Below, one piece after another: positions 1 to 64,000 of a DNA stretch of 64,000 nucleotides. Numbering within the stretch: the stretch's first letter is position 1; each line of letters opens with the position of its first letter. A model generated the notes under the pieces. That model saw only the letters and a program-made list of their open reading frames with translations. It did no database searches and was not told where the DNA came from. Origin of the DNA: Phycisphaerales bacterium (GTDB taxonomy: Bacteria; Planctomycetota; Phycisphaerae; Phycisphaerales; SM1A02); NCBI GenBank assembly GCA_029242715.1, contig JAQWTL010000018.1, forward strand, positions 62,001 to 126,000. The letters run 5' to 3'. Both the position numbers and the translations under genes were made by a program.

Positions 1-885
1 CACAACCCCTTCTTCTCGACGGCCGCGATAGGCAGCACTGACGCTGTAACACAAGGATCGCCTTTGTCGAACTTCTGTGAACAGTCGCCCACTGGAGGAT
101 CCCCCAAGGATTCTGACTGCCAGACGTTCAAGAATGGAATCCTCATGTTCAGATCCCGGTCCTGCCCAGCCCATTCCAAGATGAAGTTGAGCTGATTCAC
201 GCATGAGATGCCCTTTGCCGCCCTTTGCATCCTCAATTGCCTCAGGTTCCTTGCGACTGCCACTCCACCCCGCAAGAAGGCCCTCTAAACGCCTGATAAC
301 GGCATCTGGATCCACATTTCCTGCCAGACCAAGCAAACTGCCCCCGGGTACAAATCCCTGTTGCCATGCTGATCTGACTTCCTGCATGGACAGGTTCTGT
401 ATCACATCGAGATATCCATAGTTGCTTCTATTAAATGGAGCCCTGTTATGCCTTCTTCGAACATGAAGCATGACCTCATGCTGTGGTTCATCCTCCAAAG
501 ACTCAATTGATTGTTCTGCGAGACTTTGGCACGCGCCCAGAGAAGCTTCAGGCAATTCTGCCGCCCGAATCACGTCTGTGAATAGCGCCAAGGACGTTTC
601 CAAGTGTTTTCCCAACGCGCTACCAACAAGCCAGGCATGTCGCTGAGATATTCCACTATCCCGTTCGAGCCCGATCCGATCCATGTCTTCGCTCAACTGA
701 CGACTATCACGGCCTCCTGCTCCACGAAGCAGCATTTCACTCAGGATAGTGCTGATTCCCATCCTCTCAACAGGGTCATAAGCCGTTCCAGCAGGCGTTA
801 ACCAGTGAATTGAGCACGATTCGACCGATGTGATTGGCTCAACAAGGACAGTGAGGCCACAGTCCAACACGCGTGTATGAATCAT
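1..885 (-). CDS. M16 family peptidase-like protein, probably zinc-less subunit (partial)
   Basis: The minus-strand frame opens at ATG 885 behind a GGAG Shine-Dalgarno and runs off the left edge without a stop (295 codons seen). The N-terminal half follows the M16 (insulinase/processing peptidase) fold. The segment LGGSSSGRLFTEVRQRRSLC followed by YSVSA matches the conserved R/Y motif of the M16 C-lobe. At the place of the HxxEH zinc motif the sequence reads TILSEMLLRG, so both His and the Glu appear to be missing. This is how the inactive partner subunit of heterodimeric M16 peptidases looks; an active HxxEH partner would be expected next door, outside the window. The family call is confident, the inactivity is an inference from alignment by eye. 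Confidence 0.85.
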   Translation of the reverse strand, partial: MIHTRVLDCGLTVLVEPITSVESCSIHWLTPAGTAYDPVERMGISTILSEMLLRGAGGRDSRQLSEDMDRIGLERDSGISQRHAWLVGSALGKHLETSLALFTDVIRAAELPEASLGACQSLAEQSIESLEDEPQHEVMLHVRRRHNRAPFNRSNYGYLDVIQNLSMQEVRSAWQQGFVPGGSLLGLAGNVDPDAVIRRLEGLLAGWSGSRKEPEAIEDAKGGKGHLMRESAQLHLGMGWAGPGSEHEDSILERLAVRILGGSSSGRLFTEVRQRRSLCYSVSAAYRGRREEGVV

Positions 886-1131
886 CTGGTTACTCCTCAA
901 TCCTCTAGCAGTTGCGGGGTGAGGATAACGAGTTACCGCAGGTATTCAGGCCGCTGATACTCATAACGAACTGTTTCTTTGACCCCTAAACAACACTTAC
1001 TAACAATAAAATGTGTAAAGACTCTTTCATGTCCGGTCCGATACGGGTACAACACTCGGAGAGCGTTCCGCCTTAGGGCCTAGTTGCGCCCGCATTACTC
1101 CGACAATGACGCGGAATTAGGAGGTCAACAA
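886..1131. promoter_or_regulatory. Divergent intergenic region upstream of the histone-like gene
   Basis: This stretch separates the minus-strand M16 gene from the plus-strand KKATR repeat gene and must hold both promoters. On the plus strand TTGACC (near 980) lies upstream of an AT-rich run. Further down, TAAA (1016-1019) is followed by TCCGATAC (1037-1044), reminiscent of the sigma-28 elements TAAA and GCCGATAA, but the 17-base gap is two longer than the usual 15. An AGGAGG Shine-Dalgarno (1119-1124) precedes ATG 1132. None of the promoter elements is a strong match. Confidence 0.35.
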
Positions 1132-1620
1132 ATGGCCAAGAAACGCGCCACGAAGAAGAAGGCTACTCGCAGGAAAGCCACTCGTAAGAAGGCTACCCGC
1201 AAGAAAGCCACCCGTAAGAAGGCTACTCGCAAGAAGGCTACTCGAAAGAAAGCCACTCGCAAGAAAGCCACCCGTAAGAAGGCTACTCGCAAGAAGGCTA
1301 CTCGAAAGAAAGCCACTCGCAAGAAAGCCACTCGTAAGAAGGCTACTCGCAAGAAGGCTACTCGAAAGAAAGCCACTCGCAAGAAAGCCACTCGTAAGAA
1401 GGCCACTCGCAGGAAGAAAGCTACCCGCAAGAAGGCCACTCGTAAGAAGGCTACTCGCAAGAAGGCTACTCGCAAGAAGGCTACTCGAAAGAAAGCCACT
1501 CGCAAGAAAGCTACTCGCAAGAAGGCCACTCGCAAGAAAGCTACTCGCAAGAAGGCCACTCGCAAGAAGGCCACTCGCAAGAAAGCCACTCGAAGGAAAG
1601 CTACCCGTCGGCGCCGCTGA
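1132..1620 (+). CDS. Histone H1/Hc2-like lysine-arginine repeat protein
   Basis: The protein has 162 residues: MAKKRATK, then 30 pentapeptides, nearly all KKATR with two RKATR, one extra Arg between units, and a terminal RRR. It is extremely basic, with no hydrophobic core, so it should be disordered and bind DNA or RNA along the backbone. Similar Lys/Arg/Ala repeat proteins are chlamydial Hc2 (nucleoid condensation) and bacterial H1-like/AlgP tails. ATG 1132 was chosen over an upstream in-frame TTG at 1084 because AGGAGG lies just ahead of it. A strong terminator follows, so it is probably monocistronic. Role as a nucleoid-associated protein is inferred from composition only. Confidence 0.85.
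   Translation: MAKKRATKKKATRRKATRKKATRKKATRKKATRKKATRKKATRKKATRKKATRKKATRKKATRKKATRKKATRKKATRKKATRKKATRKKATRRKKATRKKATRKKATRKKATRKKATRKKATRKKATRKKATRKKATRKKATRKKATRKKATRRKATRRRR
1156..1608 (+). repeat. 15-bp tandem repeat with 60-bp higher-order period
   Basis: The coding DNA of the histone-like gene consists of 30 tandem 15-bp units of the type AAGAAGGCTACTCGC, varied at third positions. Lines starting at 1201 and 1261 are identical over 60 bp, and the block at 1321 differs from them by one base. The array therefore grew at least partly by duplication of four-unit blocks. An inserted CGC/AGG-type Arg codon near 1410 breaks the five-residue register once without shifting the frame. The array is prone to length change and to assembly collapse. 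Confidence 0.95.
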
Positions 1621-1701
1621 GCCGTTCAAGCTCTCCAGGACACGTGCTCCAGGACTGTGGAACGCTCAGGAGCAAGGACGGGTGTCCGATCGAACAAGTC
1701 T

Positions 1702-1736
1702 GAAGGCCGGCCCTCGGGTCGGCCTTCTGGCTTTTT
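1702..1736 (+). terminator. Rho-independent terminator after the histone-like gene
   Basis: GAAGGCCG at 1702-1709 pairs with CGGCCTTC at 1720-1727, extended inward by a G-T pair and CCC/GGG around a TC loop. A run of five T at 1732-1736 follows. It lies about 80 bases after the stop of the repeat gene and before the ferredoxin gene. Confidence 0.8.
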
Positions 1737-1877
1737 GAAGAACTTGGCATTCCATCCAGGCATCGAAGTGCCGAATTTCATAGAAGACTGCCGATGACTG
1801 TGGGGCCGCTTTGCCCTAAAATGACCTGGTTGCCCAGGCCCCTTGTCACTTGTCACTTGTCACATGAGATTCAAGCC

Positions 1878-2144
1878 ATGACCCACATCATTGCTGAGCC
1901 CTGTGTTGGAACCAAAGACACTGCATGTGTAGATGTCTGCCCTGTTGATTGCATTCACCCGACCAAGGACGAGAGCACCTATGAAGAATTCAAAATGCTC
2001 TATATCGATCCTGAGACCTGCATTGATTGCGGTCTGTGCGTAGATGAATGCCCCGTCCAGGCAATCTTCCCTGAAGAAGATCTGCCGGAGGAATGGCAGA
2101 AGTACATAAAGATCAATGCCGACTGGTATACCGAGAACGAATAG
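1878..2144 (+). CDS. fdxA: 7Fe (3Fe-4S/4Fe-4S) ferredoxin, FdxA type
   Basis: A soluble electron carrier of 88 residues. The N-terminal cluster motif has Cys9, Cys17, Cys21 and Cys25 (CVGTKDTACVDVCPVDC). It lacks the second Cys of the canonical CxxC, as in seven-iron ferredoxins where this half binds a 3Fe-4S cluster. The second motif, CIDCGLCVDECP (Cys48, 51, 54, 58), is a complete 4Fe-4S ligand set. The acidic C-terminus matches the FdxA family. Start ATG 1878 gives the family N-terminus MTHII; an upstream in-frame start at 1794 would add 28 residues unlike the family. Its redox partner is not evident from the neighbourhood. Confidence 0.93.
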   Translation: MTHIIAEPCVGTKDTACVDVCPVDCIHPTKDESTYEEFKMLYIDPETCIDCGLCVDECPVQAIFPEEDLPEEWQKYIKINADWYTENE

Positions 2145-2195
2145 CAGTCTCCAGGTCGAATTTAAACTGATGCCCGGCTTTGGTTCCAGATGAAC

Positions 2196-2591
2196 CTAGG
2201 CGGCATCCTCGCTGACTTTTTCCAGCCCACTGGGAGAATCGGCTCGCTCAGTCCAATCCTCCGTCTTGCTGCCAAGAGTCAGTTCACTTGGAAGCGTCTT
2301 CCGATATCCCAGCCTCCTGATGACTTCAAGGACATCTGTCCAAGTCGGGAAGGTCTTTCCATTCACCCGCTTGAAGGCATCTATGGCTTGGACGAAGAGA
2401 AACTGCTCCGCTGTCATCTCGCCTTCTTCAGCCGATCGGAGGAAATCGCTTCGGCGGCGGCCTGGCCCCCTGCGACGTTCCAGGTTGGTATCCGAAGGAT
2501 GTTGATTGGTGTCACGGCGGTTCAGGCCACTGCGACGGTCTACGACATTCAAGGATTGAGGGCCCTTTGAATCGTTGCTTTGGTCTTTCAT
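2196..2591 (-). CDS. Conserved planctomycete hypothetical protein, Arg-rich N-terminus
   Basis: A cytosolic protein of 131 residues with two Arg-rich patches near the N-terminus (DRRSGLNRR and ERRRGPGRRR). A compact domain follows, with AIDAFKRVNGKTFPTWTDVL and EVIRRLGYRK. I associate this pattern with a short protein conserved in Planctomycetota, but no function is known to me. ATG 2591 is preceded by AAAGG at modest distance; GTG 2609 in the same frame is an alternative start. The basic patches suggest nucleic-acid contact, which is only an inference. It converges with the ferredoxin gene. Confidence 0.75.
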   Translation of the reverse strand: MKDQSNDSKGPQSLNVVDRRSGLNRRDTNQHPSDTNLERRRGPGRRRSDFLRSAEEGEMTAEQFLFVQAIDAFKRVNGKTFPTWTDVLEVIRRLGYRKTLPSELTLGSKTEDWTERADSPSGLEKVSEDAA

Positions 2592-2756
2592 GATGTTCTT
2601 GCCTTTCACGGCAGCCGATGCCGATCCTGAGTTCGGCTTCGCCCGCTAGGATGATCGTCGGCTGTGTCATACGACCTCTTCAGAGAGACTCTCATCAAGG
2701 CCCATGTGAAATCAGTTTGGCAAGGCTGATACGCCGGAAAAAACCGACTTACCCGC

Positions 2757-3209
2757 ATGACCCCACCTGAAACCAAGCCCGTTGCCCAATCGCCCCGAAG
2801 CTGCAATCCAACTGCAGCCGTATTAGCCTGGGCCTTCCCAGGCCTCGGACATGTCTATCTCGGCCAGCGACAACGCGGTCTTTTGATCATGTTTGGCATC
2901 CTCTTCCTGTTCCTGGTTGGGCTTCTGGTGGGTGGACTCGATGCCGTAGATCTCAAACATGACAAGATCTGGTTTGTGGGACAGGCCTTCAATGGCCCTA
3001 TTGCCTTCATCGCTGATTTCCTGAACCAGGCAATTATCCAAGGAAAACCTGAGGAAGCGAAGCTTCATCTCATTGGTCTTGGCCATGTCAACGCCCTTGG
3101 CACACTCTTCATCACCCTCGGTGGTTTGATGAATCTGATCGTCATCCTGGATGCCCTGTATCCCACCGAATGGGATGATCAGCCCACACGCAGGAAGGGG
3201 GATCGATGA
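2757..3209 (+). CDS. DUF6677-like small integral membrane protein
   Basis: 150 residues. After a 20-residue polar N-terminus comes AWAFPGLGHVYLGQRQRG, the TM2-like signature of proteins with short paired membrane helices. A hydrophobic segment (about 43-62) follows, then a loop and a second hydrophobic segment near 108-132. It resembles the planctomycete family I know as DUF6677; the function is unknown. The stop overlaps the start of the next gene by four bases (ATGA), so the two membrane proteins are probably translated together. Confidence 0.75.
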   Translation: MTPPETKPVAQSPRSCNPTAAVLAWAFPGLGHVYLGQRQRGLLIMFGILFLFLVGLLVGGLDAVDLKHDKIWFVGQAFNGPIAFIADFLNQAIIQGKPEEAKLHLIGLGHVNALGTLFITLGGLMNLIVILDALYPTEWDDQPTRRKGDR

Positions 3210-3451
3210 ACTTCCTGGCCTGGATCCCTTTCCTTGAGCCCATCAACTGGTTTCATACGTGGTGGTATGTGTTGCTGATTCCTTTGGCGTTTGGACTCTC
3301 CGTGGTCTACAAGGCCATCCGAGTTCCAAACCTGAGGAATTACTGGTGGCAGGTTGGTCTGATGACTTCCCAGATCGTGCTGGGTGTCATTGCTCTGGGA
3401 ATCGTCGTGATACTGTTTGTCCAGTTCGCGATACCAGTCCTGACAAATTGA
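3206..3451 (+). CDS. Small two-helix membrane protein
   Basis: 81 residues with two strongly hydrophobic segments (about 18-38 and 50-78) separated by a short basic loop (KAIRVPNLRN). The ATG overlaps the preceding stop, with AAGGGGG as Shine-Dalgarno. It probably works with the preceding DUF6677-like protein in the inner membrane. I do not recognise a named family. Confidence 0.7.
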   Translation: MNFLAWIPFLEPINWFHTWWYVLLIPLAFGLSVVYKAIRVPNLRNYWWQVGLMTSQIVLGVIALGIVVILFVQFAIPVLTN

Positions 3452-3650
3452 AAATCGGAATGTGAATGGAATTCGAAGGAACTGGAGCCCAAGCGGCTTC
3501 AGGAGGCCTAATCCTTGATCAAAGGCTCTTGGGGGGCCTTATGGGCACATTGGCGAGATTCCGGCATCTTGCCGATGAGTATTGGTTGGGAGCGTGCCAA
3601 GGATGGCGCCTCCCGTGAGAAGAGAGAGACTAGCCAGGGACGGTGCACGC

Positions 3651-4586
3651 ATGAAAACGGCCACGACTGCTCACCCAGGTCGCCCTGTAGCGATCCGGGA
3701 TCAAGCTTCGCCTCGACTATTGACTAAAAGTCCTTCGAGGCATGGACGAGAAAGACAACTCGACACCGGTTCTGACCGTCAGCAGGGGAGCCGGAAACAT
3801 GATCGGGAATACATCACTGAGACCTGGAAGCGTTACAAGTCCGAACCCTCCCTCGAGCTCCGGGATGAACTGGTCGCCCATTACATGGAAAAACATGTTC
3901 GGCTGATTGCTGAACGGTTCCGAACCTCGCTGCCTGCGTCGATTGAAGTTGATGATCTTCTTCAACAGGGCTATCTGGGTCTCATGAGATCCATCGAGCG
4001 ATATGAACTGGATCGTGGAACTCGATTTGAAACCTTCAGTTCGCTGCGTATTATCGGCGCCATGCGAGATTGGCTCCGTGAGCAGGACCATATTCCTCGA
4101 CAGGTCCGGCAACGTTCAAAAGCTGTCGGCGCCGCCATGGAGCGATTTCGCGTGATGCATGGCCGAACACCAGATGCCAGTGAACTGGTTGATCTGCTTG
4201 ATCTTCCCTTTGAGGACGCCCTTGTCAGCATGGCTGCCGCGAGGCCGCCAGCCATGGTGACCTTCAGCACGGTGACCGCCACCTCATCCGGAGATAGTCA
4301 TGAAGGTTCCGAATTAGCAGGAATGGCCGATGGCAACCCCGCCAGCAATCCTCTGCATGACTTGAGCCGTGACGATCTTCGACATTGGTTGACACGTGAA
4401 CTGGAGTGCAGAGATCAGCTCATCGTGGTCCTGTATTACTACGAGAACATGACCATGCGTGAAATCGGGATGGTGATTGGCTGCTCTGAATCCAGGGTCT
4501 CCCAGCGACTGAACTCGATTCTCCTGAGGCTGAGAGCCACATTCTCCTGCCCACGTGCCCGGGTTGAGCTGGAGCCCCTTGATTGA
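3651..4586 (+). CDS. FliA/WhiG-type RNA polymerase sigma factor
   Basis: 311 residues. After a poorly conserved basic N-terminal 60 residues, region 2 is clear: HVRLIAERF, EVDDLLQQGYLGLMRSIERY, then RGTRFETFSSLRIIGAMRDW, the typical FliA region 2.4 pattern. A region 3 segment (IPRQVRQRSKAV) and region 4 helix-turn-helix (MTMREIGMVIGCSESRVSQR) follow. This is the architecture of sigma-28 and sporulation-like sigma factors, without region 1. No flagellar genes are in the window, so its regulon is open. ATG 3651 has AGGGA upstream; an in-frame start at 3582 would add 23 residues. Confidence 0.9.
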   Translation: MKTATTAHPGRPVAIRDQASPRLLTKSPSRHGRERQLDTGSDRQQGSRKHDREYITETWKRYKSEPSLELRDELVAHYMEKHVRLIAERFRTSLPASIEVDDLLQQGYLGLMRSIERYELDRGTRFETFSSLRIIGAMRDWLREQDHIPRQVRQRSKAVGAAMERFRVMHGRTPDASELVDLLDLPFEDALVSMAAARPPAMVTFSTVTATSSGDSHEGSELAGMADGNPASNPLHDLSRDDLRHWLTRELECRDQLIVVLYYYENMTMREIGMVIGCSESRVSQRLNSILLRLRATFSCPRARVELEPLD

Positions 4587-4652
4587 GTGAGACGTCAGGG
4601 ATTTACGAGGATCCTCAAGCGATGAATTTCGGGTCGCTACACTGGCCTCCTA

Positions 4653-4952
4653 ATGCCAAGCCCAGGAAGAGCCTGTCTGCTGCTTGTCGTGCTGTTACTG
4701 GCATGTGGACTCAACCTCATCTGCATGAGATGGGGGATGAACCGGCCGGAAACGGCCATTCTGACCTTCAACACTGACTGGTATTTTGCCTTGGGCATGC
4801 AAGATGCCGAGCAAGTTGGCCTCTACTCTTCTCCATTCATGGATAAGAAACCCTGGCTAAGCCTGGGCTTCGGCCTGATCCTGCCACTGCTCCTTCTCGG
4901 AGTGGCTGGATACATCCTCGTACGCCCCAGAAAGGCCTCAAGCGAATTCTGA
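4653..4952 (+). CDS. Small hypothetical protein with two membrane segments
   Basis: 99 residues. An N-terminal hydrophobic helix (ACLLLVVLLLACGLNLICM) is followed by about 40 periplasmic-type residues and a second helix (LGFGLILPLLLLGVAGYILV) before a basic tail. This suggests a hairpin membrane protein with both termini in the cytosol. It lies 66 bases after the sigma factor on the same strand. I do not recognise a family. Confidence 0.6.
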   Translation: MPSPGRACLLLVVLLLACGLNLICMRWGMNRPETAILTFNTDWYFALGMQDAEQVGLYSSPFMDKKPWLSLGFGLILPLLLLGVAGYILVRPRKASSEF

Positions 4953-5095
4953 GGTCGGTTTAGCTGTGGATTTAGCCCTGCCCAACCGCATGAGGCGTTG
5001 CCCGGCCATCCAAGAACGGATAACCTCACGGTTTCACCAGGTCGAGCTCGCCCTGATGGTCAACTGGAGAGTTCTCTCCACCAGGAGTCCGTGAT

Positions 5096-5977
5096 ATGGC
5101 CAAGATGTTCTACACAATTGAAGAGGTCTGCGAGAAGCTTGGAAAGAGCACGGAAGAGATCAATGAAATGGTCACCTCCGGGCAGATCCAAGAGTTTCGC
5201 GACGGCGAGAAGCTCATTTTCAAGGTCGAGCAAATCGATCTCCTTACGGAGGCTGATGACAGCGGCATTGATCTTGATCTCTCCGATCAGGATGCCTCAG
5301 GCTCTTCAGAGAGCCTGATCGAGCTCACTGGTTCTTCAACTGGTCTGACTCATGAGCCTCCGCCCAGCTCCGAAACCTCAGCCTCCATGGCCAGTGGTAC
5401 CGGCAGCGGTCTCGCGTTTGACCTGAGCGGATCCGCTTCTGGCGTTTCAGCCTTTGGTGGTGGTGATGACGCTGGCGAAACCCAACTCGGTGATGAACTG
5501 GATGAGGACCTCACGCTGGAGTCCGTTGGCTCTGGTAGTGGGCTTCTTGACCTGACACGAGAATCAGATGACACCTCACTTGGTGCAGAACTCCTGGAAG
5601 AGGTCTACTCCGGTGAAGACGAGTTTGAGCTTCCTGCCAATGCATCGGGCCTCTTTGAAGCAGTCACTCCAGCTGAAAGCAGTGAACCTGGTGGCGCAGC
5701 CGCCTCAGCACCCGCTGCATCGGCTGCTGCTGCTCCCATGATGATGATGGAAGAAGAGTACGACGGGGCTGGTTCAGGCCTTGGTGTGGGCCTCAGCATC
5801 GGTGCACTTGTTGCAATGATCGTCCTGCTCGTGATCCTCGCAGCTGAATTGGAAGGAACGGCATCCGTTCTGACCAACGCAATCGCTGGCAGCCTCTGGA
5901 TCTGGACCGGTGGTCTTGCCGTTGGAGCGATTATTGCTGGTGGCGTCGGCCTGTTCATTGGCCGAGCATCGCAATAG
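5096..5977 (+). CDS. Excisionase-type HTH domain fused to acidic linker and membrane helices
   Basis: 293 residues. Residues 1-55 form a MerR/excisionase-like helix-turn-helix (MFYTIEEVCEKLGKSTEEIN, then QIQEFRDGEKLIFKVEQID). A long acidic Ser/Gly-rich linker (about 56-205) with repeated GSGSGL-like motifs follows. Two transmembrane helices close the protein (about 220-245 and 255-288). AGGAG stands upstream of ATG 5096. Such HTH-plus-membrane proteins recur in Planctomycetota; the HTH may bind DNA or serve as a protein-interaction module facing the cytosol. The function is unknown. Confidence 0.8.
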   Translation: MAKMFYTIEEVCEKLGKSTEEINEMVTSGQIQEFRDGEKLIFKVEQIDLLTEADDSGIDLDLSDQDASGSSESLIELTGSSTGLTHEPPPSSETSASMASGTGSGLAFDLSGSASGVSAFGGGDDAGETQLGDELDEDLTLESVGSGSGLLDLTRESDDTSLGAELLEEVYSGEDEFELPANASGLFEAVTPAESSEPGGAAASAPAASAAAAPMMMMEEEYDGAGSGLGVGLSIGALVAMIVLLVILAAELEGTASVLTNAIAGSLWIWTGGLAVGAIIAGGVGLFIGRASQ

Positions 5978-6015
5978 CACAGGACTTCTGATTACCTGAT
6001 TCAAAGAAGCCGTTC

Positions 6016-6699
6016 ATGAGGCTATCGCATTACGGCATCAGAGAATGGGGTACCGCAATGGGCATCTTTGGTGCCTGTGTTGGCCTTGTCCTGTTCCTCA
6101 ATCCGGTTCTCGCCATCAAGTTGGCCATCCTTGTTCCACTGGGCATCCTGCTTCTGGCAGTGTTTGCCTTCTTCCGCGATCCCCGACGACGCTTGCCCGG
6201 CAACTGGACGTCTGAAATGATGTTCAGCCCCGCAGATGGCGTCATCTCAAGTATCGAACGACATGATCATCATCCCGACCTGGCAGGACCAGGCATCGTC
6301 ATCAGGATCTTCCTGAGCGTGCTGGATGTTCACTTGAACCGTTGGCCATGCAATGGAACTGCCACATTGAACCGACACGTTCCTGGTCGTCACCATGATG
6401 CTCGAAGTGATCGATGCCACATGGAGAATGAGCACAATCTGGTCATGCTTCGAAGGGACGATGGAAAGATGGTCGGGGTCCGCCAGATCGCTGGCCTGAT
6501 CGCCCGCCGCATCGTGTGTCCTGTGAAGATTGATGATCGAGCTGAAGCCGGAAAACGCTACGGCATGATCAAATTCGGTTCCAGCACCGAGTTGATCCTT
6601 CCAGATCCTGGAATGGTGGATGTCCATGTGAAAACAGGGGAGCGTGTTCGTGGCGGTGAAACGCTCCTGGCAACCCTGCCTTCTGATGAGACTAACTAA
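6016..6699 (+). CDS. psd: Phosphatidylserine decarboxylase
   Basis: Converts phosphatidylserine to phosphatidylethanolamine at the inner membrane. The 227-residue proenzyme has an N-terminal membrane hairpin (15-52) and FFRDPRR. It also has SPADGVI (71-77), IFLSVLDVHLNRWP with the conserved His106, and the self-cleavage site KFGSSTELILP, where Ser189 would become the pyruvoyl group. The short length and GSS site fit the PSD-A class of non-enteric bacteria. No phosphatidylserine synthase is next to it in this window. It converges with the small gene at 6716. Confidence 0.93.
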   Translation: MRLSHYGIREWGTAMGIFGACVGLVLFLNPVLAIKLAILVPLGILLLAVFAFFRDPRRRLPGNWTSEMMFSPADGVISSIERHDHHPDLAGPGIVIRIFLSVLDVHLNRWPCNGTATLNRHVPGRHHDARSDRCHMENEHNLVMLRRDDGKMVGVRQIAGLIARRIVCPVKIDDRAEAGKRYGMIKFGSSTELILPDPGMVDVHVKTGERVRGGETLLATLPSDETN

Positions 6700-6715
6700 G
6701 CAGGCTTGATCGCAA

Positions 6716-6979
6716 TCAGGCCGTCACGTCAACCTTGCGAACACCCACAGGTTGGCCATCCGTCTGACGCCGCTGATGCTCCTGGCGTGACTGCTCCGAA
6801 GTGTTCTCAGGTATCCAGTGAACGGCGTCGGAAAGTTCCACTCCGTCGACACTTCGCTCCTGGTTCCTGGCTGGTTCATCCTGCATGGCACGATGGCGAT
6901 TTCGGCTGCGGCTGGCGAACTGAGTCGCTTCCGCAGCCAACGCTGCTGATGCCTGGATGAAACCGGTGATCAGGCCCAT
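6716..6979 (-). CDS. Small conserved hypothetical protein downstream of metG
   Basis: 87 residues, no membrane segment apart from a weakly hydrophobic start (MGLITGFIQASAAL). A charged, Gln/Arg-rich body follows and the protein ends VGVRKVDVTA. It lies 41 bases after metG on the same strand and probably shares its transcript. The pattern VDGVELSDAV in mid-protein looks like a short planctomycete family, but I cannot name it. No clear Shine-Dalgarno is visible. Confidence 0.6.
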   Translation of the reverse strand: MGLITGFIQASAALAAEATQFASRSRNRHRAMQDEPARNQERSVDGVELSDAVHWIPENTSEQSRQEHQRRQTDGQPVGVRKVDVTA

Positions 6980-7020
6980 ATCAACTCTATCGGCCTGATT
7001 TGCTCCGACGCCATGATTTC

Positions 7021-8583
7021 TCAGGAAGTCTCGACCCTGGGAAAGAGCGCGACCTTCTCGATTGTCGTACCCGGCTCAAGCCGACCCCAGACGCACTCGC
7101 CACGGAGATCTCCACTGGCCTCGCCAAGGTGCCAGGCCGTGCGGAGTTGCTGAACTCGGTCGGGCAAGGTGGCCTCAAGGAGACACGTGGCAATACGAAT
7201 GGCCTCCGCACACCGATAGAGGATATTTCCAACCATCGGAGCAGAATCCGGATCCTTTGCCAGCTTGAATGGTGCCGTGTCATTGATGAAAGCATCAACC
7301 TGTCGAACGATTGACATCGCAGCAGCAATCGAACCGGACAAGTCGAATTTTTCCATGGCCGCAATTGATGCCTCGACCTGCGCCGCGGTGAAATCAGACC
7401 ATTCAACGCCGCCACCGGCACATTCACCGGTGTCCTCTGGACAGGCCCCTTCACAGTACTTGCCGATCATTGCCGAAGTACGACTGGCACAATTGCCCAA
7501 CGTGTTGACCAGATCCGTCGTGTAGGTCTCATGAAACTGGCTTCGTGAGAAGTCGGAATCCGTCGCTCCAAGAGGACCCTGGGTCGCCAGGAAGTAACGC
7601 AATGCATCACTTCCGTAGGTCTCCATGTAATCCTGCAACTGCTCGAGATCAATGAAGTTCCCCAGTGACTTGGACATCTTCTGTCCTTCACTGATCCAGA
7701 ATGAGTGTGCGTAAATGCACTCCGGAAGAGGTAGACCCAGTGCCATCAGCAGGGCGGGCCAGATCACCGCGTGGAACCACAGGATTTCCTTGCCGATCAC
7801 CTGCATGCCCGCCGGCCAGTACTCGGAACGATCGCTGTACCACTCCGAATCGGAATCTGCCAAACCCAAGGCCGTGATGTAATTGAAGAGCGCATCGATC
7901 CAGACATAGATCACATGCTCAGGCGCACCTGGCACGCCAATTCCCCAGGCGAAGTTTGTCCGGCTGATGGGAACGTCCAGAAGACCTTCTCGCAAACGAC
8001 CAAGAACTTCATTGCGTCTGGCGTCCGGACGGACAATCCCGGGGTGATCCTTGAACATCTTCTCAAGCCGGTCCTGATAGGCGCTCAGCTTGAAGTAGTA
8101 ATTCTCTTCCGTCGCCCGTTCAAGAGGCTTGCCCGAAATGGGAGACTTGAACTCGACCTCGCGCGCCTTTGTCTCGGTGTAATACTCCTCCTGGCCCGGG
8201 TCATACCAACCCTCGAAGGTTCCGAGATAGACATCACCTGAATCCATCAATCGCTTGACCAGGGACTGCACCTGCTGTTCATGTCGCGGGTCCGTTGTGC
8301 GAATGAATTCATCATTGGTGAGATCAAACATGCCCATGATGCGACGGAACTCGGCCGAGTTCTCATCCGCCAGGGCCTGAGGGGTAACACCTCGAGCTTC
8401 GGCAGATTGCTCGACCTTCTGACCATGTTCATCCGTACCGGTCAGGAAGAAGACATCATGCCCAGCCAGCCGCTGGAACCTCGCCCAGACATCACAAATA
8501 GTGGTCGTATACACATGGCCAATATGAGGCCTGTCATTGACGTAGTAGATCGGTGTCGTGATGTATCGCTTTAAGTGGCTCAC
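7021..8583 (-). CDS. metG: Methionyl-tRNA synthetase
   Basis: Class I aminoacyl-tRNA synthetase charging tRNA-Met. From GTG 8583 the protein has 520 residues. It starts RYITTPIYYVNDRPHIGHVY with the HIGH motif. It has the KMSKS motif in EGQKMSKSLGNFID and ends after the helical anticodon-binding domain. The C-terminal tRNA-binding (EMAP-like) domain is absent. The connective peptide lacks CxxC pairs, as in the short zinc-free MetRS class. An in-frame ATG at 8730 would add 49 residues without similarity to MetRS and overlap the divergent gene's leader, so GTG 8583 is preferred, although no good Shine-Dalgarno precedes it. Confidence 0.93.
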   Translation of the reverse strand: MSHLKRYITTPIYYVNDRPHIGHVYTTTICDVWARFQRLAGHDVFFLTGTDEHGQKVEQSAEARGVTPQALADENSAEFRRIMGMFDLTNDEFIRTTDPRHEQQVQSLVKRLMDSGDVYLGTFEGWYDPGQEEYYTETKAREVEFKSPISGKPLERATEENYYFKLSAYQDRLEKMFKDHPGIVRPDARRNEVLGRLREGLLDVPISRTNFAWGIGVPGAPEHVIYVWIDALFNYITALGLADSDSEWYSDRSEYWPAGMQVIGKEILWFHAVIWPALLMALGLPLPECIYAHSFWISEGQKMSKSLGNFIDLEQLQDYMETYGSDALRYFLATQGPLGATDSDFSRSQFHETYTTDLVNTLGNCASRTSAMIGKYCEGACPEDTGECAGGGVEWSDFTAAQVEASIAAMEKFDLSGSIAAAMSIVRQVDAFINDTAPFKLAKDPDSAPMVGNILYRCAEAIRIATCLLEATLPDRVQQLRTAWHLGEASGDLRGECVWGRLEPGTTIEKVALFPRVETS

Positions 8584-8747
8584 GGGCTGGGATGGTAGCA
8601 AGCCGTTCTCACATGGGTTCCCAGGCAAAAACGGGCGACACTGGCTCAAAGCAGTGATTCTGCTCAGTAGGCAGGCCGTTTGGACCCGATGAGGGATACC
8701 ATGAACTTGGAAAAAGGCGTTGATAAACAACGCAAGGGAGTTCCAGC

Positions 8748-10679
8748 ATGAATCGCGTCCTCGTGTTCCTCCTGAGTCTCATGCTCATGCCAACTGTCCA
8801 AGTGCACGCCCAGAATGCCCTTGGTGACGGGCATTCCCTGGATGGCAATCTCAACACCCGTGGAACACGGAACGGGGCGACAGGAACCACCCGTCCCGGG
8901 GAGATGAGCAATCAGCTGGTCGCGCCCAACCTTCGAGCAGGGCTGGCCACGAATGCTGACTTCTCCGCTCAGGCAATGGCTGATCCAGGTGCCTTCGCCC
9001 GATCTGGTGGTGGACTGGGAAACAATCCCTGGTACTGGCAGCGAGCCGGCACGCTCCAAGGCGAAGCCATGCAAAGCGGCTACAGCGGTGGACTCGGGGG
9101 CGGCGTCTCGGCACGTTTCTTTCAGGGAGACGGCAATCAAGACAGTCTGCGTTCTGCTTACAGCCCGTTCTTTCGAAACAACTTTGAACATGCAGGCAAA
9201 CGCGTTGGATTTGGATCGGATCTTTCTGCTCTGGACCAGCTCAACCGAATAAGCAATGATTACATCCCAGCCGGTCAGCCGGGCAATGTTCTGCAATCAC
9301 GTGGAGAAAGCACGCCTCGTGGCTATCGAGAGCCATGGGAATACACCATTGGTGGCCCCAGCCCGTTCCTGCGGGATGCGCGACGAGGCGAACTGATGCG
9401 ATATGACATGAGCAATCGTGAGCTGCATACTGAACCTCGTGTCGTGGGCTCCGGAATCTCCAGCAGACAACAGATGATCCGCTATACCGCGTCCAACCTG
9501 CGCGGACTCGGTGCTATTTTTCCTGGGGGAACGCCTCTTGATCTGGGCATGACCCAGTACGACATGATGCGAGCCAAGGAAGATGATTTACAGAATCGAG
9601 GCAACAGGATCAAGTTGGGTGCCGCCTATGAGACACGTTTCGAACCGGATCTCATGGAGAAGGACCGGATCAGTAATCGAATGGACAAGGACAGGATTGG
9701 ACATGAGTCACCACAAATCGAATCGGTCATGGACCGTATGGCCAAGCGATACAAAGAACTCAATCCCACTGATTCTGATGATCTCGTAGGACAATTTGAA
9801 CAGGACTATCGCCGGGTCCAACGTGATATTGCGCAGTTCCAGATCCAACCACGGCTCGATCGAAAAGCCGCCATCGAGGAACTCCAGCCCGAAGATGAAT
9901 CGGAACTGGAACCTGGTCCTGATCTGCCGATGCCCGTGAAACCAGATGACGCGATCCCCGGCGAAATCGATGAAACGGGCGAACCCATCGATTCACGTGA
10001 GCTCAACTACGACAACGTCGGCATCATTCTCAAGCATGGCCAGCGGGTTGATTCACTGGCAACCGGTGATCAGAGTCGATTTGATGAACTGATGAAGGCC
10101 GGCCAATCAAAGCTCAAGGAAGGCGAGTACTTCTGGGCAGAGAAGCGATTTGGACGGGCGCTTCGTTTCACTCCAGGACATCCACTGGCTACGGCTGGCC
10201 TGGCACATAGCCAAATAGGTGCTGGCCTTCACCTGACTTCAGCCTTGACGCTCAAGAGCTTGCTCGGCTTCCAGCCGGAAATGATCGACGTTGTCTACGA
10301 TCCGTCGCTGCTTCCGAAAATGTCTGACCTGGAAACCACAATCAAGGAACTCGATGAGCGTATTGCCAGAGACGAGGATCTTGATGACTACGGTTTCCTG
10401 TTGGCCTACATAGGACACCAGTTGGATCGACCCGATTTGATCCGCCGCGGTCTCAATGCCATGTCCCGAGCCAACCAGGACCTTGTCTTCACCGACCTGC
10501 TGACCAGAATCTGGTTGCCGGAAGTCGAAGTCGATCTGCCTTCAATCGAGCTTCCTGTGGAACTTCAGGAGGCCGATCCTGCTGAAATCGAAGTTGATGT
10601 GGAAGAGATCGCTCCCGAGGAGCCTGTAGCGGACCAGCCAATCGAACTGGAACCACTGCTTGATCCGGACACGCCCTGA
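8748..10679 (+). CDS. Large secreted TPR-containing protein
   Basis: 643 residues with a Sec signal peptide (about 1-22, ending VHA-Q). The Gly/Asn/Arg-rich first third carries no recognised domain. A charged central region is followed by an acidic Pro-rich linker. Near residues 445-500 (SKLKEGEYFWAEKRFGRALR and onward) there are TPR-like helices. The C-terminus is strongly acidic. AGGGAG stands upstream of ATG 8748. It is probably a periplasmic or surface protein; the function is unknown. It is divergent from metG. Confidence 0.8.
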   Translation: MNRVLVFLLSLMLMPTVQVHAQNALGDGHSLDGNLNTRGTRNGATGTTRPGEMSNQLVAPNLRAGLATNADFSAQAMADPGAFARSGGGLGNNPWYWQRAGTLQGEAMQSGYSGGLGGGVSARFFQGDGNQDSLRSAYSPFFRNNFEHAGKRVGFGSDLSALDQLNRISNDYIPAGQPGNVLQSRGESTPRGYREPWEYTIGGPSPFLRDARRGELMRYDMSNRELHTEPRVVGSGISSRQQMIRYTASNLRGLGAIFPGGTPLDLGMTQYDMMRAKEDDLQNRGNRIKLGAAYETRFEPDLMEKDRISNRMDKDRIGHESPQIESVMDRMAKRYKELNPTDSDDLVGQFEQDYRRVQRDIAQFQIQPRLDRKAAIEELQPEDESELEPGPDLPMPVKPDDAIPGEIDETGEPIDSRELNYDNVGIILKHGQRVDSLATGDQSRFDELMKAGQSKLKEGEYFWAEKRFGRALRFTPGHPLATAGLAHSQIGAGLHLTSALTLKSLLGFQPEMIDVVYDPSLLPKMSDLETTIKELDERIARDEDLDDYGFLLAYIGHQLDRPDLIRRGLNAMSRANQDLVFTDLLTRIWLPEVEVDLPSIELPVELQEADPAEIEVDVEEIAPEEPVADQPIELEPLLDPDTP

Positions 10680-10712
10680 AAGTTGATTTGCCTTCCGGGC
10701 CTCATCTTGGTT

Positions 10713-11651
10713 TCAATGCATGAGTCGGGCAGCGAAAAGTGGGGGGCCTGACGCTGAAGGATCCGGTGGCAGAGGCACGTAGCCATGCAAGTGGAGCCCC
10801 GCCTCCTTGGCAATCGCCTGGATGGCATCCTCTGGGAATCCCAGGTGCAAATGACCCATCGTGTCTCTGTAGGACGTACGGTCGTGTCCCATCATGTCCA
10901 GAACCAGAATCGGGCCCGATGTCATGCGTCCGGCTTCCCTCAGGGCGTCTGTAGGCGACTCGAGGTGGTGAAGAACCAGTGACATGATGGTGGCATCAAC
11001 ACTGTTGTCTTCAAACGGCAGGTTGCAGATATCCGCCCTGTGGACCCCGACATTACCCAGGCCTTCCAGGCGTATGCGTGTGGCTTCCAGCATGGCTTCC
11101 TCGCGATCAACTGCTTCCACACGTTTGACCCATCGTGACAGTTCAGCTGCTGTCTGTCCCGTTCCACAACCCAGGTCTGCAACGATCCAATTCGGATCCA
11201 ACAGACCAAGCAGTGGCCGTACATTGAGTGATTCCCCAAAGAGCTTGTCCCTCAGATCAGTCCATTCACTTCCAAGGTCACCAAAGAACTGGCGTGTGTC
11301 TACCCGGCGCCGAGCAATGACCTCACGGGCTCGATGATCATCTTCGTCACATACGGACATGTCCGCCAAGGCCTTGATGGCAAGTTCCCAGAGCGTCTTG
11401 GCTGCCTGATCGAGTGAACTCGTTGCCAACCGGTACAAGGCCGCCGTGCCGACGCTGCGCCTGATGATCCATCCGGCATCAAGTAGCCGCTTGAGGTGAC
11501 GAGATACGGTGGACTGGGGCAGTTGGAGCACACTTGCAAGCTCGCCTACGCCCAATTCGTGCGCATCCAGTACGCGTAGAATCCGCAGCCTTGCCAGGTC
11601 GTTGAGGGGTTCAATCCACTGCAGAAGCGGTGGCGGCGGAGCCGAAGTCAT
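10713..11651 (-). CDS. ArsR-family HTH regulator fused to SAM-dependent methyltransferase
   Basis: 312 residues. The N-terminal 100 form a winged helix of the ArsR type (LNDLARLRILRVLD, then VLQLPQSTVSRHLKRLLDAG). The C-terminal part is a class I methyltransferase: VADLGCGTGQTAAELS (motif I), VEAVDREEAM (motif II) and LPFEDNSVDATIMSLVLHHL (motifs III-IV). This ArsR-methyltransferase fusion is a known architecture whose substrate is usually unclear, sometimes linked to methionine/SAM genes; no such gene is adjacent here. Its ATG overlaps the stop of the upstream TPR lipoprotein by four bases. Confidence 0.9.
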   Translation of the reverse strand: MTSAPPPPLLQWIEPLNDLARLRILRVLDAHELGVGELASVLQLPQSTVSRHLKRLLDAGWIIRRSVGTAALYRLATSSLDQAAKTLWELAIKALADMSVCDEDDHRAREVIARRRVDTRQFFGDLGSEWTDLRDKLFGESLNVRPLLGLLDPNWIVADLGCGTGQTAAELSRWVKRVEAVDREEAMLEATRIRLEGLGNVGVHRADICNLPFEDNSVDATIMSLVLHHLESPTDALREAGRMTSGPILVLDMMGHDRTSYRDTMGHLHLGFPEDAIQAIAKEAGLHLHGYVPLPPDPSASGPPLFAARLMH

Positions 11652-12331
11652 CCGCCCATCTCAACCGCGCCGAGCATGGTCGGACCAGGCACCTCACCGA
11701 GGCCACGGATCATTGCCTGAACCTGGGCGTTCTCCGGCTCGAGGGTCCAGGCAATCTTGAGTGATTGCAAAGCACCATCGATATCGCCAAGTCTTTCAGA
11801 TAACTCAGCAGCGACGATGTAAGGGGCTGCGGAATCAGAGACATCCAGAACCAAAGCCTCCTGGACGGCCAAGCGGGCCATGTCAGGATCATCAAGGTCC
11901 AGGCTGTACCGTGCCAGTACCAGCCAATCATCTGATTTCTGGGTCGACTCAGCCCGGTCAACGAGGAAGTTGAACAAGGCGTCGCGATCATCCTGGCGGT
12001 ACATGGTCTCTGCCAGGTTCAAGGCGATGACGCGATCCTGGGGGCGAAGCGTCTCAGCGATCGAAAGCGACTGTCGGGCCGTATCAAGATCGTTGTCATG
12101 CAGAGCAGATGTGCCCAGCTTGTACTGGTATTCCCAGTTATCCGGGAATCGATCGACCAGCTCGGCATATTCAACCTGTGCCAACTGCCAGTTCTGTGCC
12201 CAGAAGTTGAAATGAGCCCTCTGTGCCAAGGACCTGGCAGGAACTCGGGCACTGCAGCCCACCAACGAAAAGCTCAGGGCGAGGGTGCTAACTGCACCCA
12301 GACCGACGATCATGCTGTTGAAACGCTTCAT
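11648..12331 (-). CDS. TPR repeat lipoprotein
   Basis: From ATG 12331 the protein has 227 residues. It has a lipoprotein signal ending LSFSLVGC with Cys26, then TPR-type helices throughout. It should be a periplasmic, lipid-anchored scaffold. Upstream in-frame ATGs (12343, 12370) exist, but they lengthen the signal peptide unusually. Its end overlaps the ArsR-methyltransferase start, implying co-translation. Only about 37 bases separate it from the divergent gene at 12369, so the promoters must overlap coding DNA. Confidence 0.78.
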   Translation of the reverse strand: MKRFNSMIVGLGAVSTLALSFSLVGCSARVPARSLAQRAHFNFWAQNWQLAQVEYAELVDRFPDNWEYQYKLGTSALHDNDLDTARQSLSIAETLRPQDRVIALNLAETMYRQDDRDALFNFLVDRAESTQKSDDWLVLARYSLDLDDPDMARLAVQEALVLDVSDSAAPYIVAAELSERLGDIDGALQSLKIAWTLEPENAQVQAMIRGLGEVPGPTMLGAVEMGG

Positions 12332-12368
12332 GTACGTCATCATACGATGAGCGCCTGGCCCGAGCAGC

Positions 12369-12806
12369 ATGGATCCAAGACCTTATGAGTTCCCCACCGT
12401 CATGACCGGAACCCAAACCGTCCAACTGCGACATGAAGAACCCGAAGGGGGCTGGCACATCGACTGGATGCTGTCTCGCGGCGAGGGATCCCTTCTGGTC
12501 ACGATCCGCCTGGAAGATCGCCTGGAACACCTTGAAACGGGCTCCAGCACCACAGGCACCTTTCTGGGGGATCACCGAAGGCGATACCTGGTCTATGAAG
12601 GGCCGCTCTCGGATGGAAGAGGTGAAGTAAGCAGGGTTGCAACCGGGTGCCTTCTGGATTGGGCATGCCATGGGGATGAGTGGTGGATCACTGTCCAGTG
12701 GAAAGGTGGCAAGAGCCAGCGGCTTCGCCTTGAACTCAAGGATGGCGAGCCATCAAGAGGATCCACCTGCGAGATTCACTACCTCGAGTCGTCAGCAGAA
12801 GGCTGA
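12369..12806 (+). CDS. Conserved hypothetical protein (LigD phosphoesterase-like pattern)
   Basis: 145 residues, soluble. The segments VQLRHEEPEGGWHIDWML, DHRRRYLVYEGPLSDGRGEV and ATGCLLDW recall a short planctomycete family. They also recall loosely the 3'-phosphoesterase domain found with DNA ligase D. The likeness is remembered, not searched, and catalytic residues were not verified. Its 3' end overlaps the convergent BFD-like gene by 28 bases. Confidence 0.65.
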   Translation: MDPRPYEFPTVMTGTQTVQLRHEEPEGGWHIDWMLSRGEGSLLVTIRLEDRLEHLETGSSTTGTFLGDHRRRYLVYEGPLSDGRGEVSRVATGCLLDWACHGDEWWITVQWKGGKSQRLRLELKDGEPSRGSTCEIHYLESSAEG

Positions 12807-13063
12807 TCTGACTCCTTGCGTTGCTTGTACGCCGCACGTCGCTTGGCATAGGACTCTGGTGAAACGGCGAGATCCATCTCCTCGCCCGCTTCTGCTTGCC
12901 GATGCAGCTTCTCCAGGAAAGGGACGCACCACTGGCATCCCGTCCCGGCTCCAAGACACTCGGATATCTGCGAAGGCACCTTGGGCGATTCTCGCTTGAT
13001 GAAAGCACGGAGCTTCCTCAATGAAACATGGAAACAAAGGCAGACATGGTCATCTTGGTCCAT
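12779..13063 (-). CDS. BFD-like [2Fe-2S] domain protein
   Basis: 94 residues. Cys8 and Cys10 (VCLCFHVSLRKL) and a later CLGAGTGCQWCVPFL give the CxC plus CxxC spacing of bacterioferritin-associated ferredoxin (BFD-like) domains, which bind a 2Fe-2S cluster and a helix-turn-helix. The C-terminal 30 residues are charged and probably disordered. Its ATG overlaps the stop of the PilZ gene (TGATG). A role in electron transfer, such as iron release, is inferred from the family. Confidence 0.82.
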   Translation of the reverse strand: MDQDDHVCLCFHVSLRKLRAFIKRESPKVPSQISECLGAGTGCQWCVPFLEKLHRQAEAGEEMDLAVSPESYAKRRAAYKQRKESDQPSADDSR

Positions 13064-13800
13064 CAGGCTGAACGAAGCCGAGTGGCTCGTCTGATCTCCG
13101 CACCTCGAACAAATTCGGACAATTCCGGGACAGACTCCATCAGAACTACTCCAAGCAGATAACGATCGCTCCGGCCGTCTCGCCGGACGTTCATCACCCG
13201 GATGGGTCGGTCAAGCAGTCCCACTGGCTGTGGAAGATCAGCGTCAATCCAGAGGACATCGCCAGGAAGAATTCCCGGGTTGCCGTCACGGCTTCGCAAC
13301 TGCAGGCCCTCGACGCTGATGTTGAGGATGTCTGCCAGCCATTCCTTGCCTGATTCTGGATCACGCAGCCGGCCGGTGGGGGCCAGGTCGAAACCGACAC
13401 TCACCCGATGGCTGCGACGACGTTCACCGCCTTCAAGACGACTGGGCAAGCTCAGCCGCAGAGTCAGGATTGGCCGGTTTCCGCCGCTTGGCCGCTCGCC
13501 ATGACCAAGGCATCTGACACGACCACGGAAGCGTCCTCCGCCTCCCTGCAAGACGATCTCCAGCGGCTCTCCTGGACGAACACGGTGACCAGCATCGGGC
13601 CTGACAACCACAACGCCTGTTCGATCCACGGAGATCAAAGTGGTCTCGACCGCTTCAGGAGTACCGTCGTCCCGCCATCGAACCAATTGGATATCACTCT
13701 TCAGGGCCTGCCTGAGAATTCTCAGAACGGCCCCCTCGGGTGGAGGAGGCATCCCGCGTCCGCCACGAACTAGCTGGCTCAACCAGGCAGGCATATTCAA
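13063..13800 (-). CDS. PilZ-domain protein, YcgR-like
   Basis: 245 residues. The N-terminal half is a beta-rich YcgR-N-like domain. The C-terminal half is a PilZ domain with the c-di-GMP motifs ERRRSHRVSV (RxxxR) and NISVEG ([D/N]xSxxG) about 45 residues later. Both motifs look intact, so c-di-GMP binding is likely. Family members regulate motility, exopolysaccharide or surface behaviour. It is encoded in a row with hslV and a Ser/Thr kinase upstream and coupled to a BFD-like gene downstream. Confidence 0.88.
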   Translation of the reverse strand: MNMPAWLSQLVRGGRGMPPPPEGAVLRILRQALKSDIQLVRWRDDGTPEAVETTLISVDRTGVVVVRPDAGHRVRPGEPLEIVLQGGGGRFRGRVRCLGHGERPSGGNRPILTLRLSLPSRLEGGERRRSHRVSVGFDLAPTGRLRDPESGKEWLADILNISVEGLQLRSRDGNPGILPGDVLWIDADLPQPVGLLDRPIRVMNVRRDGRSDRYLLGVVLMESVPELSEFVRGAEIRRATRLRSA

Positions 13801-13842
13801 TGCATCGGCATCAGAGCCGCACCACCTGCAATGCCAGAGGCT

Positions 13843-14388
13843 TCAGAGCGTCTCAAGGACCATGGTTGTGTTGGTGTAGATGCATATGTCCGCAGCAATC
13901 TCAAGTGAGGCCTTGCAGATGGACGTGGCATCCATGGGCGTATTGGACATCAAGGCCCTCGCTGCAGCGAGGGCAGGGGTCCCCCCTGAACCGATGGTGC
14001 AGACCCCATCCGGCGGCTCGATGACATCACCTTGCCCGGAGAGCATGAGGGTCATGGACCGATCTGCCACGATCATGAGGGCTTCAAGCCGTCGCAGAGC
14101 GCGATCCGTTCGCCATTGCCGAGCAAGTTCTATGGATGCTTTGAGGAGATTGGTTGGCGTCGCCTCAAGAGTTGCCTGGAACCTTTCCAGCAAAGCAAAT
14201 CCATCAGCTGCTCCACCAGCAAACCCTGCCAGAACACCACCACCTTCTGCGCCAAGGCCTTCAATCCGCCTCACCTTGACTGCATTGGATTTGGCAATGG
14301 TGTCACCCAGAGTGACCTGACCGTCACCAGCCATGGCAACTGCTCCGTCACGTCGTACTGAGATAATAGTTGTCGAGCGTAGTTCCAT
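13843..14388 (-). CDS. hslV: ATP-dependent protease subunit HslV
   Basis: Proteasome-like peptidase of the HslUV complex. From ATG 14388 the protein has 181 residues. The mature enzyme should begin at Thr6 after a short propeptide (MELRS), followed by TTIISVRRDG. AGDGQVTLGDT, VLAGFAGGAADGF, WRTDRALRRLEA and IGSGGTPALAAARAL are all present. AGGA at eight bases upstream supports this start over two earlier in-frame ones. Its ATPase partner hslU is not in the window; in most genomes the two are adjacent. It lies ten bases after the kinase gene. Confidence 0.93.
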   Translation of the reverse strand: MELRSTTIISVRRDGAVAMAGDGQVTLGDTIAKSNAVKVRRIEGLGAEGGGVLAGFAGGAADGFALLERFQATLEATPTNLLKASIELARQWRTDRALRRLEALMIVADRSMTLMLSGQGDVIEPPDGVCTIGSGGTPALAAARALMSNTPMDATSICKASLEIAADICIYTNTTMVLETL

Positions 14389-14398
14389 CCCAAGCATC

Positions 14399-15268
14399 CT
14401 AGTTGGGTGCCGAGCGGAACGCTGATGGATCATTGAGTACCTGCTTGATCATCTCAAGTCGGTTGGCAACGATATCCATTGATTCAGGCCTTTCAGCAGG
14501 ATCCAGTTGAATGCAGTCCATGACCTGTTGGGACAGCAACGGGTGTATCCGTGGGTTCTGCTCATGAGGAGGCACCGGGAGTTTGATTTCGTGATCCTGA
14601 CGGACACTGGCGGCATCCGCTGCATCTCCATTCGATGGCGGCAATGCCGTGGGCATCACATCTCTTACAAGCACCCAGTACATCAGTGCCCCCAGGTTGT
14701 AGATATCCGTCTGGGGTGTGATCTCACCACGACGGGCCTGCTCGGGAGCGATATAGCCCGGCGTTCCCTGAATCCTGGACTTGACGGTTCCAATGGCACA
14801 CGCCTGCCCGAGATCAATGATCTTGACACTGAGATCTTCCAACACAAGCACATTCGTTGGCTTGATGTCCGCATGGACAAAGCCACGTCCATGCATATGA
14901 ACAAGGCCTTGAGCGATCTGGTGGAAGACATGGACGATTTCGCCGTAATCTCGAGGCATCCGCTGATCGAATGTCGCCGCATCGACGAGTTCCATGATCA
15001 GAGAGACCGAGGTGGTCTTGAGCAACTTCCGTGATCGAATCAGACGCTCGGTCTTGCGTATGGCCGGGTGATCCAGCTTTGAACCGATGGCATACTCGCC
15101 CTCGGTCTGCTCGATGAACCGGTCATCCTTCTCGGTCACACGCAGAACATGCTTGAGTGCCCAGACCTGCTTGGTCTTACTGTCCTGTACGGCATAGATA
15201 CTGGACCGCGCGCCATCACCAAGATGGGCAAGGATGTTGTACCTGCTGATGGACTTGAGCTTGGTCAT
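14399..15268 (-). CDS. Serine/threonine protein kinase (Hanks type)
   Basis: 289 residues, one kinase domain without a membrane segment. The glycine loop is LGDGARSSIY and the catalytic Lys is Lys39 (ALKH). The catalytic loop reads VHADIKPTNVLV, with Ala133 replacing the usual Arg of HRD but Asp134 kept. The metal-binding motif is DLG (152-154) instead of DFG. GTPGYIAPEQ marks the activation segment end. All chemically required residues are present, so it may be active despite the non-RD loop. The hslV start follows closely, suggesting one transcript kinase-hslV-PilZ-BFD. Confidence 0.9.
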   Translation of the reverse strand: MTKLKSISRYNILAHLGDGARSSIYAVQDSKTKQVWALKHVLRVTEKDDRFIEQTEGEYAIGSKLDHPAIRKTERLIRSRKLLKTTSVSLIMELVDAATFDQRMPRDYGEIVHVFHQIAQGLVHMHGRGFVHADIKPTNVLVLEDLSVKIIDLGQACAIGTVKSRIQGTPGYIAPEQARRGEITPQTDIYNLGALMYWVLVRDVMPTALPPSNGDAADAASVRQDHEIKLPVPPHEQNPRIHPLLSQQVMDCIQLDPAERPESMDIVANRLEMIKQVLNDPSAFRSAPN

Positions 15269-15402
15269 GAGCTAAGGACAGCCATTCGATTGGATCATCA
15301 TCAAGTAGTTCGAGATTACCGAGGCTCCAACACCCTGGAAATGACCACCGGACCTGACAAGGAAGGCGGGAAGGGGTCGCCTCATTCGATTCTAAGCAGT
15401 TC

Positions 15403-15431
15403 AGATTACCCCACCTCGGCAACTGGCTCAA
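15403..15431 (-). promoter_or_regulatory. Candidate sigma-70-type promoter for the kinase-hslV operon
   Basis: On the minus strand TTGAGC (15426-15431) and TAATCT (15403-15408) are separated by exactly 17 bases, placing a start site about 130 bases upstream of the kinase ATG. The remaining 15269-15573 stretch has no open frame I can support; it holds a GGCCAA/TTGGCC palindrome near 15462-15475 of unknown meaning. Confidence 0.45.
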
Positions 15432-15573
15432 TCTCAATTGTCAGGTCGATGTTTGATCAGGGCCAAAGTTGGCCTTCTGGCAGGGGTGAGAAACCGTTCA
15501 AATACCCATCAAACAGCACGGGACCGAAAAGGAGGCCCGAGATAGATCGCCCCATGGCAGAGATTTGGAAGGT

Positions 15574-16236
15574 TCAGTCCCTGATATCCAGCAGTTGCTC
15601 CCGGAAATCAGCCACCGGGAAAAAACGACCGGGACTCGTCTGGCCGGGTGAAATGCCCGCATGGAGCTGAACCCGCTCAGCTGGAATCCGCAATTCCTGC
15701 TGAAGCCTCTGGACAAGTCGTACCAAGTGACGGATCTGACGGTCGCTGAAGGGGCGTCGCTGCCCATTACCGACCAGGCAGATACCGATTGAGTGGGCAT
15801 TATGGTGAGCGCCTGAGTTGCCTACGACGTGTGCCCCTGGAAGCTGTTGATTCCAGCGATAGCCGACATGTACCTCGCCATCAGCAAGGCCATTGCCATT
15901 GCCCAGGAGGAAGTGGTAGCCAAGTCCCTGATACCCCCAGCCAAGGTGGCGTCGGTGAATGGATTCCGCGGTACCAAATGGCTCGCCGAGGTGATGGATG
16001 ACAATTCCATCCCAGCGATCCCGATCCAGAGGCTGCTCGAGCCGGAAGAGTGGGTCATCTGCTGGTCGCTCCTGGAGATTACCCAGGTTGGTCAGAGGGA
16101 AGCCGGTAGCCTCAGTAGGGGTGCTCAGATCCAGTAGCAGGATTACAGCAGTCATTGCTGCAAAGAAACTGCCCAGGACGATCTGGGTACGCCGGGAAAT
16201 CGGTGCCTTCGAAGTGTCGCGTCCATGCTCGGTCAC
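15574..16236 (-). CDS. N-acetylmuramoyl-L-alanine amidase/PGRP-fold protein, membrane anchored
   Basis: About 220 residues from GTG 16236 (TTG 16269 is an alternative). One N-terminal membrane helix (IVLGSFFAAMTAVILLLDL) is followed by an amidase_2/peptidoglycan-recognition domain. GIVIHHLG carries the first zinc His, HNAHSIGICLVGN the conserved core, and VQLHAGISPGQTSPG the second zinc His. In amidases the residue before the final PG is Asp or Cys, the third ligand; here it is Ser. Ser at this site marks non-catalytic PGRPs, so the protein may bind rather than cut peptidoglycan. Confidence 0.85.
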   Translation of the reverse strand: MTEHGRDTSKAPISRRTQIVLGSFFAAMTAVILLLDLSTPTEATGFPLTNLGNLQERPADDPLFRLEQPLDRDRWDGIVIHHLGEPFGTAESIHRRHLGWGYQGLGYHFLLGNGNGLADGEVHVGYRWNQQLPGAHVVGNSGAHHNAHSIGICLVGNGQRRPFSDRQIRHLVRLVQRLQQELRIPAERVQLHAGISPGQTSPGRFFPVADFREQLLDIRD

Positions 16237-16422
16237 GTCAGGCAGGCATCCATTCCAGGGGAGAATCAATCAAGTGATTTGTGAAGTAAGGCACCAACAA
16301 TTCCTATCGGAGAATCACCCCCGTGTAACTTGAGCAAAGCCCGCTTAGAAAGGAGTTTCCAGCAGATTTGCTATCGGACCTCCCGCATTATCCGCGGATA
16401 TCTAACCGGAATTTGGACGTAA

Positions 16423-16629
16423 TCAATCATTCATCAGCCTCTGTCGCAAAGCCGGCTGTGGATTACCGAATGCATCCTTTGTCTCGCTTGGCTTTTCACC
16501 ATCACGAGCTTGATCATGTTGTGAAAACTGATTCCGTGGGAGCTTGTCATCAAACAACGGCCGGTAACACCCGGCCAGAGGGGACAAGAGGCACGAAGCC
16601 ATGGCAATTTGGAATTTCAGCTTTCGCAT
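16423..16629 (-). CDS. Small lipoprotein
   Basis: 68 residues with a lipoprotein signal MRKLKFQIAMASCLLSPLAG-Cys21. The mature part is a short charged tail with LPRNQF and FGNPQPALRQRL, a layout I associate with short planctomycete lipoproteins. It lies 36 bases after the larger lipoprotein gene and likely belongs to the clpP transcript. The function is unknown. Confidence 0.65.
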   Translation of the reverse strand: MRKLKFQIAMASCLLSPLAGCYRPLFDDKLPRNQFSQHDQARDGEKPSETKDAFGNPQPALRQRLMND

Positions 16630-16665
16630 GAGTTCATGGTACCCCGGGCTGGGGAAGAGTCGAAC

Positions 16666-17301
16666 TCAGCGTATGTCCACCTTGTCTCCACAGACCAGTT
16701 GCTGACCGGTTCGGAGATCGTCGTAGAAGATGTCCACATCCAGAGCTCGGGTTCCGTCTGGAAGATCCTCATCCTTGACAGGAACATTGATCATCCAGGT
16801 CGGCCCCCCAAAGACACCACCTCGCCAAGCCTCTCGAACCTCCTGAGGGGTAAGTTCGCCGCTGTAAAGCTCGCGTGGGGGCTGGCCCTGTGTGATAAGC
16901 GTGACCTGAACCCGCATGGATCCAGCCAGTTGAATGGGACGGTTATGGCCGTCGACTGCCTTGACATGGATCTCAAGTGGCCGATTGCCCGACTCATCTG
17001 GCTGTTGACGCCGGCCACTGGTCGCATCAATCTGGATATTGGTGACTACTGGAATGGCGGGATGGCCAGATATGGCCGATTCGATTTGCTCGCCATGAGC
17101 CGATTCCAGTTGAATCTCCAGTTCCTTGATCTTCAGATCGCGGGACCGATTCTCTTCCTCAAGATCATGGATACGTTCACGCAGTCCGGCATTGACCGCC
17201 CGGCTGCGATCTGTACAGGCCGACAGGCCAACCCAGATCACGAGGAGTGTCCATATGGGCGCAAGCCTTGTGATACACCGGACTGATCCGGAGCAACTCA
17301 T
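16666..17301 (-). CDS. Coiled-coil lipoprotein coupled to clpP
   Basis: 211 residues. The signal anchor ends VGLSAC with Cys29. Residues about 35-72 form a coiled coil ([20 protein letters not shown]), and the C-terminal 110 residues look like a beta-sandwich ([20 protein letters not shown]). The ATG overlaps the clpP stop by four bases, which is odd for a lipoprotein after a cytosolic protease. It probably faces the periplasm as an oligomer. I do not recognise a named family. Confidence 0.72.
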
Positions 17302-17903
17302 TCCGAGGTAGCCGGCAGTTCATGGATTACGCGGTCAATCAACCCATACTCTGCCATCTGGTTGGCATCGAGCCATGTGTTGCGTTCGCAGTCCTCGCCG
17401 ATCTGATCGGGAGAGCGACCTGTCTGATCGGAATAGATCTTGTAAAGAACTTCACGGATGCGAAGCATCTCGCGAGCCTCGATCTCAAGATCCGTCGCCT
17501 GCCCTTCAAGAACACCGCCCAGCAGTGGCTGGTGCATGAGGTTCTTGGCATTCGGCAAACTGCAACGCTTGCCCTTCGCGCCCGAGCAACCGATCAGGGA
17601 TCCCATCGATGCCGCCTGGCCGATGATGTAGGTGGCGACATCGCACTGAACGAAGTTCATCGTGTCGATGATGCCCAGACCAGCAGTCACGGATCCCCCC
17701 GGAGAGTTCACGTACAGTGAAATTTCCGAATCACCGTCCTCGTTTGCCAGGAACAGGAGCTGCGCCACGACAAGATTTGCCATCTCGTCGGTGACCGGAC
17801 CTGAAACAAACACGATTCGATCGCGAAGCAGCCTTGAAAAGATGTCATAGGCTCGCTCGCCGCGACCTTCCTTCTCGATGACCATGGGAACTAGGTGGGA
17901 CAT
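17298..17903 (-). CDS. clpP: ClpP-family protease subunit with Asn in place of catalytic Asp
   Basis: 201 residues with the ClpP fold throughout. Ser99 (GQAASMGS) and His124 ([10 protein letters not shown]) of the triad are present. The third position reads [10 protein letters not shown], so Asn175 replaces the Asp of the usual ERD. The second clpP gene just upstream has an intact triad. Paired ClpPs with one altered subunit are known to form mixed rings, for example in cyanobacteria and actinobacteria. Here this subunit may be weak or depend on its partner. No clpX or clpA is nearby. Confidence 0.92.
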
Positions 17904-17948
17904 GCCGTTGCCGTTCTCGGAAAAAAGGGTGTGTGGTAGTCAGAACTA

Positions 17949-18620
17949 CTACTTGGAATCTTCAGGAAATTCACAGACGACGTCGACGAGACCATAATCC
18001 TTGGCCTCATTCGCGGAAAAGAACTTGTCACGCTCACTGTCAGCGGCAACCTTGTCGAATGGCTGGCCGGTGTGTTCAGAGAGGATTGTGTTCAAGGCAG
18101 CTTTGGACTTGACGATTTCATCCGCCTGGATCTTCACATCGCTTGCCTGGCCAGTGACACCGCCATAAGGCTGGTGAATCATGACCTTTGCATGCGGGAG
18201 GATGTGCCTTTGACCTGCTGTCCCTGACGCAAGCAGAAGTGCTGCACCAGAGTAGGCGCGACCAATGCAGTACGTCGCCACATCGCTGGAGATGAAACGC
18301 ATGGTGTCATAGATCGCCAATGTGTCATCAACGGCTCCACCATGTGAATTGATGTAGAAGTTGATCGTCTGGCTGCGCTTCTGATCTTCCAGGTAAAGCA
18401 TCTGCATCATCACACGAGATGCTGTCGAGTAATTGATGTCTCCGATCAGGAAGATGATCCGATTCTCAAGAAGCAGTTCATCCAGGGTCATCTCACGCGT
18501 TCGTTGCATGGTCGGCGTTGCAGCCCGATTGCCCTGAGGTGAGATCGGAAGAACATTCGGGTTCCCGAGGGACGCCCGGGGGTCAAGCACGTGGGGTGTG
18601 GAAAAATCCATCATGGTCAT
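17949..18620 (-). CDS. clpP: ATP-dependent Clp protease proteolytic subunit
   Basis: 223 residues from ATG 18620, preceded by AGGAG at eight bases; an in-frame start at 18665 lies upstream. The N-terminal extension of about 45 residues is longer than in E. coli and probably partly cleaved. The triad is complete: Ser in GRAYSGAALLLASG, His in VMIHQPYGG, Asp in DSERDKFF. It lies 45 bases ahead of the second clpP gene, so they should be co-expressed and may form a mixed tetradecamer degrading unfolded proteins with a Clp ATPase. Confidence 0.93.
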   Translation of the reverse strand: MTMMDFSTPHVLDPRASLGNPNVLPISPQGNRAATPTMQRTREMTLDELLLENRIIFLIGDINYSTASRVMMQMLYLEDQKRSQTINFYINSHGGAVDDTLAIYDTMRFISSDVATYCIGRAYSGAALLLASGTAGQRHILPHAKVMIHQPYGGVTGQASDVKIQADEIVKSKAALNTILSEHTGQPFDKVAADSERDKFFSANEAKDYGLVDVVCEFPEDSK

Positions 18621-18712
18621 CGCTCCGCTCCTGGAAGGGCGGCTGCCTCCTTGGAAGAATGGCATGATAGGACGGTGGCGAAGAATGCGTACAGTCGATC
18701 GGGCACCATTCG

Positions 18713-20350
18713 TCAGTCATCGAACTCAGCGGCCGATGGGCTGTTGGAAGCGGGCATTCGAGGCGTATCCGTATCCCCAGGATCCCCATCCCGAGCCAGT
18801 GGCAGTCGAAGCAGGAAGCGTGCACCGGCTGTAAAAGCCTCATCCAGTTCCAGAGATCCGGCATGCTCTTCAGCGATCTTGCGTGTCACGGCAAGTCCTA
18901 GCCCTGTCCCACGCTGGCCCTTGCTGGAGGCGAATGGCTGGAAAACCTCTGCCTGACGGTTTGGCTCGATACCGTCCCCGTTGTCTTCAACACCGATGAT
19001 CACCCAATCACACGAGTCGTCGACCTGGAGCCGAACCACTATTCGACCCGTCTTTGCCGAAACGGCCTCAATGGCATTGGTCAACAGGTTCAAGATCGCC
19101 TGGTGAAACGCGGATGCATCGACTGGAACCGGCGGGAGATCCTGATCACCTTCCAGATGAATCGTCACCTTCCGGTGCCTGCATTGAACTGCCAGCAGGT
19201 CGATGGCCTCCTGAATGATGGGGCCGACCTGAACCCGCTCCGTTTCCAGAGAAGCGGATCTGGACCACGCCAGCATGTTGAAGGTCAGGTCATGAATTCT
19301 GTCCAGGTTCCGTGACAGGATGGGCCAGGCCTCTCCGGCCATCTCAAGATCTCCTCTGGAGAGCGCCAGTTCAATGGCGCCGGCGCCGCCCCGCAGCCCC
19401 TGCATGATGTTCTTGACCGCATGGGAGATCGTCGCCACAGTTTCGCCCATGCTGATGAGTCGCGCTCTTTGCAACTTGTTGGCGGCTGCATCTGCATTCA
19501 CGATGGCCAGTGAGACCTGTTTGGAAACGGCGCTGAGCAGACGGATGTCGGATTCCGTCCAGGCCGCTGGCGCCTCTCGTTGTTCAATGAGAATCAAGCC
19601 AAATATGGAGTCGCCCATTTGCAGGGGGGTCGCCATCAGAGAACGATGGCCATGCTTGCTGATCGACTCGTCATTCTTGAACCGCGGATCGACCGCAGCG
19701 TCAATGACCAGCAACGGTCGGCGTTGATTCCTGACTCGCTGAACGATTGACTCACTCCAGGCTTCATGCTTGCCGCGTTTCACAAACGGCGGCATCCCTT
19801 CTTCGCCCTTGCTGGAGAGCAGAACGAAAACAGTCTCCGCCGAGAATTCCTTCATGATCATGTCGACGACATGTTCAAGCAGTTCCGATGCCGATCCTGC
19901 TGAAACCACTAATGATGAAAGAGATTCGAGCATGCGAAGCCTTGCCTGCGCTGCTTCGAGGGTTGCCGGCAGTTCCTGTTGTTCAGACATCGCCACGGTT
20001 CCGCCGCTCGGAACATCGACAGGTGCATCAGCCATTGCAGCCGGGCCGCCGATCAGGCGAGCAGCCTCCACCATGCGCAGGACGGTTTCGCCACACGTGA
20101 TCTCATCACCGACACGAAGGGCAATACGTTGTTCCACTCGGCGGCCGTTGAGCCATGTGCCATTGGCAGATTGAAGATCATCAAGCCACCATGACTCTCC
20201 ATCCGGAGTCAGTTCCGCGTGCCGCCGACTCACCGACCGATCGGTCAATGGCAATGCCTCGGATGATCTGCCAAGAAGTTGTGGCTCACCATCGGGCAAC
20301 GGATAGGTACGCCCCTGATCGACACCTCGAATGACCTCGAGAGCCAGCAT
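18713..20350 (-). CDS. FHA-GAF sensor histidine kinase
   Basis: About 545 residues from ATG 20350. An N-terminal FHA domain (LLGRSSEALPLTDRSVSRRH, SANGTWLNG) binds phosphothreonine peptides. A GAF domain (about 135-285) and a HisKA segment with the phospho-acceptor in ATISHAVKNIMQGL follow. Last comes a HATPase with NLLTNAIEA, DNGDGI and GTGLGLAV. No membrane segment is present, so it is cytosolic. FHA input suggests cross-talk with Ser/Thr kinases such as the one at 14399. No response regulator is adjacent. It is divergent from holA. Confidence 0.92.
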   Translation of the reverse strand: MLALEVIRGVDQGRTYPLPDGEPQLLGRSSEALPLTDRSVSRRHAELTPDGESWWLDDLQSANGTWLNGRRVEQRIALRVGDEITCGETVLRMVEAARLIGGPAAMADAPVDVPSGGTVAMSEQQELPATLEAAQARLRMLESLSSLVVSAGSASELLEHVVDMIMKEFSAETVFVLLSSKGEEGMPPFVKRGKHEAWSESIVQRVRNQRRPLLVIDAAVDPRFKNDESISKHGHRSLMATPLQMGDSIFGLILIEQREAPAAWTESDIRLLSAVSKQVSLAIVNADAAANKLQRARLISMGETVATISHAVKNIMQGLRGGAGAIELALSRGDLEMAGEAWPILSRNLDRIHDLTFNMLAWSRSASLETERVQVGPIIQEAIDLLAVQCRHRKVTIHLEGDQDLPPVPVDASAFHQAILNLLTNAIEAVSAKTGRIVVRLQVDDSCDWVIIGVEDNGDGIEPNRQAEVFQPFASSKGQRGTGLGLAVTRKIAEEHAGSLELDEAFTAGARFLLRLPLARDGDPGDTDTPRMPASNSPSAAEFDD

Positions 20351-20413
20351 GTCATCATGGTAACCACCGATCCACATCTCCCCCAGCGTGGCCCACGCAG
20401 GTACCCTGCAGCT

Positions 20414-21511
20414 ATGGCACCTCCTCGCCAATCTTGGAATACCTCCAGTTCGAAGAAAACAGCCTTCGATACCTTCTCATTCGATGGCACCGAGAAGTGT
20501 GTGGTGATGGTCTGCCGTGACTCCTACCTCCGAAGCCACAACACCGCGGAGGTGGCCAGAGTGCTCGAGTCGATACATGGAGAAATCGATCGATTCGAGT
20601 TCGATGGGGACACGGATTCCGCTGGTGACGTACTTGAGGAACTTCAGGCGGTCGGGCTCCTGCACAATCACAAGCTCGTGATCCTGGACAAGGCAGACCG
20701 TTTCCTTGTGAGCAAGGGCGATGAGGAAAGCGGGAAGAAGTCAAAGGGAGCCAGCCGTTCACGCCAGCTGATGGAACGGTATTCACAGAATCCCAGCGAG
20801 GGTGCCACGCTGCTGCTTCGGTCCGAAACCTGGCGCGGCGGCAATCTCGACAAGCACATGCATGTGTTCCGCCTGGGCGTTGAAGACGAAAATAAAGCCG
20901 CTGGTTGGTGTCTCAAGCGTTGCCCCAAGGCCCATGAAGTCGAGATTGATGCGGAGGCGGCACAACTGCTGGTCAGCCGGGTAGGCATGGATCTTGGTCG
21001 CCTGGATGGAGAATTGGCCAAGCTGGCAACTCTTACGAAAGCTGGTTCCAAGATCACGATTCGAGAAGTCCGTGAAGCCGTAGGTGCATCGCGGGAGGAA
21101 GAAGGCTGGGCGATCAAGACGGCCGTCGTCCTGGATGGGCCGGAGGGAAGCCTGCAAACCATTCGTGAGATCTTCGACCTCTCACGGGATCGACAGGACG
21201 TTCCAGCTTTCTGGGCCATCACTGAATTGCTGCGAAGCCTTCATGCGGCCTCAGCGATGATGAAACAAGGGATTTCGCCAGGACAGGCCCAGCGAGCCGC
21301 CGGGATCTTTGACCGCAAGGGTGAACGTCGGACGGCTGACCGAGTGATGCGTATCGCCCAGAAAATGGAGCCAGCTGAAGCAGCCACCCGACTTCAGCAG
21401 GTCATGAAGATCCAGGCTGATCTCCGACGTGGAATTGGGACTCCAAAGCACGCTCTTGAAGGTCTGACGGTCATCCTTGCCGATAGAGTCCGAGAGCTGT
21501 GCCCCCGCTGA
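20414..21511 (+). CDS. holA: DNA polymerase III delta subunit
   Basis: 365 residues. The subunit opens the sliding clamp within the clamp loader. The N-terminal AAA-like domain contains LHNHKLVILDKADRFL, then RSRQLMERYSQNPSEGATLL. The middle has LVSRVGMDLGRLDGELAKLA, a hallmark of HolA, and the C-terminal collar domain follows (WAITELLRSLHAA). Walker A is absent, as expected for delta. ATG 20414 is chosen because the upstream in-frame stretch overlaps the divergent kinase start. The dnaN clamp is encoded 12 kb away. Confidence 0.9.
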   Translation: MAPPRQSWNTSSSKKTAFDTFSFDGTEKCVVMVCRDSYLRSHNTAEVARVLESIHGEIDRFEFDGDTDSAGDVLEELQAVGLLHNHKLVILDKADRFLVSKGDEESGKKSKGASRSRQLMERYSQNPSEGATLLLRSETWRGGNLDKHMHVFRLGVEDENKAAGWCLKRCPKAHEVEIDAEAAQLLVSRVGMDLGRLDGELAKLATLTKAGSKITIREVREAVGASREEEGWAIKTAVVLDGPEGSLQTIREIFDLSRDRQDVPAFWAITELLRSLHAASAMMKQGISPGQAQRAAGIFDRKGERRTADRVMRIAQKMEPAEAATRLQQVMKIQADLRRGIGTPKHALEGLTVILADRVRELCPR

Positions 21512-21576
21512 ACATGTCTCAGTGGTCATCACGGCGATCAAGGCCATGGATGGCCCTACGCGTGTCAGGAGGACAC

Positions 21577-22710
21577 ATGCCCGTTTCAAGGAAGCTATTG
21601 CTGCTTTTGTCCGCGTCACTGCTGGCGCCTCCCATTGCCTGCCGTAGTTCCAAGGGACCTCAGCAGGGCATGTCCCGCACCATGGAAGCACCCATGGGTA
21701 GGGCAGAGCCATCTCCCATGGCGGACACCTCTCCCACGCCAACCGCTGCTGAAGCCATTGCCACCCGAGCCCGTCAGGATCTCCTGGACAGCATGGCAAT
21801 CGGTACCAATGCAGGCGGGGGCATGGTTGCCCCGAATGATCTGCAGGAAACGACCGTCGTTACATGGACGGATCCTCTGGCAGCCCAATCAGGGCCAACA
21901 AATCCGGCGGAGGCCTCAGCCCCAGTCAGTTCACCTGGGACAACACTCATTGGAACGGATGAAGTCTCAGCGCCATCCACGGATATCACCCAACTCACCA
22001 ATGCCCTGGCTCATGCACTTCATGACCGCAGCCATGATGGCACAACGCCCATGCGGGATCTGACGGTACTGGCAGCCCTCGCAATGCTTGATTCGGAACG
22101 TGCTTTGAATACAGAAACCCTCGGACCTCTGACGGAGGACGAGCGGGTCGTGCTGAACGCGATGCAGGAATGGTTCCTCGCCATGGAGGCCGGTCTGGAT
22201 GACCAGGAAGCCGTGCTGGACACGATGATGGAATCCCTTCGCGGACTCCAGGCCTCACTTCGCCGTTCATCGGATTTCGGTTTGTCAGAAACGTCTCTGG
22301 TCACCCGGGTGGGAGGCTTCGGCGATGTGGATGAATGGAGCTTGCGCAACGAGCAGGCGCAATACAACTTCATTGCCCATACCGGTCAGGAAATCATTCT
22401 CTACCTTGAACTGCAGGGATTCGAGAGCCGGCTCGATGGGGGAGGCCGCTGGGAAACTTCAACAAGCCAGCAACTGGTCATCTATTCGGACCGTGATGGC
22501 ATTCCGGTCTGGCGTGAACAGTGGCAGACGGCCACTGATCATGCAGGAAGCCGTCGCAATGATTACTTCACTGCACAGAAGGTGACCATACCGACCAACC
22601 TGTCAGTCGGAAAATACCAGTTGAAGGTCCGGGTGCGCGATGAGTTCTCACAATCGGAATCGGAAGCCACCATCCCATTCGTGATGACGGCCGCAGTCCT
22701 CTCACCGTGA
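21577..22710 (+). CDS. Secreted lipoprotein, conserved planctomycete hypothetical
   Basis: 378 residues from ATG 21577, preceded by AGGAGGACAC. Lipobox APPIAC with Cys22. A low-complexity Met/Pro/Thr-rich linker leads to a helical middle and a beta-rich C-terminal domain (about 255-375). The latter contains VTRVGGFGDV and QEIILYLELQGFESR, then KVTIPTNLSVGKYQLKVRVR. This C-terminal pattern recurs in planctomycete proteins with no assigned role. Probably periplasmic or outer-membrane anchored. Confidence 0.78.
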   Translation: MPVSRKLLLLLSASLLAPPIACRSSKGPQQGMSRTMEAPMGRAEPSPMADTSPTPTAAEAIATRARQDLLDSMAIGTNAGGGMVAPNDLQETTVVTWTDPLAAQSGPTNPAEASAPVSSPGTTLIGTDEVSAPSTDITQLTNALAHALHDRSHDGTTPMRDLTVLAALAMLDSERALNTETLGPLTEDERVVLNAMQEWFLAMEAGLDDQEAVLDTMMESLRGLQASLRRSSDFGLSETSLVTRVGGFGDVDEWSLRNEQAQYNFIAHTGQEIILYLELQGFESRLDGGGRWETSTSQQLVIYSDRDGIPVWREQWQTATDHAGSRRNDYFTAQKVTIPTNLSVGKYQLKVRVRDEFSQSESEATIPFVMTAAVLSP

Positions 22711-22716
22711 GTTGAA

Positions 22717-23088
22717 CTATTCGCAGCCCTGGGCCGCTGGAACGTGGTCATCGGCATGTGAACTGCCGGATGCCTTGACGAAGACTTCACAGCAGGTGAA
22801 TGTCTTTCCTGGAGAATTGAATTCAATTCGCTTCCTGGTGACTGCCTGACCGCCAAAGGCGCCACGTTTAGCTGTTATCCAGACCAGTGCCACGTTGTTC
22901 TCAACGCTTGAACGGTTGATCGTTGCTTCCCAACCGCTGGAAGGAAACGTGAATTCAATTGTTGCGGAATTGTCTTCCACAGCAACTGCAACAGCAGGTC
23001 CGTCATATCCCGGCACGGATGTGACGCAGCCGGCAAGGCTGAGAACAGCCGTACAAGCCAGGCACGATCCTGCCCATTTCATATTCAA
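22717..23088 (-). CDS. Small lipoprotein coupled to sucD
   Basis: 123 residues with signal [20 protein letters not shown]-Cys21. The mature part is mostly beta-like ([27 protein letters not shown]) and has a late CC pair. Its ATG overlaps the sucD stop by four bases. The function is unknown, and coupling to a TCA-cycle enzyme is probably positional. Confidence 0.72.
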
Positions 23089-24050
23089 GAGGTCACCCCA
23101 TGTGTCACATCAAGGCCGAGTGCCTCAGCCATGCGTGTTCCGAGATCCGCTGGGGATTCGCAAACAGTCACTCCACAGGATGCAAGGGCATCCATCTTGG
23201 CCTGAGCGGTGTCATCACTTCCGCCGATGATCGCACCAGCATGACCCATTCGCTTGCCCTTTGGTGCCGTACGACCAGCAATGAAAGCGGTCACGGGCTT
23301 GTTCATGTTCGCCTTGATCCACTCGCCTGCTTCTGCTTCGTCAGTGCCACCAATCTCGCCGATCATGACAACACCATCGGTTGCAGAATCCGCTTCAAAT
23401 CGCTCGAGCAGATCAATGAATCCCATTCCTCGAATTGGATCACCGCCAATACCGACACACGTCGTCTGGCCAAGTCCCATTGCGGATGTCTGCCAGACAG
23501 CCTCATAAGTCAGTGTTCCACTGCGGCTGATGATGCCGACAGCCTTGCCAGATGGTGCATCGCTGGGCGCCTGCTGAATGTAGCCGGGCATGATTCCGAT
23601 CTTGCAGCCATCGCGGAATGTGGCATTGGATCCTTCGCCATCAACCTTCACGCCAGGTGTGATGACACCCGGACAGTTGGGGCCGATCAGGCAGCAATCC
23701 GGGAATTCACGAAGGATCTGCTTGGTACGAACCATGTCCTGAACAGGAATGCCCTCTGTGATGCAGCACACCACGCCCAGGCCAGCGTGCGCTGCTTCCA
23801 GAATGGCATCAGCTGCAAACGGCGGCGGGACGAAGATCATCGTCGCCGTAGCACCCGTCGCATCAACTGCCTGCTGAACGGTATCGAAGATCGGTAGACC
23901 ATTAGCGTCCTTGGTACCACCCTTGCCTGGCGTGGTGCCTCCGACCATCTTGGTGCCGTAATCAAGACAGCCCTTGGTATGAAAAGCACCAGATGTGCCG
24001 GTGATGCCTTGGCAAATGACCTTGGTCGAGCCATCCACGAGGATAGACAT
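23085..24050 (-). CDS. sucD: Succinyl-CoA synthetase alpha subunit
   Basis: Substrate-level phosphorylation step of the TCA cycle (succinyl-CoA to succinate with ATP or GTP). 321 residues. The CoA-binding Rossmann part has [15 protein letters not shown] and [12 protein letters not shown]. The phosphohistidine is His270 in [17 protein letters not shown] short insert (about residues 160-168) follows IGIMPGYI, otherwise length and motifs are standard. The beta subunit sucC is not adjacent in this window. Confidence 0.95.
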
Positions 24051-24169
24051 GGTTCTCTCCCTGCTGGACCAGACGGGGCCTCATCGAGGCCGAACGACAA
24101 GTCTAGCAGGCGGCAGTGATCTGTCGCCAGATCGAGCCGGTGGGAACGCTGTCAGGTGCTCCTGGTGAG

Positions 24170-26422
24170 CTAGGCGTTGTATTCCGACAGCAAGGCCAGC
24201 AGGTCATCGACATCAACATCGCCATCTGCATCGGTGTCCCCGGGGCAGTTCTCCGGATCAGCACATTCGCCGTAATTGGAAAGCAATGTCAGGAGGTCAT
24301 CAACATCAACATCACCATCACAATCCAGGTCCGATGAGCTACATGGCACTTCCGCGGAACGCTCGGTGGCCTCGCCACCCTTGGAGCCAAGGCCCTGATC
24401 CGGTTCAATCTTGCCCGGATCCTCATACATCACGATGTCCGTGATCTTGCCCTTTGTGGAATCCGAAGTCGTATCGCGGGTAAACATCCATTCAACATCT
24501 ACACTCACTTGTTCTGAATCATTGCCCAGGATATTGGTCATGCCAAGTACCGGGTCGCCGGGTTCTTCAGCATTAAGACGCAGCAGTTCATTGGGGTTGC
24601 CAGAAACCGAATCCAGTGCCCGGATCTTCCAGATCAACTGGTATTGCGCAGCTGTTCGGTTATGGATGATGAAATCGAAGGGTGTGATATCCCCGATAGG
24701 GATGGGCTGCACGCCCATGGGTATGCCAACTGGTTCGACACAGATGGCATCACTCTGGATGACATAGCCACGACGGACCTGCACAGGATCGACGCGACCA
24801 GCCTCTACGAGTTTGCCACGCCAGCAAGCCGTTTCAGCATCCTCATCCATACCTTGTGGCCTGGTTATGGTCACCTTGACTTCTCTCTGACCCAATGCCG
24901 GCACCTGAATTGGATTGGATGTGTCAGCAGTGAAGGTCACCGGGCCATTGATGTTGCAATCAACTCCGTTCGCTGGAACACCATCGAAGAAGAGTTCGAA
25001 AGTGGCGTCCTCAGGCAGATCGTTGAAAATCGTGACGGCTGCAACTGTCGTGTTATCACCATCGCAGAATGGCGTGAAACGAGTCACGTGGAACCGCTGC
25101 CTGCACAGGCCTCCGCAGCCCGCCTCGGCAATCTGCTTGATATAGGAATCCGGCATGGGGTAGTCGACGATGATCATGTCATCCAAACCGCCCTCAAAGA
25201 AGCGTGTCACGCCGCCGGGTTCTTCGGTGGCCCCGAGATAAAGAGGGGCGCTGTTAGCCATATTGCCCTGAGCAGCTGTAGGGTCGCCTGTTCCTGCAAG
25301 GTCACCATTCACGTAGAACTTGATGCCAGAGGCGTTGTCACGATCAATGGTGGCAGCGACATGAACCCAGCGATCTGCTGGAACCATATCTGTTGAAAGT
25401 CTCAGCGCCGAGCCACCCACATCATCACGGAGAAGCATCATGAGACGGTTGTCATTGTTCAATGCCAGACTCCAACCGACGCTCGCCAAGTTGATCTTGC
25501 TGTACAGAATACGGGTGCCAACTGAATCACCATCAGCCTTGATCCAGCCCATGAGCGTGAAGTCGTCATCCGCCTCGAAGTTCAAGGGCGCCGAGTCTGG
25601 TGTCCGCAGGTGCGCATTGATGCCATCCAACTCGATTCCCAGATCAACTTCTCCGTTGATCCCGGAAGTGACGCCACCATTGTGTGTCATATTGTGATTG
25701 CCGACGATGTCCACGGACGTTGTCGCAGCAGGGGATTCATCCATCCTCCACCAGGCAACCATGCCTTCCGGTGCCCGGACACACTCTGGACAAAGTTCTT
25801 CATTGCAGTCATCAGCGCATGTCACGGTGAAGTAATAAGGTGATCCGCCACCAACACATGGGTAGCCATCAAAGATCGGACCGGAGCCCTGGAAGCCAGG
25901 CCCCACTCGCACAAGCAGTTCGCTGAGCTTCGGCGCGCAGAGCGTCATTTCCATGACCCACTCGCCAGTATTCAGATCCAACTCACAGTCCTGAATCTCC
26001 ACTGCAGGATCAAAGCAATCCAGTTTGACCTGGGCAAGGAGCGGCACACTGGAGCGAAACTCCAGCATGTACTTGTCACTGCCACTGTTGTTGGAATCCT
26101 GGACTTCCAGGCGATACCAGTCGATATCGCGATTGCCGTTGTCAGCCCAGGTCGTTGCGCAGACCAAGTCGCCACATTCCGCATCTGTAAATACAGGAAC
26201 GGCCAGATCGCAACCCAAATTGACCTGCGTACCGCAAGCCTCGCCTTCCGTGACATCAGGCGCACTCGGACACTCGCCCGGCAGAGTCTGGCCAATGGCT
26301 GGAGCGGATAACAGAAACCCTGGCAGAAGCAGCAAGAGGCAAAGAGGCCACCCTCCGCCCAACAGGGTACGAGTGAGGCTCGGACGATCCGGTATCCCAT
26401 CGGTACATATCAACCGTGGCAT
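24170..26422 (-). CDS. Secreted LamG-domain protein with C-terminal dockerin-like repeats
   Basis: 750 residues; AAGGAG stands ahead of ATG 26422. Signal peptide near residues 25-44. The N-terminal Cys-rich domain (about 50-215) is followed by a LamG/concanavalin-like jelly roll (about 220-435: MVAWWRMDESP, FTLMGWIKADGD, RWVHVAATIDRDN). Two beta-sandwich-type segments come next. The end holds a pair of EF-hand loops, DLDCDGDVDVDDLLTLLSNY and DTDADGDVDVDDLLALLSEY, exactly at the C-terminus. Such calcium-binding tails are dockerin-like and recur in Phycisphaerae without cohesins; a sorting or anchoring role is inferred. It is divergent from purM. Confidence 0.88.
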   Translation of the reverse strand: MPRLICTDGIPDRPSLTRTLLGGGWPLCLLLLLPGFLLSAPAIGQTLPGECPSAPDVTEGEACGTQVNLGCDLAVPVFTDAECGDLVCATTWADNGNRDIDWYRLEVQDSNNSGSDKYMLEFRSSVPLLAQVKLDCFDPAVEIQDCELDLNTGEWVMEMTLCAPKLSELLVRVGPGFQGSGPIFDGYPCVGGGSPYYFTVTCADDCNEELCPECVRAPEGMVAWWRMDESPAATTSVDIVGNHNMTHNGGVTSGINGEVDLGIELDGINAHLRTPDSAPLNFEADDDFTLMGWIKADGDSVGTRILYSKINLASVGWSLALNNDNRLMMLLRDDVGGSALRLSTDMVPADRWVHVAATIDRDNASGIKFYVNGDLAGTGDPTAAQGNMANSAPLYLGATEEPGGVTRFFEGGLDDMIIVDYPMPDSYIKQIAEAGCGGLCRQRFHVTRFTPFCDGDNTTVAAVTIFNDLPEDATFELFFDGVPANGVDCNINGPVTFTADTSNPIQVPALGQREVKVTITRPQGMDEDAETACWRGKLVEAGRVDPVQVRRGYVIQSDAICVEPVGIPMGVQPIPIGDITPFDFIIHNRTAAQYQLIWKIRALDSVSGNPNELLRLNAEEPGDPVLGMTNILGNDSEQVSVDVEWMFTRDTTSDSTKGKITDIVMYEDPGKIEPDQGLGSKGGEATERSAEVPCSSSDLDCDGDVDVDDLLTLLSNYGECADPENCPGDTDADGDVDVDDLLALLSEYNA

Positions 26423-26640
26423 GGATTCTGCTCCTTCTCGCTGCCTTTCAAGGCAGACACAAGGGTTCTCATCCCCATTGCGTCTGGTCCCCGATCCATC
26501 TCACCGCAAATCTCAGGATCTCTCGGATTTGGCCCTTGGGCAAGGGAATCCCCGCATACTTGGGGCAGGAATCGAAGAGAGAGCAATAGTGGAGGCCTCA
26601 GAGGCCCCTCACGCGGCCTCGGCAGCGATACACTGACTCG

Positions 26641-27768
26641 ATGGCATCGCAGCAACCAACCTCCTCCGGACTCACCTATGCGGAATCGGGCGTAGATATT
26701 GACGCCGGAGATCGAGCTGTCGCCATGATGCAGGCCGCATTGAAACGCACCCATGGCCCACGTGTCATGGGACCCATGGGTGGATTTGCAGGCCTCTTTC
26801 GGCTCGACTTCAATGAGAAGCTGTTCCAGCGCAACTACCGTGACCCGGTCCTTGCAGCATGCACTGACGGGGTTGGTACGAAAGTCAAGTTGGCGGCAGA
26901 ACTTCAGGCCTATGACACGCTTGGCATCGACTGTGTTGCCATGAATGTCAATGACCTGATCGTACAGGGAGCCGAGCCACTCTTTTTCCTGGACTACCTG
27001 GGTCTGCATAAACAGGATCCTGAAACAACATCACGAATCGTCGCAGGCGTTGCCCGTGGATGTGAAATAGCAGGCTGTGCACTGATTGGTGGCGAATGCG
27101 CCGAGATGCCTGACATCTACGCAGAAGGTGACTTTGACATTGCCGGATTTGCGGTCGGTGTCGTAGAGCTTGCCAGAGCGACTGATCCACTTCGGGTGCA
27201 ACCAGAAGATGTTCTGATTGGACTTGCAAGCAGTGGCGTACACAGCAATGGCTACTCACTGGTGCGACGAATCATTGATCATGCATCCCTTGATCTCGGT
27301 CGATGCTATGAAACATTCCAGGGCCATGACAATCGCAGCCTTGGTGAGATTCTCCTTGAACCCACACGTATCTATAGTCCGACCATCGTGAATGTGCTCA
27401 GCCATTACCGGGTCAAGAAGGTTGTCTCAACCATGGCTCATATCACCGGCGGCGGTCTCCCGGGGAACCTCTCAAGAATGCTCCCGGATGATGTTGATGC
27501 CATCATTGACACCAGCAGTTGGAAGGTGCCTCCGATCTTCGAGTTTCTGCAGCATCATGGTGCTATTGAGACCGAGGAGATGTACCGGGTCTTCAACATG
27601 GGCATCGGATTTGTCCTGGCTGTTCGCCCGGCATTCGCCGATTCCGTCCTCCGACAAGTCCAGAAGCTTGGAGAGCGCGCTTCGATCATCGGAGAGATCA
27701 CCGCAGGTCATGGAGAAGTCACTCTCAACAACCGACCACACAGGCGAGGCACAAAGAACCACTCATGA
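26641..27768 (+). CDS. purM: Phosphoribosylformylglycinamidine cyclo-ligase (AIR synthetase)
   Basis: Fifth step of purine synthesis: FGAM plus ATP gives AIR. 375 residues. Family motifs: TYAESGVDIDAGDRAV at the N-terminus, CTDGVGTKVKLA, GIDCVAMNVNDLIVQGAEPL, GGECAEMPDIY, GLASSGVHSNGYSLVR and AHITGGGLPGNLSRML. The C-terminus extends about 20 basic residues beyond the usual end. The stop overlaps the start of the next gene by four bases. Confidence 0.95.
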   Translation: MASQQPTSSGLTYAESGVDIDAGDRAVAMMQAALKRTHGPRVMGPMGGFAGLFRLDFNEKLFQRNYRDPVLAACTDGVGTKVKLAAELQAYDTLGIDCVAMNVNDLIVQGAEPLFFLDYLGLHKQDPETTSRIVAGVARGCEIAGCALIGGECAEMPDIYAEGDFDIAGFAVGVVELARATDPLRVQPEDVLIGLASSGVHSNGYSLVRRIIDHASLDLGRCYETFQGHDNRSLGEILLEPTRIYSPTIVNVLSHYRVKKVVSTMAHITGGGLPGNLSRMLPDDVDAIIDTSSWKVPPIFEFLQHHGAIETEEMYRVFNMGIGFVLAVRPAFADSVLRQVQKLGERASIIGEITAGHGEVTLNNRPHRRGTKNHS

Positions 27769-28643
27769 TCCAGTCATTGTTATGGATTGCCGCGATCCTG
27801 CCAGCACAGGCATCGGCAACCGCAGCCAATACAGATTCCGATTCCAACGTCGATTCAAAGTCGGACAGCAGCCAACAGGCTGTACTGCCGGAGACCACTC
27901 CGGAGTTGACCTTCGAGGTCACCCCCGGTGTCTGGCTCCTTCGTATTCGTGGCGACGCTTCGAATGGTCCGGACAATGCGCCTGAACTCCGATTCGATAC
28001 TCAATTGGGCTTGAGCGATCTGGTGCCTGCTTTTCGCGGAGAAGCAATCGTCGCACGCGGGGATTGGTCTGTTCGCATCGCTGGCTCCACCTTCAATACC
28101 TCCGGCTCTACGACCGCCGAAGAATTCTCCCAGTGGGGGTCCGTGCTCCTGGTTCCGGGTCTTGACTTCCGTTCCACGTTCGACATGGCCTACGTTGCTA
28201 CTGAAGTTCGATGGCGTGCCTGGAACCCATTGGGTGAGGACACGTTGACCAAGGAAAATCCGCTGAGGTTGGGCATTGGTCCCAACGTTGGTATTTCATG
28301 GCTCGACATTGACCAATCACTGTCCACCTTCTCCCAGAACGTTTCCAACGGTCACTCCTGGTGGTCTGTCTGGGGCGGTGCCAATCTGGATTTCGAGTTC
28401 GACATGAGCCGTTTCATCTCCTGGATGGATTCCATCAGAGTGCACGCCTTGATCGGTGTCGGCGGAACGCCGGCCAATGGTGGCATGATGTGGCAGGCGG
28501 GTGGTGGTGTTCAATTCTTCTTCACGCACAACATCGCAGCCTCCGTCGGCTATCGGTATGAGAAATACACTCTGGAAGATGGTGATTGGAAGCTCAATCC
28601 GAACTTCCAGGGACTCTTCATAGGCGCAACCGTCCGCTTCTGA
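27765..28643 (+). CDS. Outer-membrane beta-barrel protein
   Basis: 292 residues: a signal peptide (1-20), a Ser/Asp-rich linker (21-45), then alternating amphipathic strands ending in a C-terminal aromatic residue (GATVRF), the hallmark of an outer-membrane barrel. Strand-like segments include EVRWRAWNPLG, SWWSVWGGANLDFEF and NIAASVGYRYEKYTL. About eight to ten strands are plausible. It overlaps purM by four bases, an unusual pairing. The cargo or function is unknown. Confidence 0.78.
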   Translation: MIQSLLWIAAILPAQASATAANTDSDSNVDSKSDSSQQAVLPETTPELTFEVTPGVWLLRIRGDASNGPDNAPELRFDTQLGLSDLVPAFRGEAIVARGDWSVRIAGSTFNTSGSTTAEEFSQWGSVLLVPGLDFRSTFDMAYVATEVRWRAWNPLGEDTLTKENPLRLGIGPNVGISWLDIDQSLSTFSQNVSNGHSWWSVWGGANLDFEFDMSRFISWMDSIRVHALIGVGGTPANGGMMWQAGGGVQFFFTHNIAASVGYRYEKYTLEDGDWKLNPNFQGLFIGATVRF

Positions 28644-28673
28644 GCCTGGCGGATGTGATCAAGGATCGGCTTC

Positions 28674-29573
28674 ATGGGCGACAAGCGATCAGGCGATCCC
28701 GACAAGCCATCCAAGCCGAAGCGAAGCGTGAAGTTTCGCAAGGCCAAGATTCGTCACACCGTCTTTACCCTCGGAGCAGATCGGATCACGGGCGGTTGGC
28801 TCAGCCGAAAGCATGAGTCCCAGAAACCTGTCAAGCGTCACGTCGAGATCTCGACACCTGCCTGGCCAAAGGAACTGGACGGCATTCGCATCGGCCATGT
28901 CAGTGACTTTCATTTCGGCGACCTCATGACCCTCGAGAAGGCTCTGATGGCTGTCGAGGCACTCGGCTCCGAATCTCCGGAAATCATCTGCAACACTGGT
29001 GATCTTGTTGACCTTGAATGGATGGGAGTCGAACCGCTGGCTCAAGCCTTTGTGGAACTCAATCCCCCTCTGGGCAACTTCTTCGTCCTGGGAAATCATG
29101 ACGAGCTCGATGATGGCGAAGCCGTTGCCCGTGTCGCTGCTGAAGCAGGCATCCATGTACTGCGAAATGAAACCAGAACTGTAAGCCGCAATGGCTATGA
29201 CATTTGTATTGGCGGGGTGGATTGGGCGAGAACGCCCAAGCAGTGCCGGGAGAAGATCAACGGAATGCTTGCCAAAGGCAGTCCGCATCTGCTCTTGTGC
29301 CACAATCCCAAGGGTTTCGATCACGCTGCGGAGATGGGAATACCACTGACTCTTTCAGGTCACACGCATGGTGGTCAGATTGCTCGCCGCAACAAGCCCG
29401 ATGCCAACATGGCCTTTGCCCATCGTCGCAGTGCCGGCCTTTATGAAATCGGCGACTGCCGACTCTTCGTAACCGTTGGCGTCGGCGCATGGTTTCCACT
29501 TCGAATGAATTGCCCGGCCGAAGTCGTGATCGTCACCATGCGGCATGGCAAGCCGTGCGCAACGCACGATTGA
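28674..29573 (+). CDS. Metallophosphoesterase (YaeI-like)
   Basis: 299 residues. Calcineurin-type motifs: GHVSDFHFGD, NTGDLVDLEW, LGNHDELDD, LLCHNPKGFD and SGHTHGGQ. These give the full di-metal site. The family hydrolyses phosphoesters, including lipid-linked substrates in some members. There is no obvious membrane helix, but the N-terminal 40 residues are basic. It follows the beta-barrel gene by 30 bases on the same strand. The substrate cannot be told from sequence. Confidence 0.9.
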   Translation: MGDKRSGDPDKPSKPKRSVKFRKAKIRHTVFTLGADRITGGWLSRKHESQKPVKRHVEISTPAWPKELDGIRIGHVSDFHFGDLMTLEKALMAVEALGSESPEIICNTGDLVDLEWMGVEPLAQAFVELNPPLGNFFVLGNHDELDDGEAVARVAAEAGIHVLRNETRTVSRNGYDICIGGVDWARTPKQCREKINGMLAKGSPHLLLCHNPKGFDHAAEMGIPLTLSGHTHGGQIARRNKPDANMAFAHRRSAGLYEIGDCRLFVTVGVGAWFPLRMNCPAEVVIVTMRHGKPCATHD

Positions 29574-29584
29574 AAACAACTGGA

Positions 29585-30184
29585 TCAGAACAGTTTGGCA
29601 GCTATTGATCGCACCGCGGCTCCACGATGCGATCTTGCGTTCTTTTCCTCGGAAGAAAGCTCGGCACTCGTGCAATCCCGGTCTGGAAGATAGAGCAAGG
29701 GGTCGTACCCGAAACCGTTCTTTCCGCGAGGCTCTGTCGTAATCACACCTTCGAATGTGCCCCTGGTTTCAGCGACGATGGTTCCACATGGATCCGACAA
29801 GCACATTGCGCAGACAAACCTGGCTGTCCGATTGTTCTCCGGAACATCGTTGATCAATCCCATCAACTTGGCGTTGTTGGCAGCATCACGAGCCGAACGA
29901 TCTCCCTTGGCTCCAGCAAACCTGGCTGAGTGAACTCCTGGATCACCGTCCAGTGCGTCAACTTCCAGCCCTGAATCATCTGCCAGGCAACGCATTCCGG
30001 TCGCTGCGGCATAACCGACTGCCTTCAAGCGGGCATTTCCCTCGAACGTATCGGAATCCTCGACAGGTTCCGGAGGCACCACATCAAGATCTGAAAGAGA
30101 TTGAACGGTGATTCCATGCGGCGACAGAATGGCCGCGACCTCTTCAACCTTATGAGGGTTCGATGTCGCAAAGAGGATTTTCAC
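29585..30184 (-). CDS. rdgB: XTP/dITP diphosphatase (RdgB/HAM1)
   Basis: Removes deaminated purine nucleotides such as dITP and XTP. 199 residues from GTG 30184. The start gives the family N-terminus KILFATSNPHKVEE (TSNxxK signature). LADDSGLEVDALDGDPGVHSARFAG and GKNGFGYDPLLYLP are also present. GAGG lies just upstream, and the GTG overlaps the queF stop (GTGA), so translation is coupled to queF. Confidence 0.93.
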   Translation of the reverse strand: MKILFATSNPHKVEEVAAILSPHGITVQSLSDLDVVPPEPVEDSDTFEGNARLKAVGYAAATGMRCLADDSGLEVDALDGDPGVHSARFAGAKGDRSARDAANNAKLMGLINDVPENNRTARFVCAMCLSDPCGTIVAETRGTFEGVITTEPRGKNGFGYDPLLYLPDRDCTSAELSSEEKNARSHRGAAVRSIAAKLF

Positions 30185-30531
30185 AATTCCTCGCCTGCGG
30201 TTGCGGTGATACAGCTTCGTATTCCGCCACGGCCTTTCCATTCACTGACAACTTCCAACCATCGCGGCGCCATGCAGTCACGAAGATCGTCACGGATCTG
30301 ATTCGTCACGGCTTCATAGAAGGCCCCTTCGTTCCGGAACGATTGGTAGTACAGCTTCAGGCTCTTGAGCTCGATACACAGTGCATCAGGTTCATAGCGA
30401 AGAGTAATACGTCCAAAATCGGGGTGGCCCGTGATCGGGCAGACTGATGTGAATTCCTCGTTGATGTGCTCGATGAGGAAAGGTTCTTTCGTTGGAGACT
30501 CGAAGGTCTCCAGGAGTTTGGCATCCGGCAT
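30181..30531 (-). CDS. queF: NADPH-dependent 7-cyano-7-deazaguanine reductase
   Basis: Reduces preQ0 to preQ1 for queuosine in tRNA. 116 residues: the short, single-domain YkvM class. The catalytic Cys31 and Asp38 lie in TSVCPITGHPDFG, and the substrate/NADPH motif ELKSLKLYYQSFRNEGAFYE is intact. Other queuosine genes are not in the window. It sits directly upstream of rdgB with a four-base overlap. Confidence 0.94.
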   Translation of the reverse strand: MPDAKLLETFESPTKEPFLIEHINEEFTSVCPITGHPDFGRITLRYEPDALCIELKSLKLYYQSFRNEGAFYEAVTNQIRDDLRDCMAPRWLEVVSEWKGRGGIRSCITATAGEEL

Positions 30532-30572
30532 CTTGCTTCTCCGAGTGAAACACGGCCCAGGCCGTCATGGGC

Positions 30573-31565
30573 CTAGAGCTGGTACTTGAGCACCAGGTTG
30601 ATCACCTTGGGTTGATCACCATTGGCACGAAGGGATTGTCGAAAGGCATTGCCAGCTTCGATGAAAGCTTCTCTGTCTTCACGATTGCTCAGTAGAAATG
30701 CATTCAGCCGGTTGACACCGATGCCATTCCACGCCTGCCACATCTCCGGGTTCACCTCTACCGCAGAACGGTATGACTTCAGTGAAACCTCATACTCACC
30801 AAGCCGAAATGAAGCCCAGCCCGATCTTTCCCATGCATCGGCATCAGGACCGAAGCGTTGAATGGTCTCTGCTGTGGAAACCACTTCGCGATAACGCTTG
30901 AGTTTGGCGAGCATCCGGAGCAGGTTGCCCATGAGTTCCCGTGTCGGCTCCATCCGCTCTGACGCTGCAATGTAGGCATCTGCAGCCTGCGTCCAATCCT
31001 CCATGCCTTCCCAGGCAGCGCCAAGGCTGACCCACGCCGTTCCATCGCTGGGATCCAGGGTCACTGCACGTTTGGCAAAGGGCAAGGCATTACGAGGCTC
31101 CTGAAGTCTCAGGTAGGCCGATGCCAGATTCCTGTTGGCCTCCACACTTTCAGGATCAATTGTCAACGCACGGTGATACGCCTGGACTGCTTCCAGAAAA
31201 CGATCCAGCATCTGCAGTGCGAGCCCGTGGCTGAACTGTGCGTCATAGCTGCGGGGCTCCAACTTCGCAGCACGCGCAAGAGCTGGTTCGGCACGGACAT
31301 AATCCGCTTGCTCGAGATACACATCACCAATACCCAGATAGGCATCGCCAGAGGTCGGGTTCTCTTCCAGGATCTGGTGGAAGATCGCCAAGGCATCGTT
31401 GTATTCGCCGTCGGTGGCCTTGGTACTCGCCTGCTCCAACATCGCCTGCTCGGACTGCACAGCATCTTCTGACCGATGGACGCCTTCACGTTTACCGTGA
31501 CATCCAACGATTGCCGTAATCGTCAGAGCAAGTAGCAGATATCGGATTCGTAGCATGTCATTCAT
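30573..31565 (-). CDS. TPR repeat lipoprotein
   Basis: About 330 residues from ATG 31565. Lipobox ITAIVGC with Cys near residue 22. At least six TPR units follow (for example NPTSGDAYLGIGDVYLEQ and YDAQFSHGLALQMLDR). It should be a lipid-anchored periplasmic scaffold for protein complexes. No Shine-Dalgarno is obvious. A second, smaller TPR lipoprotein is at 11648. Confidence 0.82.
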   Translation of the reverse strand: MNDMLRIRYLLLALTITAIVGCHGKREGVHRSEDAVQSEQAMLEQASTKATDGEYNDALAIFHQILEENPTSGDAYLGIGDVYLEQADYVRAEPALARAAKLEPRSYDAQFSHGLALQMLDRFLEAVQAYHRALTIDPESVEANRNLASAYLRLQEPRNALPFAKRAVTLDPSDGTAWVSLGAAWEGMEDWTQAADAYIAASERMEPTRELMGNLLRMLAKLKRYREVVSTAETIQRFGPDADAWERSGWASFRLGEYEVSLKSYRSAVEVNPEMWQAWNGIGVNRLNAFLLSNREDREAFIEAGNAFRQSLRANGDQPKVINLVLKYQL

Positions 31566-31633
31566 GGTCACGGATCGCCCTGTACGGGTCGAAATCTATA
31601 CATGGGACATGATACGCGCCCAGATCGCGTCAA

Positions 31634-33592
31634 TCAGCCGACCTTCGCCAAGCCGACCATGGCTGCGGCAGCCTCTGTGATCGACTGATGGGTAAGGCCG
31701 CATTGCTCGAGAATCTCAGTTTCATTACGGGCTGACTTGGGAATCCGGGTGACTGCCATGGGCTCAACCGTAAAGGCGTCTCCAGCCTTGACACACGCCT
31801 CGGAGACTGCTGAGAAGAGGCCTCCGCCGTAGTTGTCCTCAACTACGAGCACATTGCCGCCGTTCTGGTTGGCCAGATCGAGGAATCGATCCTCATCAAA
31901 GGGAAGTGAATACATGTCAAGAAGAGAGGCATCAATGCCCATCTTGTCCATGCTATCAAGGGCTTTGTTGCATTCATGCACCATGTAACCCGCCGAGACG
32001 ATCAGGAGATCGCGACCTTCAGTAAGAACTTCCATGCCGCCCAGTTCGAATGTGGTCCCTCCGTCATAGATGAACTCGACATCAGGACGGTGTGTTCGCA
32101 TGTAACAGAGCCCGTTGTACTCAGCCATTGCAACAGTCAACCCGTATGCTGCCCAGGCATCGGCAGGCTGAAGGACGTAACAGCCGGGATTGCCAGCATG
32201 ATTTGTTGTCGTGGACAGGCTTCGGAACCAGGCCACATCAGGCAAGGCCATCTGGCTTGGACCGTCTGCTGCCAATGACACACCTGTATGGGAACCAATG
32301 ATCTTCACGTTGGCACCCGTATTCATGGCCATCTCGATCTGGTCATAGGCTCGAGTGACGAACTTGCCAAAGGTGGCACACATGGGCCGCTTACCAGCAG
32401 CAGCCAGACCCTTGGCAACCCCGACCATGTTCTGCTCAGCAATCCGACACTCAACGTGGCGGTTGGCTAATTCAGGATCATCGCCAAATGTCTGAGTAAA
32501 CGTAGAGTTCTTGACGTCTGCATCCAAGGCGTAGGCGCTGGGATCAGCATGACCAATTGCTCGGAGTGCCAAGCCGAACGCTTTGCGGGTTGCCAGTCTT
32601 CGTGAGGACAGAAGGCTGCCCATGTCCCATGAACGCATGGCTTCACCCATGTTCATGACCGGGCCCATTTCGACTTCAGCTCTTACTGCAGTCGGTGGAT
32701 AGATCATCATGTCATCAGGTGAACCCTGTGCCGTGAATTGAGACCCCGTGGTAGCCAGTTCTTCAAGAGCCTGCTCCAGGGCCTCTCCTGATACGGGCTT
32801 GCCATGCCAACCCTCACCTTGGATAGACGGAACGCCCCAACCCTTGACCGTCTTGGCAACGATGGCCATCGGCTGCTCCGAACCATTTGTAAAGGCTTCA
32901 ACCGCCTCTTTAATGGCCGCAGGATCGTGTCCATCAATGGACAAGACTGTGAAACCCGTTGCTTCGAGCTTGGCCCGAAGGCGGTCGGGTGACTGCTGGA
33001 TGCTGACTGTTGCAGATTGACCGTATCCATTGCAGTTGAAGATCGGCAATACATTCAGGATGTTGTGCTCAACGATGAAATCGAGTGCTTCAGTCACCTG
33101 ACCTTCACGAGCTTCGCCATCACCGATGATGCAGTAGATCTTCTGATCAATACCGTCATCACGAGCAGCAATACCAAGACCCGCAGCAACCGACAAGCCC
33201 TGTCCGAGTGAACCAGTAGCTGCATCAAAGAAGGTGAAACCCTCGCGGGGGTTGGGATGACCATCGAGAGGGGAGCCGGTGCTTCGAAAGCCACTCAGAT
33301 CGTATTCACTTGCGGGTCGATACTCGCCGGGTTGCCCGATCATGGCCTGGAGATCTATGAAGGCTGCATACACAATGGGAACCGCATGGCCTTCGGAAAG
33401 AATCAGTCGGTCAGACGTTGGATAACCTGGATCCTCAGGAACCCATCTCATGGCGTGGTACATCAAAGCCGTGGTGAGATGCCCGAGGCTCAACGCTGTC
33501 GTTGGGTGCCCGCTGCCAGCATGTCCACACATCGTCAACGCAAGAGAATCGAGCCTGACGGCCTTGGCGTGAACAGCAGCTTCGAATGACAT
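31634..33592 (-). CDS. tkt: Transketolase
   Basis: Thiamine-diphosphate enzyme of the pentose phosphate pathway, 652 residues from ATG 33592, with AAAGG upstream. Motifs: GHAGSGHPTTALSLGHLTTA, ILSEGHAVPIVYAAF, the ThDP motif IIGDGEAREGQVTEALDF ending NCNGYGQS, and in the pyrimidine domain EQNMVGVAKGLAAAGKRPM. It is a single full-length chain, not the split form. An in-frame ATG at 33748 would add 52 unrelated residues and was rejected. It is divergent from dnaN. Confidence 0.93.
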   Translation of the reverse strand: MSFEAAVHAKAVRLDSLALTMCGHAGSGHPTTALSLGHLTTALMYHAMRWVPEDPGYPTSDRLILSEGHAVPIVYAAFIDLQAMIGQPGEYRPASEYDLSGFRSTGSPLDGHPNPREGFTFFDAATGSLGQGLSVAAGLGIAARDDGIDQKIYCIIGDGEAREGQVTEALDFIVEHNILNVLPIFNCNGYGQSATVSIQQSPDRLRAKLEATGFTVLSIDGHDPAAIKEAVEAFTNGSEQPMAIVAKTVKGWGVPSIQGEGWHGKPVSGEALEQALEELATTGSQFTAQGSPDDMMIYPPTAVRAEVEMGPVMNMGEAMRSWDMGSLLSSRRLATRKAFGLALRAIGHADPSAYALDADVKNSTFTQTFGDDPELANRHVECRIAEQNMVGVAKGLAAAGKRPMCATFGKFVTRAYDQIEMAMNTGANVKIIGSHTGVSLAADGPSQMALPDVAWFRSLSTTTNHAGNPGCYVLQPADAWAAYGLTVAMAEYNGLCYMRTHRPDVEFIYDGGTTFELGGMEVLTEGRDLLIVSAGYMVHECNKALDSMDKMGIDASLLDMYSLPFDEDRFLDLANQNGGNVLVVEDNYGGGLFSAVSEACVKAGDAFTVEPMAVTRIPKSARNETEILEQCGLTHQSITEAAAAMVGLAKVG

Positions 33593-33829
33593 GGGGGCCC
33601 TTTCTCGGGTCGAACAGCGTTTTTCCCGGCCCCGCAGGGGGGTCCGTGGAAAGCACCTCGCCAGAGATGCTGCCTGCATTGACCTGAACCCCGGCGACTC
33701 GTGCCGGCTGAAGCAGATGAGTATCGCACGGCTTGCTCTGAAGGGCAACCAAGGACACTTGATCTTCCTCCGGATGTTACACTCGGCTCCGTGCGCTCAA
33801 TCTGAGCCAATACAAGGGATAAAACGGGC

Positions 33830-34939
33830 ATGAAGGTCATCTGTGATCAAGGGGCATTGGCCGACGCGCTAGGCGTCGTTGGCGGCGTCGTGGCAAGGCG
33901 GACCCCTACCCCTGTGCTGACCTGTGTTCGCCTGACGGCCCAGAACGGCCAATTGGCAATGGCTGCCACTGACACTGAGGCCTCACTCCGCCTCGTGCTG
34001 GATCAGGTCGAAGTTGAAAAGGATGGGGAACTGCTCATCCCGGCCAATAAACTTCTCCAGATCATCCGAGCATGTGATTCTGCCACTGTCACCCTCAATG
34101 GCAAGGGACATCATGTTCAGATCATCTCTGAAGGATCCAATTTCAAGCTCAACGGCTATGACCCTGCCGAAGCCCCTGAAATACCGGAATTCAATCCCGA
34201 AAACGTCGACTGCACCATTGATGGAGGCACTCTTGTTCCCCTGGTGACCAGGAGCCTCTTTGCCGCTGCTGACGAACACAGCCGCTATGCCATCAACGGG
34301 GTGCTTTTCGACCGCAATGACAAGAAGCTTCGATTCGTAGCTACAGATGGCCGTCGACTGGCCGTTGCCGCCGGTGATTGTTCCGAAGGTTCCGGTGAAC
34401 GCCGCTGCATCGTGCCCAGCAAGGCCCTGGGTCTCGTCCGTCAACTGGTTCGATCTTCTGACAGCAAGGTGTCCATCTCGGTTGATGATCACCATGTGAC
34501 ATTCCACGTTGACGAGGCCACTGGCCCATCTACGCTGACAACGACGCTTGTAGAAGGAAAGTTCCCGCCCTTCGAGGATGTGATCCCCAAAGATCAGGAC
34601 AAACGCTGCACCATTGATCGAGAGGTCCTGCGTTCAGCAATCGTCCGGGCCGCGTTGTTGACCAGTGAAGAATCTCGAAGTGTCTGCATGAAATTCGAGA
34701 ACAAGCAACTCACACTCTCAAGCCATGAGCCAGAAATGGGCGAAGCAGTCATCCAGCTTCCACTCCAGGACTGGGAAGGCGATGAACTCGAAATCAACTT
34801 CAACCCGAATCTCCTTGGAGATGCCCTGAAGGTCATCGACACGGATCAGGTGTTGTTGGAATTCAAATCGCCAAACAAACCTGGCGTCCTGCGTACAGGT
34901 CGCGAGTTCACCTACGTGCTCGTGCCTCTCAACCTGTAG
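33830..34939 (+). CDS. dnaN: DNA polymerase III beta subunit (sliding clamp)
   Basis: 369 residues, three clamp domains. Family motifs include AMAATDTEASLRL, GELLIPANKLLQIIR, LFAAADEHSRYAINGVLFD, LRFVATDGRRLAVA and the C-terminal EFTYVLVPLNL (usually ending MPL or MPV). AAGGGA precedes the ATG. The usual neighbours dnaA and recF are not here, so this does not look like the replication origin. A strong terminator follows the gene. Confidence 0.95.
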   Translation: MKVICDQGALADALGVVGGVVARRTPTPVLTCVRLTAQNGQLAMAATDTEASLRLVLDQVEVEKDGELLIPANKLLQIIRACDSATVTLNGKGHHVQIISEGSNFKLNGYDPAEAPEIPEFNPENVDCTIDGGTLVPLVTRSLFAAADEHSRYAINGVLFDRNDKKLRFVATDGRRLAVAAGDCSEGSGERRCIVPSKALGLVRQLVRSSDSKVSISVDDHHVTFHVDEATGPSTLTTTLVEGKFPPFEDVIPKDQDKRCTIDREVLRSAIVRAALLTSEESRSVCMKFENKQLTLSSHEPEMGEAVIQLPLQDWEGDELEINFNPNLLGDALKVIDTDQVLLEFKSPNKPGVLRTGREFTYVLVPLNL

Positions 34940-34981
34940 ACCGACACGGGTCTTGCTGAACCAAGAAACAAAGACAAAAAG

Positions 34982-35017
34982 ACAGCCGGCTGCCCCGAGG
35001 CAGCCGGCTGTGCTTTT
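34982..35017 (+). terminator. Rho-independent terminator after dnaN
   Basis: A perfect 13-base stem, ACAGCCGGCTGCC (34982-34994) with GGCAGCCGGCTGT (34999-35011), around a CCGA loop, followed by GCTTTT. It separates dnaN from the convergent redoxin gene and an A-rich run on the far side may let it act in both directions. Confidence 0.88.
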
Positions 35018-35042
35018 CAATTGAATTGATTGAAACGTCGAA

Positions 35043-35738
35043 TCAGCGAGGGTACTTCACGCCACAACCCCAGGGACGGGTGCTTGCAGGTTCGCAACTC
35101 TCGCCCTTGTTTGCCGACATGACTGCACCAAGAACATAGTTGGTCTCTTCTTCGCCACCGCGACGGCTGTCCGTGTAGGCGCCTTGGTAGATCAGAACAC
35201 CATCACCATTGATGACATACATGTGAGGCGTTGTGCGAGCGCCATACATCTGGCCAACTTCTCCGCCGTAATCGATCAGAATGGGGCTCTTGAGCTTCCA
35301 CTGCTTTTGTGATTCCTTGGAACGCTTCACGACAGCATCCTTCGGAGCATTGGAAGTGCTGTTGACGAGCAGGTAGACGACCTCGGTGTCCGACTTCGCT
35401 ACTGCGTCATGAGTGCGCTTTACAGTGCCACGCTTGTGCACGCTCTGGCCTGATTCCTTGCCGGAATAAGGGCAGTCCGGGTTGTACCACTCCAGGACGA
35501 CAATCTTGCCGGCATAGCTGGAGAGCTTGTGCTTCTTGCCATCAAGGTCGACGAGTTCGAAATCCGGGGCCTTCTTGCCAATAGTCGCCTTCATGGGCTC
35601 CGCCGTCTTCGCGGGAGCTTCCTTGGCCGGAGATGCCTTCTTGGCCTTGCAACCGCATGTGTCACAGGCAAGGCCCGTTGAGCCCATCGCCAGTGTTCCG
35701 GCAGCAAATGCGATCATGATCATCTTGTTGAACTTCAT
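35043..35738 (-). CDS. Secreted thioredoxin-fold (redoxin/AhpC-TSA-like) protein
   Basis: 231 residues. Signal peptide ending near GLACDTC, then a Lys/Ala/Pro-rich linker. A redoxin domain follows (APDFELVDLDGKKHKL, VVLEWYNPDCPYSGKE). A single Cys in NPDCPYS replaces the thioredoxin CxxC, as in peroxiredoxin-like planctomycete proteins. Later RTTPHMYVINGDGVL carries the cis-Pro motif. Extra Cys residues lie at both ends. The ATG overlaps the stop of the DsbD-like gene, suggesting a shared role in periplasmic thiol redox. Confidence 0.85.
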   Translation of the reverse strand: MKFNKMIMIAFAAGTLAMGSTGLACDTCGCKAKKASPAKEAPAKTAEPMKATIGKKAPDFELVDLDGKKHKLSSYAGKIVVLEWYNPDCPYSGKESGQSVHKRGTVKRTHDAVAKSDTEVVYLLVNSTSNAPKDAVVKRSKESQKQWKLKSPILIDYGGEVGQMYGARTTPHMYVINGDGVLIYQGAYTDSRRGGEEETNYVLGAVMSANKGESCEPASTRPWGCGVKYPR

Positions 35739-36634
35739 GGTTGTTCCCTCTGTTCTCGCTGTTCTCGCTGTTCTCGCTGTTCTCGTATCGATTCAATTTC
35801 CGTTGTATCTATCTCGATGGGTACCGAAACTTGGTAAGCAGACATCGTAGCCTGCTCCCCGAAAGTCAGCAGTCCTTTCGCAAATGGTTCTTCTCCAAGG
35901 GTGTTTCCGGGCTGCACACTCACGGGAATCCGCATGATGAGGCGATCCTCCTGGGGATCAACCAGTGGTTTTCCCAGGACAACCCCGGGTGTTGGATCCG
36001 GGATGAAACCGACTGCGTTGGCCTTCGTGGGGGGACCCTCGATCACCAAATGGCCATTGCGAATTTCCGCTGTCGTCTTGGGTCGCAATTTCAACGGCCG
36101 GGGCAGTGCCGGATTATCAAACAGGGCCCGCGCCCATGGTTCCGGAGCCATCGCTGTTTGTGTCCATGGCAGCATCACTGTCTGTTCAGCCGAGCCGATG
36201 AAGCATTTGTCCCGGCAGATGAACCAGGTACAAGTCAGCTTGAATGGCAGTGCATCGGAATCGCCAGACCAGGACTCCGGAGGAAGAATGGGCTGAATCA
36301 GGGTCACTTCGTTCTTGTAGACGTAGCAGGCTTCTGTGGACTCATCGATCACCATTGGCCGGGGAAAGAGCGCTGGCTGAACCTTGAAGCCTTCTGGAAC
36401 ATCAACCTCGATGGTGGTGGGCACACCCAAGGCCCCAGGGTTCTTCCAGTAGATATGCCATCCCTCTGGAATCTTGAGCGTACAGACCAGGGCCACAGGT
36501 TGGCTATCGTTTACGGAGGTGGTGCAGGAACGCACCTTCATGGTGACTGTTGGTGGAGCGTCCTGTGTAGGTGTCGGGACAATCGGCACCAACAGGGCTA
36601 CCAGGACGAACAGGGCTGACATGAGGGTGACCAT
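35735..36634 (-). CDS. DsbD N-terminal-domain-like protein
   Basis: 299 residues from ATG 36634 (GGAGG upstream). Signal peptide about 1-22. The body matches the periplasmic immunoglobulin-like N-domain of DsbD: IPEGWHIYWKNPGALGVPT and LTCTWFICRDKCFIGSA with the paired Cys. The membrane and thioredoxin domains of DsbD are absent, so it probably passes electrons to a separate partner, perhaps the coupled redoxin. The C-terminus is an odd REQ repeat (five copies). The long frame extending upstream to 37288 is antisense to the rhodanese gene and not part of it. Confidence 0.82.
   Translation of the reverse strand: MVTLMSALFVLVALLVPIVPTPTQDAPPTVTMKVRSCTTSVNDSQPVALVCTLKIPEGWHIYWKNPGALGVPTTIEVDVPEGFKVQPALFPRPMVIDESTEACYVYKNEVTLIQPILPPESWSGDSDALPFKLTCTWFICRDKCFIGSAEQTVMLPWTQTAMAPEPWARALFDNPALPRPLKLRPKTTAEIRNGHLVIEGPPTKANAVGFIPDPTPGVVLGKPLVDPQEDRLIMRIPVSVQPGNTLGEEPFAKGLLTFGEQATMSAYQVSVPIEIDTTEIESIREQREQREQREQREQP
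35742..35786. repeat. 9-bp tandem repeat spanning a gene junction
   Basis: Five units of TGTTCTCGC (plus strand; first and last unit imperfect) encode five REQ tripeptides at the C-terminus of the DsbD-like protein. On the minus strand the last, degenerate unit (AGGGAACAA) supplies the Shine-Dalgarno of the next gene. Unit length is a multiple of three, so copy-number changes keep the frame. Confidence 0.9.
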
Positions 36635-36706
36635 GCGTTCTTCCTCCGTTTCCGGAGAGTCATCGTACACTGCTCCCTGTCGCCAGACCTTTGGAAGGAC
36701 CCGCCC

Positions 36707-37210
36707 ATGATCCGGTCGAATTTCCTGTTGAAAACAACTCTCCTGGCCTCTGCCGTGTTTTATGCGTCTGTTGCCATTGGGTGTAAACCCGATATCAGCG
36801 ACAAGGACATCGTCAAGCTTGATGTTGCCCAGGCTCGCGAGTACATCGTTCGGCCTCCAACCACCTCGATATTTGAATCGCCACTTCCAGGCATCTGGGT
36901 CGATCCTCGTCGAGAACCGGATTACGTCCTGGGACACATTCCTGGCGCGGTCAATATTCCATTCGCTTCGGTCTCGTCGAGCTGGATGTTCCTGGAGGGC
37001 TACGGGCCCAAAATCGTCTACGGCGATACCTACAACGATCCGCTTGCTGACGCGATGAGCAAGACATTGATGCAATATGGGCTGACAGACATCTACACGC
37101 TTCGCGGCGGGCTGGAAGCCTGGACAGAAGCAGACATGGAACTCCAGAAAGGCGCGCCTCCTGTTCTGGAAAAGAAGCGGCCTCCTCGCAAGCGTCCCAT
37201 CCGACACTGA
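36707..37210 (+). CDS. Rhodanese-like lipoprotein lacking the catalytic Cys
   Basis: 167 residues. Signal with lipobox ASVAIGC (Cys26). A rhodanese fold follows: WVDPRREPDYVLGHIPGAVN and YGLTDIYTLRGGLEAW are typical. The active-site loop reads KIVYGDTYND where VVYCxxG is expected, so the sulphur-carrying Cys is replaced by Gly. It is probably a binding or structural protein. The basic Pro-rich tail (KKRPPRKRPIRH) is notable. It precedes the metallo-beta-lactamase gene by 14 bases. Confidence 0.85.
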   Translation: MIRSNFLLKTTLLASAVFYASVAIGCKPDISDKDIVKLDVAQAREYIVRPPTTSIFESPLPGIWVDPRREPDYVLGHIPGAVNIPFASVSSSWMFLEGYGPKIVYGDTYNDPLADAMSKTLMQYGLTDIYTLRGGLEAWTEADMELQKGAPPVLEKKRPPRKRPIRH

Positions 37211-37224
37211 AGAGTTCCACTCAC

Positions 37225-38154
37225 ATGTCCATGGCTGTACATGAGATTGACCTGAACTACCTGGGTGTTCCTGGCGCGATTGCCGCATGGGCGGTGGAAG
37301 GCCCTGAAGGCTGGGTCCTCATAGAGGCAGGTCCTGAACGAAACTGGCCGGAACTGGTACGAGGTCTTGAATCTCTTGGTGTATCGCCTGGAGATCTCTC
37401 TGCGTTACTGCTGACCCACATCCACCTTGATCATGCTGGAGGCGCCTGGCGATTGGCTGAACTGGGCGTACCCATTCATGTGCATGAACGTGGTGCTCAT
37501 CATCTCGTGGATCCGACAAAGCTGCTGGCCAGCGCAACGAGAATCTATGGCGATGACATGGACAGACTGTGGGGCCAATTGAAAGCATGTCCTGCACATA
37601 CCGTGCATGCTGTCAAGGATGGTGATGTGATTGAAACTGCAGGGCTGCGTTTCACCGCCGTGGAAACAACTGGACACGCAAGCCACCACATTGCCTGGAG
37701 TCTCGAGGAGAGTTCGCCCGCCACAGTGTTCACTGGTGATGCGGCAGCCATGCTGCTTCCCGGAACAAAGTGGATCTCACTGCCGATGCCACCTCCGGAA
37801 CTGGATCCCGAAGCATGGCAGAACAGTATCGACCGGCTCGATGGGGGCCACTGGACACGCCTATGTCTGACCCATGGTGGAACAGTTGAAGCCGGCGACC
37901 TCCCTCATCACCTGGAGAACCTCCGGATCGCATTACAGGACCATCTCAGTTGCATCCAAAGGCTTCTGGCTGACGAGCCTGATGAAGCTTCCAGAATGCG
38001 CCTTTACAGAGAGTGGCTGCTGGAATCTGCTCAGGAATCGGGGATTGAAGAAGCTTTATTTGACCAATACGTCTCCAAGGGGCTGCTATCGATGAATCTC
38101 TCCGGGGTAGCCCGTTTTAAGGCCCAAAAAGACCACCCTGCCAAGAAGAGGTAA
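37225..38154 (+). CDS. Metallo-beta-lactamase-fold hydrolase
   Basis: 309 residues, cytosolic. The zinc motif LLTHIHLDHAGG (HxHxDH) is followed by the third-ligand region ETTGHASHH and by VFTGDAA. CLTHGG and a helical C-terminal extension of about 80 residues come last. The overall pattern resembles MBL hydrolases acting on thioesters or related substrates, similar to the glyoxalase II superfamily. The substrate is not identifiable. Confidence 0.88.
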   Translation: MSMAVHEIDLNYLGVPGAIAAWAVEGPEGWVLIEAGPERNWPELVRGLESLGVSPGDLSALLLTHIHLDHAGGAWRLAELGVPIHVHERGAHHLVDPTKLLASATRIYGDDMDRLWGQLKACPAHTVHAVKDGDVIETAGLRFTAVETTGHASHHIAWSLEESSPATVFTGDAAAMLLPGTKWISLPMPPPELDPEAWQNSIDRLDGGHWTRLCLTHGGTVEAGDLPHHLENLRIALQDHLSCIQRLLADEPDEASRMRLYREWLLESAQESGIEEALFDQYVSKGLLSMNLSGVARFKAQKDHPAKKR

Positions 38155-38273
38155 AAAATACACCTCGCCACAGGGACATACCTCCTGAAGGCCCTAAAAA
38201 CGCATTGCCCCTTGCACCTTCTCGGCTTACGCTGAACGGTCTGGCACTCCCTGTCGATTGGGAGGAACATCTC

Positions 38274-38330
38274 ATGGCCATTTGGCCGAACAAGTTCACC
38301 AGAGAGTCGCATTTGGAAACAAGCGGTTGA
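38274..38330 (+). CDS. Possible 18-codon leader ORF
   Basis: ATG 38274 follows a strong Shine-Dalgarno (GGGAGGAACATCTC) and reads MAIWPNKFTRESHLETSG before a TGA. It sits 43 bases upstream of the sugar-dehydrogenase gene, which has its own GAGGAGG. It could be a translated leader peptide; coding potential cannot be judged at this length. Confidence 0.3.
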   Translation: MAIWPNKFTRESHLETSG

Positions 38331-38373
38331 ACCCGATTCTGGGTGGAAGAAGCATTAGGCCCGAGGAGGGCCC

Positions 38374-40272
38374 ATGGAGAGGACCAGCAAGATGTTGAAG
38401 AGAGCATTCGCCGGGGTGGCAGTAGTAGGGCTCTGTGTAGCCGCGACCAGCCAATTGGATATGCCATCCAAGAAAGCAGACTCGGCAGCACCGACCACAA
38501 GTAGTACGCCACCAGCATTCCGTTCCGGTTCTGGTGACACCATGACAAGCTACCGCTTGGCTACAGGCCTCAGCAGGCCCGTGCTTGTCACCAATGACGG
38601 CGTCAACCCCGACTGGATCTACGTTGTCGAACAACGCAGTGGATCCACGGGTCGAATCAAGATCCTGAACCGTACCAACGGAACTCTGATCTCAACCTTC
38701 CTGTCGGTGAGCGGTTTGAACACGGGTTCCGAGCAGGGCCTTCTTGGTCTTTGCTTTGATCCTGACTATGAAAACAACGGGTACCTGTACGTCAATTACA
38801 CGGCCAACAACACGACCTACGTAACGCGATACACGCGTTCGAGTTCAAACCCACAGGCCGCCGATGCGTCTTCTGCCACTGTGATCTATTCCGTCTCTCA
38901 GCCTTATACGAACCATAATGGTGGTTGGATTGACTTTGGACCTGATGGATACCTGTACATCAGTACGGGTGATGGTGGATCTGGTGGCGACCCTGGCAAC
39001 CGTGCCCAGAACCTCGGCAACCAGCTTGGCAAGATGTTGCGTATCGACGTGAGTTCTCTGCCGTACTCGATTCCCGCGAGCAATCCCTTTGGTACCGAGA
39101 TCTGGTCGTATGGAATCCGGAATGCCTGGAGATGCGGCTTCGACCGTGATACCGGAGACCTCTGGATCGGCGACGTCGGTCAAAATGCATGGGAAGAAGT
39201 GGACTTCCAGCCAGCAGACAGTGCTGGTGGCGAAAACTGGGGCTGGCGTTGCTACGAGGGTGACCACAGCTACAACACCAGTGGTTGCCCGGGTTCCGGC
39301 ACCATGTCATTCCCGATCTGGGAGTACAGCCATGGTGGCTCACCTTTCCGTTGCTCGATCACGGGTGGTTATGTCTACCGCGGCACCAGCATGCCTTGGC
39401 TGGATGGCACGTACTTCTTTGCAGATTACTGCTCCAATCAGATCTGGTCGCTGCGTTACGACGGATCAAACGTCAGTGATTACACCGAACGAACCAATGA
39501 ACTGTCTCCGAATGCCGGTGCCATCGGTGCCATCTCGAGTTTCGGTGAGGATTACTACGGCGAACTCTACATCTGCGATCTCAATGGTGAGGTCTTCAGT
39601 ATCCGACCGGATCAGCCAACTGGCGCCTGCTGCTTCAGTGAGCAGTGCGTCCCCAATCAGACCGCCGCTACCTGTGACAATGTCGGCGGTGTGTACCAGG
39701 GTGACGGTGTTGACTGTGCTGATGTGAACTGCGCAACCCCGCCTTCGAATGATGATTGTGGAAATGCAGTCGCTGCTGGAGAAGGCGATACCAGTTTCGA
39801 TACCGATAACGCAACAGACAGTGGGTACACCGAGAGTTGCACCTTCGGACAGGATGTGTGGTTCAAGTTTGATCCGCTGTATGACGGCACCATGCTTGCT
39901 TCCGTCACCGGGGTACTCTTTGACCCTGAAGTCGGCCTCTATGTCGGCAATTGCCCGACTGGCAACTTCCAGGCGGTTTCCTGTGGCGATACTTCATTCA
40001 TCTATTCGGTCAATGAAAGCTCGAGCTACTGGTTCCGCATCGGCAACGATTCAAATGACACCGGTTCCGGAACACTCTCGATCAGCGTGATCCCGAACAA
40101 GGAAGAATGCCCAGGTGACTGTGATGGCAATGGCGAACGAAACGTGAATGACCTGCTGGCCCTGCTGGCGGACTATGGCAATCCCAGTGATTGCGATATC
40201 ACGGGCGATGGCATCATCTCAGTAGACGACATCCTTGATTTGCTCGCCAACTTCAACGTGCCGTGCGAATAG
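38374..40272 (+). CDS. Secreted glucose/sorbosone dehydrogenase-like beta-propeller with dockerin-like tail
   Basis: 632 residues. N-terminal signal helix (about 8-27). The PQQ-dependent soluble glucose dehydrogenase (GSDH) propeller spans about 50-415: EQGLLGLCFDPDYENNGYLY, NHNGGWIDFGPDGYLYISTG and IWSYGIRNAWRCGFDRDTG. A Cys-rich linker and a beta-sandwich of the type DVWFKFDPLYDGTM follow. Two EF-hand loops (DCDGNGERNVNDLLALLADY and DITGDGIISVDDILDLLANF) close the protein. It is expected outside the cytosol, oxidising sugars if PQQ is bound. GAGGAGG precedes the start; in-frame ATG 38392 is also possible. Confidence 0.9.
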   Translation: MERTSKMLKRAFAGVAVVGLCVAATSQLDMPSKKADSAAPTTSSTPPAFRSGSGDTMTSYRLATGLSRPVLVTNDGVNPDWIYVVEQRSGSTGRIKILNRTNGTLISTFLSVSGLNTGSEQGLLGLCFDPDYENNGYLYVNYTANNTTYVTRYTRSSSNPQAADASSATVIYSVSQPYTNHNGGWIDFGPDGYLYISTGDGGSGGDPGNRAQNLGNQLGKMLRIDVSSLPYSIPASNPFGTEIWSYGIRNAWRCGFDRDTGDLWIGDVGQNAWEEVDFQPADSAGGENWGWRCYEGDHSYNTSGCPGSGTMSFPIWEYSHGGSPFRCSITGGYVYRGTSMPWLDGTYFFADYCSNQIWSLRYDGSNVSDYTERTNELSPNAGAIGAISSFGEDYYGELYICDLNGEVFSIRPDQPTGACCFSEQCVPNQTAATCDNVGGVYQGDGVDCADVNCATPPSNDDCGNAVAAGEGDTSFDTDNATDSGYTESCTFGQDVWFKFDPLYDGTMLASVTGVLFDPEVGLYVGNCPTGNFQAVSCGDTSFIYSVNESSSYWFRIGNDSNDTGSGTLSISVIPNKEECPGDCDGNGERNVNDLLALLADYGNPSDCDITGDGIISVDDILDLLANFNVPCE

Positions 40273-40302
40273 AGACCGTCAGATAACCTGCCTAAATGAG
40301 AC

Positions 40303-40340
40303 CGGGCCGGGAGCATCTGAATGCTCCCGGCCCGTTGACT
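40303..40340 (+). terminator. Strong hairpin terminator before tRNA-Ile
   Basis: A perfect 14-base stem, CGGGCCGGGAGCAT (40303-40316) with ATGCTCCCGGCCCG (40321-40334), with loop CTGA, followed by TTGACTTT. It ends the dehydrogenase transcript. The T-tract is interrupted. Confidence 0.75.
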
Positions 40341-40369
40341 TTCGATGTGCTATCCTGTCGCGTTCGCCC

Positions 40370-40443
<74 letters not shown>

Positions 40444-40514
40444 TTGGACGGCGGATCCTGAATCAGGGTCCGCCGTTGTTGAAAAAACAGGCCACCATTC
40501 GAAAGAGGAATCTC

Positions 40515-41465
40515 ATGCGTCGCGCCAAGATCAGTGTCATCGGAGCAGGAAATGTCGGAGCTACTTGTGCCCATTGGGCCGCCGCCAAGGAACTGGGGGA
40601 TGTCGTCCTCGTTGATATTCCTGACAAGGTCGGCGTTGCACAAGGCAAGGCACTTGACCTGGCCTGCTGTGGTCCAATCGAACATTTTGATGCTGAGATC
40701 ATTGGAACCAGCGACTACAAGGATGTTGCAGGTTCAGACGTTGTCATCGTGACTGCAGGTCTGCCTCGCAAACCTGGAATGAGTCGCGATGATCTGATTC
40801 AGACGAACGTCAAGATCGTCAAGAGCGTCTCGGAGCAGATTGCCGAACATGCACCTGACTCCGTAGTCATCGTGGTCGCCAATCCCCTTGATGCCATGGT
40901 CTACACGGCATGGAAGACCACTGGCTTCCCAACGAACAGAATTCTGGGCCAGGCAGGCTGCCTGGATGTCGCCCGCTTCTGCACCTTCATCGCCATGGAA
41001 ATCGGGTGCAGCGTAGAAGACGTCACTGCACTGCTCATGGGTGGTCATGGCGATGACATGGTGCCACTGCCCAGGTTTGCCAGTGTCCACGGCATTCCGG
41101 TCAATCAACTGCTTTCTGATGAAACCGTGCAGGCATGCGTGGATAGAGCGAAGGTTGGCGGTGGTGAAATCGTGAAGTTGATGGGCACCAGTGCCTATTA
41201 CGCACCCGCCAGCGGCTCGATCCAGATGGCCGAAGCCATCATCAAGGACAAGAAGCGAATTCTGCCTTGTGCGGCCTATTGTGATGCCGAGTATGGCGTT
41301 GGTGGCTATTTCGTCGGCGTCCCGTGCATCCTGGGCGCCGGTGGCATGGAACATGTCATCGAGATCGATCTCAATCCGGAAGAGAAGACCTTGATGGATG
41401 AGTCAGTCAGCCATGTGAAGGATCTGGTCGGTGTCGTCCGGGAAACCTTCCCCGAACTGGTCTGA
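40515..41465 (+). CDS. mdh: Malate dehydrogenase (LDH-like type)
   Basis: NAD-dependent malate/oxaloacetate interconversion in the TCA cycle. 316 residues from ATG 40515 (AGAGGA upstream; the in-frame upstream start at 40476 is rejected). NAD-binding ISVIGAGNVGATCA with Asp34 for NADH preference. Substrate loop GLPRKPGMSRDD with Arg85 and Arg91, which favours malate over lactate. VANPLDAMVY, catalytic Asp151/His178 (LDVAR, GGHGDDMV). It follows tRNA-Ile and ends at a terminator. Confidence 0.95.
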   Translation: MRRAKISVIGAGNVGATCAHWAAAKELGDVVLVDIPDKVGVAQGKALDLACCGPIEHFDAEIIGTSDYKDVAGSDVVIVTAGLPRKPGMSRDDLIQTNVKIVKSVSEQIAEHAPDSVVIVVANPLDAMVYTAWKTTGFPTNRILGQAGCLDVARFCTFIAMEIGCSVEDVTALLMGGHGDDMVPLPRFASVHGIPVNQLLSDETVQACVDRAKVGGGEIVKLMGTSAYYAPASGSIQMAEAIIKDKKRILPCAAYCDAEYGVGGYFVGVPCILGAGGMEHVIEIDLNPEEKTLMDESVSHVKDLVGVVRETFPELV

Positions 41466-41502
41466 AGCCCTGTATCGCTCGAATATCTCTCGTGAACCCC
41501 TC

Positions 41503-41534
41503 GGAGGCCGGTTTTCCGGCCTTCGAGTTTTTTT
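41503..41534 (+). terminator. Rho-independent terminator after mdh
   Basis: GGAGGCCGG (41503-41511) pairs with CCGGCCTTC (41516-41524, one G-T) around a TTTT loop, then GAG and seven T (41528-41534). Confidence 0.9.
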
Positions 41535-41627
41535 GGCGCACACGACCGCCATCATGACCTCTCTCCAGCGGCGTACCGGGCCTGGGTGGGAACCGGCGTC
41601 AGTCCCTCACACAACAGGAGATTAAGC

Positions 41628-43034
41628 ATGAAACAGGCTCCCCTTTTGCTGTCCTGCGCGATCGTCGCAACTACAACGGTTGGCTCTGCTGCCGATGTTC
41701 AGACCGAGGATTTTATCTTCGAGTCCTTCATGTTCGAGCAGCTGTATCCACTGGCATCGGATGGCGAGCGACTCTTGGTCGAAGACCCCTGGCCAGGTGT
41801 TGTTCATCTAGCCGTTTTCTCCCCAGAAGGACACTTGGGAGATGATTGGCTTCCAGATTCGATCATCAAGATTCCACCAGACGAACCGGGTTGTGATTCA
41901 TGGCTTGAGAAGGCGGAGCTCTCAGGCGATCACGCTGCATTGTTGCTCTGGGACGATGATCAGGAAAGCTATTCCACCAGGCTCTTCTTCTATGGACAAG
42001 AGCCCGCTGGCCATTGGGATGATGTCATGTCGGTGACCAATACCAACACGCTACCGTCCCAGTACGAAATGACGAATATGGAACTCGAAGGCCTCGAGTT
42101 GGTCGTCGCATTCGCCAATCAGGACACCAATGCAGCGGATTCGGGCGCGTTGGTGGTGTATCACGCCGATGGCAACAATTGGTCCAACGAATACACCCTT
42201 GAGATTCCGGCTCCAGAAGAGCCGAGTGTCGATATTGGTGGCGGCAATTGGATGCGATTTTCATCTGGCTTCTCGGTCAAGATCAGTGGTGACACCATGA
42301 TCGTCACCGAATCGGCTACTTACGTTCAGGACATGACCTACACCTGGCTGTACTACCCGATCGTGCATACCTATCACCACGATGCCAACGGCATGTGGCA
42401 GCTTCAACACTCCATGCGATTCCAACCGAGTTGTGCTGCTGAGATGATGATGGACAAAGGCGACGTCTGGGTAGACCTCGACTTCAAGGGCAACCGTATG
42501 GTCCTCCTGCGTCACCAGGAATGCACGAGCCAGGATTATCCATGGCAGACCAGTGAAGCAGTCCGGGAGTACTCCTGGAATGAGGGTGCCATGAACTGGT
42601 CCATGATCAACGATCCCTTCAATATGCCCGCTGCACACCAAGTGACCATGCTCGATGCAGAACGCGTCGTGCTGCAGCATGCTGATGAAGGCACCCACGA
42701 GTTTCGTCTCGAAAATGGAACGTGGTCCAAGACCCTCACGTACGAACCAAGCAATTCAGAACTGGCCTTGGATAGGTTGGTTGCAACTGATTCGATCCTG
42801 TTCGCCAGCACCTCTATCGAGAACAATGACCTCGACAGCGGCCCCGTCCTTGGTTTCGAACTTGATGGTGGTGAGAACGGCGCAGACATCGACGGAGATG
42901 GAATCGTCGGCGTCAACGACGTGCTTTCATTGATTGCCGCTTGGGGAAGTGATTCAGACGCCGCAGATATCAACGGTGACGGTATTGTTGATGTCAATGA
43001 TCTGTTGGTCCTCCTGCAAGCATTTGAAGGCTGA
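41628..43034 (+). CDS. Secreted repeat protein with C-terminal dockerin-like pair
   Basis: 468 residues from ATG 41628, preceded by CAGGAGATTAAGC. Signal peptide about 1-21. The body alternates short beta segments (LVEDPWPGVVHLAVFSPEG, TRLFFYGQEPAGHW, VHTYHHDANGMWQLQ), in the manner of FG-GAP-like or propeller repeats. No catalytic motif is recognised. The C-terminus carries two EF-hand loops (DIDGDGIVGVNDVLSLIAAW and DINGDGIVDVNDLLVLLQAF). It is probably cell-surface or secreted and calcium-binding. Confidence 0.83.
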   Translation: MKQAPLLLSCAIVATTTVGSAADVQTEDFIFESFMFEQLYPLASDGERLLVEDPWPGVVHLAVFSPEGHLGDDWLPDSIIKIPPDEPGCDSWLEKAELSGDHAALLLWDDDQESYSTRLFFYGQEPAGHWDDVMSVTNTNTLPSQYEMTNMELEGLELVVAFANQDTNAADSGALVVYHADGNNWSNEYTLEIPAPEEPSVDIGGGNWMRFSSGFSVKISGDTMIVTESATYVQDMTYTWLYYPIVHTYHHDANGMWQLQHSMRFQPSCAAEMMMDKGDVWVDLDFKGNRMVLLRHQECTSQDYPWQTSEAVREYSWNEGAMNWSMINDPFNMPAAHQVTMLDAERVVLQHADEGTHEFRLENGTWSKTLTYEPSNSELALDRLVATDSILFASTSIENNDLDSGPVLGFELDGGENGADIDGDGIVGVNDVLSLIAAWGSDSDAADINGDGIVDVNDLLVLLQAFEG

Positions 43035-43060
43035 TCAGTTGAGGTCCCGCTCATGAAGGA

Positions 43061-43093
43061 AACGGCCCGGCATCCGCAGGACGCCGGGCCGTT
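43061..43093 (+). terminator. Hairpin, probable terminator
   Basis: An 11-base perfect stem, AACGGCCCGGC (43061-43071) with GCCGGGCCGTT (43083-43093), loop of 11, just after the dockerin-tailed gene. No real T-run follows, so termination strength is uncertain. Confidence 0.5.
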
Positions 43094-43154
43094 GTCGTCA
43101 ACTGTGGGAGGCTTCACCCGCAGCTGGACTCGCACCCTGTCTCTCTCTCATTGC

Positions 43155-43295
43155 TCAGGGCTTCAGTGCACTGAAGAGATCACCGGGGAGGGTGTTCTTC
43201 AATGTCTCAATACCGCTGAATATCTCCCTGGGCAGATGGGGTCTAAGGTAAAGCTGTCCATGCCAGGGTCCAATGGCCACTCCTTGGCCATTCAT
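43155..43295 (-). CDS. Possible small minus-strand ORF in a gene-poor stretch
   Basis: Between 43035 and 43481 no plus-strand gene is convincing. On the minus strand, an open frame from 43361 to 43155 reads like protein. From ATG 43295 it encodes 46 residues, including VAIGPWHGQLYLRPHLP and EIFSGIETLKNTLPGDLF. Upstream of the ATG the frame stays open for 22 codons (VDWAHDVEAACSFEQ) without a standard start. It may be a gene remnant or a short gene with an unusual start. No Shine-Dalgarno is visible. Confidence 0.3.
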   Translation of the reverse strand: MNGQGVAIGPWHGQLYLRPHLPREIFSGIETLKNTLPGDLFSALKP

Positions 43296-43481
43296 CTCGG
43301 TGGGCTGCCTTTGCTCGAATGAACAGGCAGCTTCGACATCGTGCGCCCAGTCGACCGTAAATCAACCCGATTTCTCAGTTCTTAATACGATTTGATTGGG
43401 CCATAGAGCGGCCCAGAGACCCGCTGGCCTGACCAGGAGCCAGTCTTCCACATTGGCCAACTAGATGTAGAATCTCAACCA

Positions 43482-43958
43482 ATGGGAAAAGTCCTCGAAA
43501 TCTGGATCGCTCCTGCTGCAGGAGAGCCAATGGAATCAAAGGCCTCCGCCCAGGCAGTTGCTGGCTGTGGACTGGAAGGTGACCGTTATCGTGCCAGTGG
43601 CAGCTGGTCCCGAGATGGAGGGACGCCCGATCGGGAACTCACGCTCATCGAATCCGAGCAGCTCGAATGGTTCGAACGTGAAACCGGCAAGCCTTTTCCT
43701 TCTTCCATGAGCAGACGAAATATCCTCACGCAGGGCATCGCCCTGAATGATCTCATTGGCAGCCGAATTCATATCGGATCTGTGGTGCTGGAAGGCATTC
43801 GCCTATGTGAGATGTGTAAATCGCTCCAGGATGGAACCGGCCTGCCGTTATTGCCCGCGATGGTCCACCGAGGTGGTCTCAATTGCAGAATCATCACAGG
43901 CGGCGAAATCAGAGTTGGAGAGCTCGTTGAGCCGATGAGTGGTGATCCGAGCTGCTGA
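43482..43958 (+). CDS. MOSC domain protein
   Basis: 158 residues, a single MOSC (molybdenum cofactor sulphurase C-terminal-like) domain. KASAQAVAGCGLEGDRY and SRRNILTQGIALNDLIGSRI are the typical segments. LCEMCKSLQDGTGLP carries a conserved-position Cys, and VHRGGLNCRIITGG comes near the end. Stand-alone MOSC proteins act in metal-sulphur or molybdenum cofactor handling. No molybdenum genes are nearby. Confidence 0.88.
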   Translation: MGKVLEIWIAPAAGEPMESKASAQAVAGCGLEGDRYRASGSWSRDGGTPDRELTLIESEQLEWFERETGKPFPSSMSRRNILTQGIALNDLIGSRIHIGSVVLEGIRLCEMCKSLQDGTGLPLLPAMVHRGGLNCRIITGGEIRVGELVEPMSGDPSC

Positions 43959-44008
43959 ACGGACTTGCCAGGTGGTAATGAAGAAGCGGCCAGACCTGAG
44001 GATCGGCC

Positions 44009-44821
44009 GTGGCAGACAAAGACACCAAACAACCGCAAGAAATCAATCACCATCCAGTTGGGGCCTACGACCTGTATATCGCGGTCGTGGCTATTGTCTC
44101 GTTGATTCTGATGGTCTGGCAGTTGTTCCTTCCTCCAGATCTGGAACTTCGCAAGCTCCTGAACATGTTCGACATCATCTTCTGTTTGCTGTTCTTCATT
44201 GACTACATCCGCCACATTGTCCTGTCGAAGAAAAAGTGGAAATACATCTTCACTTGGGGCCTCTTTGATCTGGCATCTTCCATCCCAATCATTGGACCAT
44301 TCCGACTCTTACGATTTGCCGCCATTCTCCGGGCATTCCGAGTCCTGCGTTCCTTCCGAATCCTCACACAGATATTTATCCAGGACAAACTGGCTTCCAC
44401 GGTCAGTGTTCTGATGCTCATCAGTACCTTGACCATCGTGGGATGCTGCATCGGAGTTCTTCATTACGAATTGCAGGATCCGCATGCAAGCATCAAGTCA
44501 GCTGAGGATGTTGCATGGTGGGCAATCGTGACAACTTCTACCGTTGGTTACGGCAATCTTGAACCCGTCACAGCCGGAGGACGCTTGCTCGCCGTACTGA
44601 TCATGTGCGTCGGGATCGGCCTCTTTGCAACGTTTGCAGGCGCCTTGGCAGGCGTATTCATACGTTCGCCGAAATCAAGTGAGATGCCCCACACACCCAT
44701 TCAGCGGTTCGATGCCCTCAAGGAACAAAATCGGATGATTTTGCAGCAGCTCTCGGAACTCCAGAGTAGGCTGGATCGCACGCAGAATGCAGATCAGGAT
44801 TCTGGTAGAGAATCCCCTTAA
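44009..44821 (+). CDS. Voltage-gated-type potassium channel
   Basis: 270 residues starting at GTG 44009 (GAGGAT upstream). Six hydrophobic segments are visible. The fourth has spaced Arg residues (FRLLRFAAILRAFRVLRSFR), as in a voltage sensor. The pore has the filter TTSTVGYGNLEPVT, i.e. TVGYG, followed by S6. A C-terminal coiled coil (LKEQNRMILQQLSELQSRL) suggests tetramer formation. It should conduct potassium in the inner membrane. Confidence 0.92.
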   Translation: MADKDTKQPQEINHHPVGAYDLYIAVVAIVSLILMVWQLFLPPDLELRKLLNMFDIIFCLLFFIDYIRHIVLSKKKWKYIFTWGLFDLASSIPIIGPFRLLRFAAILRAFRVLRSFRILTQIFIQDKLASTVSVLMLISTLTIVGCCIGVLHYELQDPHASIKSAEDVAWWAIVTTSTVGYGNLEPVTAGGRLLAVLIMCVGIGLFATFAGALAGVFIRSPKSSEMPHTPIQRFDALKEQNRMILQQLSELQSRLDRTQNADQDSGRESP

Positions 44822-44937
44822 ATGCACTGTTAGACGGGCTGAAAATGCTGCTTGGATGAGTTCGGTAGTTCCTGATTGAACTGGGCATCTGTGCCTATAC
44901 GATGTCCGTTTCCAACCATGACAAAGGAGGAAGAGTC

Positions 44938-45999
44938 ATGCGTTCCTGTCTATCCACCGTCACTGCGTGTGCCATTCTTGGTGTTGCCGTCAACGTTGCC
45001 ATGGCTGATACATGGAATGTTCCTGGTGACTTCTCGAGTATCCAGGACGCAATCGACAACGCCTCCGCTGATGACATCATCATGGTCGGGCCGGGAACCT
45101 ATGACGGACCCATTGATTTTCTGACCCGGGACATCGTCGTGATGTCAACGGATGGCCCTGATAAGACGATCATTGATGGATCCAATACCAACGCATCACT
45201 GGTATCCATGATTCACTGCAATGCCCCTGCTCGACTGGAAGGTTTCACCATTCAAAATGCAGATGGTGGATCGGATGTCAGTCAGGATGGAAACATCATC
45301 GTGGGTGGAGGCGTTCGTGTCCTCGTCGGCAGCCCAGTCATCGAAAACTGCATATTCAAGAACTGTCGCTCTGGCTACGGTGGGGGCATGCATGTTGGAG
45401 GTTCAGACATCACGATTACCAACTGTGATTTCTCTGAATGTTCGGCTTCAGCGAACGGTGGCGCATTGCTCGTCATCAACGGCGTGGCCACGATTGAAGA
45501 TTGCTGGTTTGAAGATAATCAGGCAACGCTCATGGGCGGCGCGATCCATATCGTGAATGGCGATGGGCACTCGATGTGGAATTCGACGGTAATCAACAAC
45601 TATGCAATCGATGGTGGTGGTATCTCCTGGCAAAATGTCCAGACGGAATTTCCCTTCGCCATATCAGCTTCCGTCATCACGGATAATGATGCCCTCAATG
45701 CCGGTGGTGGCATTCGAAGTGTTGCGGGATCACAGCCTGTTGTCTTCACGGACTCAACGCTATGCGACAACGAGCCTGATGAAATCATCGGTCCGTTCAT
45801 TGATGACGGCGGCAACACACTGTGTGTGTGCCCGGCAGATATCAACGGCAATGGCATTGTCGAGGTTGATGACATCCTGGTGATCGTTGCCCAATGGGGC
45901 ACAAGTGGCCCACAAGGCGACATCAATCAGGATGGCATCGTCAACATCACTGACTTGCTGGAAGCCCTTGATGCCTTTGGCCCTTGTGCCAATTTCTGA
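44938..45999 (+). CDS. Secreted right-handed beta-helix protein with dockerin-like tail
   Basis: 353 residues from ATG 44938, preceded by the strong AAAGGAGGAAGAG. Signal peptide about 1-24. NVPGDFSSIQDAIDNASADD starts a pectate-lyase-like beta-helix with repeated coils (ITNCDFSECSASANGGALLV, IEDCWFEDNQATLMGGAIHI). The Cys/Asn ladders are typical of polymorphic outer-membrane or Omp repeats in planctomycetes. The end has two EF-hand loops (DINGNGIVEVDDILVIVAQW and DINQDGIVNITDLLEALDAF). A cell-surface polysaccharide-binding or lyase role is possible; no active site is identified. Confidence 0.88.
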   Translation: MRSCLSTVTACAILGVAVNVAMADTWNVPGDFSSIQDAIDNASADDIIMVGPGTYDGPIDFLTRDIVVMSTDGPDKTIIDGSNTNASLVSMIHCNAPARLEGFTIQNADGGSDVSQDGNIIVGGGVRVLVGSPVIENCIFKNCRSGYGGGMHVGGSDITITNCDFSECSASANGGALLVINGVATIEDCWFEDNQATLMGGAIHIVNGDGHSMWNSTVINNYAIDGGGISWQNVQTEFPFAISASVITDNDALNAGGGIRSVAGSQPVVFTDSTLCDNEPDEIIGPFIDDGGNTLCVCPADINGNGIVEVDDILVIVAQWGTSGPQGDINQDGIVNITDLLEALDAFGPCANF

Positions 46000-46006
46000 T
46001 ACAGGG

Positions 46007-47020
46007 TCAATCCTGGGCTGACATCATCTCGAGCATGTCGATGCAACGTGTCGCATAGCCCGACTCGTTGTCATACCAGCTGATCACCTTGAAGAACCTG
46101 TCATTGAGCTCAAGGCCTGCTGTGGCGTCATAGATGCTGCTGTGTGTGTCGCCCAGGAAGTCACTGCTGACCACGGGATCTTCGGTGTAATCGAGTACAC
46201 CCTGCATCGGTCCGTTGGCGGCTGCCTGCATGGCCTTGTTGATTTCTGCCATGCTCGTAGGTTTCTCTGAACGGAACGTCAGGTCAACAGCGGATACATC
46301 GGCAGTGGGAACCCTGAAAGACATGCCTGTCAGTTTGCCTTGAACCTCTGGCAGGCACAGTCCAACTGCCTTGGCAGCACCAGTGCTGGCGGGAATGATG
46401 TTCATGTAGGCATTACGTCCACCTCGCATGTCCTTCTTCGATGGGCCATCCTGCGTTGGCTGAGTAGCTGTTGCAGCGTGAGTAGTTGTCATGAGCCCCT
46501 CAGCAAGACCACATGAATCCATGATCACCTTGGTAATCGGAGCCAGGCAGTTCGTCGTGCAGGAAGCATTGGAGATGATGGTGTGGTTCGCCGGGTCATA
46601 CTGGTCACTGTTGACCTTGTAGACAAAGGTTGGAACTTCATCAGGAGTCTTGGTGGGGGCGGAAATGAGTACCCGCTTGGCACCGGCCTGGAGATGCTTT
46701 GCCGCATCAGACCCCTTGGTGAACAAGCCTGTTGACTCGATCACATAATCAACACCGAATTCGCCCCAGCCCAGATTCGCAGGATCGCGCTCACTGAGAC
46801 ATCTGGTTGAGTGCTTGCCGCACACCAGAGTGCTCTCTTCAGCCCGAACAGGCAGGTGAAAGCGGCCATGCATCGTGTCATAGGTGACCAGATAGGCAAG
46901 ATTTTCCGCTGGAACCAGGTCATTGATGGCAACCACCTCAAATCCGCCTCGACGGATTGCTTCCCGGTAAGCCAGGCGGCCAATTCGGCCAAATCCATTG
47001 ATACCGATTCGAATCGTCAT
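46007..47020 (-). CDS. gap: Glyceraldehyde-3-phosphate dehydrogenase, NAD type
   Basis: Glycolytic oxidation of GAP to 1,3-bisphosphoglycerate. 337 residues. Rossmann motif [13 protein letters not shown]; Asp34 (AIND) points to NAD rather than NADP. Catalytic Cys154 in [12 protein letters not shown] with His181. Phosphate-binding [18 protein letters not shown] and the C-terminal [11 protein letters not shown] are standard. CAGGAGATGTTCC provides the Shine-Dalgarno. pgk is not adjacent. Confidence 0.96.
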
Positions 47021-47085
47021 GGAACATCTCCTGTCAGCGGATCATTTGGGTGTTGGAGAACCGGACTTTCCCCGGGAATCGCGGC

Positions 47086-47126
47086 AGGGTACGGTTCCTA
47101 GGCCGAGGGTTCAACTGATTTGAACC
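47086..47126 (-). promoter_or_regulatory. Candidate gap promoter with overlapping inverted repeat
   Basis: On the minus strand TTGAAC (47109-47114) and TACCCT (47086-47091) are separated by 17 bases. An inverted repeat GGTTCAA-CTGAT-TTGAACC (47108-47126) covers the -35 element and could be an operator. The region lies between gap and the divergent subtilase gene, so a bound regulator might affect both. Confidence 0.4.
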
Positions 47127-47166
47127 AGAAACCCTCGCGGAGCGCTGTTCCAATAGGAAGGAGGGC

Positions 47167-48297
47167 ATGTTGAGCTTCATTTACCAGGCTCGAATCATAA
47201 TCATCCACATGGCCCTTGCCTGCAGTTTGGCCCTGATCTGGGGTTGTGATCAGTCCCAAATTGAACCTGTGCATGCTCCGAAAGATGCCCGAGTCCGAAG
47301 CGAGATCGAATCGGAGTTTCAGGCTGAGTTGAGGTCTCATCCGCCAACGACGACTGTCGACATGGGGGTCGATGGACCCATACGGCTTTCTCCGTCACCT
47401 ATTCAGTGGGGGCTTGCCAACCGGTTCGAGTCCGGCATTGATATTGGCTGGCATGCACGAACTGAGGCCGACAATCTGCCACCTATCAGGATTGCCATCA
47501 TTGATGAAAGCTTTGATGTTCAGGCAGCAGGACTGACTCATGCATTCAACGCAGATGATGGAATCAACCTGTTGCATCCAGACCAACCACTCTGGACTGC
47601 CCATCGTGATGGCTTCCATCACGGGAACATGGTGGCTTCGATCATTGCCAATCGACCAACAGGCGAGCTCGCTCCACTTGGTGTGCTCGGCAACCAACCT
47701 GTTGAATTGATTCCGATCGTAGCGGCCGGAGGAGGCGGGCCTGCCTGGAGAACGCCTCGTGCAACACCCGAGATGATTCTTCAGGGCCTTCGACATGCCC
47801 TCGACGCCAAAGCAAGCATCATCAATATCAGTGCTGGTGTCGAGATCAGCCCTGGCAAATTGAAATCTCTCTGCTCGCACGCCATATGGGATCAATTGGA
47901 AGAAGCAAATGTTCTGGTGGTCTGTGCCGCTGGTAACACGGGCCATGACATTGATCAGCAACCCGTATTCCCAGCGAGTGTTGATCGTTCCAATGTCGTG
48001 GCAGTCATGGGCGTTGGTCCCACCGGTGATCTTGCCATCCGGCATGATTCAAATACAGGTGATTACGAACTGGCCACCAACTGGGGAGTGAAAACCGTTG
48101 ATTTTGCAGCACCTGGTGAAGTCATTGAAGTCATGGCGCGTGCAGATCGGCCCGAACTTGTTGATGGGACATCGGCGGCAGCCGCGTTTGTGACCGCAAT
48201 CCTGGCAATTGATCGCGATCCCGGCCTATTGGCGATTGAAAACCTCGCGTCTCGCTGCCGTAAAGGGGGCCTGATACAGCTTCCATCGGCCCCGTAA
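47167..48297 (+). CDS. Subtilisin-like (S8) serine protease, lipoprotein
   Basis: 376 residues. The N-terminal signal ends LIWGC (Cys27), implying a lipid anchor. The S8 domain follows: Asp113 in IAIIDESFD, His152 in FHHGNMVASIIA, oxyanion Asn257 in CAAGNTGH and Ser336 in VDGTSAAAAFVTAIL (usual GTSMAAP altered). All four catalytic positions are present. A propeptide is short or missing. AAGGAGG is very close to ATG 47167; ATG 47209 in frame is an alternative start. It is probably a periplasmic protease. Confidence 0.87.
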   Translation: MLSFIYQARIIIIHMALACSLALIWGCDQSQIEPVHAPKDARVRSEIESEFQAELRSHPPTTTVDMGVDGPIRLSPSPIQWGLANRFESGIDIGWHARTEADNLPPIRIAIIDESFDVQAAGLTHAFNADDGINLLHPDQPLWTAHRDGFHHGNMVASIIANRPTGELAPLGVLGNQPVELIPIVAAGGGGPAWRTPRATPEMILQGLRHALDAKASIINISAGVEISPGKLKSLCSHAIWDQLEEANVLVVCAAGNTGHDIDQQPVFPASVDRSNVVAVMGVGPTGDLAIRHDSNTGDYELATNWGVKTVDFAAPGEVIEVMARADRPELVDGTSAAAAFVTAILAIDRDPGLLAIENLASRCRKGGLIQLPSAP

Positions 48298-48425
48298 TGC
48301 CCCAACACGCATAGCTTCAAAAAATCTCACGAGGAAAGTCCACGAATCCTGCAAGCAGCGTTCGGATGCTCGTCATTGATACTGACGGGATGTGTCGTCC
48401 CAGCTACCTGGATGAGGAGACTCTC

Positions 48426-48779
48426 ATGCCACGCTTGCACTGCGCCTTGATTCCACTGGCAACAGCCCTGTTGATGGCTGGTTGTCAATCCAATGAGGCT
48501 TTCAATGCCTCGATTTCCCGAGCGACCATCGATATTTCGAAGGGTCGACTCGAACAGGCCAGGACCACTCTCTTTGAAGCCGATTCACTGGCATCTGGTC
48601 CTGATGAACAACAGAAGGTCGAGGACCTGACCGCCGTCGTCAACGGCGCTGAAGCCATGATCAATGGCGATTCTGTTGCTGCATCTGTGGCCTGGTCCAA
48701 CGTCGAGGATGACAATCTTCGATGGCAACTCCAGCGAGAAGCCAAGGCGATGGGCCTTCAACTTGAGTCAAATAACTAG
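48426..48779 (+). CDS. Small lipoprotein, first gene of envelope cluster (paralogue of 59549)
   Basis: 117 residues from ATG 48426 (GAGGAGACTCTC upstream). Lipobox LLMAGC with Cys20. The mature part is helical. Its segment QQKVEDLTAVVNGAEAM, with a C-terminal WSNVEDDNLRWQLQREAKAM, aligns by eye with the lipoprotein at 59549 (RQKVMDLEHMLDGAKALH and WLAIRNTALRQQVVGLADA). The two are paralogues at opposite ends of the cluster. The next gene begins 11 bases after its stop. Confidence 0.8.
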   Translation: MPRLHCALIPLATALLMAGCQSNEAFNASISRATIDISKGRLEQARTTLFEADSLASGPDEQQKVEDLTAVVNGAEAMINGDSVAASVAWSNVEDDNLRWQLQREAKAMGLQLESNN

Positions 48780-48790
48780 GAGGACACCCG

Positions 48791-49876
48791 ATGACGACTC
48801 ATGTCTTCAACAGCGTACGCACCCTGCGGTGTGTCCCCGTGCTGATCCCGCTGGCATTCTCAGCCGTGGCCCTCGCACAGGACGCAACCAACAATTCAAT
48901 TGACATTCCTGCAGCACCAGCGGTCGTGGTAACGAACCCGACACCGCCGGTGACTCGGCCAGCGGTTTCTACCCCGGCTTCTCCATTTGATGGCTATGAC
49001 TTTGAGCATGTCGTTGACACGCTTCAGTCATCAGTCAATCCGCTGGCAACCGAGATGAATGCAAGCTTTGTCGTCTTCGTAGAAGAGGTCGACCGTGCTG
49101 TCATCCTCATGGAAGAAGGCCGAACTCGTGAAGCCGTTGAGGCCAGTGTGGTCGCCATTGACGGCGTCCTGGCTGTCCGCGACTCCGTACTTGAGCCCAT
49201 GTGGGAAGCCCAGGGCGAATTGACTGCACAGATTGCAGAAGTACGATCAAGACTGGCCCGAGCGGTTGCTCGCACCGATGCACAACCCGCAACATCAAAA
49301 GCTGGTTTCTCGCCTACGACGGAACGGCTGTTGGATGGTGTCGCTTCGCGTATCGCGGAAACAGACGATCCCATTCGAAAGAAACGGCTCGTAGCCCACT
49401 ACCGGACTATCCGGAGCCTGGCCAGAGTCAAGCATGCTGCTGAGCGCATGTCGCCCGATCAGCGTCGACTGTGGACCAACATTCTCACCGTGCTGGAACA
49501 AGCTGCATTGGCTCACCAGCAGGTACTCATGGGTTCTGAAATCCTGTTTGCACAGTTCGAGTCGACTGCAGGCCAACTGCGCGAATACCTCGGCCTCATG
49601 CAGACCATTGACGGGGTGAATGATCTTCTTGGTGCCGTCAATGGAATCGGCGACGACGCTTCCGGCATGGCCAGCTTTGTAAACGGCATGCGCAATCTCC
49701 AGGAACAACTCTCCGGCTTCAACGGCATCGTCGAAGAAGCACTCAATGAGAGCATGTTTGAACTGGAAGCCAATGTTGATGCCATCCAGCCGGTTGATGG
49801 TGACGACATGCAGGGCGTTGTGTCCACGAGTATCGATGACGAACTCGCGGCCCGAATGCAACGTGTCGAAAACTGA
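48791..49876 (+). CDS. Secreted helical protein of unknown function
   Basis: 361 residues; AGGAGGACACCCG precedes the ATG. Signal peptide about 1-33 (ending AVALAQ-D). A Pro/Thr-rich linker is followed by a long, mostly helical Ala/Glu/Arg-rich body (for example VVFVEEVDRAVILMEEGRTR and KKRLVAHYRTIRSLARVKHA), suggesting coiled-coil or helical bundle structure in the periplasm. No known family is recognised. It lies between the two small paralogue-type genes. Confidence 0.75.
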   Translation: MTTHVFNSVRTLRCVPVLIPLAFSAVALAQDATNNSIDIPAAPAVVVTNPTPPVTRPAVSTPASPFDGYDFEHVVDTLQSSVNPLATEMNASFVVFVEEVDRAVILMEEGRTREAVEASVVAIDGVLAVRDSVLEPMWEAQGELTAQIAEVRSRLARAVARTDAQPATSKAGFSPTTERLLDGVASRIAETDDPIRKKRLVAHYRTIRSLARVKHAAERMSPDQRRLWTNILTVLEQAALAHQQVLMGSEILFAQFESTAGQLREYLGLMQTIDGVNDLLGAVNGIGDDASGMASFVNGMRNLQEQLSGFNGIVEEALNESMFELEANVDAIQPVDGDDMQGVVSTSIDDELAARMQRVEN

Positions 49877-49916
49877 CCTGCCTCGCATGTCAACACAGAA
49901 CAACAGGAGTACAACC

Positions 49917-50390
49917 ATGAAACGCCTGCCTATTCAACTTATCTCGAGTCTCCTCCTCGCCGCCGCAGTGCTGCTTCCGGCAGCACCCGCGGCGGCGGGG
50001 GATAACGGTCCGACCCCCGCGGTAAAAGCAGAGTTCAAGAAACTCTGTTCACAACGAACTCAACTGGTCAGACAACTGGTCAAGCTTGACAACAAAGCAG
50101 CTGATGCCGTTGCTGCGGGCGAAGACCCTGTTGAGATCAACGCCAAACAGACTGCTAACCAGGATGAACTGGACCTGATCCAGCTTCGGCTGGAATCCAT
50201 GGCCATCCGACACGGCCTTGCGTTGCCGGATGTTCCCTCTCCCGGTGACGTGAGCGCCGCAGAAAATCAAACGGAAGCCAGGGCTCGGGCCATGTTCCGT
50301 GCTGGGGAAGAACGAACCAACCGGATTGTGGCTCGTCGAACCATGCGACTGCTTTCACGTCTGGACTTCGGTTCAATCACGAAGGAATAG
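49917..50390 (+). CDS. Small exported helical protein (paralogue of 59953)
   Basis: 157 residues; CAGGAGTACAACC precedes ATG 49917. Signal peptide ending PAAPAAAG. The body is a helical hairpin with KAADAVAAGEDPVEINAKQT and ELDLIQLRLESMAIRHGL. The protein at 59953 has DAADALLRGEDPIELYADQT and QVDMMQMRIESLAMRLDF at the same positions, so the two are clearly paralogous. Function unknown. It is ten bases upstream of the ExbB-like gene. Confidence 0.8.
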   Translation: MKRLPIQLISSLLLAAAVLLPAAPAAAGDNGPTPAVKAEFKKLCSQRTQLVRQLVKLDNKAADAVAAGEDPVEINAKQTANQDELDLIQLRLESMAIRHGLALPDVPSPGDVSAAENQTEARARAMFRAGEERTNRIVARRTMRLLSRLDFGSITKE

Positions 50391-50400
50391 GAGACACACC

Positions 50401-50811
50401 ATGCTTCGGCCCTGGTTCGATGCCGGCGGCCCGCTTATGTGGCCGCTTCTGATCTGCTCGATTCTTCTGGCTGCGATTCTTGTTGAACGGACCTGGTCGG
50501 TCGTCATCCGTCACCTGCTCATGGGATGGCGCCTTCCAGGAGATCGGCTGAATGTCCATCGCCGCGTGCTTCCCTTCTTCGCAGAAGTGCCGCCGGCACT
50601 TGGGTTGCTTGGGACGGTTCTGGGTGTTGTTCAGAGTTTCCGGCTTCTGGATGGACAGATTGACGCTGATGCAATCGGAGGTGGGCTGGCTGTCGCCTGC
50701 ACAACCACCATCTTCGGTGTCAGCATTGCTGTGATCGCTGCTGTAGCTGGCCATGTCCTTGACTGGCTTACCCCTCAGAAAGCTTCGCCAACTCCGGGAA
50801 TGACAACATGA
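50401..50811 (+). CDS. Minimal MotA/TolQ/ExbB-family proton channel protein
   Basis: 136 residues from ATG 50401 (GGAGACACACC upstream). Three membrane helices: about 11-31 (MWPLLICSILLAAILVERTW), 58-80 and 93-117. The family core VPPALGLLGTVLGVVQSFRL and GGLAVACTTTIFGVSIAVIA is present, including the GLLGTVxG signature. ExbB and TolQ are usually 200-240 residues; here the large cytoplasmic loop is almost absent. It would form the pentameric stator-like channel with the ExbD-like protein whose gene overlaps by four bases. Confidence 0.87.
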   Translation: MLRPWFDAGGPLMWPLLICSILLAAILVERTWSVVIRHLLMGWRLPGDRLNVHRRVLPFFAEVPPALGLLGTVLGVVQSFRLLDGQIDADAIGGGLAVACTTTIFGVSIAVIAAVAGHVLDWLTPQKASPTPGMTT

Positions 50812-51170
50812 TTACCCGAGGATTCGTGGATCTCCTGTTCATCCTGCTCTGCAGCACCATCGTGCTGCTCGCACAGTCAATCCCCCTGAAGGGCTTGATG
50901 GCTGAACCTGCTGTAGCTGGTTCAGGTGGCACACGGCCACTGGATAGCGACAAGGTCGTGCTCGTCTCCGTTGACGAATCAACTCTTGCAACCACGACAT
51001 CCACGGGAACTCGATTGGATGAACTTGATCTGCCTGCGACACCCTCGACCGTGATCATCGTTCCTGCAACTAATGAAATCACGCATCATCGCGTCATTGA
51101 CATATGGCGAGAAGCACGAGAAGCCGGGTTCAAAGTGGAACTCGGTGTTCAATCTGGAGGAGGAACCTGA
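50808..51170 (+). CDS. ExbD/TolR-family protein
   Basis: 120 residues. One N-terminal transmembrane helix, FVDLLFILLCSTIVLLAQS, with the conserved Asp8 at the start of the helix that carries protons in ExbD/TolR/MotB. The periplasmic domain has VVLVSVDESTL and a final VIIVPATNEITHHRVIDIWR matching the ExbD fold. It overlaps the ExbB-like gene by ATGA and the TonB-like gene by TGATG, so the three are a translational unit. Confidence 0.87.
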   Translation: MITRGFVDLLFILLCSTIVLLAQSIPLKGLMAEPAVAGSGGTRPLDSDKVVLVSVDESTLATTTSTGTRLDELDLPATPSTVIIVPATNEITHHRVIDIWREAREAGFKVELGVQSGGGT

Positions 51171-51943
51171 TGTCCAAGCCAGCAATCATCATTGGACTGC
51201 TCATCGCTGCAACGCTGCACTTCATCGTACTCATGCCGATTTCATCTACAGCGAAATCAACTTCTGTCATACCTGCAACACGGATCGCTATGCGCGAACT
51301 TCCCGAAACAGAAACCGAGTCGGCACCTGCCAGGCAGGCCGATGAAGTCGAACCTGCCCCGACACCCGAACCGGCGCCCAAACCTGCGCCGCAACCCGCT
51401 CCGAAACCACGCCCACAGCCTGAACCACAGGCATCAACAAATCTGGCTCGCGCAGCAGCTCCGCAGCATTCCACCCTGGAAGGCAAAGGAGATTTCGCAG
51501 GAAAGCCCGATGGGACACAACGTCCATCACTGCGAATTGATTGGGGAAGCCCCCAACAGGCGCATGATGTCGTGATGGCCTCTGACATGCGACTTGTCAT
51601 GCTTGCAACAGCAGGGGGCATCGCAGGTGAAGCTGTCGCCACGACGAATGGATGGCAACGTGTTGATGCCGGTTCTTCCGATCTGTCTAGTTATTCAAAC
51701 AGGGTGCGGATCGTTGATTCCACGCCCGCTTTCTTCCAAGCTGCATCACTTTGCAGTGGTGGCGAACGTCTCGCTGTCCTGCTTCCGCTTGCACTGGAAC
51801 ATACGCTTCGAACCCAGCAAATTCGAGCCGCTTCAGAAGCAGGTGTCGACTCGTCCGGAATCCGGGCCTTCTATGGCCGTTTCCGAATTGACAGTGGACG
51901 CGTTGCATTTGATATCAGCGGTATCGAGAGGAGGTCCTCATGA
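51170..51943 (+). CDS. TonB-like proline-rich energy transducer candidate
   Basis: 257 residues from ATG 51170; GGAGGAGGAACC precedes it. An N-terminal membrane helix (AIIIGLLIAATLHFIVLMP, with His in the helix as in TonB) leads into a spacer of Pro-Glu and Pro-Lys/Arg repeats (about 65-108), the classic TonB layout. The C-terminal 130 residues (VMASDMRLVMLATAGG, VRIVDSTPAFFQAASL) do not show the TonB box-binding domain. The output end is therefore new or strongly diverged. Call based on position after ExbB/ExbD and on architecture. Confidence 0.75.
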   Translation: MSKPAIIIGLLIAATLHFIVLMPISSTAKSTSVIPATRIAMRELPETETESAPARQADEVEPAPTPEPAPKPAPQPAPKPRPQPEPQASTNLARAAAPQHSTLEGKGDFAGKPDGTQRPSLRIDWGSPQQAHDVVMASDMRLVMLATAGGIAGEAVATTNGWQRVDAGSSDLSSYSNRVRIVDSTPAFFQAASLCSGGERLAVLLPLALEHTLRTQQIRAASEAGVDSSGIRAFYGRFRIDSGRVAFDISGIERRSS

Positions 51944-52425
51944 AACGGTTCATTCTCGGCACCCTCACCGGTGTCCTCGTCGTAGCCATCATTGTCACGT
52001 TCATTCCAGACCGTGCTCACAGTCTGATCGATCAGGCCGGAGATGTCCGAGGTCTGCTTGAAGACGTGGCGTCGCGTCTTGAACGTCTCGAACAGGAGCC
52101 GAGCCAGATGGAATCTGTCGAAGTACTGCTGCCTGCGCCTTCAGGAGCCAGTCAACTGCCTGAACTCGGCAGCTACCAGGCCAATCAGGTCGTGGTGCCA
52201 GCGACTTCATCAACGATCACAGCTGTTTCTGTCAGTGAACCGGCCCAATCAGAGCAACCTTTGCCCTCTGCTGTTCAACGTCAAGCGATTGACTTCGATA
52301 ATCTCGCGACAGGCCTGTCGAGAGTCAGCGGAGCCCTGGAACGACTGAACCGGACCATGAAACCAGGAAACAGACCGTCTCGGAGTTCCTCCGGATCGGC
52401 TGCCAGCGACGGTTCATCGTCCTGA
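51940..52425 (+). CDS. Single-helix anchored periplasmic protein
   Basis: 161 residues. N-terminal membrane anchor (FILGTLTGVLVVAIIVTFIP), then a coiled-coil segment (DVRGLLEDVASRLERLEQEP), a Ser/Val/Pro-rich linker, and a second helical segment (LATGLSRVSGALERLNRTM) before a Ser-rich tail. Its ATG overlaps the TonB-like stop. It might be an accessory subunit of the ExbB/D-TonB-like complex. No family is recognised. Confidence 0.72.
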   Translation: MKRFILGTLTGVLVVAIIVTFIPDRAHSLIDQAGDVRGLLEDVASRLERLEQEPSQMESVEVLLPAPSGASQLPELGSYQANQVVVPATSSTITAVSVSEPAQSEQPLPSAVQRQAIDFDNLATGLSRVSGALERLNRTMKPGNRPSRSSSGSAASDGSSS

Positions 52426-52539
52426 TCCTGCCATGAAGGCTCTCGAGATGTACGCCTCCCGAATCAGCACGCACGTTGGTCTAGACTGCTCATCAGTCCA
52501 GGGCCCGTTTGCCCTGGCTGGTCCGGGAGGCATTCTCGC

Positions 52540-53370
52540 GTGGTTGCAGATCAAGTACAGGCTCTCTGGGAATCTGCCCAGGCCACTTGGCCAGAGGTCA
52601 ATTGGCCTCTGGAGGCCTATCGCCTGCACCTTGAGGATCAATCGCCAACGCATCCTCATGACCTGTATGTGGCGGGTGCAGCAGGACACAGAATCCAACC
52701 TGCATGGTCGGCCATTGATGAGGCCTACCGCGTGATGGTGATCAGAAGACTGGAACGGTCCGCTCGAGCGGACATGGAGGCGGAGGATCTTTGGTCCGAA
52801 GCCGTTGCACGCATGATGCGGGATGATCCAGAGTCCGGTACGAATGATCAGGGCGAGCCGGTCATGCATATTGCACGCTACCGAGGACTCACCAAGCTGC
52901 CATGGCATTTTCTTGCAGCAGCAAGAACCATTGCCATCGATCGGCATCGAAAACGAGAGCGAGGTCCGCGTCAGGTATCTGCAGAAGCCGCCGTGGAAAT
53001 TGAAGGCTCACGTCAGCAGGATGATCCTGCACTGCAGAGCAGTGCACGTGAGTTGGCGGATGTGCTCTCGAATGCCGTCGTGCAAGCATTTGAAAACCTG
53101 GAAGCACGCCACCAGTTCCTGCTGGCGGCCATCTATCGCGATGGACTGGGAAAAGCAGACGCTGGCGAGGTCGTAGGACTGTCTCCCTGGCAGACTTCAC
53201 GGGAACTCCGCAAGGCGGAGGAACAATTGCGTCTCCAGGTACAACACCTGGTGCCAGGAGAATGGAGCTCGGAAACACGGGCTGCCTGGGACCACGGGTG
53301 GCGGCTGTGCTGGAACCAACTGGCACCGTCCGATCCCGACAAGGGAACATTCTCGGAAGGCGCAGCATGA
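52540..53370 (+). CDS. Sigma-70-family RNA polymerase sigma factor (ECF-like)
   Basis: 276 residues from GTG 52540 (GGGAGG upstream). Region 2 is recognised around MVIRRLERSARADMEAEDLW and WHFLAAARTIAIDRHRKRER (regions 2.2-2.4). Region 4 has ARHQFLLAAIYRDGLGKADA and VVGLSPWQTSRELRKAEEQL. A longer loop than normal lies between regions 2.2 and 2.4, and a C-terminal Trp-rich extension follows region 4. It is immediately followed by a membrane protein with a four-base overlap, the usual sigma/anti-sigma order. It probably controls this cluster. Confidence 0.8.
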   Translation: MVADQVQALWESAQATWPEVNWPLEAYRLHLEDQSPTHPHDLYVAGAAGHRIQPAWSAIDEAYRVMVIRRLERSARADMEAEDLWSEAVARMMRDDPESGTNDQGEPVMHIARYRGLTKLPWHFLAAARTIAIDRHRKRERGPRQVSAEAAVEIEGSRQQDDPALQSSARELADVLSNAVVQAFENLEARHQFLLAAIYRDGLGKADAGEVVGLSPWQTSRELRKAEEQLRLQVQHLVPGEWSSETRAAWDHGWRLCWNQLAPSDPDKGTFSEGAA

Positions 53371-53909
53371 ACACCATGATTCACCCACAGAACCCCGTCG
53401 ATCACGATGTCATCATCGCAGCTCTGCGCGATGCGATGCAGCGACGAGCTGGTGACTCCTGGAGTGATCTTGATATTGAGTCCATGGCAGTACTTGCGGA
53501 AGGTCGTGGAGACGAGCTTCCACCAGCTGAACGTGCGCTGCTCCTGAAACGAATTGCCTCTGATCCGGATCTGGGACAACTTCTCAAGGAGCTCCGGGCC
53601 GACATCGGAGGATCCCTTGCCAGCCCGGCCATCTTTGTGCCACGTGCCGCCATTCGGCTGGCATGGGTCGCATGTCTCATTGCACTGGTCACCGTTGGCG
53701 TGATCCGGATGGGGGACTCACCGGCAACCAGTACCGTGGAAGTACTGGATTCCGGTTCCGGGAAGGCCAGCTACCTGGATGAATTGCATGACGACAATGG
53801 CTCTACACTGTCAACGCTGGTTGGCGACCCGATATTCATAAGTCTCCTGGTTGGCACCGTGCTGTTGGGAGCAGGCGCTTTCTGGCCAAGACGGAGTTCC
53901 CCTTCATGA
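53367..53909 (+). CDS. Putative anti-sigma factor, two membrane helices
   Basis: 180 residues from ATG 53367, overlapping the sigma stop. The cytosolic N-terminal part (about 1-90) is helical with ELPPAERALLLKRIASDPDL, resembling the DNA-free sigma-binding region of anti-sigma proteins. Two transmembrane helices (about 93-113 and 152-172) flank a short periplasmic loop. Function inferred from gene order and topology; no zinc motif (HxxxCxxC) is present. Confidence 0.65.
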   Translation: MNTMIHPQNPVDHDVIIAALRDAMQRRAGDSWSDLDIESMAVLAEGRGDELPPAERALLLKRIASDPDLGQLLKELRADIGGSLASPAIFVPRAAIRLAWVACLIALVTVGVIRMGDSPATSTVEVLDSGSGKASYLDELHDDNGSTLSTLVGDPIFISLLVGTVLLGAGAFWPRRSSPS

Positions 53910-54916
53910 CTCATGCGATCCTCGGCAGCCTGGTGATGACCTGGTTGTCGATGGGCTCGCCGGCCATGGATACGTCTGCAGAAATCACGTCTGCAGACCA
54001 GGCCACACGGATCATTGAAGCCTGGCCGGGTGAACCTGTGCCTCGCCTCGACTTCATCAGAGATCTGGTAACACAATGCGGCCATCCGACGCTTCTGGTC
54101 ATGCCACCCCGACCAGGTGATCCACTCCAGGCAACACTCGTGTCACGTCTTTCCGAAGAACTCTCGCCGTTGTCTTTTAACGTGGAAGATGGTGAGCGAA
54201 TCCAGTCAGATATTGAACGAGATGCTGACCGAACCTACGCGGAAACCAGTGATGCTGCAGCAGCCACGCGTGTACTCCTGGCCCGGCAAGGAGACTATGA
54301 ACTGGTGTGGCGTCTTGAAGTGGATATCGATGGTCCCCGGGATCTCTACGGCGTCGAAACCTGGAAAGCCACTGCAAGATTGCAGGCCACTCTCGTAGAC
54401 CTGGTTGTTGGTCGCAAGTTGCCCACCCTCGAAATTGATGCACAAGCCAGACAGCGCACACGAGAAGCCGCCCTTGATCAATCGATTGAAGCTGCGGCCA
54501 ATCAACTCGCCGAACGCGCCAGTGGACCATTGCTCCGGAACTGGTATGCCGCAAGCATCGGCGAGAATGTTCTGATCGTGGAATCTCCCGGCTCTCAACG
54601 TCGGCAGGAACTGCTTGCTCAACGACTGGAAAACCTCCCGGGTGTGAGCACTGTCGAAAGAGCCTCGCCCGCCGAACCTCCACGGCTGCTGGTTGTCGGT
54701 TACCTGACTGCCATGGATCTGGTGAATCAACTTGGCGAGGGAAAGGCAATCACCCGCCACCACGTCTTCCTGTCCGGCAGGAGCCTGACCTGGTGGTGGC
54801 TCCTTCTTCCTGGTGGAATTCTGCTGGGGCTCCTGGCCTTCTCCCTGGTCTTCAGGACTTCAAACAGTGATCCCGGCCAAGCTCAGGAAACGGCCCCACC
54901 CGCCCTCAAGGACTGA
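53906..54916 (+). CDS. Exported protein with C-terminal membrane anchor
   Basis: 336 residues; ATG overlaps the preceding stop. Signal peptide about 1-25, an alpha/beta periplasmic domain (LRLSEEL-type helices; ALDQSIEAAANQLAERASGP), and a C-terminal helix (about 287-308, WWWLLLPGGILLGLLAFSLV) followed by a short cytosolic tail. The AAANQLAERAS stretch recalls FlgT/LPP20-type helices. It may be a periplasmic sensor or scaffold linked to the sigma/anti-sigma pair. No confident family. Confidence 0.7.
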   Translation: MTHAILGSLVMTWLSMGSPAMDTSAEITSADQATRIIEAWPGEPVPRLDFIRDLVTQCGHPTLLVMPPRPGDPLQATLVSRLSEELSPLSFNVEDGERIQSDIERDADRTYAETSDAAAATRVLLARQGDYELVWRLEVDIDGPRDLYGVETWKATARLQATLVDLVVGRKLPTLEIDAQARQRTREAALDQSIEAAANQLAERASGPLLRNWYAASIGENVLIVESPGSQRRQELLAQRLENLPGVSTVERASPAEPPRLLVVGYLTAMDLVNQLGEGKAITRHHVFLSGRSLTWWWLLLPGGILLGLLAFSLVFRTSNSDPGQAQETAPPALKD

Positions 54917-55093
54917 TCCAGAGGGTTTCTGGGCAGAGTTTGAGCCAATAGGCCTTGTTGGGGGACAATGAACACCTGTTCTATACGTTCTTGTATTGGA
55001 GAAGCCCGCAAGAGGTCTCCATATGAGCGTCCTTGCTGAGATCCCGTTGAACTGCACCTGATTGCCAGGATCGCCCACTCCAGGAGTCCCCAC

Positions 55094-55495
55094 ATGATTC
55101 GCTGCCTACTCCTTGCTGCCGCCTTGACCCTTCCTCTGTCAGCCTGTCAGAGCGTCAACACGGTCGCGACAAATAATCCCAAACGAACGAATGTCGATTA
55201 CTCCAGGATCGATATGAATCCCGTCCTGAAGAATGACGTCCGGGTCGAGGGTGTCCTTGCTCGTGATGTCAATGGTTTGCTTCAGGGCCAGGTCACACTC
55301 CTGAACCGATCTTCCTCTGCAAAAGACATTCAAACTCGCTTCGAGTGGTTCTCAGCTCAGGGCATGCAGGTTGATGAATCCAGCACTGTCTGGAATACAT
55401 ACACCTTGCAGGCTGGCGAGATGCGATCCATCACTGGAACCGCCGGCAGCGCCAATGCAAAGGATTTCCGGTTCGCCATCAAACCCCTTCGCTGA
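55094..55495 (+). CDS. YcfL-like (DUF1425) lipoprotein
   Basis: 133 residues. Lipobox LPLSAC with Cys18. The domain follows the E. coli YcfL pattern: GQVTLLNRSSSAKDIQTRFE, WFSAQGMQVDESSTVW, YTLQAGEMRSITGTA and the final KDFRFAIK. YcfL lies directly upstream of LpoB in E. coli; here the next gene is also LpoB-like, so the gene pair is conserved. The role of YcfL is not established. A 177-base gap upstream may hold a promoter, though I see no convincing one. Confidence 0.83.
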   Translation: MIRCLLLAAALTLPLSACQSVNTVATNNPKRTNVDYSRIDMNPVLKNDVRVEGVLARDVNGLLQGQVTLLNRSSSAKDIQTRFEWFSAQGMQVDESSTVWNTYTLQAGEMRSITGTAGSANAKDFRFAIKPLR

Positions 55496-55526
55496 ACGAC
55501 GTCGCCAGCAAGGAAGGAAGTTGACC

Positions 55527-56144
55527 ATGTCCACCCGACTCATCATCGCCATCATGGCATCTGCGATAGCTCTGGGAACTGGCTGCAACAGTCAGACCCG
55601 AACGGGTAGCCAGATGAAACCCATCAACAACGCCCACACGATCACCGGCAATGAATGGGATCAGTTCGCCAACTGGATGAAGAATTCCATGGTTCAGAGC
55701 GGTGTTCTGGCCCGCTATCGAAATGATGCCGGTGAACCAGTCGTCATCGCCATCGCGGATTGGGACAACAACACCAACCAGCGATCCTTCACACGCGATA
55801 AGACCGTGATGGAGAATGCGATTCGCAAGACCCTGGTGAATTCGGGCATGGCCGTCATCAATCGTGATGTAGGAGGCAGTGGTTCCAAGGCAGAAGGGTT
55901 GACCAGAAGCATCTCGGAACTTCGTGAATCAAGCGAGTATGACCAGTCCACCGTAACCCGACCGGGTCTTGCCCGGGCACCGTCATTGGGCCTCTACATG
56001 CAGATCAACCGGATTCCGGTCCATGATGGTCGTACCACTCAATACGACTATGCCGTCCAATGCGAGCTCATCGATCTCCAGAACAAGTACACCGTCTGGG
56101 AAGATCAGTTCCTGATGAGCAAACAATTCGTCCGAGGCCTGTGA
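55527..56144 (+). CDS. lpoB: LpoB-like penicillin-binding protein activator lipoprotein
   Basis: 205 residues from ATG 55527 (AAGGAAG upstream). Lipobox IALGTGC with Cys20. The domain matches LpoB: WDQFANWMKNSMVQSGVL, PVVIAIADWDNNTNQ, MENAIRKTLVNSGMAVINRD and LGLYMQINRIPVHDG. In E. coli LpoB is an outer-membrane lipoprotein that stimulates the peptidoglycan synthase PBP1B. No PBP gene is in the window, so its target here is unknown. The family call is strong, the molecular target an inference. Confidence 0.87.
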   Translation: MSTRLIIAIMASAIALGTGCNSQTRTGSQMKPINNAHTITGNEWDQFANWMKNSMVQSGVLARYRNDAGEPVVIAIADWDNNTNQRSFTRDKTVMENAIRKTLVNSGMAVINRDVGGSGSKAEGLTRSISELRESSEYDQSTVTRPGLARAPSLGLYMQINRIPVHDGRTTQYDYAVQCELIDLQNKYTVWEDQFLMSKQFVRGL

Positions 56145-56175
56145 TACACCTCGTGAGTCCCCAGGGAGACCACCG

Positions 56176-58347
56176 ATGAACCCGACTCGTATGTTTATTC
56201 CGTTCCTTTCAACCCTGCTGGCGGTTTCCATCGCGATGCCTGTCCGGGCAGACCTTGGGATCGAATTCCAGATGCCTGTACTGGCAGGACTGTATGACAT
56301 AGACGAAAGCGAATCTCTGTCGGTCGTTCAACAGCCTGCCGCCGTGCAGCAGGTCATGCTGACAGGATTCGAACGGCCAGTAACAGAAGCAGCCACTGCC
56401 CAGGATGCCATCAATGCTGCTGCCAGCAGGCTCAGGATGAACAATACGGATGGCGCTGCCTGGGTTGATGTCCATGGACGTATTGGTGTTGTCGCCTCAG
56501 GCACATCATCATGGAATCCAAATCAGGACAACCTGCAACTTCGTCTATATGACCAGCGATTTGCCTGGATGAAGGCTGCGCTCAAGGCAAAAACATCCAT
56601 GTCCCGATTCATCAAGGGCGCATCGGTCGCAGGTCAGGAAAGACTCTCTGAAGAACTCTCGTCGCGTGATTCAGCGACACTGAGCCAACTCAAGTCCAAG
56701 CAGAAGTCCACTGAACGAATATCTTCGGTTGCAGGTGCCTTTCTACGTGGCGCAGTGGTCTATGAAATGAATGAGGATGCCACGACCGGTCAGGTCACCG
56801 TCACGCTGGTTTCAACTCCAGGGACTCAGGACCTCTCCCAAACACTTGGCAATGGCCTCTCTGGGATTCGAAACACCGAAGAGGCCACCAGGATGGTTAT
56901 GGCCGAGATCCGTGCCGGCATCGTGCCGCCAACAGGCGGCCGACTGCTGAAGAATTCCGTCAGTGGAACAGACACATGGATTGCATATGGTGCCGAACCA
57001 GCAGCCCCGTCAAATAATGAACAGTTGCGAAATGCCGCCAGGGAAGCCGCTCGGAATACGGCGAGATTGCGGGCCCAGCGGGCCATGTTGGCATTGCTCC
57101 GTGGAGAGACGATCTCTGAAGAAGATCTGCTGGATGCGCGGTTTGAAGATGTTCTGTCCCAAACCGATGACTTGCTGATCCAGACAAGTGACATCGAATC
57201 AATACAGCTCTCCGAACAGGCAACGGACTCCACTCGCGCATCGGTCGCATCGGGACAACTTCCTTCAGGTGTCGAAAGCTTCGGGCTTCAAAGTATCGAT
57301 GGAACATGGCAGTACGTCGTTTTGGTCTATGACGGCACCGCCGGATCCCGGGTCCAAGGTACGCCGACACTGCCACCGCCCTCTGCGCCGGCAAATCCCG
57401 CGGCTCCAGTTGCCGGCAATATCCGAATCGTTGATTCAACCGGAATCGGAAACACCCGTGCCATGGCCATCAAGAACGCGCTGTTGGAAGCCGTCTCCCA
57501 GGTCAACGGCGCACTGATCAACGGTGACACGGTCACGTCCAGGAAGTATGAGGATGCCATTGAAGATTTCAATGGTTTGACGAATCAACGGATCAATGCC
57601 GAGTCCATATCGACCGAGTCCATCAACATGACCTCAGGTGGTCTGGTTTCCAGTTACAGGATCATTTCCGAGGGACCACTCTCTGCCAATGCCGCAGAGC
57701 GAGATCACGGTGGGGCTTATGCCGTCCAAATCCGTGCCGAAGTTCCCGTGTTCGATCCGGAGAATCCCAGGCCAGGCGCTCGTCCGACGATCGCCGTTCT
57801 ACCGCTGCATGTCGCCAAGGTATCCATGCCGGCAGATGTACAGCGAATGTCTGCGATGCAGGTTGCCAACAGTTTTACGTCGGCCTTCAACCGGGATCTT
57901 GTTCGATCCGGTGCCTTTACTGTTCTGGATGAACGATATCTGCGGACACTGGATTCCAAGCGGAATCAAATGCTCGAACGTGCCGCGAATGGACAAGTGA
58001 ACATGCAGGAAATCCTGAAGCTTGGCCATGAACTGACTGCCGATTTCGTTCTTGTAGGAACTCTCGAAGACCTGAGCTTCAAGAAATGGCGGCAACTGGT
58101 AGAGATTCGAAATACCTATGAATCCAGAAAGCAGGTAAGCATCAGCCTCGAATTGAGGTTGATCAATATCACGACTGGCGAGATCGAGTGGACGGATTTC
58201 TATCGCAAGAGATGGGACACGGTCCAGTTGTCGCAACGTAGCAACGATGACAGGGCCTTGTCCCCAGTGGAATTTGCCATGGAAAAAGCCAGCGCTTCCC
58301 TTGAGGGCTCCTTGGTGAAGTACCTCCAACGGCTGCCAAAGGAATAG
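56176..58347 (+). CDS. Large exported CsgG/LpoB-fold protein
   Basis: 723 residues. Signal peptide about 1-25. The long N-terminal half (about 70-420) contains AWVDVHGRIGVVASGTSSW and alanine-rich helices. A central LPP20/FlgT-like piece (RAMAIKNALLEAVSQVNGAL) follows. The C-terminal 190 residues carry a CsgG-type domain: PTIAVLPLHVAKV, FTVLDERYLRTLDSKR and ADFVLVGTLEDLSFKKW, then VSISLELRLINITTGEIEWT. CsgG-fold proteins sit at the outer membrane, as secretion pores (curli) or regulators. The next gene, also CsgG-fold, starts one base later. Confidence 0.8.
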   Translation: MNPTRMFIPFLSTLLAVSIAMPVRADLGIEFQMPVLAGLYDIDESESLSVVQQPAAVQQVMLTGFERPVTEAATAQDAINAAASRLRMNNTDGAAWVDVHGRIGVVASGTSSWNPNQDNLQLRLYDQRFAWMKAALKAKTSMSRFIKGASVAGQERLSEELSSRDSATLSQLKSKQKSTERISSVAGAFLRGAVVYEMNEDATTGQVTVTLVSTPGTQDLSQTLGNGLSGIRNTEEATRMVMAEIRAGIVPPTGGRLLKNSVSGTDTWIAYGAEPAAPSNNEQLRNAAREAARNTARLRAQRAMLALLRGETISEEDLLDARFEDVLSQTDDLLIQTSDIESIQLSEQATDSTRASVASGQLPSGVESFGLQSIDGTWQYVVLVYDGTAGSRVQGTPTLPPPSAPANPAAPVAGNIRIVDSTGIGNTRAMAIKNALLEAVSQVNGALINGDTVTSRKYEDAIEDFNGLTNQRINAESISTESINMTSGGLVSSYRIISEGPLSANAAERDHGGAYAVQIRAEVPVFDPENPRPGARPTIAVLPLHVAKVSMPADVQRMSAMQVANSFTSAFNRDLVRSGAFTVLDERYLRTLDSKRNQMLERAANGQVNMQEILKLGHELTADFVLVGTLEDLSFKKWRQLVEIRNTYESRKQVSISLELRLINITTGEIEWTDFYRKRWDTVQLSQRSNDDRALSPVEFAMEKASASLEGSLVKYLQRLPKE

Positions 58348-58348
58348 T

Positions 58349-59449
58349 GTGATGATCAAGTTGCTTTTAATCCTTTTCGCGGGCTTGCTGGGCAGTACGG
58401 CGATCGAGTTGGACCAGGCGCCCGATGCCGTTCCGCCTCCGCCTGATACCACTGCTGCAGTAAAGAATGCCCTGTCCGAGGAAAAAAAGGCAAGAGCCGC
58501 ACAGGACCAGAAGATCAACCTTGCGGTACTTGGTTTCACTGACCTCACAACAGGCAAGAAGACGCCGATCAGCATGGCCGTGACGACTCTGGTCCTGGAT
58601 GCCATTGACGCGACCAACATCACACTCCTGGAACGAGAGAACGTCGCGAAGATCATCGAGGCCCAGGAATTCGCCGAGTTGGACATTACCGAGGACGGCG
58701 TTGGGATGTTCCTTGGGAGATTGGTTGATGCCCGGTACATCCTGATGGGAACAGTCGGGCAGCTTGAAGGGCGGCAACTTGTGATCAGCGCACGAATCGT
58801 TGACGTCGCAACCGGTGAAATCGTGGATGACCATCGAGCCACCGTCATCGGATTTCTGTCTTCATTGAAAGCTGATGCTCGAAAGCTGGCTGTCGAAATG
58901 GGCCTGCGAGCAGCTGATGGGATGTCGCCTGGCCCGCTCCAGCTACACCCTCGTGCCATTCCTGGAACAGTCGAATCGGTTGTACGAGCCGTGCCGAGAG
59001 GCGGTCCGGTCGAAATGGAAATAGTTCCCGATCCGGATAAGACAATCTTCCTGGAAGGCGAAGCCATGGCCTTCAAGGTGAGATCTGATCGCGATGGCTA
59101 TCTGACAATGCTCGCCATCGGACCGACTGGCGGCATCACGGTGCTGGCACCAAATTCACACATGCGTTCGGTCCCCGTAGTCAAGGACCAGGCCATACTG
59201 CTTCCTTCACCGGACATGCCGTTTACGGTTCGAGTTGAGCCGCCCTTCGGAGTCCATCGAATCAAGGCTTTCGTCACTCCTGAGCCCCTGATCGTGCCCG
59301 GCTCATTTGACGACCGCAGATCAGAACTGCTGGAGTTGGCCCGGGATGCCTCCCTGGGAACAAGTCAGAATGATCCCCTCGACAACACGGACTGGACCTG
59401 CCGGGAAATCGCGTTCATCACCGAGGCGGCCCCCAAAATCGAGGAATAG
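58349..59449 (+). CDS. CsgG-fold plus DUF4384-like exported protein
   Basis: 366 residues. Signal peptide about 1-19. The N-terminal domain is CsgG-like: INLAVLGFTDLTTGKKTPIS, ITLLERENVAKIIEAQEF, ARYILMGTVGQLEGRQLVIS, ARIVDVATGEIV. The C-terminal 130 residues match DUF4384: FLEGEAMAFKVRSDRDGYLT, GGITVLAPNSHM and HRIKAFVTPEPL. DUF4384 tails occur in envelope and protease-linked stress proteins. It ends before a 99-base gap; the next genes are the second paralogue pair. Confidence 0.85.
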   Translation: MMIKLLLILFAGLLGSTAIELDQAPDAVPPPPDTTAAVKNALSEEKKARAAQDQKINLAVLGFTDLTTGKKTPISMAVTTLVLDAIDATNITLLERENVAKIIEAQEFAELDITEDGVGMFLGRLVDARYILMGTVGQLEGRQLVISARIVDVATGEIVDDHRATVIGFLSSLKADARKLAVEMGLRAADGMSPGPLQLHPRAIPGTVESVVRAVPRGGPVEMEIVPDPDKTIFLEGEAMAFKVRSDRDGYLTMLAIGPTGGITVLAPNSHMRSVPVVKDQAILLPSPDMPFTVRVEPPFGVHRIKAFVTPEPLIVPGSFDDRRSELLELARDASLGTSQNDPLDNTDWTCREIAFITEAAPKIEE

Positions 59450-59548
59450 GGCCCCTTAAACCACTTTGAATAATTTCTGCAAGCCCCCGGAATTGAGGCG
59501 TCTCTGTTCCTGGGCCAGCGATGTCTGGCCTTTCAAGGAGACGATTCC

Positions 59549-59956
59549 ATGGTGCGTAGGTTGATCTTAACCCTGGCATGCAGCCTGAGCCTGCTCAGTG
59601 GCTGCGCCAGTGTGACTCATGTTCAGGCCGGCCGACACGACCAGTTCCGGAATGCACTGGTTGATAGTTGCCACTCGATACAGATCTCTGAGTTCCAGAC
59701 CGCAAGACGTCAGCTGGATCAGGCGAGAAACCTGGCCCAGGGACAGCAGCAGCGTCAGAAGGTGATGGATCTCGAACACATGCTTGATGGTGCAAAGGCT
59801 TTGCATGACGGACATCCGCGCAAAGCCGCAACGGCCTGGCTTGCCATACGCAATACCGCGTTGAGGCAACAGGTGGTTGGTCTCGCTGATGCAGAAGGCA
59901 TCAACCTGATCGCTCTTGCAGAAGATGGCAGCATTGAAAAGGAAAGTTCACAATGA
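59549..59956 (+). CDS. Small lipoprotein (paralogue of 48426)
   Basis: 135 residues. Lipobox LSLLSGC with Cys19; AAGGAG lies upstream of the ATG. The helical body RQLDQARNLAQGQQQRQKVM and the later TAWLAIRNTALRQQVVGL match the first lipoprotein of the cluster. It overlaps the following gene by four bases, and that gene is the paralogue of 49917, so a two-gene unit seems to have been duplicated; at the left end a 361-residue gene now lies between the two. Confidence 0.82.
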   Translation: MVRRLILTLACSLSLLSGCASVTHVQAGRHDQFRNALVDSCHSIQISEFQTARRQLDQARNLAQGQQQRQKVMDLEHMLDGAKALHDGHPRKAATAWLAIRNTALRQQVVGLADAEGINLIALAEDGSIEKESSQ

Positions 59957-60396
59957 AACGTATCACTGCCCTGATGCTACTCACGGCCATCGTCCTGCCT
60001 GTATCAGCCTCATTTGGTGCAAGCTCCATGCCTCAACATGCCAGAGTGCTGCTTGCCGAGCGGGATCATCTGCAACAAAAGCTGCTTCGCGCCGATCAAG
60101 ATGCGGCTGATGCCCTGTTGCGAGGCGAGGATCCGATCGAACTCTACGCAGACCAGACCGGCCTCCAGGAACAGGTCGACATGATGCAGATGCGAATCGA
60201 ATCACTGGCGATGCGACTCGACTTCGACATCCCAGCGCTCAGTTCGTCCATCGATAACAGCGATCCGGCAGATGTGCTTGAATCTCACATTGCCATTGGA
60301 AGACAAAGAGCACAAAGCGCCATGGCCAATCGATGCCAGTCAGCCTGTGGTTCTATTCTTGAAGATGTGGATTTCGATTCATTCCTGAACTTCTGA
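59953..60396 (+). CDS. Small exported helical protein (paralogue of 49917)
   Basis: 147 residues. Signal peptide ending VSASFGA. The helices LLAERDHLQQKLLRADQDAA and DALLRGEDPIELYADQT match the 49917 protein closely. A C-terminal part contains CQSACGS with two Cys not found in the other copy. ATG overlaps the lipoprotein stop. It is the last gene of the plus-strand block and converges with the cobalamin gene. Function unknown. Confidence 0.82.
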   Translation: MKRITALMLLTAIVLPVSASFGASSMPQHARVLLAERDHLQQKLLRADQDAADALLRGEDPIELYADQTGLQEQVDMMQMRIESLAMRLDFDIPALSSSIDNSDPADVLESHIAIGRQRAQSAMANRCQSACGSILEDVDFDSFLNF

Positions 60397-60414
60397 GTTC
60401 ATCAGAGATCAGAT

Positions 60415-60969
60415 TTACTCGGCAATCCAGGGCGTGTCTTCGATGCCACGGTGGCGGTTGGCTGCCCGGGCCATGGCGAACAGAAGGTCACTTGCGCGGT
60501 TGATCCAGATCATGATGTCCTGCCCACAGGATTCCGCGTGGTTGAGCGTGCTGACTGCTCGCTCGCATCTTCGGGAGGACCCTCTCGCGATATGCAGTCT
60601 TGCCGCAAGTTCGCATCCGCCAGGCAAAACGAATGTCTTGAGGGCCGCATTCTGACCATCGATCTCATCAATCAGTTCTTCCAGAACCTTGACGTCAGAT
60701 GAATTGATTCTGGGCACTTTGTCCTCGTGAGGACCGCCAGGTGGGGTGGCCAGATCCGCTCCAAGCACAAACGCCTTGTCCTGCAACAAACTGATGATCT
60801 CAGCCAAACGTGCATCCACGTTTTCACATGCACAAGCAGCAAGACCCAGTGCAGCATTCATTTCATCTGCAAAGCCATATGCCGCAACACGCACATGATG
60901 CTTTGGTACTCGGCCACCGCCAAAGAGATCGGTACAGCCATCATCACCTCGGCCCGTATACAGACTCAT
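60415..60969 (-). CDS. Cob(I)alamin adenosyltransferase, PduO type
   Basis: 184 residues. Transfers adenosyl from ATP to cob(I)alamin or cob(I)yrinate to form coenzyme B12. Family motifs: TGRGDDGCTDLFGGGRVPK (ATP binding), FADEMNAALGLA, LPGGCELAARLHIARGSSRR and NRASDLLFAMARAAN. Trimeric PduO/CobO2 family. It lies 20 bases after atpG on the same strand. No other cobalamin genes are in the window. Confidence 0.93.
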   Translation of the reverse strand: MSLYTGRGDDGCTDLFGGGRVPKHHVRVAAYGFADEMNAALGLAACACENVDARLAEIISLLQDKAFVLGADLATPPGGPHEDKVPRINSSDVKVLEELIDEIDGQNAALKTFVLPGGCELAARLHIARGSSRRCERAVSTLNHAESCGQDIMIWINRASDLLFAMARAANRHRGIEDTPWIAE

Positions 60970-60989
60970 CGAGGGACGAACTCCCGGTT

Positions 60990-61871
60990 CTATTCCAGTG
61001 CCGCAGCGCCCGAGACGATCTCGGTCAACTCAGTGGTGATCTGGCCCTGCCGCGCCCGGTTGAACAGGCGGCTCAGAGTGCTTCCGAATTCCTTTGCATT
61101 CTCCGTTGCAGCCTTCATGGCGATCATTCGCATGATCTGCTCACTGACCACTGCCTCGTTGAATGCCTGCAGCAATGCTGTCTTGATTGTCAGCGGAAGG
61201 AGCTCATCAAGAAGCTCGCGTGCTGATGGAAGGAAGTCATAGTGGGGTTGGTAACCGGAGCTCTCTTGCGCCTCGTCACCAGTGCCGGTATCAGCCATGG
61301 GCAGCAACTGCTTTTTCTCTGCCACCTGTCGAGATGCTGAGACGAATCGCATTGAGATGATGCGAATCGCGTCGTATTCACCCGACATGTATCGCTCGAT
61401 GTAATCTGCAGCAATATCGCCGACATCTTCATAGCTGGGCTTATCGCCAACGTCGAGCAGCTTTGATACCTCGATGTGCTGGAACTTGAAATACCCAAGC
61501 CCCTTCTTGCCGGCAACTTCGAGATCGAACTCGACACCGTCGTCCTTGAGACCTCGGACATAGTTCAAAGCTGTTCGAAGAACGTTGCCGTTGTAGGCAC
61601 CACAAAGTCCACGGTCAGAACAGATCACCAGGACCAGTTCCTTGCCGACTTTCTGGTCCGGACCTGAAATCAATCTCGACTCGTATTCATCAGCCGCAGT
61701 TGCCGCCTGGCGAACCATGTCGTCAATGCAAGCTGCATAAGGCTTGGAAGACTCGGCCTTTTGGAGTGCCGAGGTGAACTTGGCCGTCGCGATCATCTGC
61801 ATCGTCTTGGTGATGCGGGCAATGGTCTTGACAGCCCCGATTCGCTTCTTGATTTCACGTATCTGGGCCAT
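60990..61871 (-). CDS. atpG: ATP synthase F1 gamma subunit
   Basis: 293 residues from ATG 61871; the frame upstream to 62060 belongs to the next gene's region. The N-terminal helix MAQIREIKKRIGAVKTIARI and ITKTMQMIATAKF is canonical. CSDRGLCGAYNGN marks the core and MKAATENAKEF the C-terminal rotor helix. No atpA, atpD, atpH or atpC lies next to it: its neighbours are a PhnP-like hydrolase and a cobalamin enzyme. It is therefore separated from the usual atp operon, or is a second copy. Confidence 0.94.
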   Translation of the reverse strand: MAQIREIKKRIGAVKTIARITKTMQMIATAKFTSALQKAESSKPYAACIDDMVRQAATAADEYESRLISGPDQKVGKELVLVICSDRGLCGAYNGNVLRTALNYVRGLKDDGVEFDLEVAGKKGLGYFKFQHIEVSKLLDVGDKPSYEDVGDIAADYIERYMSGEYDAIRIISMRFVSASRQVAEKKQLLPMADTGTGDEAQESSGYQPHYDFLPSARELLDELLPLTIKTALLQAFNEAVVSEQIMRMIAMKAATENAKEFGSTLSRLFNRARQGQITTELTEIVSGAAALE

Positions 61872-61884
61872 GGAACCGCGGAGT

Positions 61885-62760
61885 CTAGCAAGACGGGGTC
61901 TGGGCCGCTTCCCCGGGTCGATCCACAGGGGCTCCGGGGCTTCCAACGGCCAATCGCTGGCCGTCCCAGCCAAGGGCCATCCCCCCGGGAAGGCGGGCAT
62001 CGGTCTGGGCATGCCCGATCTCGTGAGCCATGTGTATGAACCACGTCTGCTCAGCAGCAATGGATTCAGCCGCTTCTATCGCCTGATCGAGGTTGAAGTG
62101 GGTGGGATGATGTCGCTCCCGGAGCATGTCCAGGAAGAGTGTCTGCAGGCCCGCCAGTCGTGTCCAGGAGTCCGGTGGAATGGCGGACACATCCGTGCAC
62201 CAGGCCAGGGGAAGCGGGCCCATGGATTCCCCGGCTTCAAATCGAAAGCCCATGACCGGAAGTCGACCATGGAGAAGACGAATTGGCTCAACCTGTAATC
62301 CAAACAGATCAAGCTTGTGGCCCGGAGCAAGTTCGTGAGGTATCAGGGTGGCAACGAAGGAATCGTTGATATTCCGATCCCGTTGAAAGATGTGCCGGTA
62401 GACACGATCCAGATGGTCAAGCGTGTGAGGTTCCGCATAGATGTCGATTGGCGCTCGCATCGTCACATTGAAACGGCGGACCTCATCAAGACCGAAAGTG
62501 TGATCAACGTGGTTGTGCGTAAACAGGATTGCATCACAACGATCAATGCCGGCTCGCAGAACTTGCTGTCGCAGATCCGGCGAGGCATCGATCAGGATCG
62601 TACGCGGATGGTCATCGGCATCAATGAATCGAATGGCTGCTGATGTTCGCAACCGCTTGTCTCTTGGATCATCGCTATGGCACACCTCGCAATCACATCC
62701 AATGGCCGGAATACCAGCGGATGTACCTGAGCCAAGCACGAGAAACTCGAAATCACGCAT
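61885..62760 (-). CDS. PhnP-like metallo-beta-lactamase-fold hydrolase
   Basis: About 291 residues from ATG 62760 (ATG 62766 possible; further upstream starts overlap thiE). EFLVLGSGTSAGIPAIGC and CDCEVCHSDDPRDKRLRTSA are typical of the PhnP/cyclic phosphodiesterase group. The core zinc motif is FTHNHVDHTFGLDEVRRF. WCTDVSAIP and IHMAHEIGHAQ carry later ligands. PhnP itself cleaves cyclic ribose phosphates in phosphonate use; no phn genes are here, so the substrate is open. The start overlaps the thiE end. Confidence 0.87.
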   Translation of the reverse strand: MRDFEFLVLGSGTSAGIPAIGCDCEVCHSDDPRDKRLRTSAAIRFIDADDHPRTILIDASPDLRQQVLRAGIDRCDAILFTHNHVDHTFGLDEVRRFNVTMRAPIDIYAEPHTLDHLDRVYRHIFQRDRNINDSFVATLIPHELAPGHKLDLFGLQVEPIRLLHGRLPVMGFRFEAGESMGPLPLAWCTDVSAIPPDSWTRLAGLQTLFLDMLRERHHPTHFNLDQAIEAAESIAAEQTWFIHMAHEIGHAQTDARLPGGMALGWDGQRLAVGSPGAPVDRPGEAAQTPSC

Positions 62761-63841
62761 GACCATGTACCGGTTGCGATGCGATGGATTGATCTGGAAG
62801 CGGATCACCCATTGCTGCCATGAATGCCGCCGTGGCAGCTTCTGGGTCGTCAGCGTCACAAATGCCACTGCAGACAGCGATGCCGCGACCACCAGCTTCT
62901 CGCACATTCGAGACATTCATGGCATCGATGCCACCAACCGCAAGATGAGGACATGCCCCAAGGGCTGGAAGCAGTTCATGAAGTCTTTCGGGTCCCACAG
63001 GAGTCAGTTCCGGCTTGGTTGTCGAAACGAACATGGGTCCGATCCCGATGGTGGAAGCCCCATCGGCGATCGCAGTCGTAATGTCATTGGCCGTGCGGGC
63101 AGTCGCTCCGACCAAAAGGCTGTTGCCCGCGATACGCCGGACTTCCGAAACCGGAAGGTCCTCTGATCCGACATGTACACCATCAGCGTTCGAAGCCAGA
63201 GCGATATCCACACGGTCATTGATCATGACGGCAACACCTCTTGGGCGTGCCAACTCGACAAGCTGCTTCGCTCGATCCAAAAGCATACTCGTAGCCATCG
63301 ACTTCTCTCGTAGCTGCAGGCAATCTGCGCCACCGTCAATCGCGCCCCGAGCAACTTCAAGCCATGGGCGACGACAACGAGATTCAGTCAACAGGACACA
63401 AACCTGCCAACTGGGGGCAAGCCTGTATGGCAAAGAGATTTCGACTGCACCAGCACAGTCATACAGCCCGTACCGCATTCGCTCAAAGCCCGCCGCGAGA
63501 TGCGGCGCTTCGACCTTCGCCAGCTCTTCCAGGGATCGGAGAGCCTCGGTAGCTCGTCGGCCCGCTGCCGCCGCAACCGCGCGGAGATCCTGGCGGGTGC
63601 CTTCTGCACTGGTGGATATGTCGGTTCCAACATCGCCAGCCGTATCTCGAGACAGAACCATGGAAAGCCCTGGCCAGGAACCCGCAAACCGGGTCAGATC
63701 GTGGCGGGCCTGCTTGAGCGTTTCCACTCGAGCCGGATCGTCCAGAATGAACCTCGCCAGATCCTCGAGGACACGAAGTCCCTCTCGGGCCCTGTTGAAG
63801 GCAGCATCAGCCATGCGATTGGAGGCAGACATGAGCCTCAT
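62753..63841 (-). CDS. thiE: Thiamine-phosphate synthase with N-terminal ThiD2-like domain
   Basis: 362 residues from ATG 63841 (AGGGG upstream). Residues 1-140 form a helical ThiD2-like domain (SASNRMADAAFNRAREGLRV, LEDLARFILDD, RRATEALRSLEELAKV). The rest is the ThiE TIM barrel: CLQLREKSMAT, INDRVDIALASNADGVHVGS, GIGPMFVSTTKPELTPVGP and LAVGGIDA. ThiE joins HMP-diphosphate and thiazole phosphate into thiamine phosphate; ThiD2 is linked to pyrimidine phosphorylation. The fusion would make one chain cover both late steps. Confidence 0.9.
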   Translation of the reverse strand: MRLMSASNRMADAAFNRAREGLRVLEDLARFILDDPARVETLKQARHDLTRFAGSWPGLSMVLSRDTAGDVGTDISTSAEGTRQDLRAVAAAAGRRATEALRSLEELAKVEAPHLAAGFERMRYGLYDCAGAVEISLPYRLAPSWQVCVLLTESRCRRPWLEVARGAIDGGADCLQLREKSMATSMLLDRAKQLVELARPRGVAVMINDRVDIALASNADGVHVGSEDLPVSEVRRIAGNSLLVGATARTANDITTAIADGASTIGIGPMFVSTTKPELTPVGPERLHELLPALGACPHLAVGGIDAMNVSNVREAGGRGIAVCSGICDADDPEAATAAFMAAMGDPLPDQSIASQPVHGHA

Positions 63842-63931
63842 GGTAGTCCCCTCTGCAGTAGATAAGGCGGCGTTGTCGATGATGTGCCACACAACACCCG
63901 CCTTCGCCCTTCTATCTCGCAGGAGACACCC

Positions 63932-64000
63932 TTGTACCGCACCATTCGGACCGGATCACCACGTAAACCCGCTGTACTCATCGGCCTGCCAGCTGGAACC
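63932..64000 (+). CDS. Start of a gene cut by the window end
   Basis: TTG 63932 follows AGGAG at six bases and opens a frame reading YRTIRTGSPRKPAVLIGLPA to the end of the window. It is divergent from the thiE fusion. Too little remains to identify it, though the strong Shine-Dalgarno supports a real gene start. Confidence 0.5.
   Translation, partial: MYRTIRTGSPRKPAVLIGLPAGT

Follow-up and report, generated by a model that had tools for sequence, protein, structure and literature searches.

A cluster of sixteen genes in a window of 64,000 nucleotides from a Phycisphaerales bacterium (contig JAQWTL010000018.1; coordinates below are those of the window) probably encodes a proton-driven force machine that works across the envelope, regulates itself and belongs to one planctomycete order, as judged from gene content, gene order and a predicted promoter. 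Few kinds of machine are, to our knowledge, able to carry energy to the outer membrane. A 2025 survey of PMF-driven force transducers holds that further trans-envelope systems are still to be discovered (PMC12204202), and the present cluster would be such a system: its end domain is unrecognised, its gene set is clear, and a predicted promoter marks out its regulon. It also makes testable what job an ExbB/ExbD motor has with nothing to import, in genomes mostly lacking TonB receptors. This gene set was not described among the literature matches listed (titles and abstract beginnings).

ORF calling confirmed sixteen open reading frames within 48426-60396, all on the plus strand (Table 1), as an earlier note on this DNA had claimed. 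Neighbouring genes overlap by one or four bases at six junctions (50808/50811, 51170/51170, 51940/51943, 53367/53370, 53906/53909 and 59953/59956). The genes of that interval are thus real, although it left an S8 protease gene outside. Two paralogous pairs lie within the cluster, g01/g15 (48426 and 59549) and g03/g16 (49917 and 59953). Pfam matched g13 to LpoB (1e-9) and to FlgT_M (3e-6, below cut-off), and g14 to DUF4384 (7e-16) and, exactly at cut-off, to CsgG; together with the match of g12, this bears out the CsgG-fold partners proposed beside the motor. One of eleven members among the g10 relatives matched FlgT_N (5e-6, Pfam). A demonstrated CsgG fold was rejected for g10, with an hhalign probability against the LpoB rows of 0.3 on a scale of 100 and PDB matches at chance level. 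Orthologues of g07 were found in the window's genus, with a weak one in L062; a small gene also follows the transducer in most other loci, its likeness to g07 being one of position only.

Table 1. Predicted features of the cluster and its flank in the window
Feature	Position	Strand	Basis or remark
S8 subtilase	47167..48297	+	Pfam S8 9.7e-18; outside earlier interval
Predicted sigma promoter GCAAG-N15-CGTC, before core operon	48351..48374	+	
g01, small lipoprotein, core	48426..48779	+	First core gene; lipobox-like motif in orthologues
g02, exported long-helix protein, core hallmark	48791..49876	+	Alignments of orthologues
g03, small exported helical protein, core	49917..50390	+	
g04, short ExbB-family channel, 136 aa	50401..50811	+	Pfam MotA_ExbB 3.6e-15
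g05, ExbD-family subunit	50808..51170	+	Membrane Asp motif
g06, TonB/TolA-like transducer, C-terminal domain unrecognised	51170..51943	+	TM His
g07, small protein, one membrane helix near start (by eye)	51940..52425	+	
g08, ECF-like sigma factor	52540..53370	+	TIGR02937
g09, putative membrane anti-sigma factor	53367..53909	+	Position and membrane helices by eye
g10, exported protein, C-terminal membrane helix (by eye)	53906..54916	+	
Predicted sigma promoter before YcfL-LpoB operon	55008..55031	+	
g11, YcfL-like (DUF1425) lipoprotein	55094..55495	+	Pfam DUF1425/YcfL 8e-19
g12, LpoB-fold lipoprotein	55527..56144	+	Pfam LpoB (PF13036) 3e-18, over cut-off
g13, CsgG/LpoB-fold, FlgT_M-like exported protein, 723 aa	56176..58347	+	Pfam
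g14, CsgG-DUF4384 protein, 366 aa	58349..59449	+	Pfam
Predicted sigma promoter before g15-g16	59479..59502	+	
g15, paralogue of g01	59549..59956	+	
g16, paralogue of g03	59953..60396	+	

The core consists of six genes (48426-51943) for a lipoprotein, a long-helix exported protein, a small helical exported protein, a short ExbB, an ExbD and a TonB-like transducer. All six were found in order in 19 of 25 loci, the window included (23 genomes of one order), the count being made after removal of duplicate records of loci from the same genome, namely L027-L030, L037, L049, L063, L064 and L074. Because this order is fixed across three families of one planctomycete order, and because a sigma-linked promoter accompanies it, the cluster is far beyond chance. 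Among 400 genomes sampled from the order, 20 had the hallmark gene g02, its own genome being one of them (21 rows; a weak row of G522, E 2e-4, and a second, weak copy in L071 were dropped), with 40-87% identity to the window copy. The AlphaFold2 model of g02 is all-helical and poor (mean pLDDT only 61), and its alignment gave a best PDB match by sequence search of only E 0.014. A lipobox-like motif was seen in 22 of 23 other g01 orthologues. Two genomes, G073 and G091, kept g01-g03 with no motor within the 20 kb fetched; the ExbB genes about 40 kb away were rejected as a relocated motor, being longer (196 and 198 aa) and having no adjoining g05 or g06 match. Profiles retrained on earlier matches give inflated E-values.

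The minimal proton-channel pair proposed earlier was upheld, with MotA_ExbB over cut-off in g04 and the ExbD Asp conserved in g05. Both Pfam and profile matches to PomA and TolQ place g04 among the ExbB/TolQ-family channels, the solved relatives at E <= 0.001 being PomA, MotA and TolQ chains; its 21 orthologues are 122-140 aa long. As a single protein g05 matched Pfam ExbD at 0.0044, below cut-off, and its membrane Asp motif, found in 21 of 21 orthologues, aligns with the ExbD Asp at E 0.03. The transducer g06 carries a motor-binding transmembrane His of the TonB/TolA type in 20 of 20 intact N-termini (that of G732 was set aside), with Ser at -4 from the His in 16 of the 20 and Ala in the window's genus. 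Such a membrane helix is described as carrying the motor-binding His in an SHLS motif (PMC12204202), and our comparison covered the His and first Ser of that motif. The g06 linker is mostly Pro-rich. A TonB C-terminal domain (PF03544) was not found in g06 by Pfam at E <= 1, a result with which a diverged TonB-like fold would be compatible, and the NCBIfam TonB model matched residues 5-89 only, far below cut-off; nor was there a vWA Pfam match. The C-terminal domain was modelled with pLDDT 87 and had no convincing PDB fold match (Foldseek best E 0.15, VIA best Z 2.6), while the g06 alignment reached only E 0.059 in a PDB sequence search. This fold search, made with a predicted model, is evidence neither for a novel fold nor for a departure from TonB. 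Of the TonB-like transducer claimed earlier, the membrane His is therefore seen and the TonB C-terminal domain is not.

The sigma-like protein g08 matched TIGR02937 at 6e-11, its 42.2 bits falling just short of the 42.9-bit cut-off, and Pfam region 2 at only E 0.53. Of 21 core genomes, 13 had a strong g08-type sigma, versus none of 24 genomes without the core's ExbB (45 tested), with a weak match in G550 (50.6 bits) counted as sigma-less and with profile rows coming from 10 of the 13 positive genomes (G100, G533 and G732 gave none). Directly after sigma, in all 12 other non-redundant loci that hold it, lies g09, which has no Pfam match and which, from this position and from membrane helices seen by eye, is probably an anti-sigma factor; the sigma/anti-sigma-like pair of the earlier note thereby gains support. 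Before the first core gene stands a predicted ECF-type promoter, TGCAAG-N15-CGTC, present, with at most one mismatch, in 15 of 16 loci from genomes that have the sigma versus 0 of 8 from genomes that lack it. Four genus loci defined the motif, and 11 of 12 sigma-bearing loci carried it when these were removed; G561 was left out because its contig ends before g01. Exact sites in the 15 sigma-set loci numbered 25 at spacing 15, four of them inside the sigma gene, versus 1-4 at any of the remaining spacings between 10 and 20 and a shuffle mean of 2.6 (largest 8), and the nine other loci had none (shuffle mean 2.35). In G100 and G533 the promoter was noticed before their sigma genes turned up on other contigs. 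We thus take the motif as a predicted target promoter that tracks the sigma factor.

Within the genus of the window, this promoter type precedes three of the cluster's operons in all four genomes holding the cluster, with motif and spacing of the YcfL-LpoB operon identical in all four and the spacing before g15-g16 being 15 in three and 16 in G004. The motif also occurs at accessory genes in L036 and L069. The sigma gene's own upstream region held only a two-mismatch site, at -69, and the 250 bases upstream of the S8 gene held no motif even with two mismatches allowed. No motif within one mismatch preceded the YcfL genes of L065 and L068, and none was found at the second core copy of MAG24 (L038), though that genome has the sigma. 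A scan of the window's whole genome (G000) gave 52 matches versus 38 for the reversed pattern, so that most matches outside the cluster are due to chance. Two sites outside the cluster (L080 and L081), picked by eye, are promoter-like and lie before envelope genes.

The earlier note had asked for at least eight of the genes to recur in distant genomes, and this was seen in other genera of the same family, with 11 of 16 families in G635 (L069) and 10 of 16 in G561 (L065). It had also named independent conservation of the blocks as evidence against one system, and this was found in part, the 48.4-52.4 kb block standing, within the stretches fetched, without recognisable members of the other blocks in G025, G088, G098, G465, G510 and G550. 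As the core is also found without them, the sigma and accessory genes are optional. That three unrelated blocks became neighbours by chance in one genus could be argued from this occurrence of the first block, and from relatives of g13, LpoB or YcfL in G031, G051 and G055, where the fetched stretches showed no core. We regard it as highly improbable, however, given the promoter type common to three operons in all four genus genomes and repeated at accessory genes in L036 and L069, the lack of any strong sigma in the 24 genomes without the core, the g13, g14, YcfL or LpoB families adjoining the core in other genera, and the joining of S8 and CsgG-DUF4384 halves near the core elsewhere. The idea of one machine survives in part, as a predicted regulon in this genus, while its LpoB/PBP1B link is unsupported.

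The S8 subtilase is a separate gene in the window's genus, and a CsgG-DUF4384-S8 fusion was found near the core in five loci (L036, L063 and L068 by Pfam; L069 and L070 by alignment). The S8 gene (47167) and g14 (58349) are the counterparts of the two halves of this single protein, which other genomes encode close to the core. All nine S8 alignment rows have the Asp/His/Asn/Ser motifs, including the Asp/His/Ser triad of a predicted protease, and the best match of the S8 half in G000 was the 47167 gene (126.9 bits versus 58.5 for the next). Genomes that lack the core's ExbB, G031 above all (7e-65), also gave fusion-like S8 matches. An energised outer-membrane export or ring apparatus, in which the motor works a CsgG/FlgO/FlgT/LPP20-like pore or H-ring-like collar and the subtilase processes cargo, would agree with LPP20 matches above cut-off close to the core in L036 and L063, with FlgO just over it in L036 and with the FlgT matches of g13 and one g10 relative. 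No FlhA was found in the core genomes G533, G589, G635 and G709 (78-92% complete), so that these FlgT/FlgO/LPP20-like proteins need not be flagellar. FlhA is, however, present in G000 itself, several of the matches are weak, the neighbourhood of the core yielded no recognisable genes of this kind in several genomes, and no cargo gene is evident; we therefore hold this alternative to be unlikely.

A Tol-like machine coupling proton-motive force to peptidoglycan synthesis via LpoB and a PBP1B-like synthase, as the earlier note had suggested, appears very doubtful. LpoB-fold and YcfL genes do lie in the cluster behind their promoter motif, and the motif also precedes an LpoB-YcfL fusion elsewhere in G000, though there the site and the end of the preceding ORF overlap. 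That fusion, however, is a near paralogue (74%) of g12; g12 itself reached only 60.9 bits against the cut-off of 110.55 for the LpoB equivalog TIGR02722; and g12-type LpoB occurred in the fetched core loci of G000, G001, G004, G561 and G732 only (that of G732 by a retrained profile, 3e-12), being not found in the cluster of G003. No UB2H domain was found in G000 by a soft, unspecific test whose control was positive in six genomes including B. subtilis, and no Pal (OmpA) or TolB Pfam match was seen among the sixteen proteins. LpoB/PBP1B coupling was consequently rejected as the main function.

With regard to uptake, the Plug domain of TonB-dependent receptors was absent from 18 of 19 core genomes, G000 included (G073 and G091 set aside), and TonB_C was over cut-off in two of the 19, G533 (also with Plug) and G550 (26 bits), with none in G000; ordinary uptake is therefore unlikely. 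Vibrio TonB2 serves siderophore uptake (PMC6957404), and as described there its extra proteins share an operon with ExbB, ExbD and the transducer, a layout resembling the present row of envelope proteins. A TonB2-like uptake system (as Vibrio TtpB-TtpC-ExbB2-ExbD2-TonB2-TtpD) with an unknown outer-membrane receptor nevertheless seems quite improbable, considering the near absence of Plug, the lack of TonB_C in g06 and in G000, and the finding of neither DUF3450 (TtpB) nor a second ExbB (TtpC) among the sixteen proteins.

For the favoured force machine, we propose that ExbB and ExbD would form a proton-driven stator driving g06, whose end domain would grip a partner made by the cluster, either the lipoprotein g01 or the exported helical g02 or g03, rather than a TonB-dependent receptor. 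An envelope signal would free sigma from g09, and the freed sigma would raise the core together with accessory outer-envelope proteins, which may comprise the CsgG-DUF4384 protein with its subtilase, FlgT/LPP20-like proteins and, in this genus, LpoB/YcfL. Its role might be outer-envelope maintenance under stress, which is a guess. A more far-reaching version, which we consider rather unlikely, would see a third force-transducer class beside TonB/TolA and vWA, with a new end domain acting on a CsgG/FlgT-like outer-envelope ring; a subtilase linked to that ring would, together with the anti-sigma factor, complete a loop in which transcription of the machine is set by how the envelope stands mechanically.

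The cluster matches neither the Ton motor nor the Tol motor as these are known. Flagellar H rings are built of FlgO, FlgP and FlgT, and FlgT-, FlgO- and LPP20-like matches occur among cluster or neighbouring proteins; here, however, they go with a core of ExbB/ExbD/TonB-like type, and they are seen even in core genomes that gave no FlhA match. In common with Tol-Pal and its associates CpoB and LpoB/PBP1B, there is a motor accompanied by small lipoproteins, with LpoB-fold proteins close by, whereas the cluster gave no Pal or TolB match and G000 no UB2H in the soft test. The vWA force transducers of planctomycetes and others, as outlined in the survey, have motor genes adjoining a protein of TonB topology with an end domain that is not TonB/TolA-like (PMC12204202), as here, but g06 gave no vWA match in Pfam, the partner genes differ and the promoter here is sigma-linked; G000 also has an ExbB/ExbD/ExbD locus apart from the cluster, following a VWA-like gene (L003). 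With Ton (ExbB-ExbD-TonB) the cluster shares ExbB and ExbD families with channel motifs and a transducer with membrane His, mostly Pro-rich linker and globular end, and it differs in lacking a TonB_C match, in occurring in genomes with hardly any TonB-dependent receptors, and in having its own ECF-like sigma factor and the extra core proteins g01-g03.

The sixteen plus-strand ORFs that an earlier note had listed at 48426–60396 as an envelope cluster were matched by the ORFs found here, and its family assignments were mostly borne out by profile matches, some of them only under curated cut-offs. The window is part of contig C22 in a 3.2-Mb genome (G000), the named genus relatives of which are Phycisphaerales/Phycisphaerae metagenome bins. 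The cluster flanks, as listed in the table, had matches at the same positions in three relatives from the genus (G001, G003 and G004), and the core was not found in same-genus G002 and G005, as searched with ExbB and, for G005, also with the long-helix exported protein.

Genes flanking the cluster, and a further protein observed in the window
Feature	Window position	Location	Naming
GAPDH	46007	upstream flank	by eye
Subtilase	47167	upstream flank	by Pfam (S8)
Cobalamin-adenosyltransferase-like gene	60415	downstream flank	by eye
ATP synthase gamma	60990	downstream flank	by eye
Protein with dockerin-like C-terminal stretch	44902–45999		by eye

The core consists of genes for a lipoprotein (g01), a long-helix exported protein (g02), a small helical exported protein (g03), a short ExbB, an ExbD and a TonB-like transducer. 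The short ExbB family separated sharply from other ExbB matches, with E ≤ 2.8e-33 in 7 of 100 relatives (own genome aside) and the next best match at 2.5e-10, and the fetched places around the short ExbB matches held the identical six genes in identical order. Using the g02 profile, matches were obtained in 21/400 genomes of the order and in 3/392 genomes of a phylum-wide sample, own genome included in both counts; G522, with a match at E 2e-4, was dropped from the 21 positive genomes. A pattern scan gave at least 12 named loci, nine in genomes already found by the other searches. The six genes were complete and in order in 19 of 25 non-redundant loci (18 plus the window; 23 genomes). Three core loci (L032, L033 and L065) were cut by contig ends, no ExbB or ExbD was seen in that of G732 (L068), and those of G073 and G091 (L072 and L073) held g01–g03 only, with ExbB, ExbD and transducer not found beside this trio within the 20 kb fetched. 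Two core copies were present in each of MAG24 (L036/L038) and G589 (L066/L067), and in G550 a second, diverged g02-like gene (L071:13959–14897) adjoined the main copy.

Conserved residues argue for a motor role of this core. The ExbB orthologues, of 122–140 aa, carried a GxLGT-type motif in 21/21 cases and a TT motif in 20/21, and the ExbD Asp motif was present in all 21 orthologues. In the transducer, His17 was found in 20/20 intact N-termini, preceded at −4 by Ser in 16 of them and by Ala in the four genus members; according to PMC12204202, an SHLS motif with its His is the motor-binding site in TonB and TolA. Pro made up 15–36% of the linker in 19/20 of these sequences; G001, with 7%, was the exception. 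The end domain was modeled with a pLDDT of 87, and structure searches with this predicted model gave no convincing PDB match, a new fold thereby not being proven.

The Plug domain, present in 10 of the 45 genomes searched, occurred in only 1/19 core genomes (G533) versus 9/26 others, the 19 being the 21 minus motorless G073 and G091 and including G100 (motor past the contig end) and G732 (ExbB and ExbD not found). TonB_C was above cut-off in 10 of 30 genomes, a sample to which seven had been added for having a Plug; among the 19 core genomes it was seen in G533, plus G550 at 26 bits. This scarcity of Plug and TonB_C makes an ordinary Ton role for the core motor unlikely.

Strong matches to the profile of the ECF-like sigma factor (≥118 bits) were found in 13/21 core genomes and in 0/24 genomes without the core's ExbB. 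Ten of the 13 had supplied rows to the profile and thus match by construction, and G100, G533 and G732 had supplied none. G550 gave a weak match of 50.6 bits with two internal stops. Record CP066225 carried the core but gave no strong sigma match.

By aligning upstream regions of the four genus genomes we found a predicted promoter motif, GCAAG-N15-CGTC, preceding g01, the YcfL-like gene g11 and the g01 paralogue g15 in all four (spacing 16 at G004 g15). The window held five matches against 0.70 expected, a number reached in 0/100 shuffles; two of the five, at 34419 and 53210, lay within ORFs. The match at 53210–53233 lay within the sigma gene, which contained the motif in each of the four genus genomes, probably through coding constraint. 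With at most one mismatch, a rule adopted after some sigma loci proved to lack the exact form and then used for all loci, the motif occurred in the 250 bases before g01 in 15/16 loci of sigma-bearing genomes (10 exact), or 11/12 without the four loci that defined it, and in 0/8 loci of sigma-less genomes. At spacing 15, the exact motif occurred 25 times in fifteen sigma-set loci (four of these within the sigma gene), against 1–4 times at every other spacing between 10 and 20; nine other loci (175 kb) held none at spacing 15, with a shuffle mean of 2.35. In G100 and G533 the motif was seen while the sigma gene was off-contig, and sigma was later found in both genomes. Further sites lay upstream of the CsgG/LpoB-fold gene g13 (L069) and, in L036, of the genes for LPP20 and for CsgG-DUF4384-S8. 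The site upstream of the sigma gene had two mismatches at best, and no motif was found before the window's S8 gene or the YcfL genes of L065/L068. Of the two core copies in MAG24, only one had sigma alongside and the motif. Elsewhere in G000 (C19:4194; L129 from 4194), an exact motif was found upstream of a small lipoprotein-like ORF (71 aa), at a distance of 70 bases; this ORF was not called by a simple gene scorer.

A protein with CsgG, DUF4384 and S8 parts directly adjoined g01 in L036, L068, L069 and L070, and in L063 two small genes, one being LPP20, lay between them; this architecture was seen by Pfam in three of the five proteins and by alignment in all five. For both fusion halves, the best G000 match lay inside the cluster (window positions 47398 and 58511). 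Some fusion match was obtained in 24/45 genomes, mostly to the S8 half. The lack of any match at E ≤ 1e-10 in G025, G045, G561, G658, G073, G088, G091, G098, G465 and G510, together with a match at 7e-65 in G031, a genome without the core's ExbB, argues that the component is accessory and not exclusive to the core. Near the core and fusion of L036, an LPP20 gene and a caspase-FGE-sulfatase gene were observed (3449–6529).

The LpoB of the cluster shared 74% identity with an LpoB-YcfL fusion (L128:6194–7168), which suggests that a duplication probably brought LpoB into the motor cluster. This fusion had an exact motif 85 bases before its start, overlapping the end of the upstream ORF; the gene row there (L128:2437–7820, contig C10 of G000) reads CsgG-PEGA, TPR-like, LpoB-YcfL fusion and second LpoB. 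UB2H was above cut-off in 4/21 and not found in G000, in a test that is soft because its control fires in B. subtilis and five other well-known genomes.

Taken together, the cluster looks like a sigma-linked regulon around a Ton/Tol-type motor that is genuine yet unclassified. Conserved residues support the motor role and comparative evidence the regulon, while the target is inferred; the sigma matches that arise by construction slightly lower the confidence in this reading. A further motor locus of G000 (L003, on contig C28) was observed to hold an ExbB and two ExbD-like genes, named by eye, following a VWA-like gene that was below the Pfam cut-off, an arrangement that we liken to the vWA force-transducer loci described in PMC12204202.
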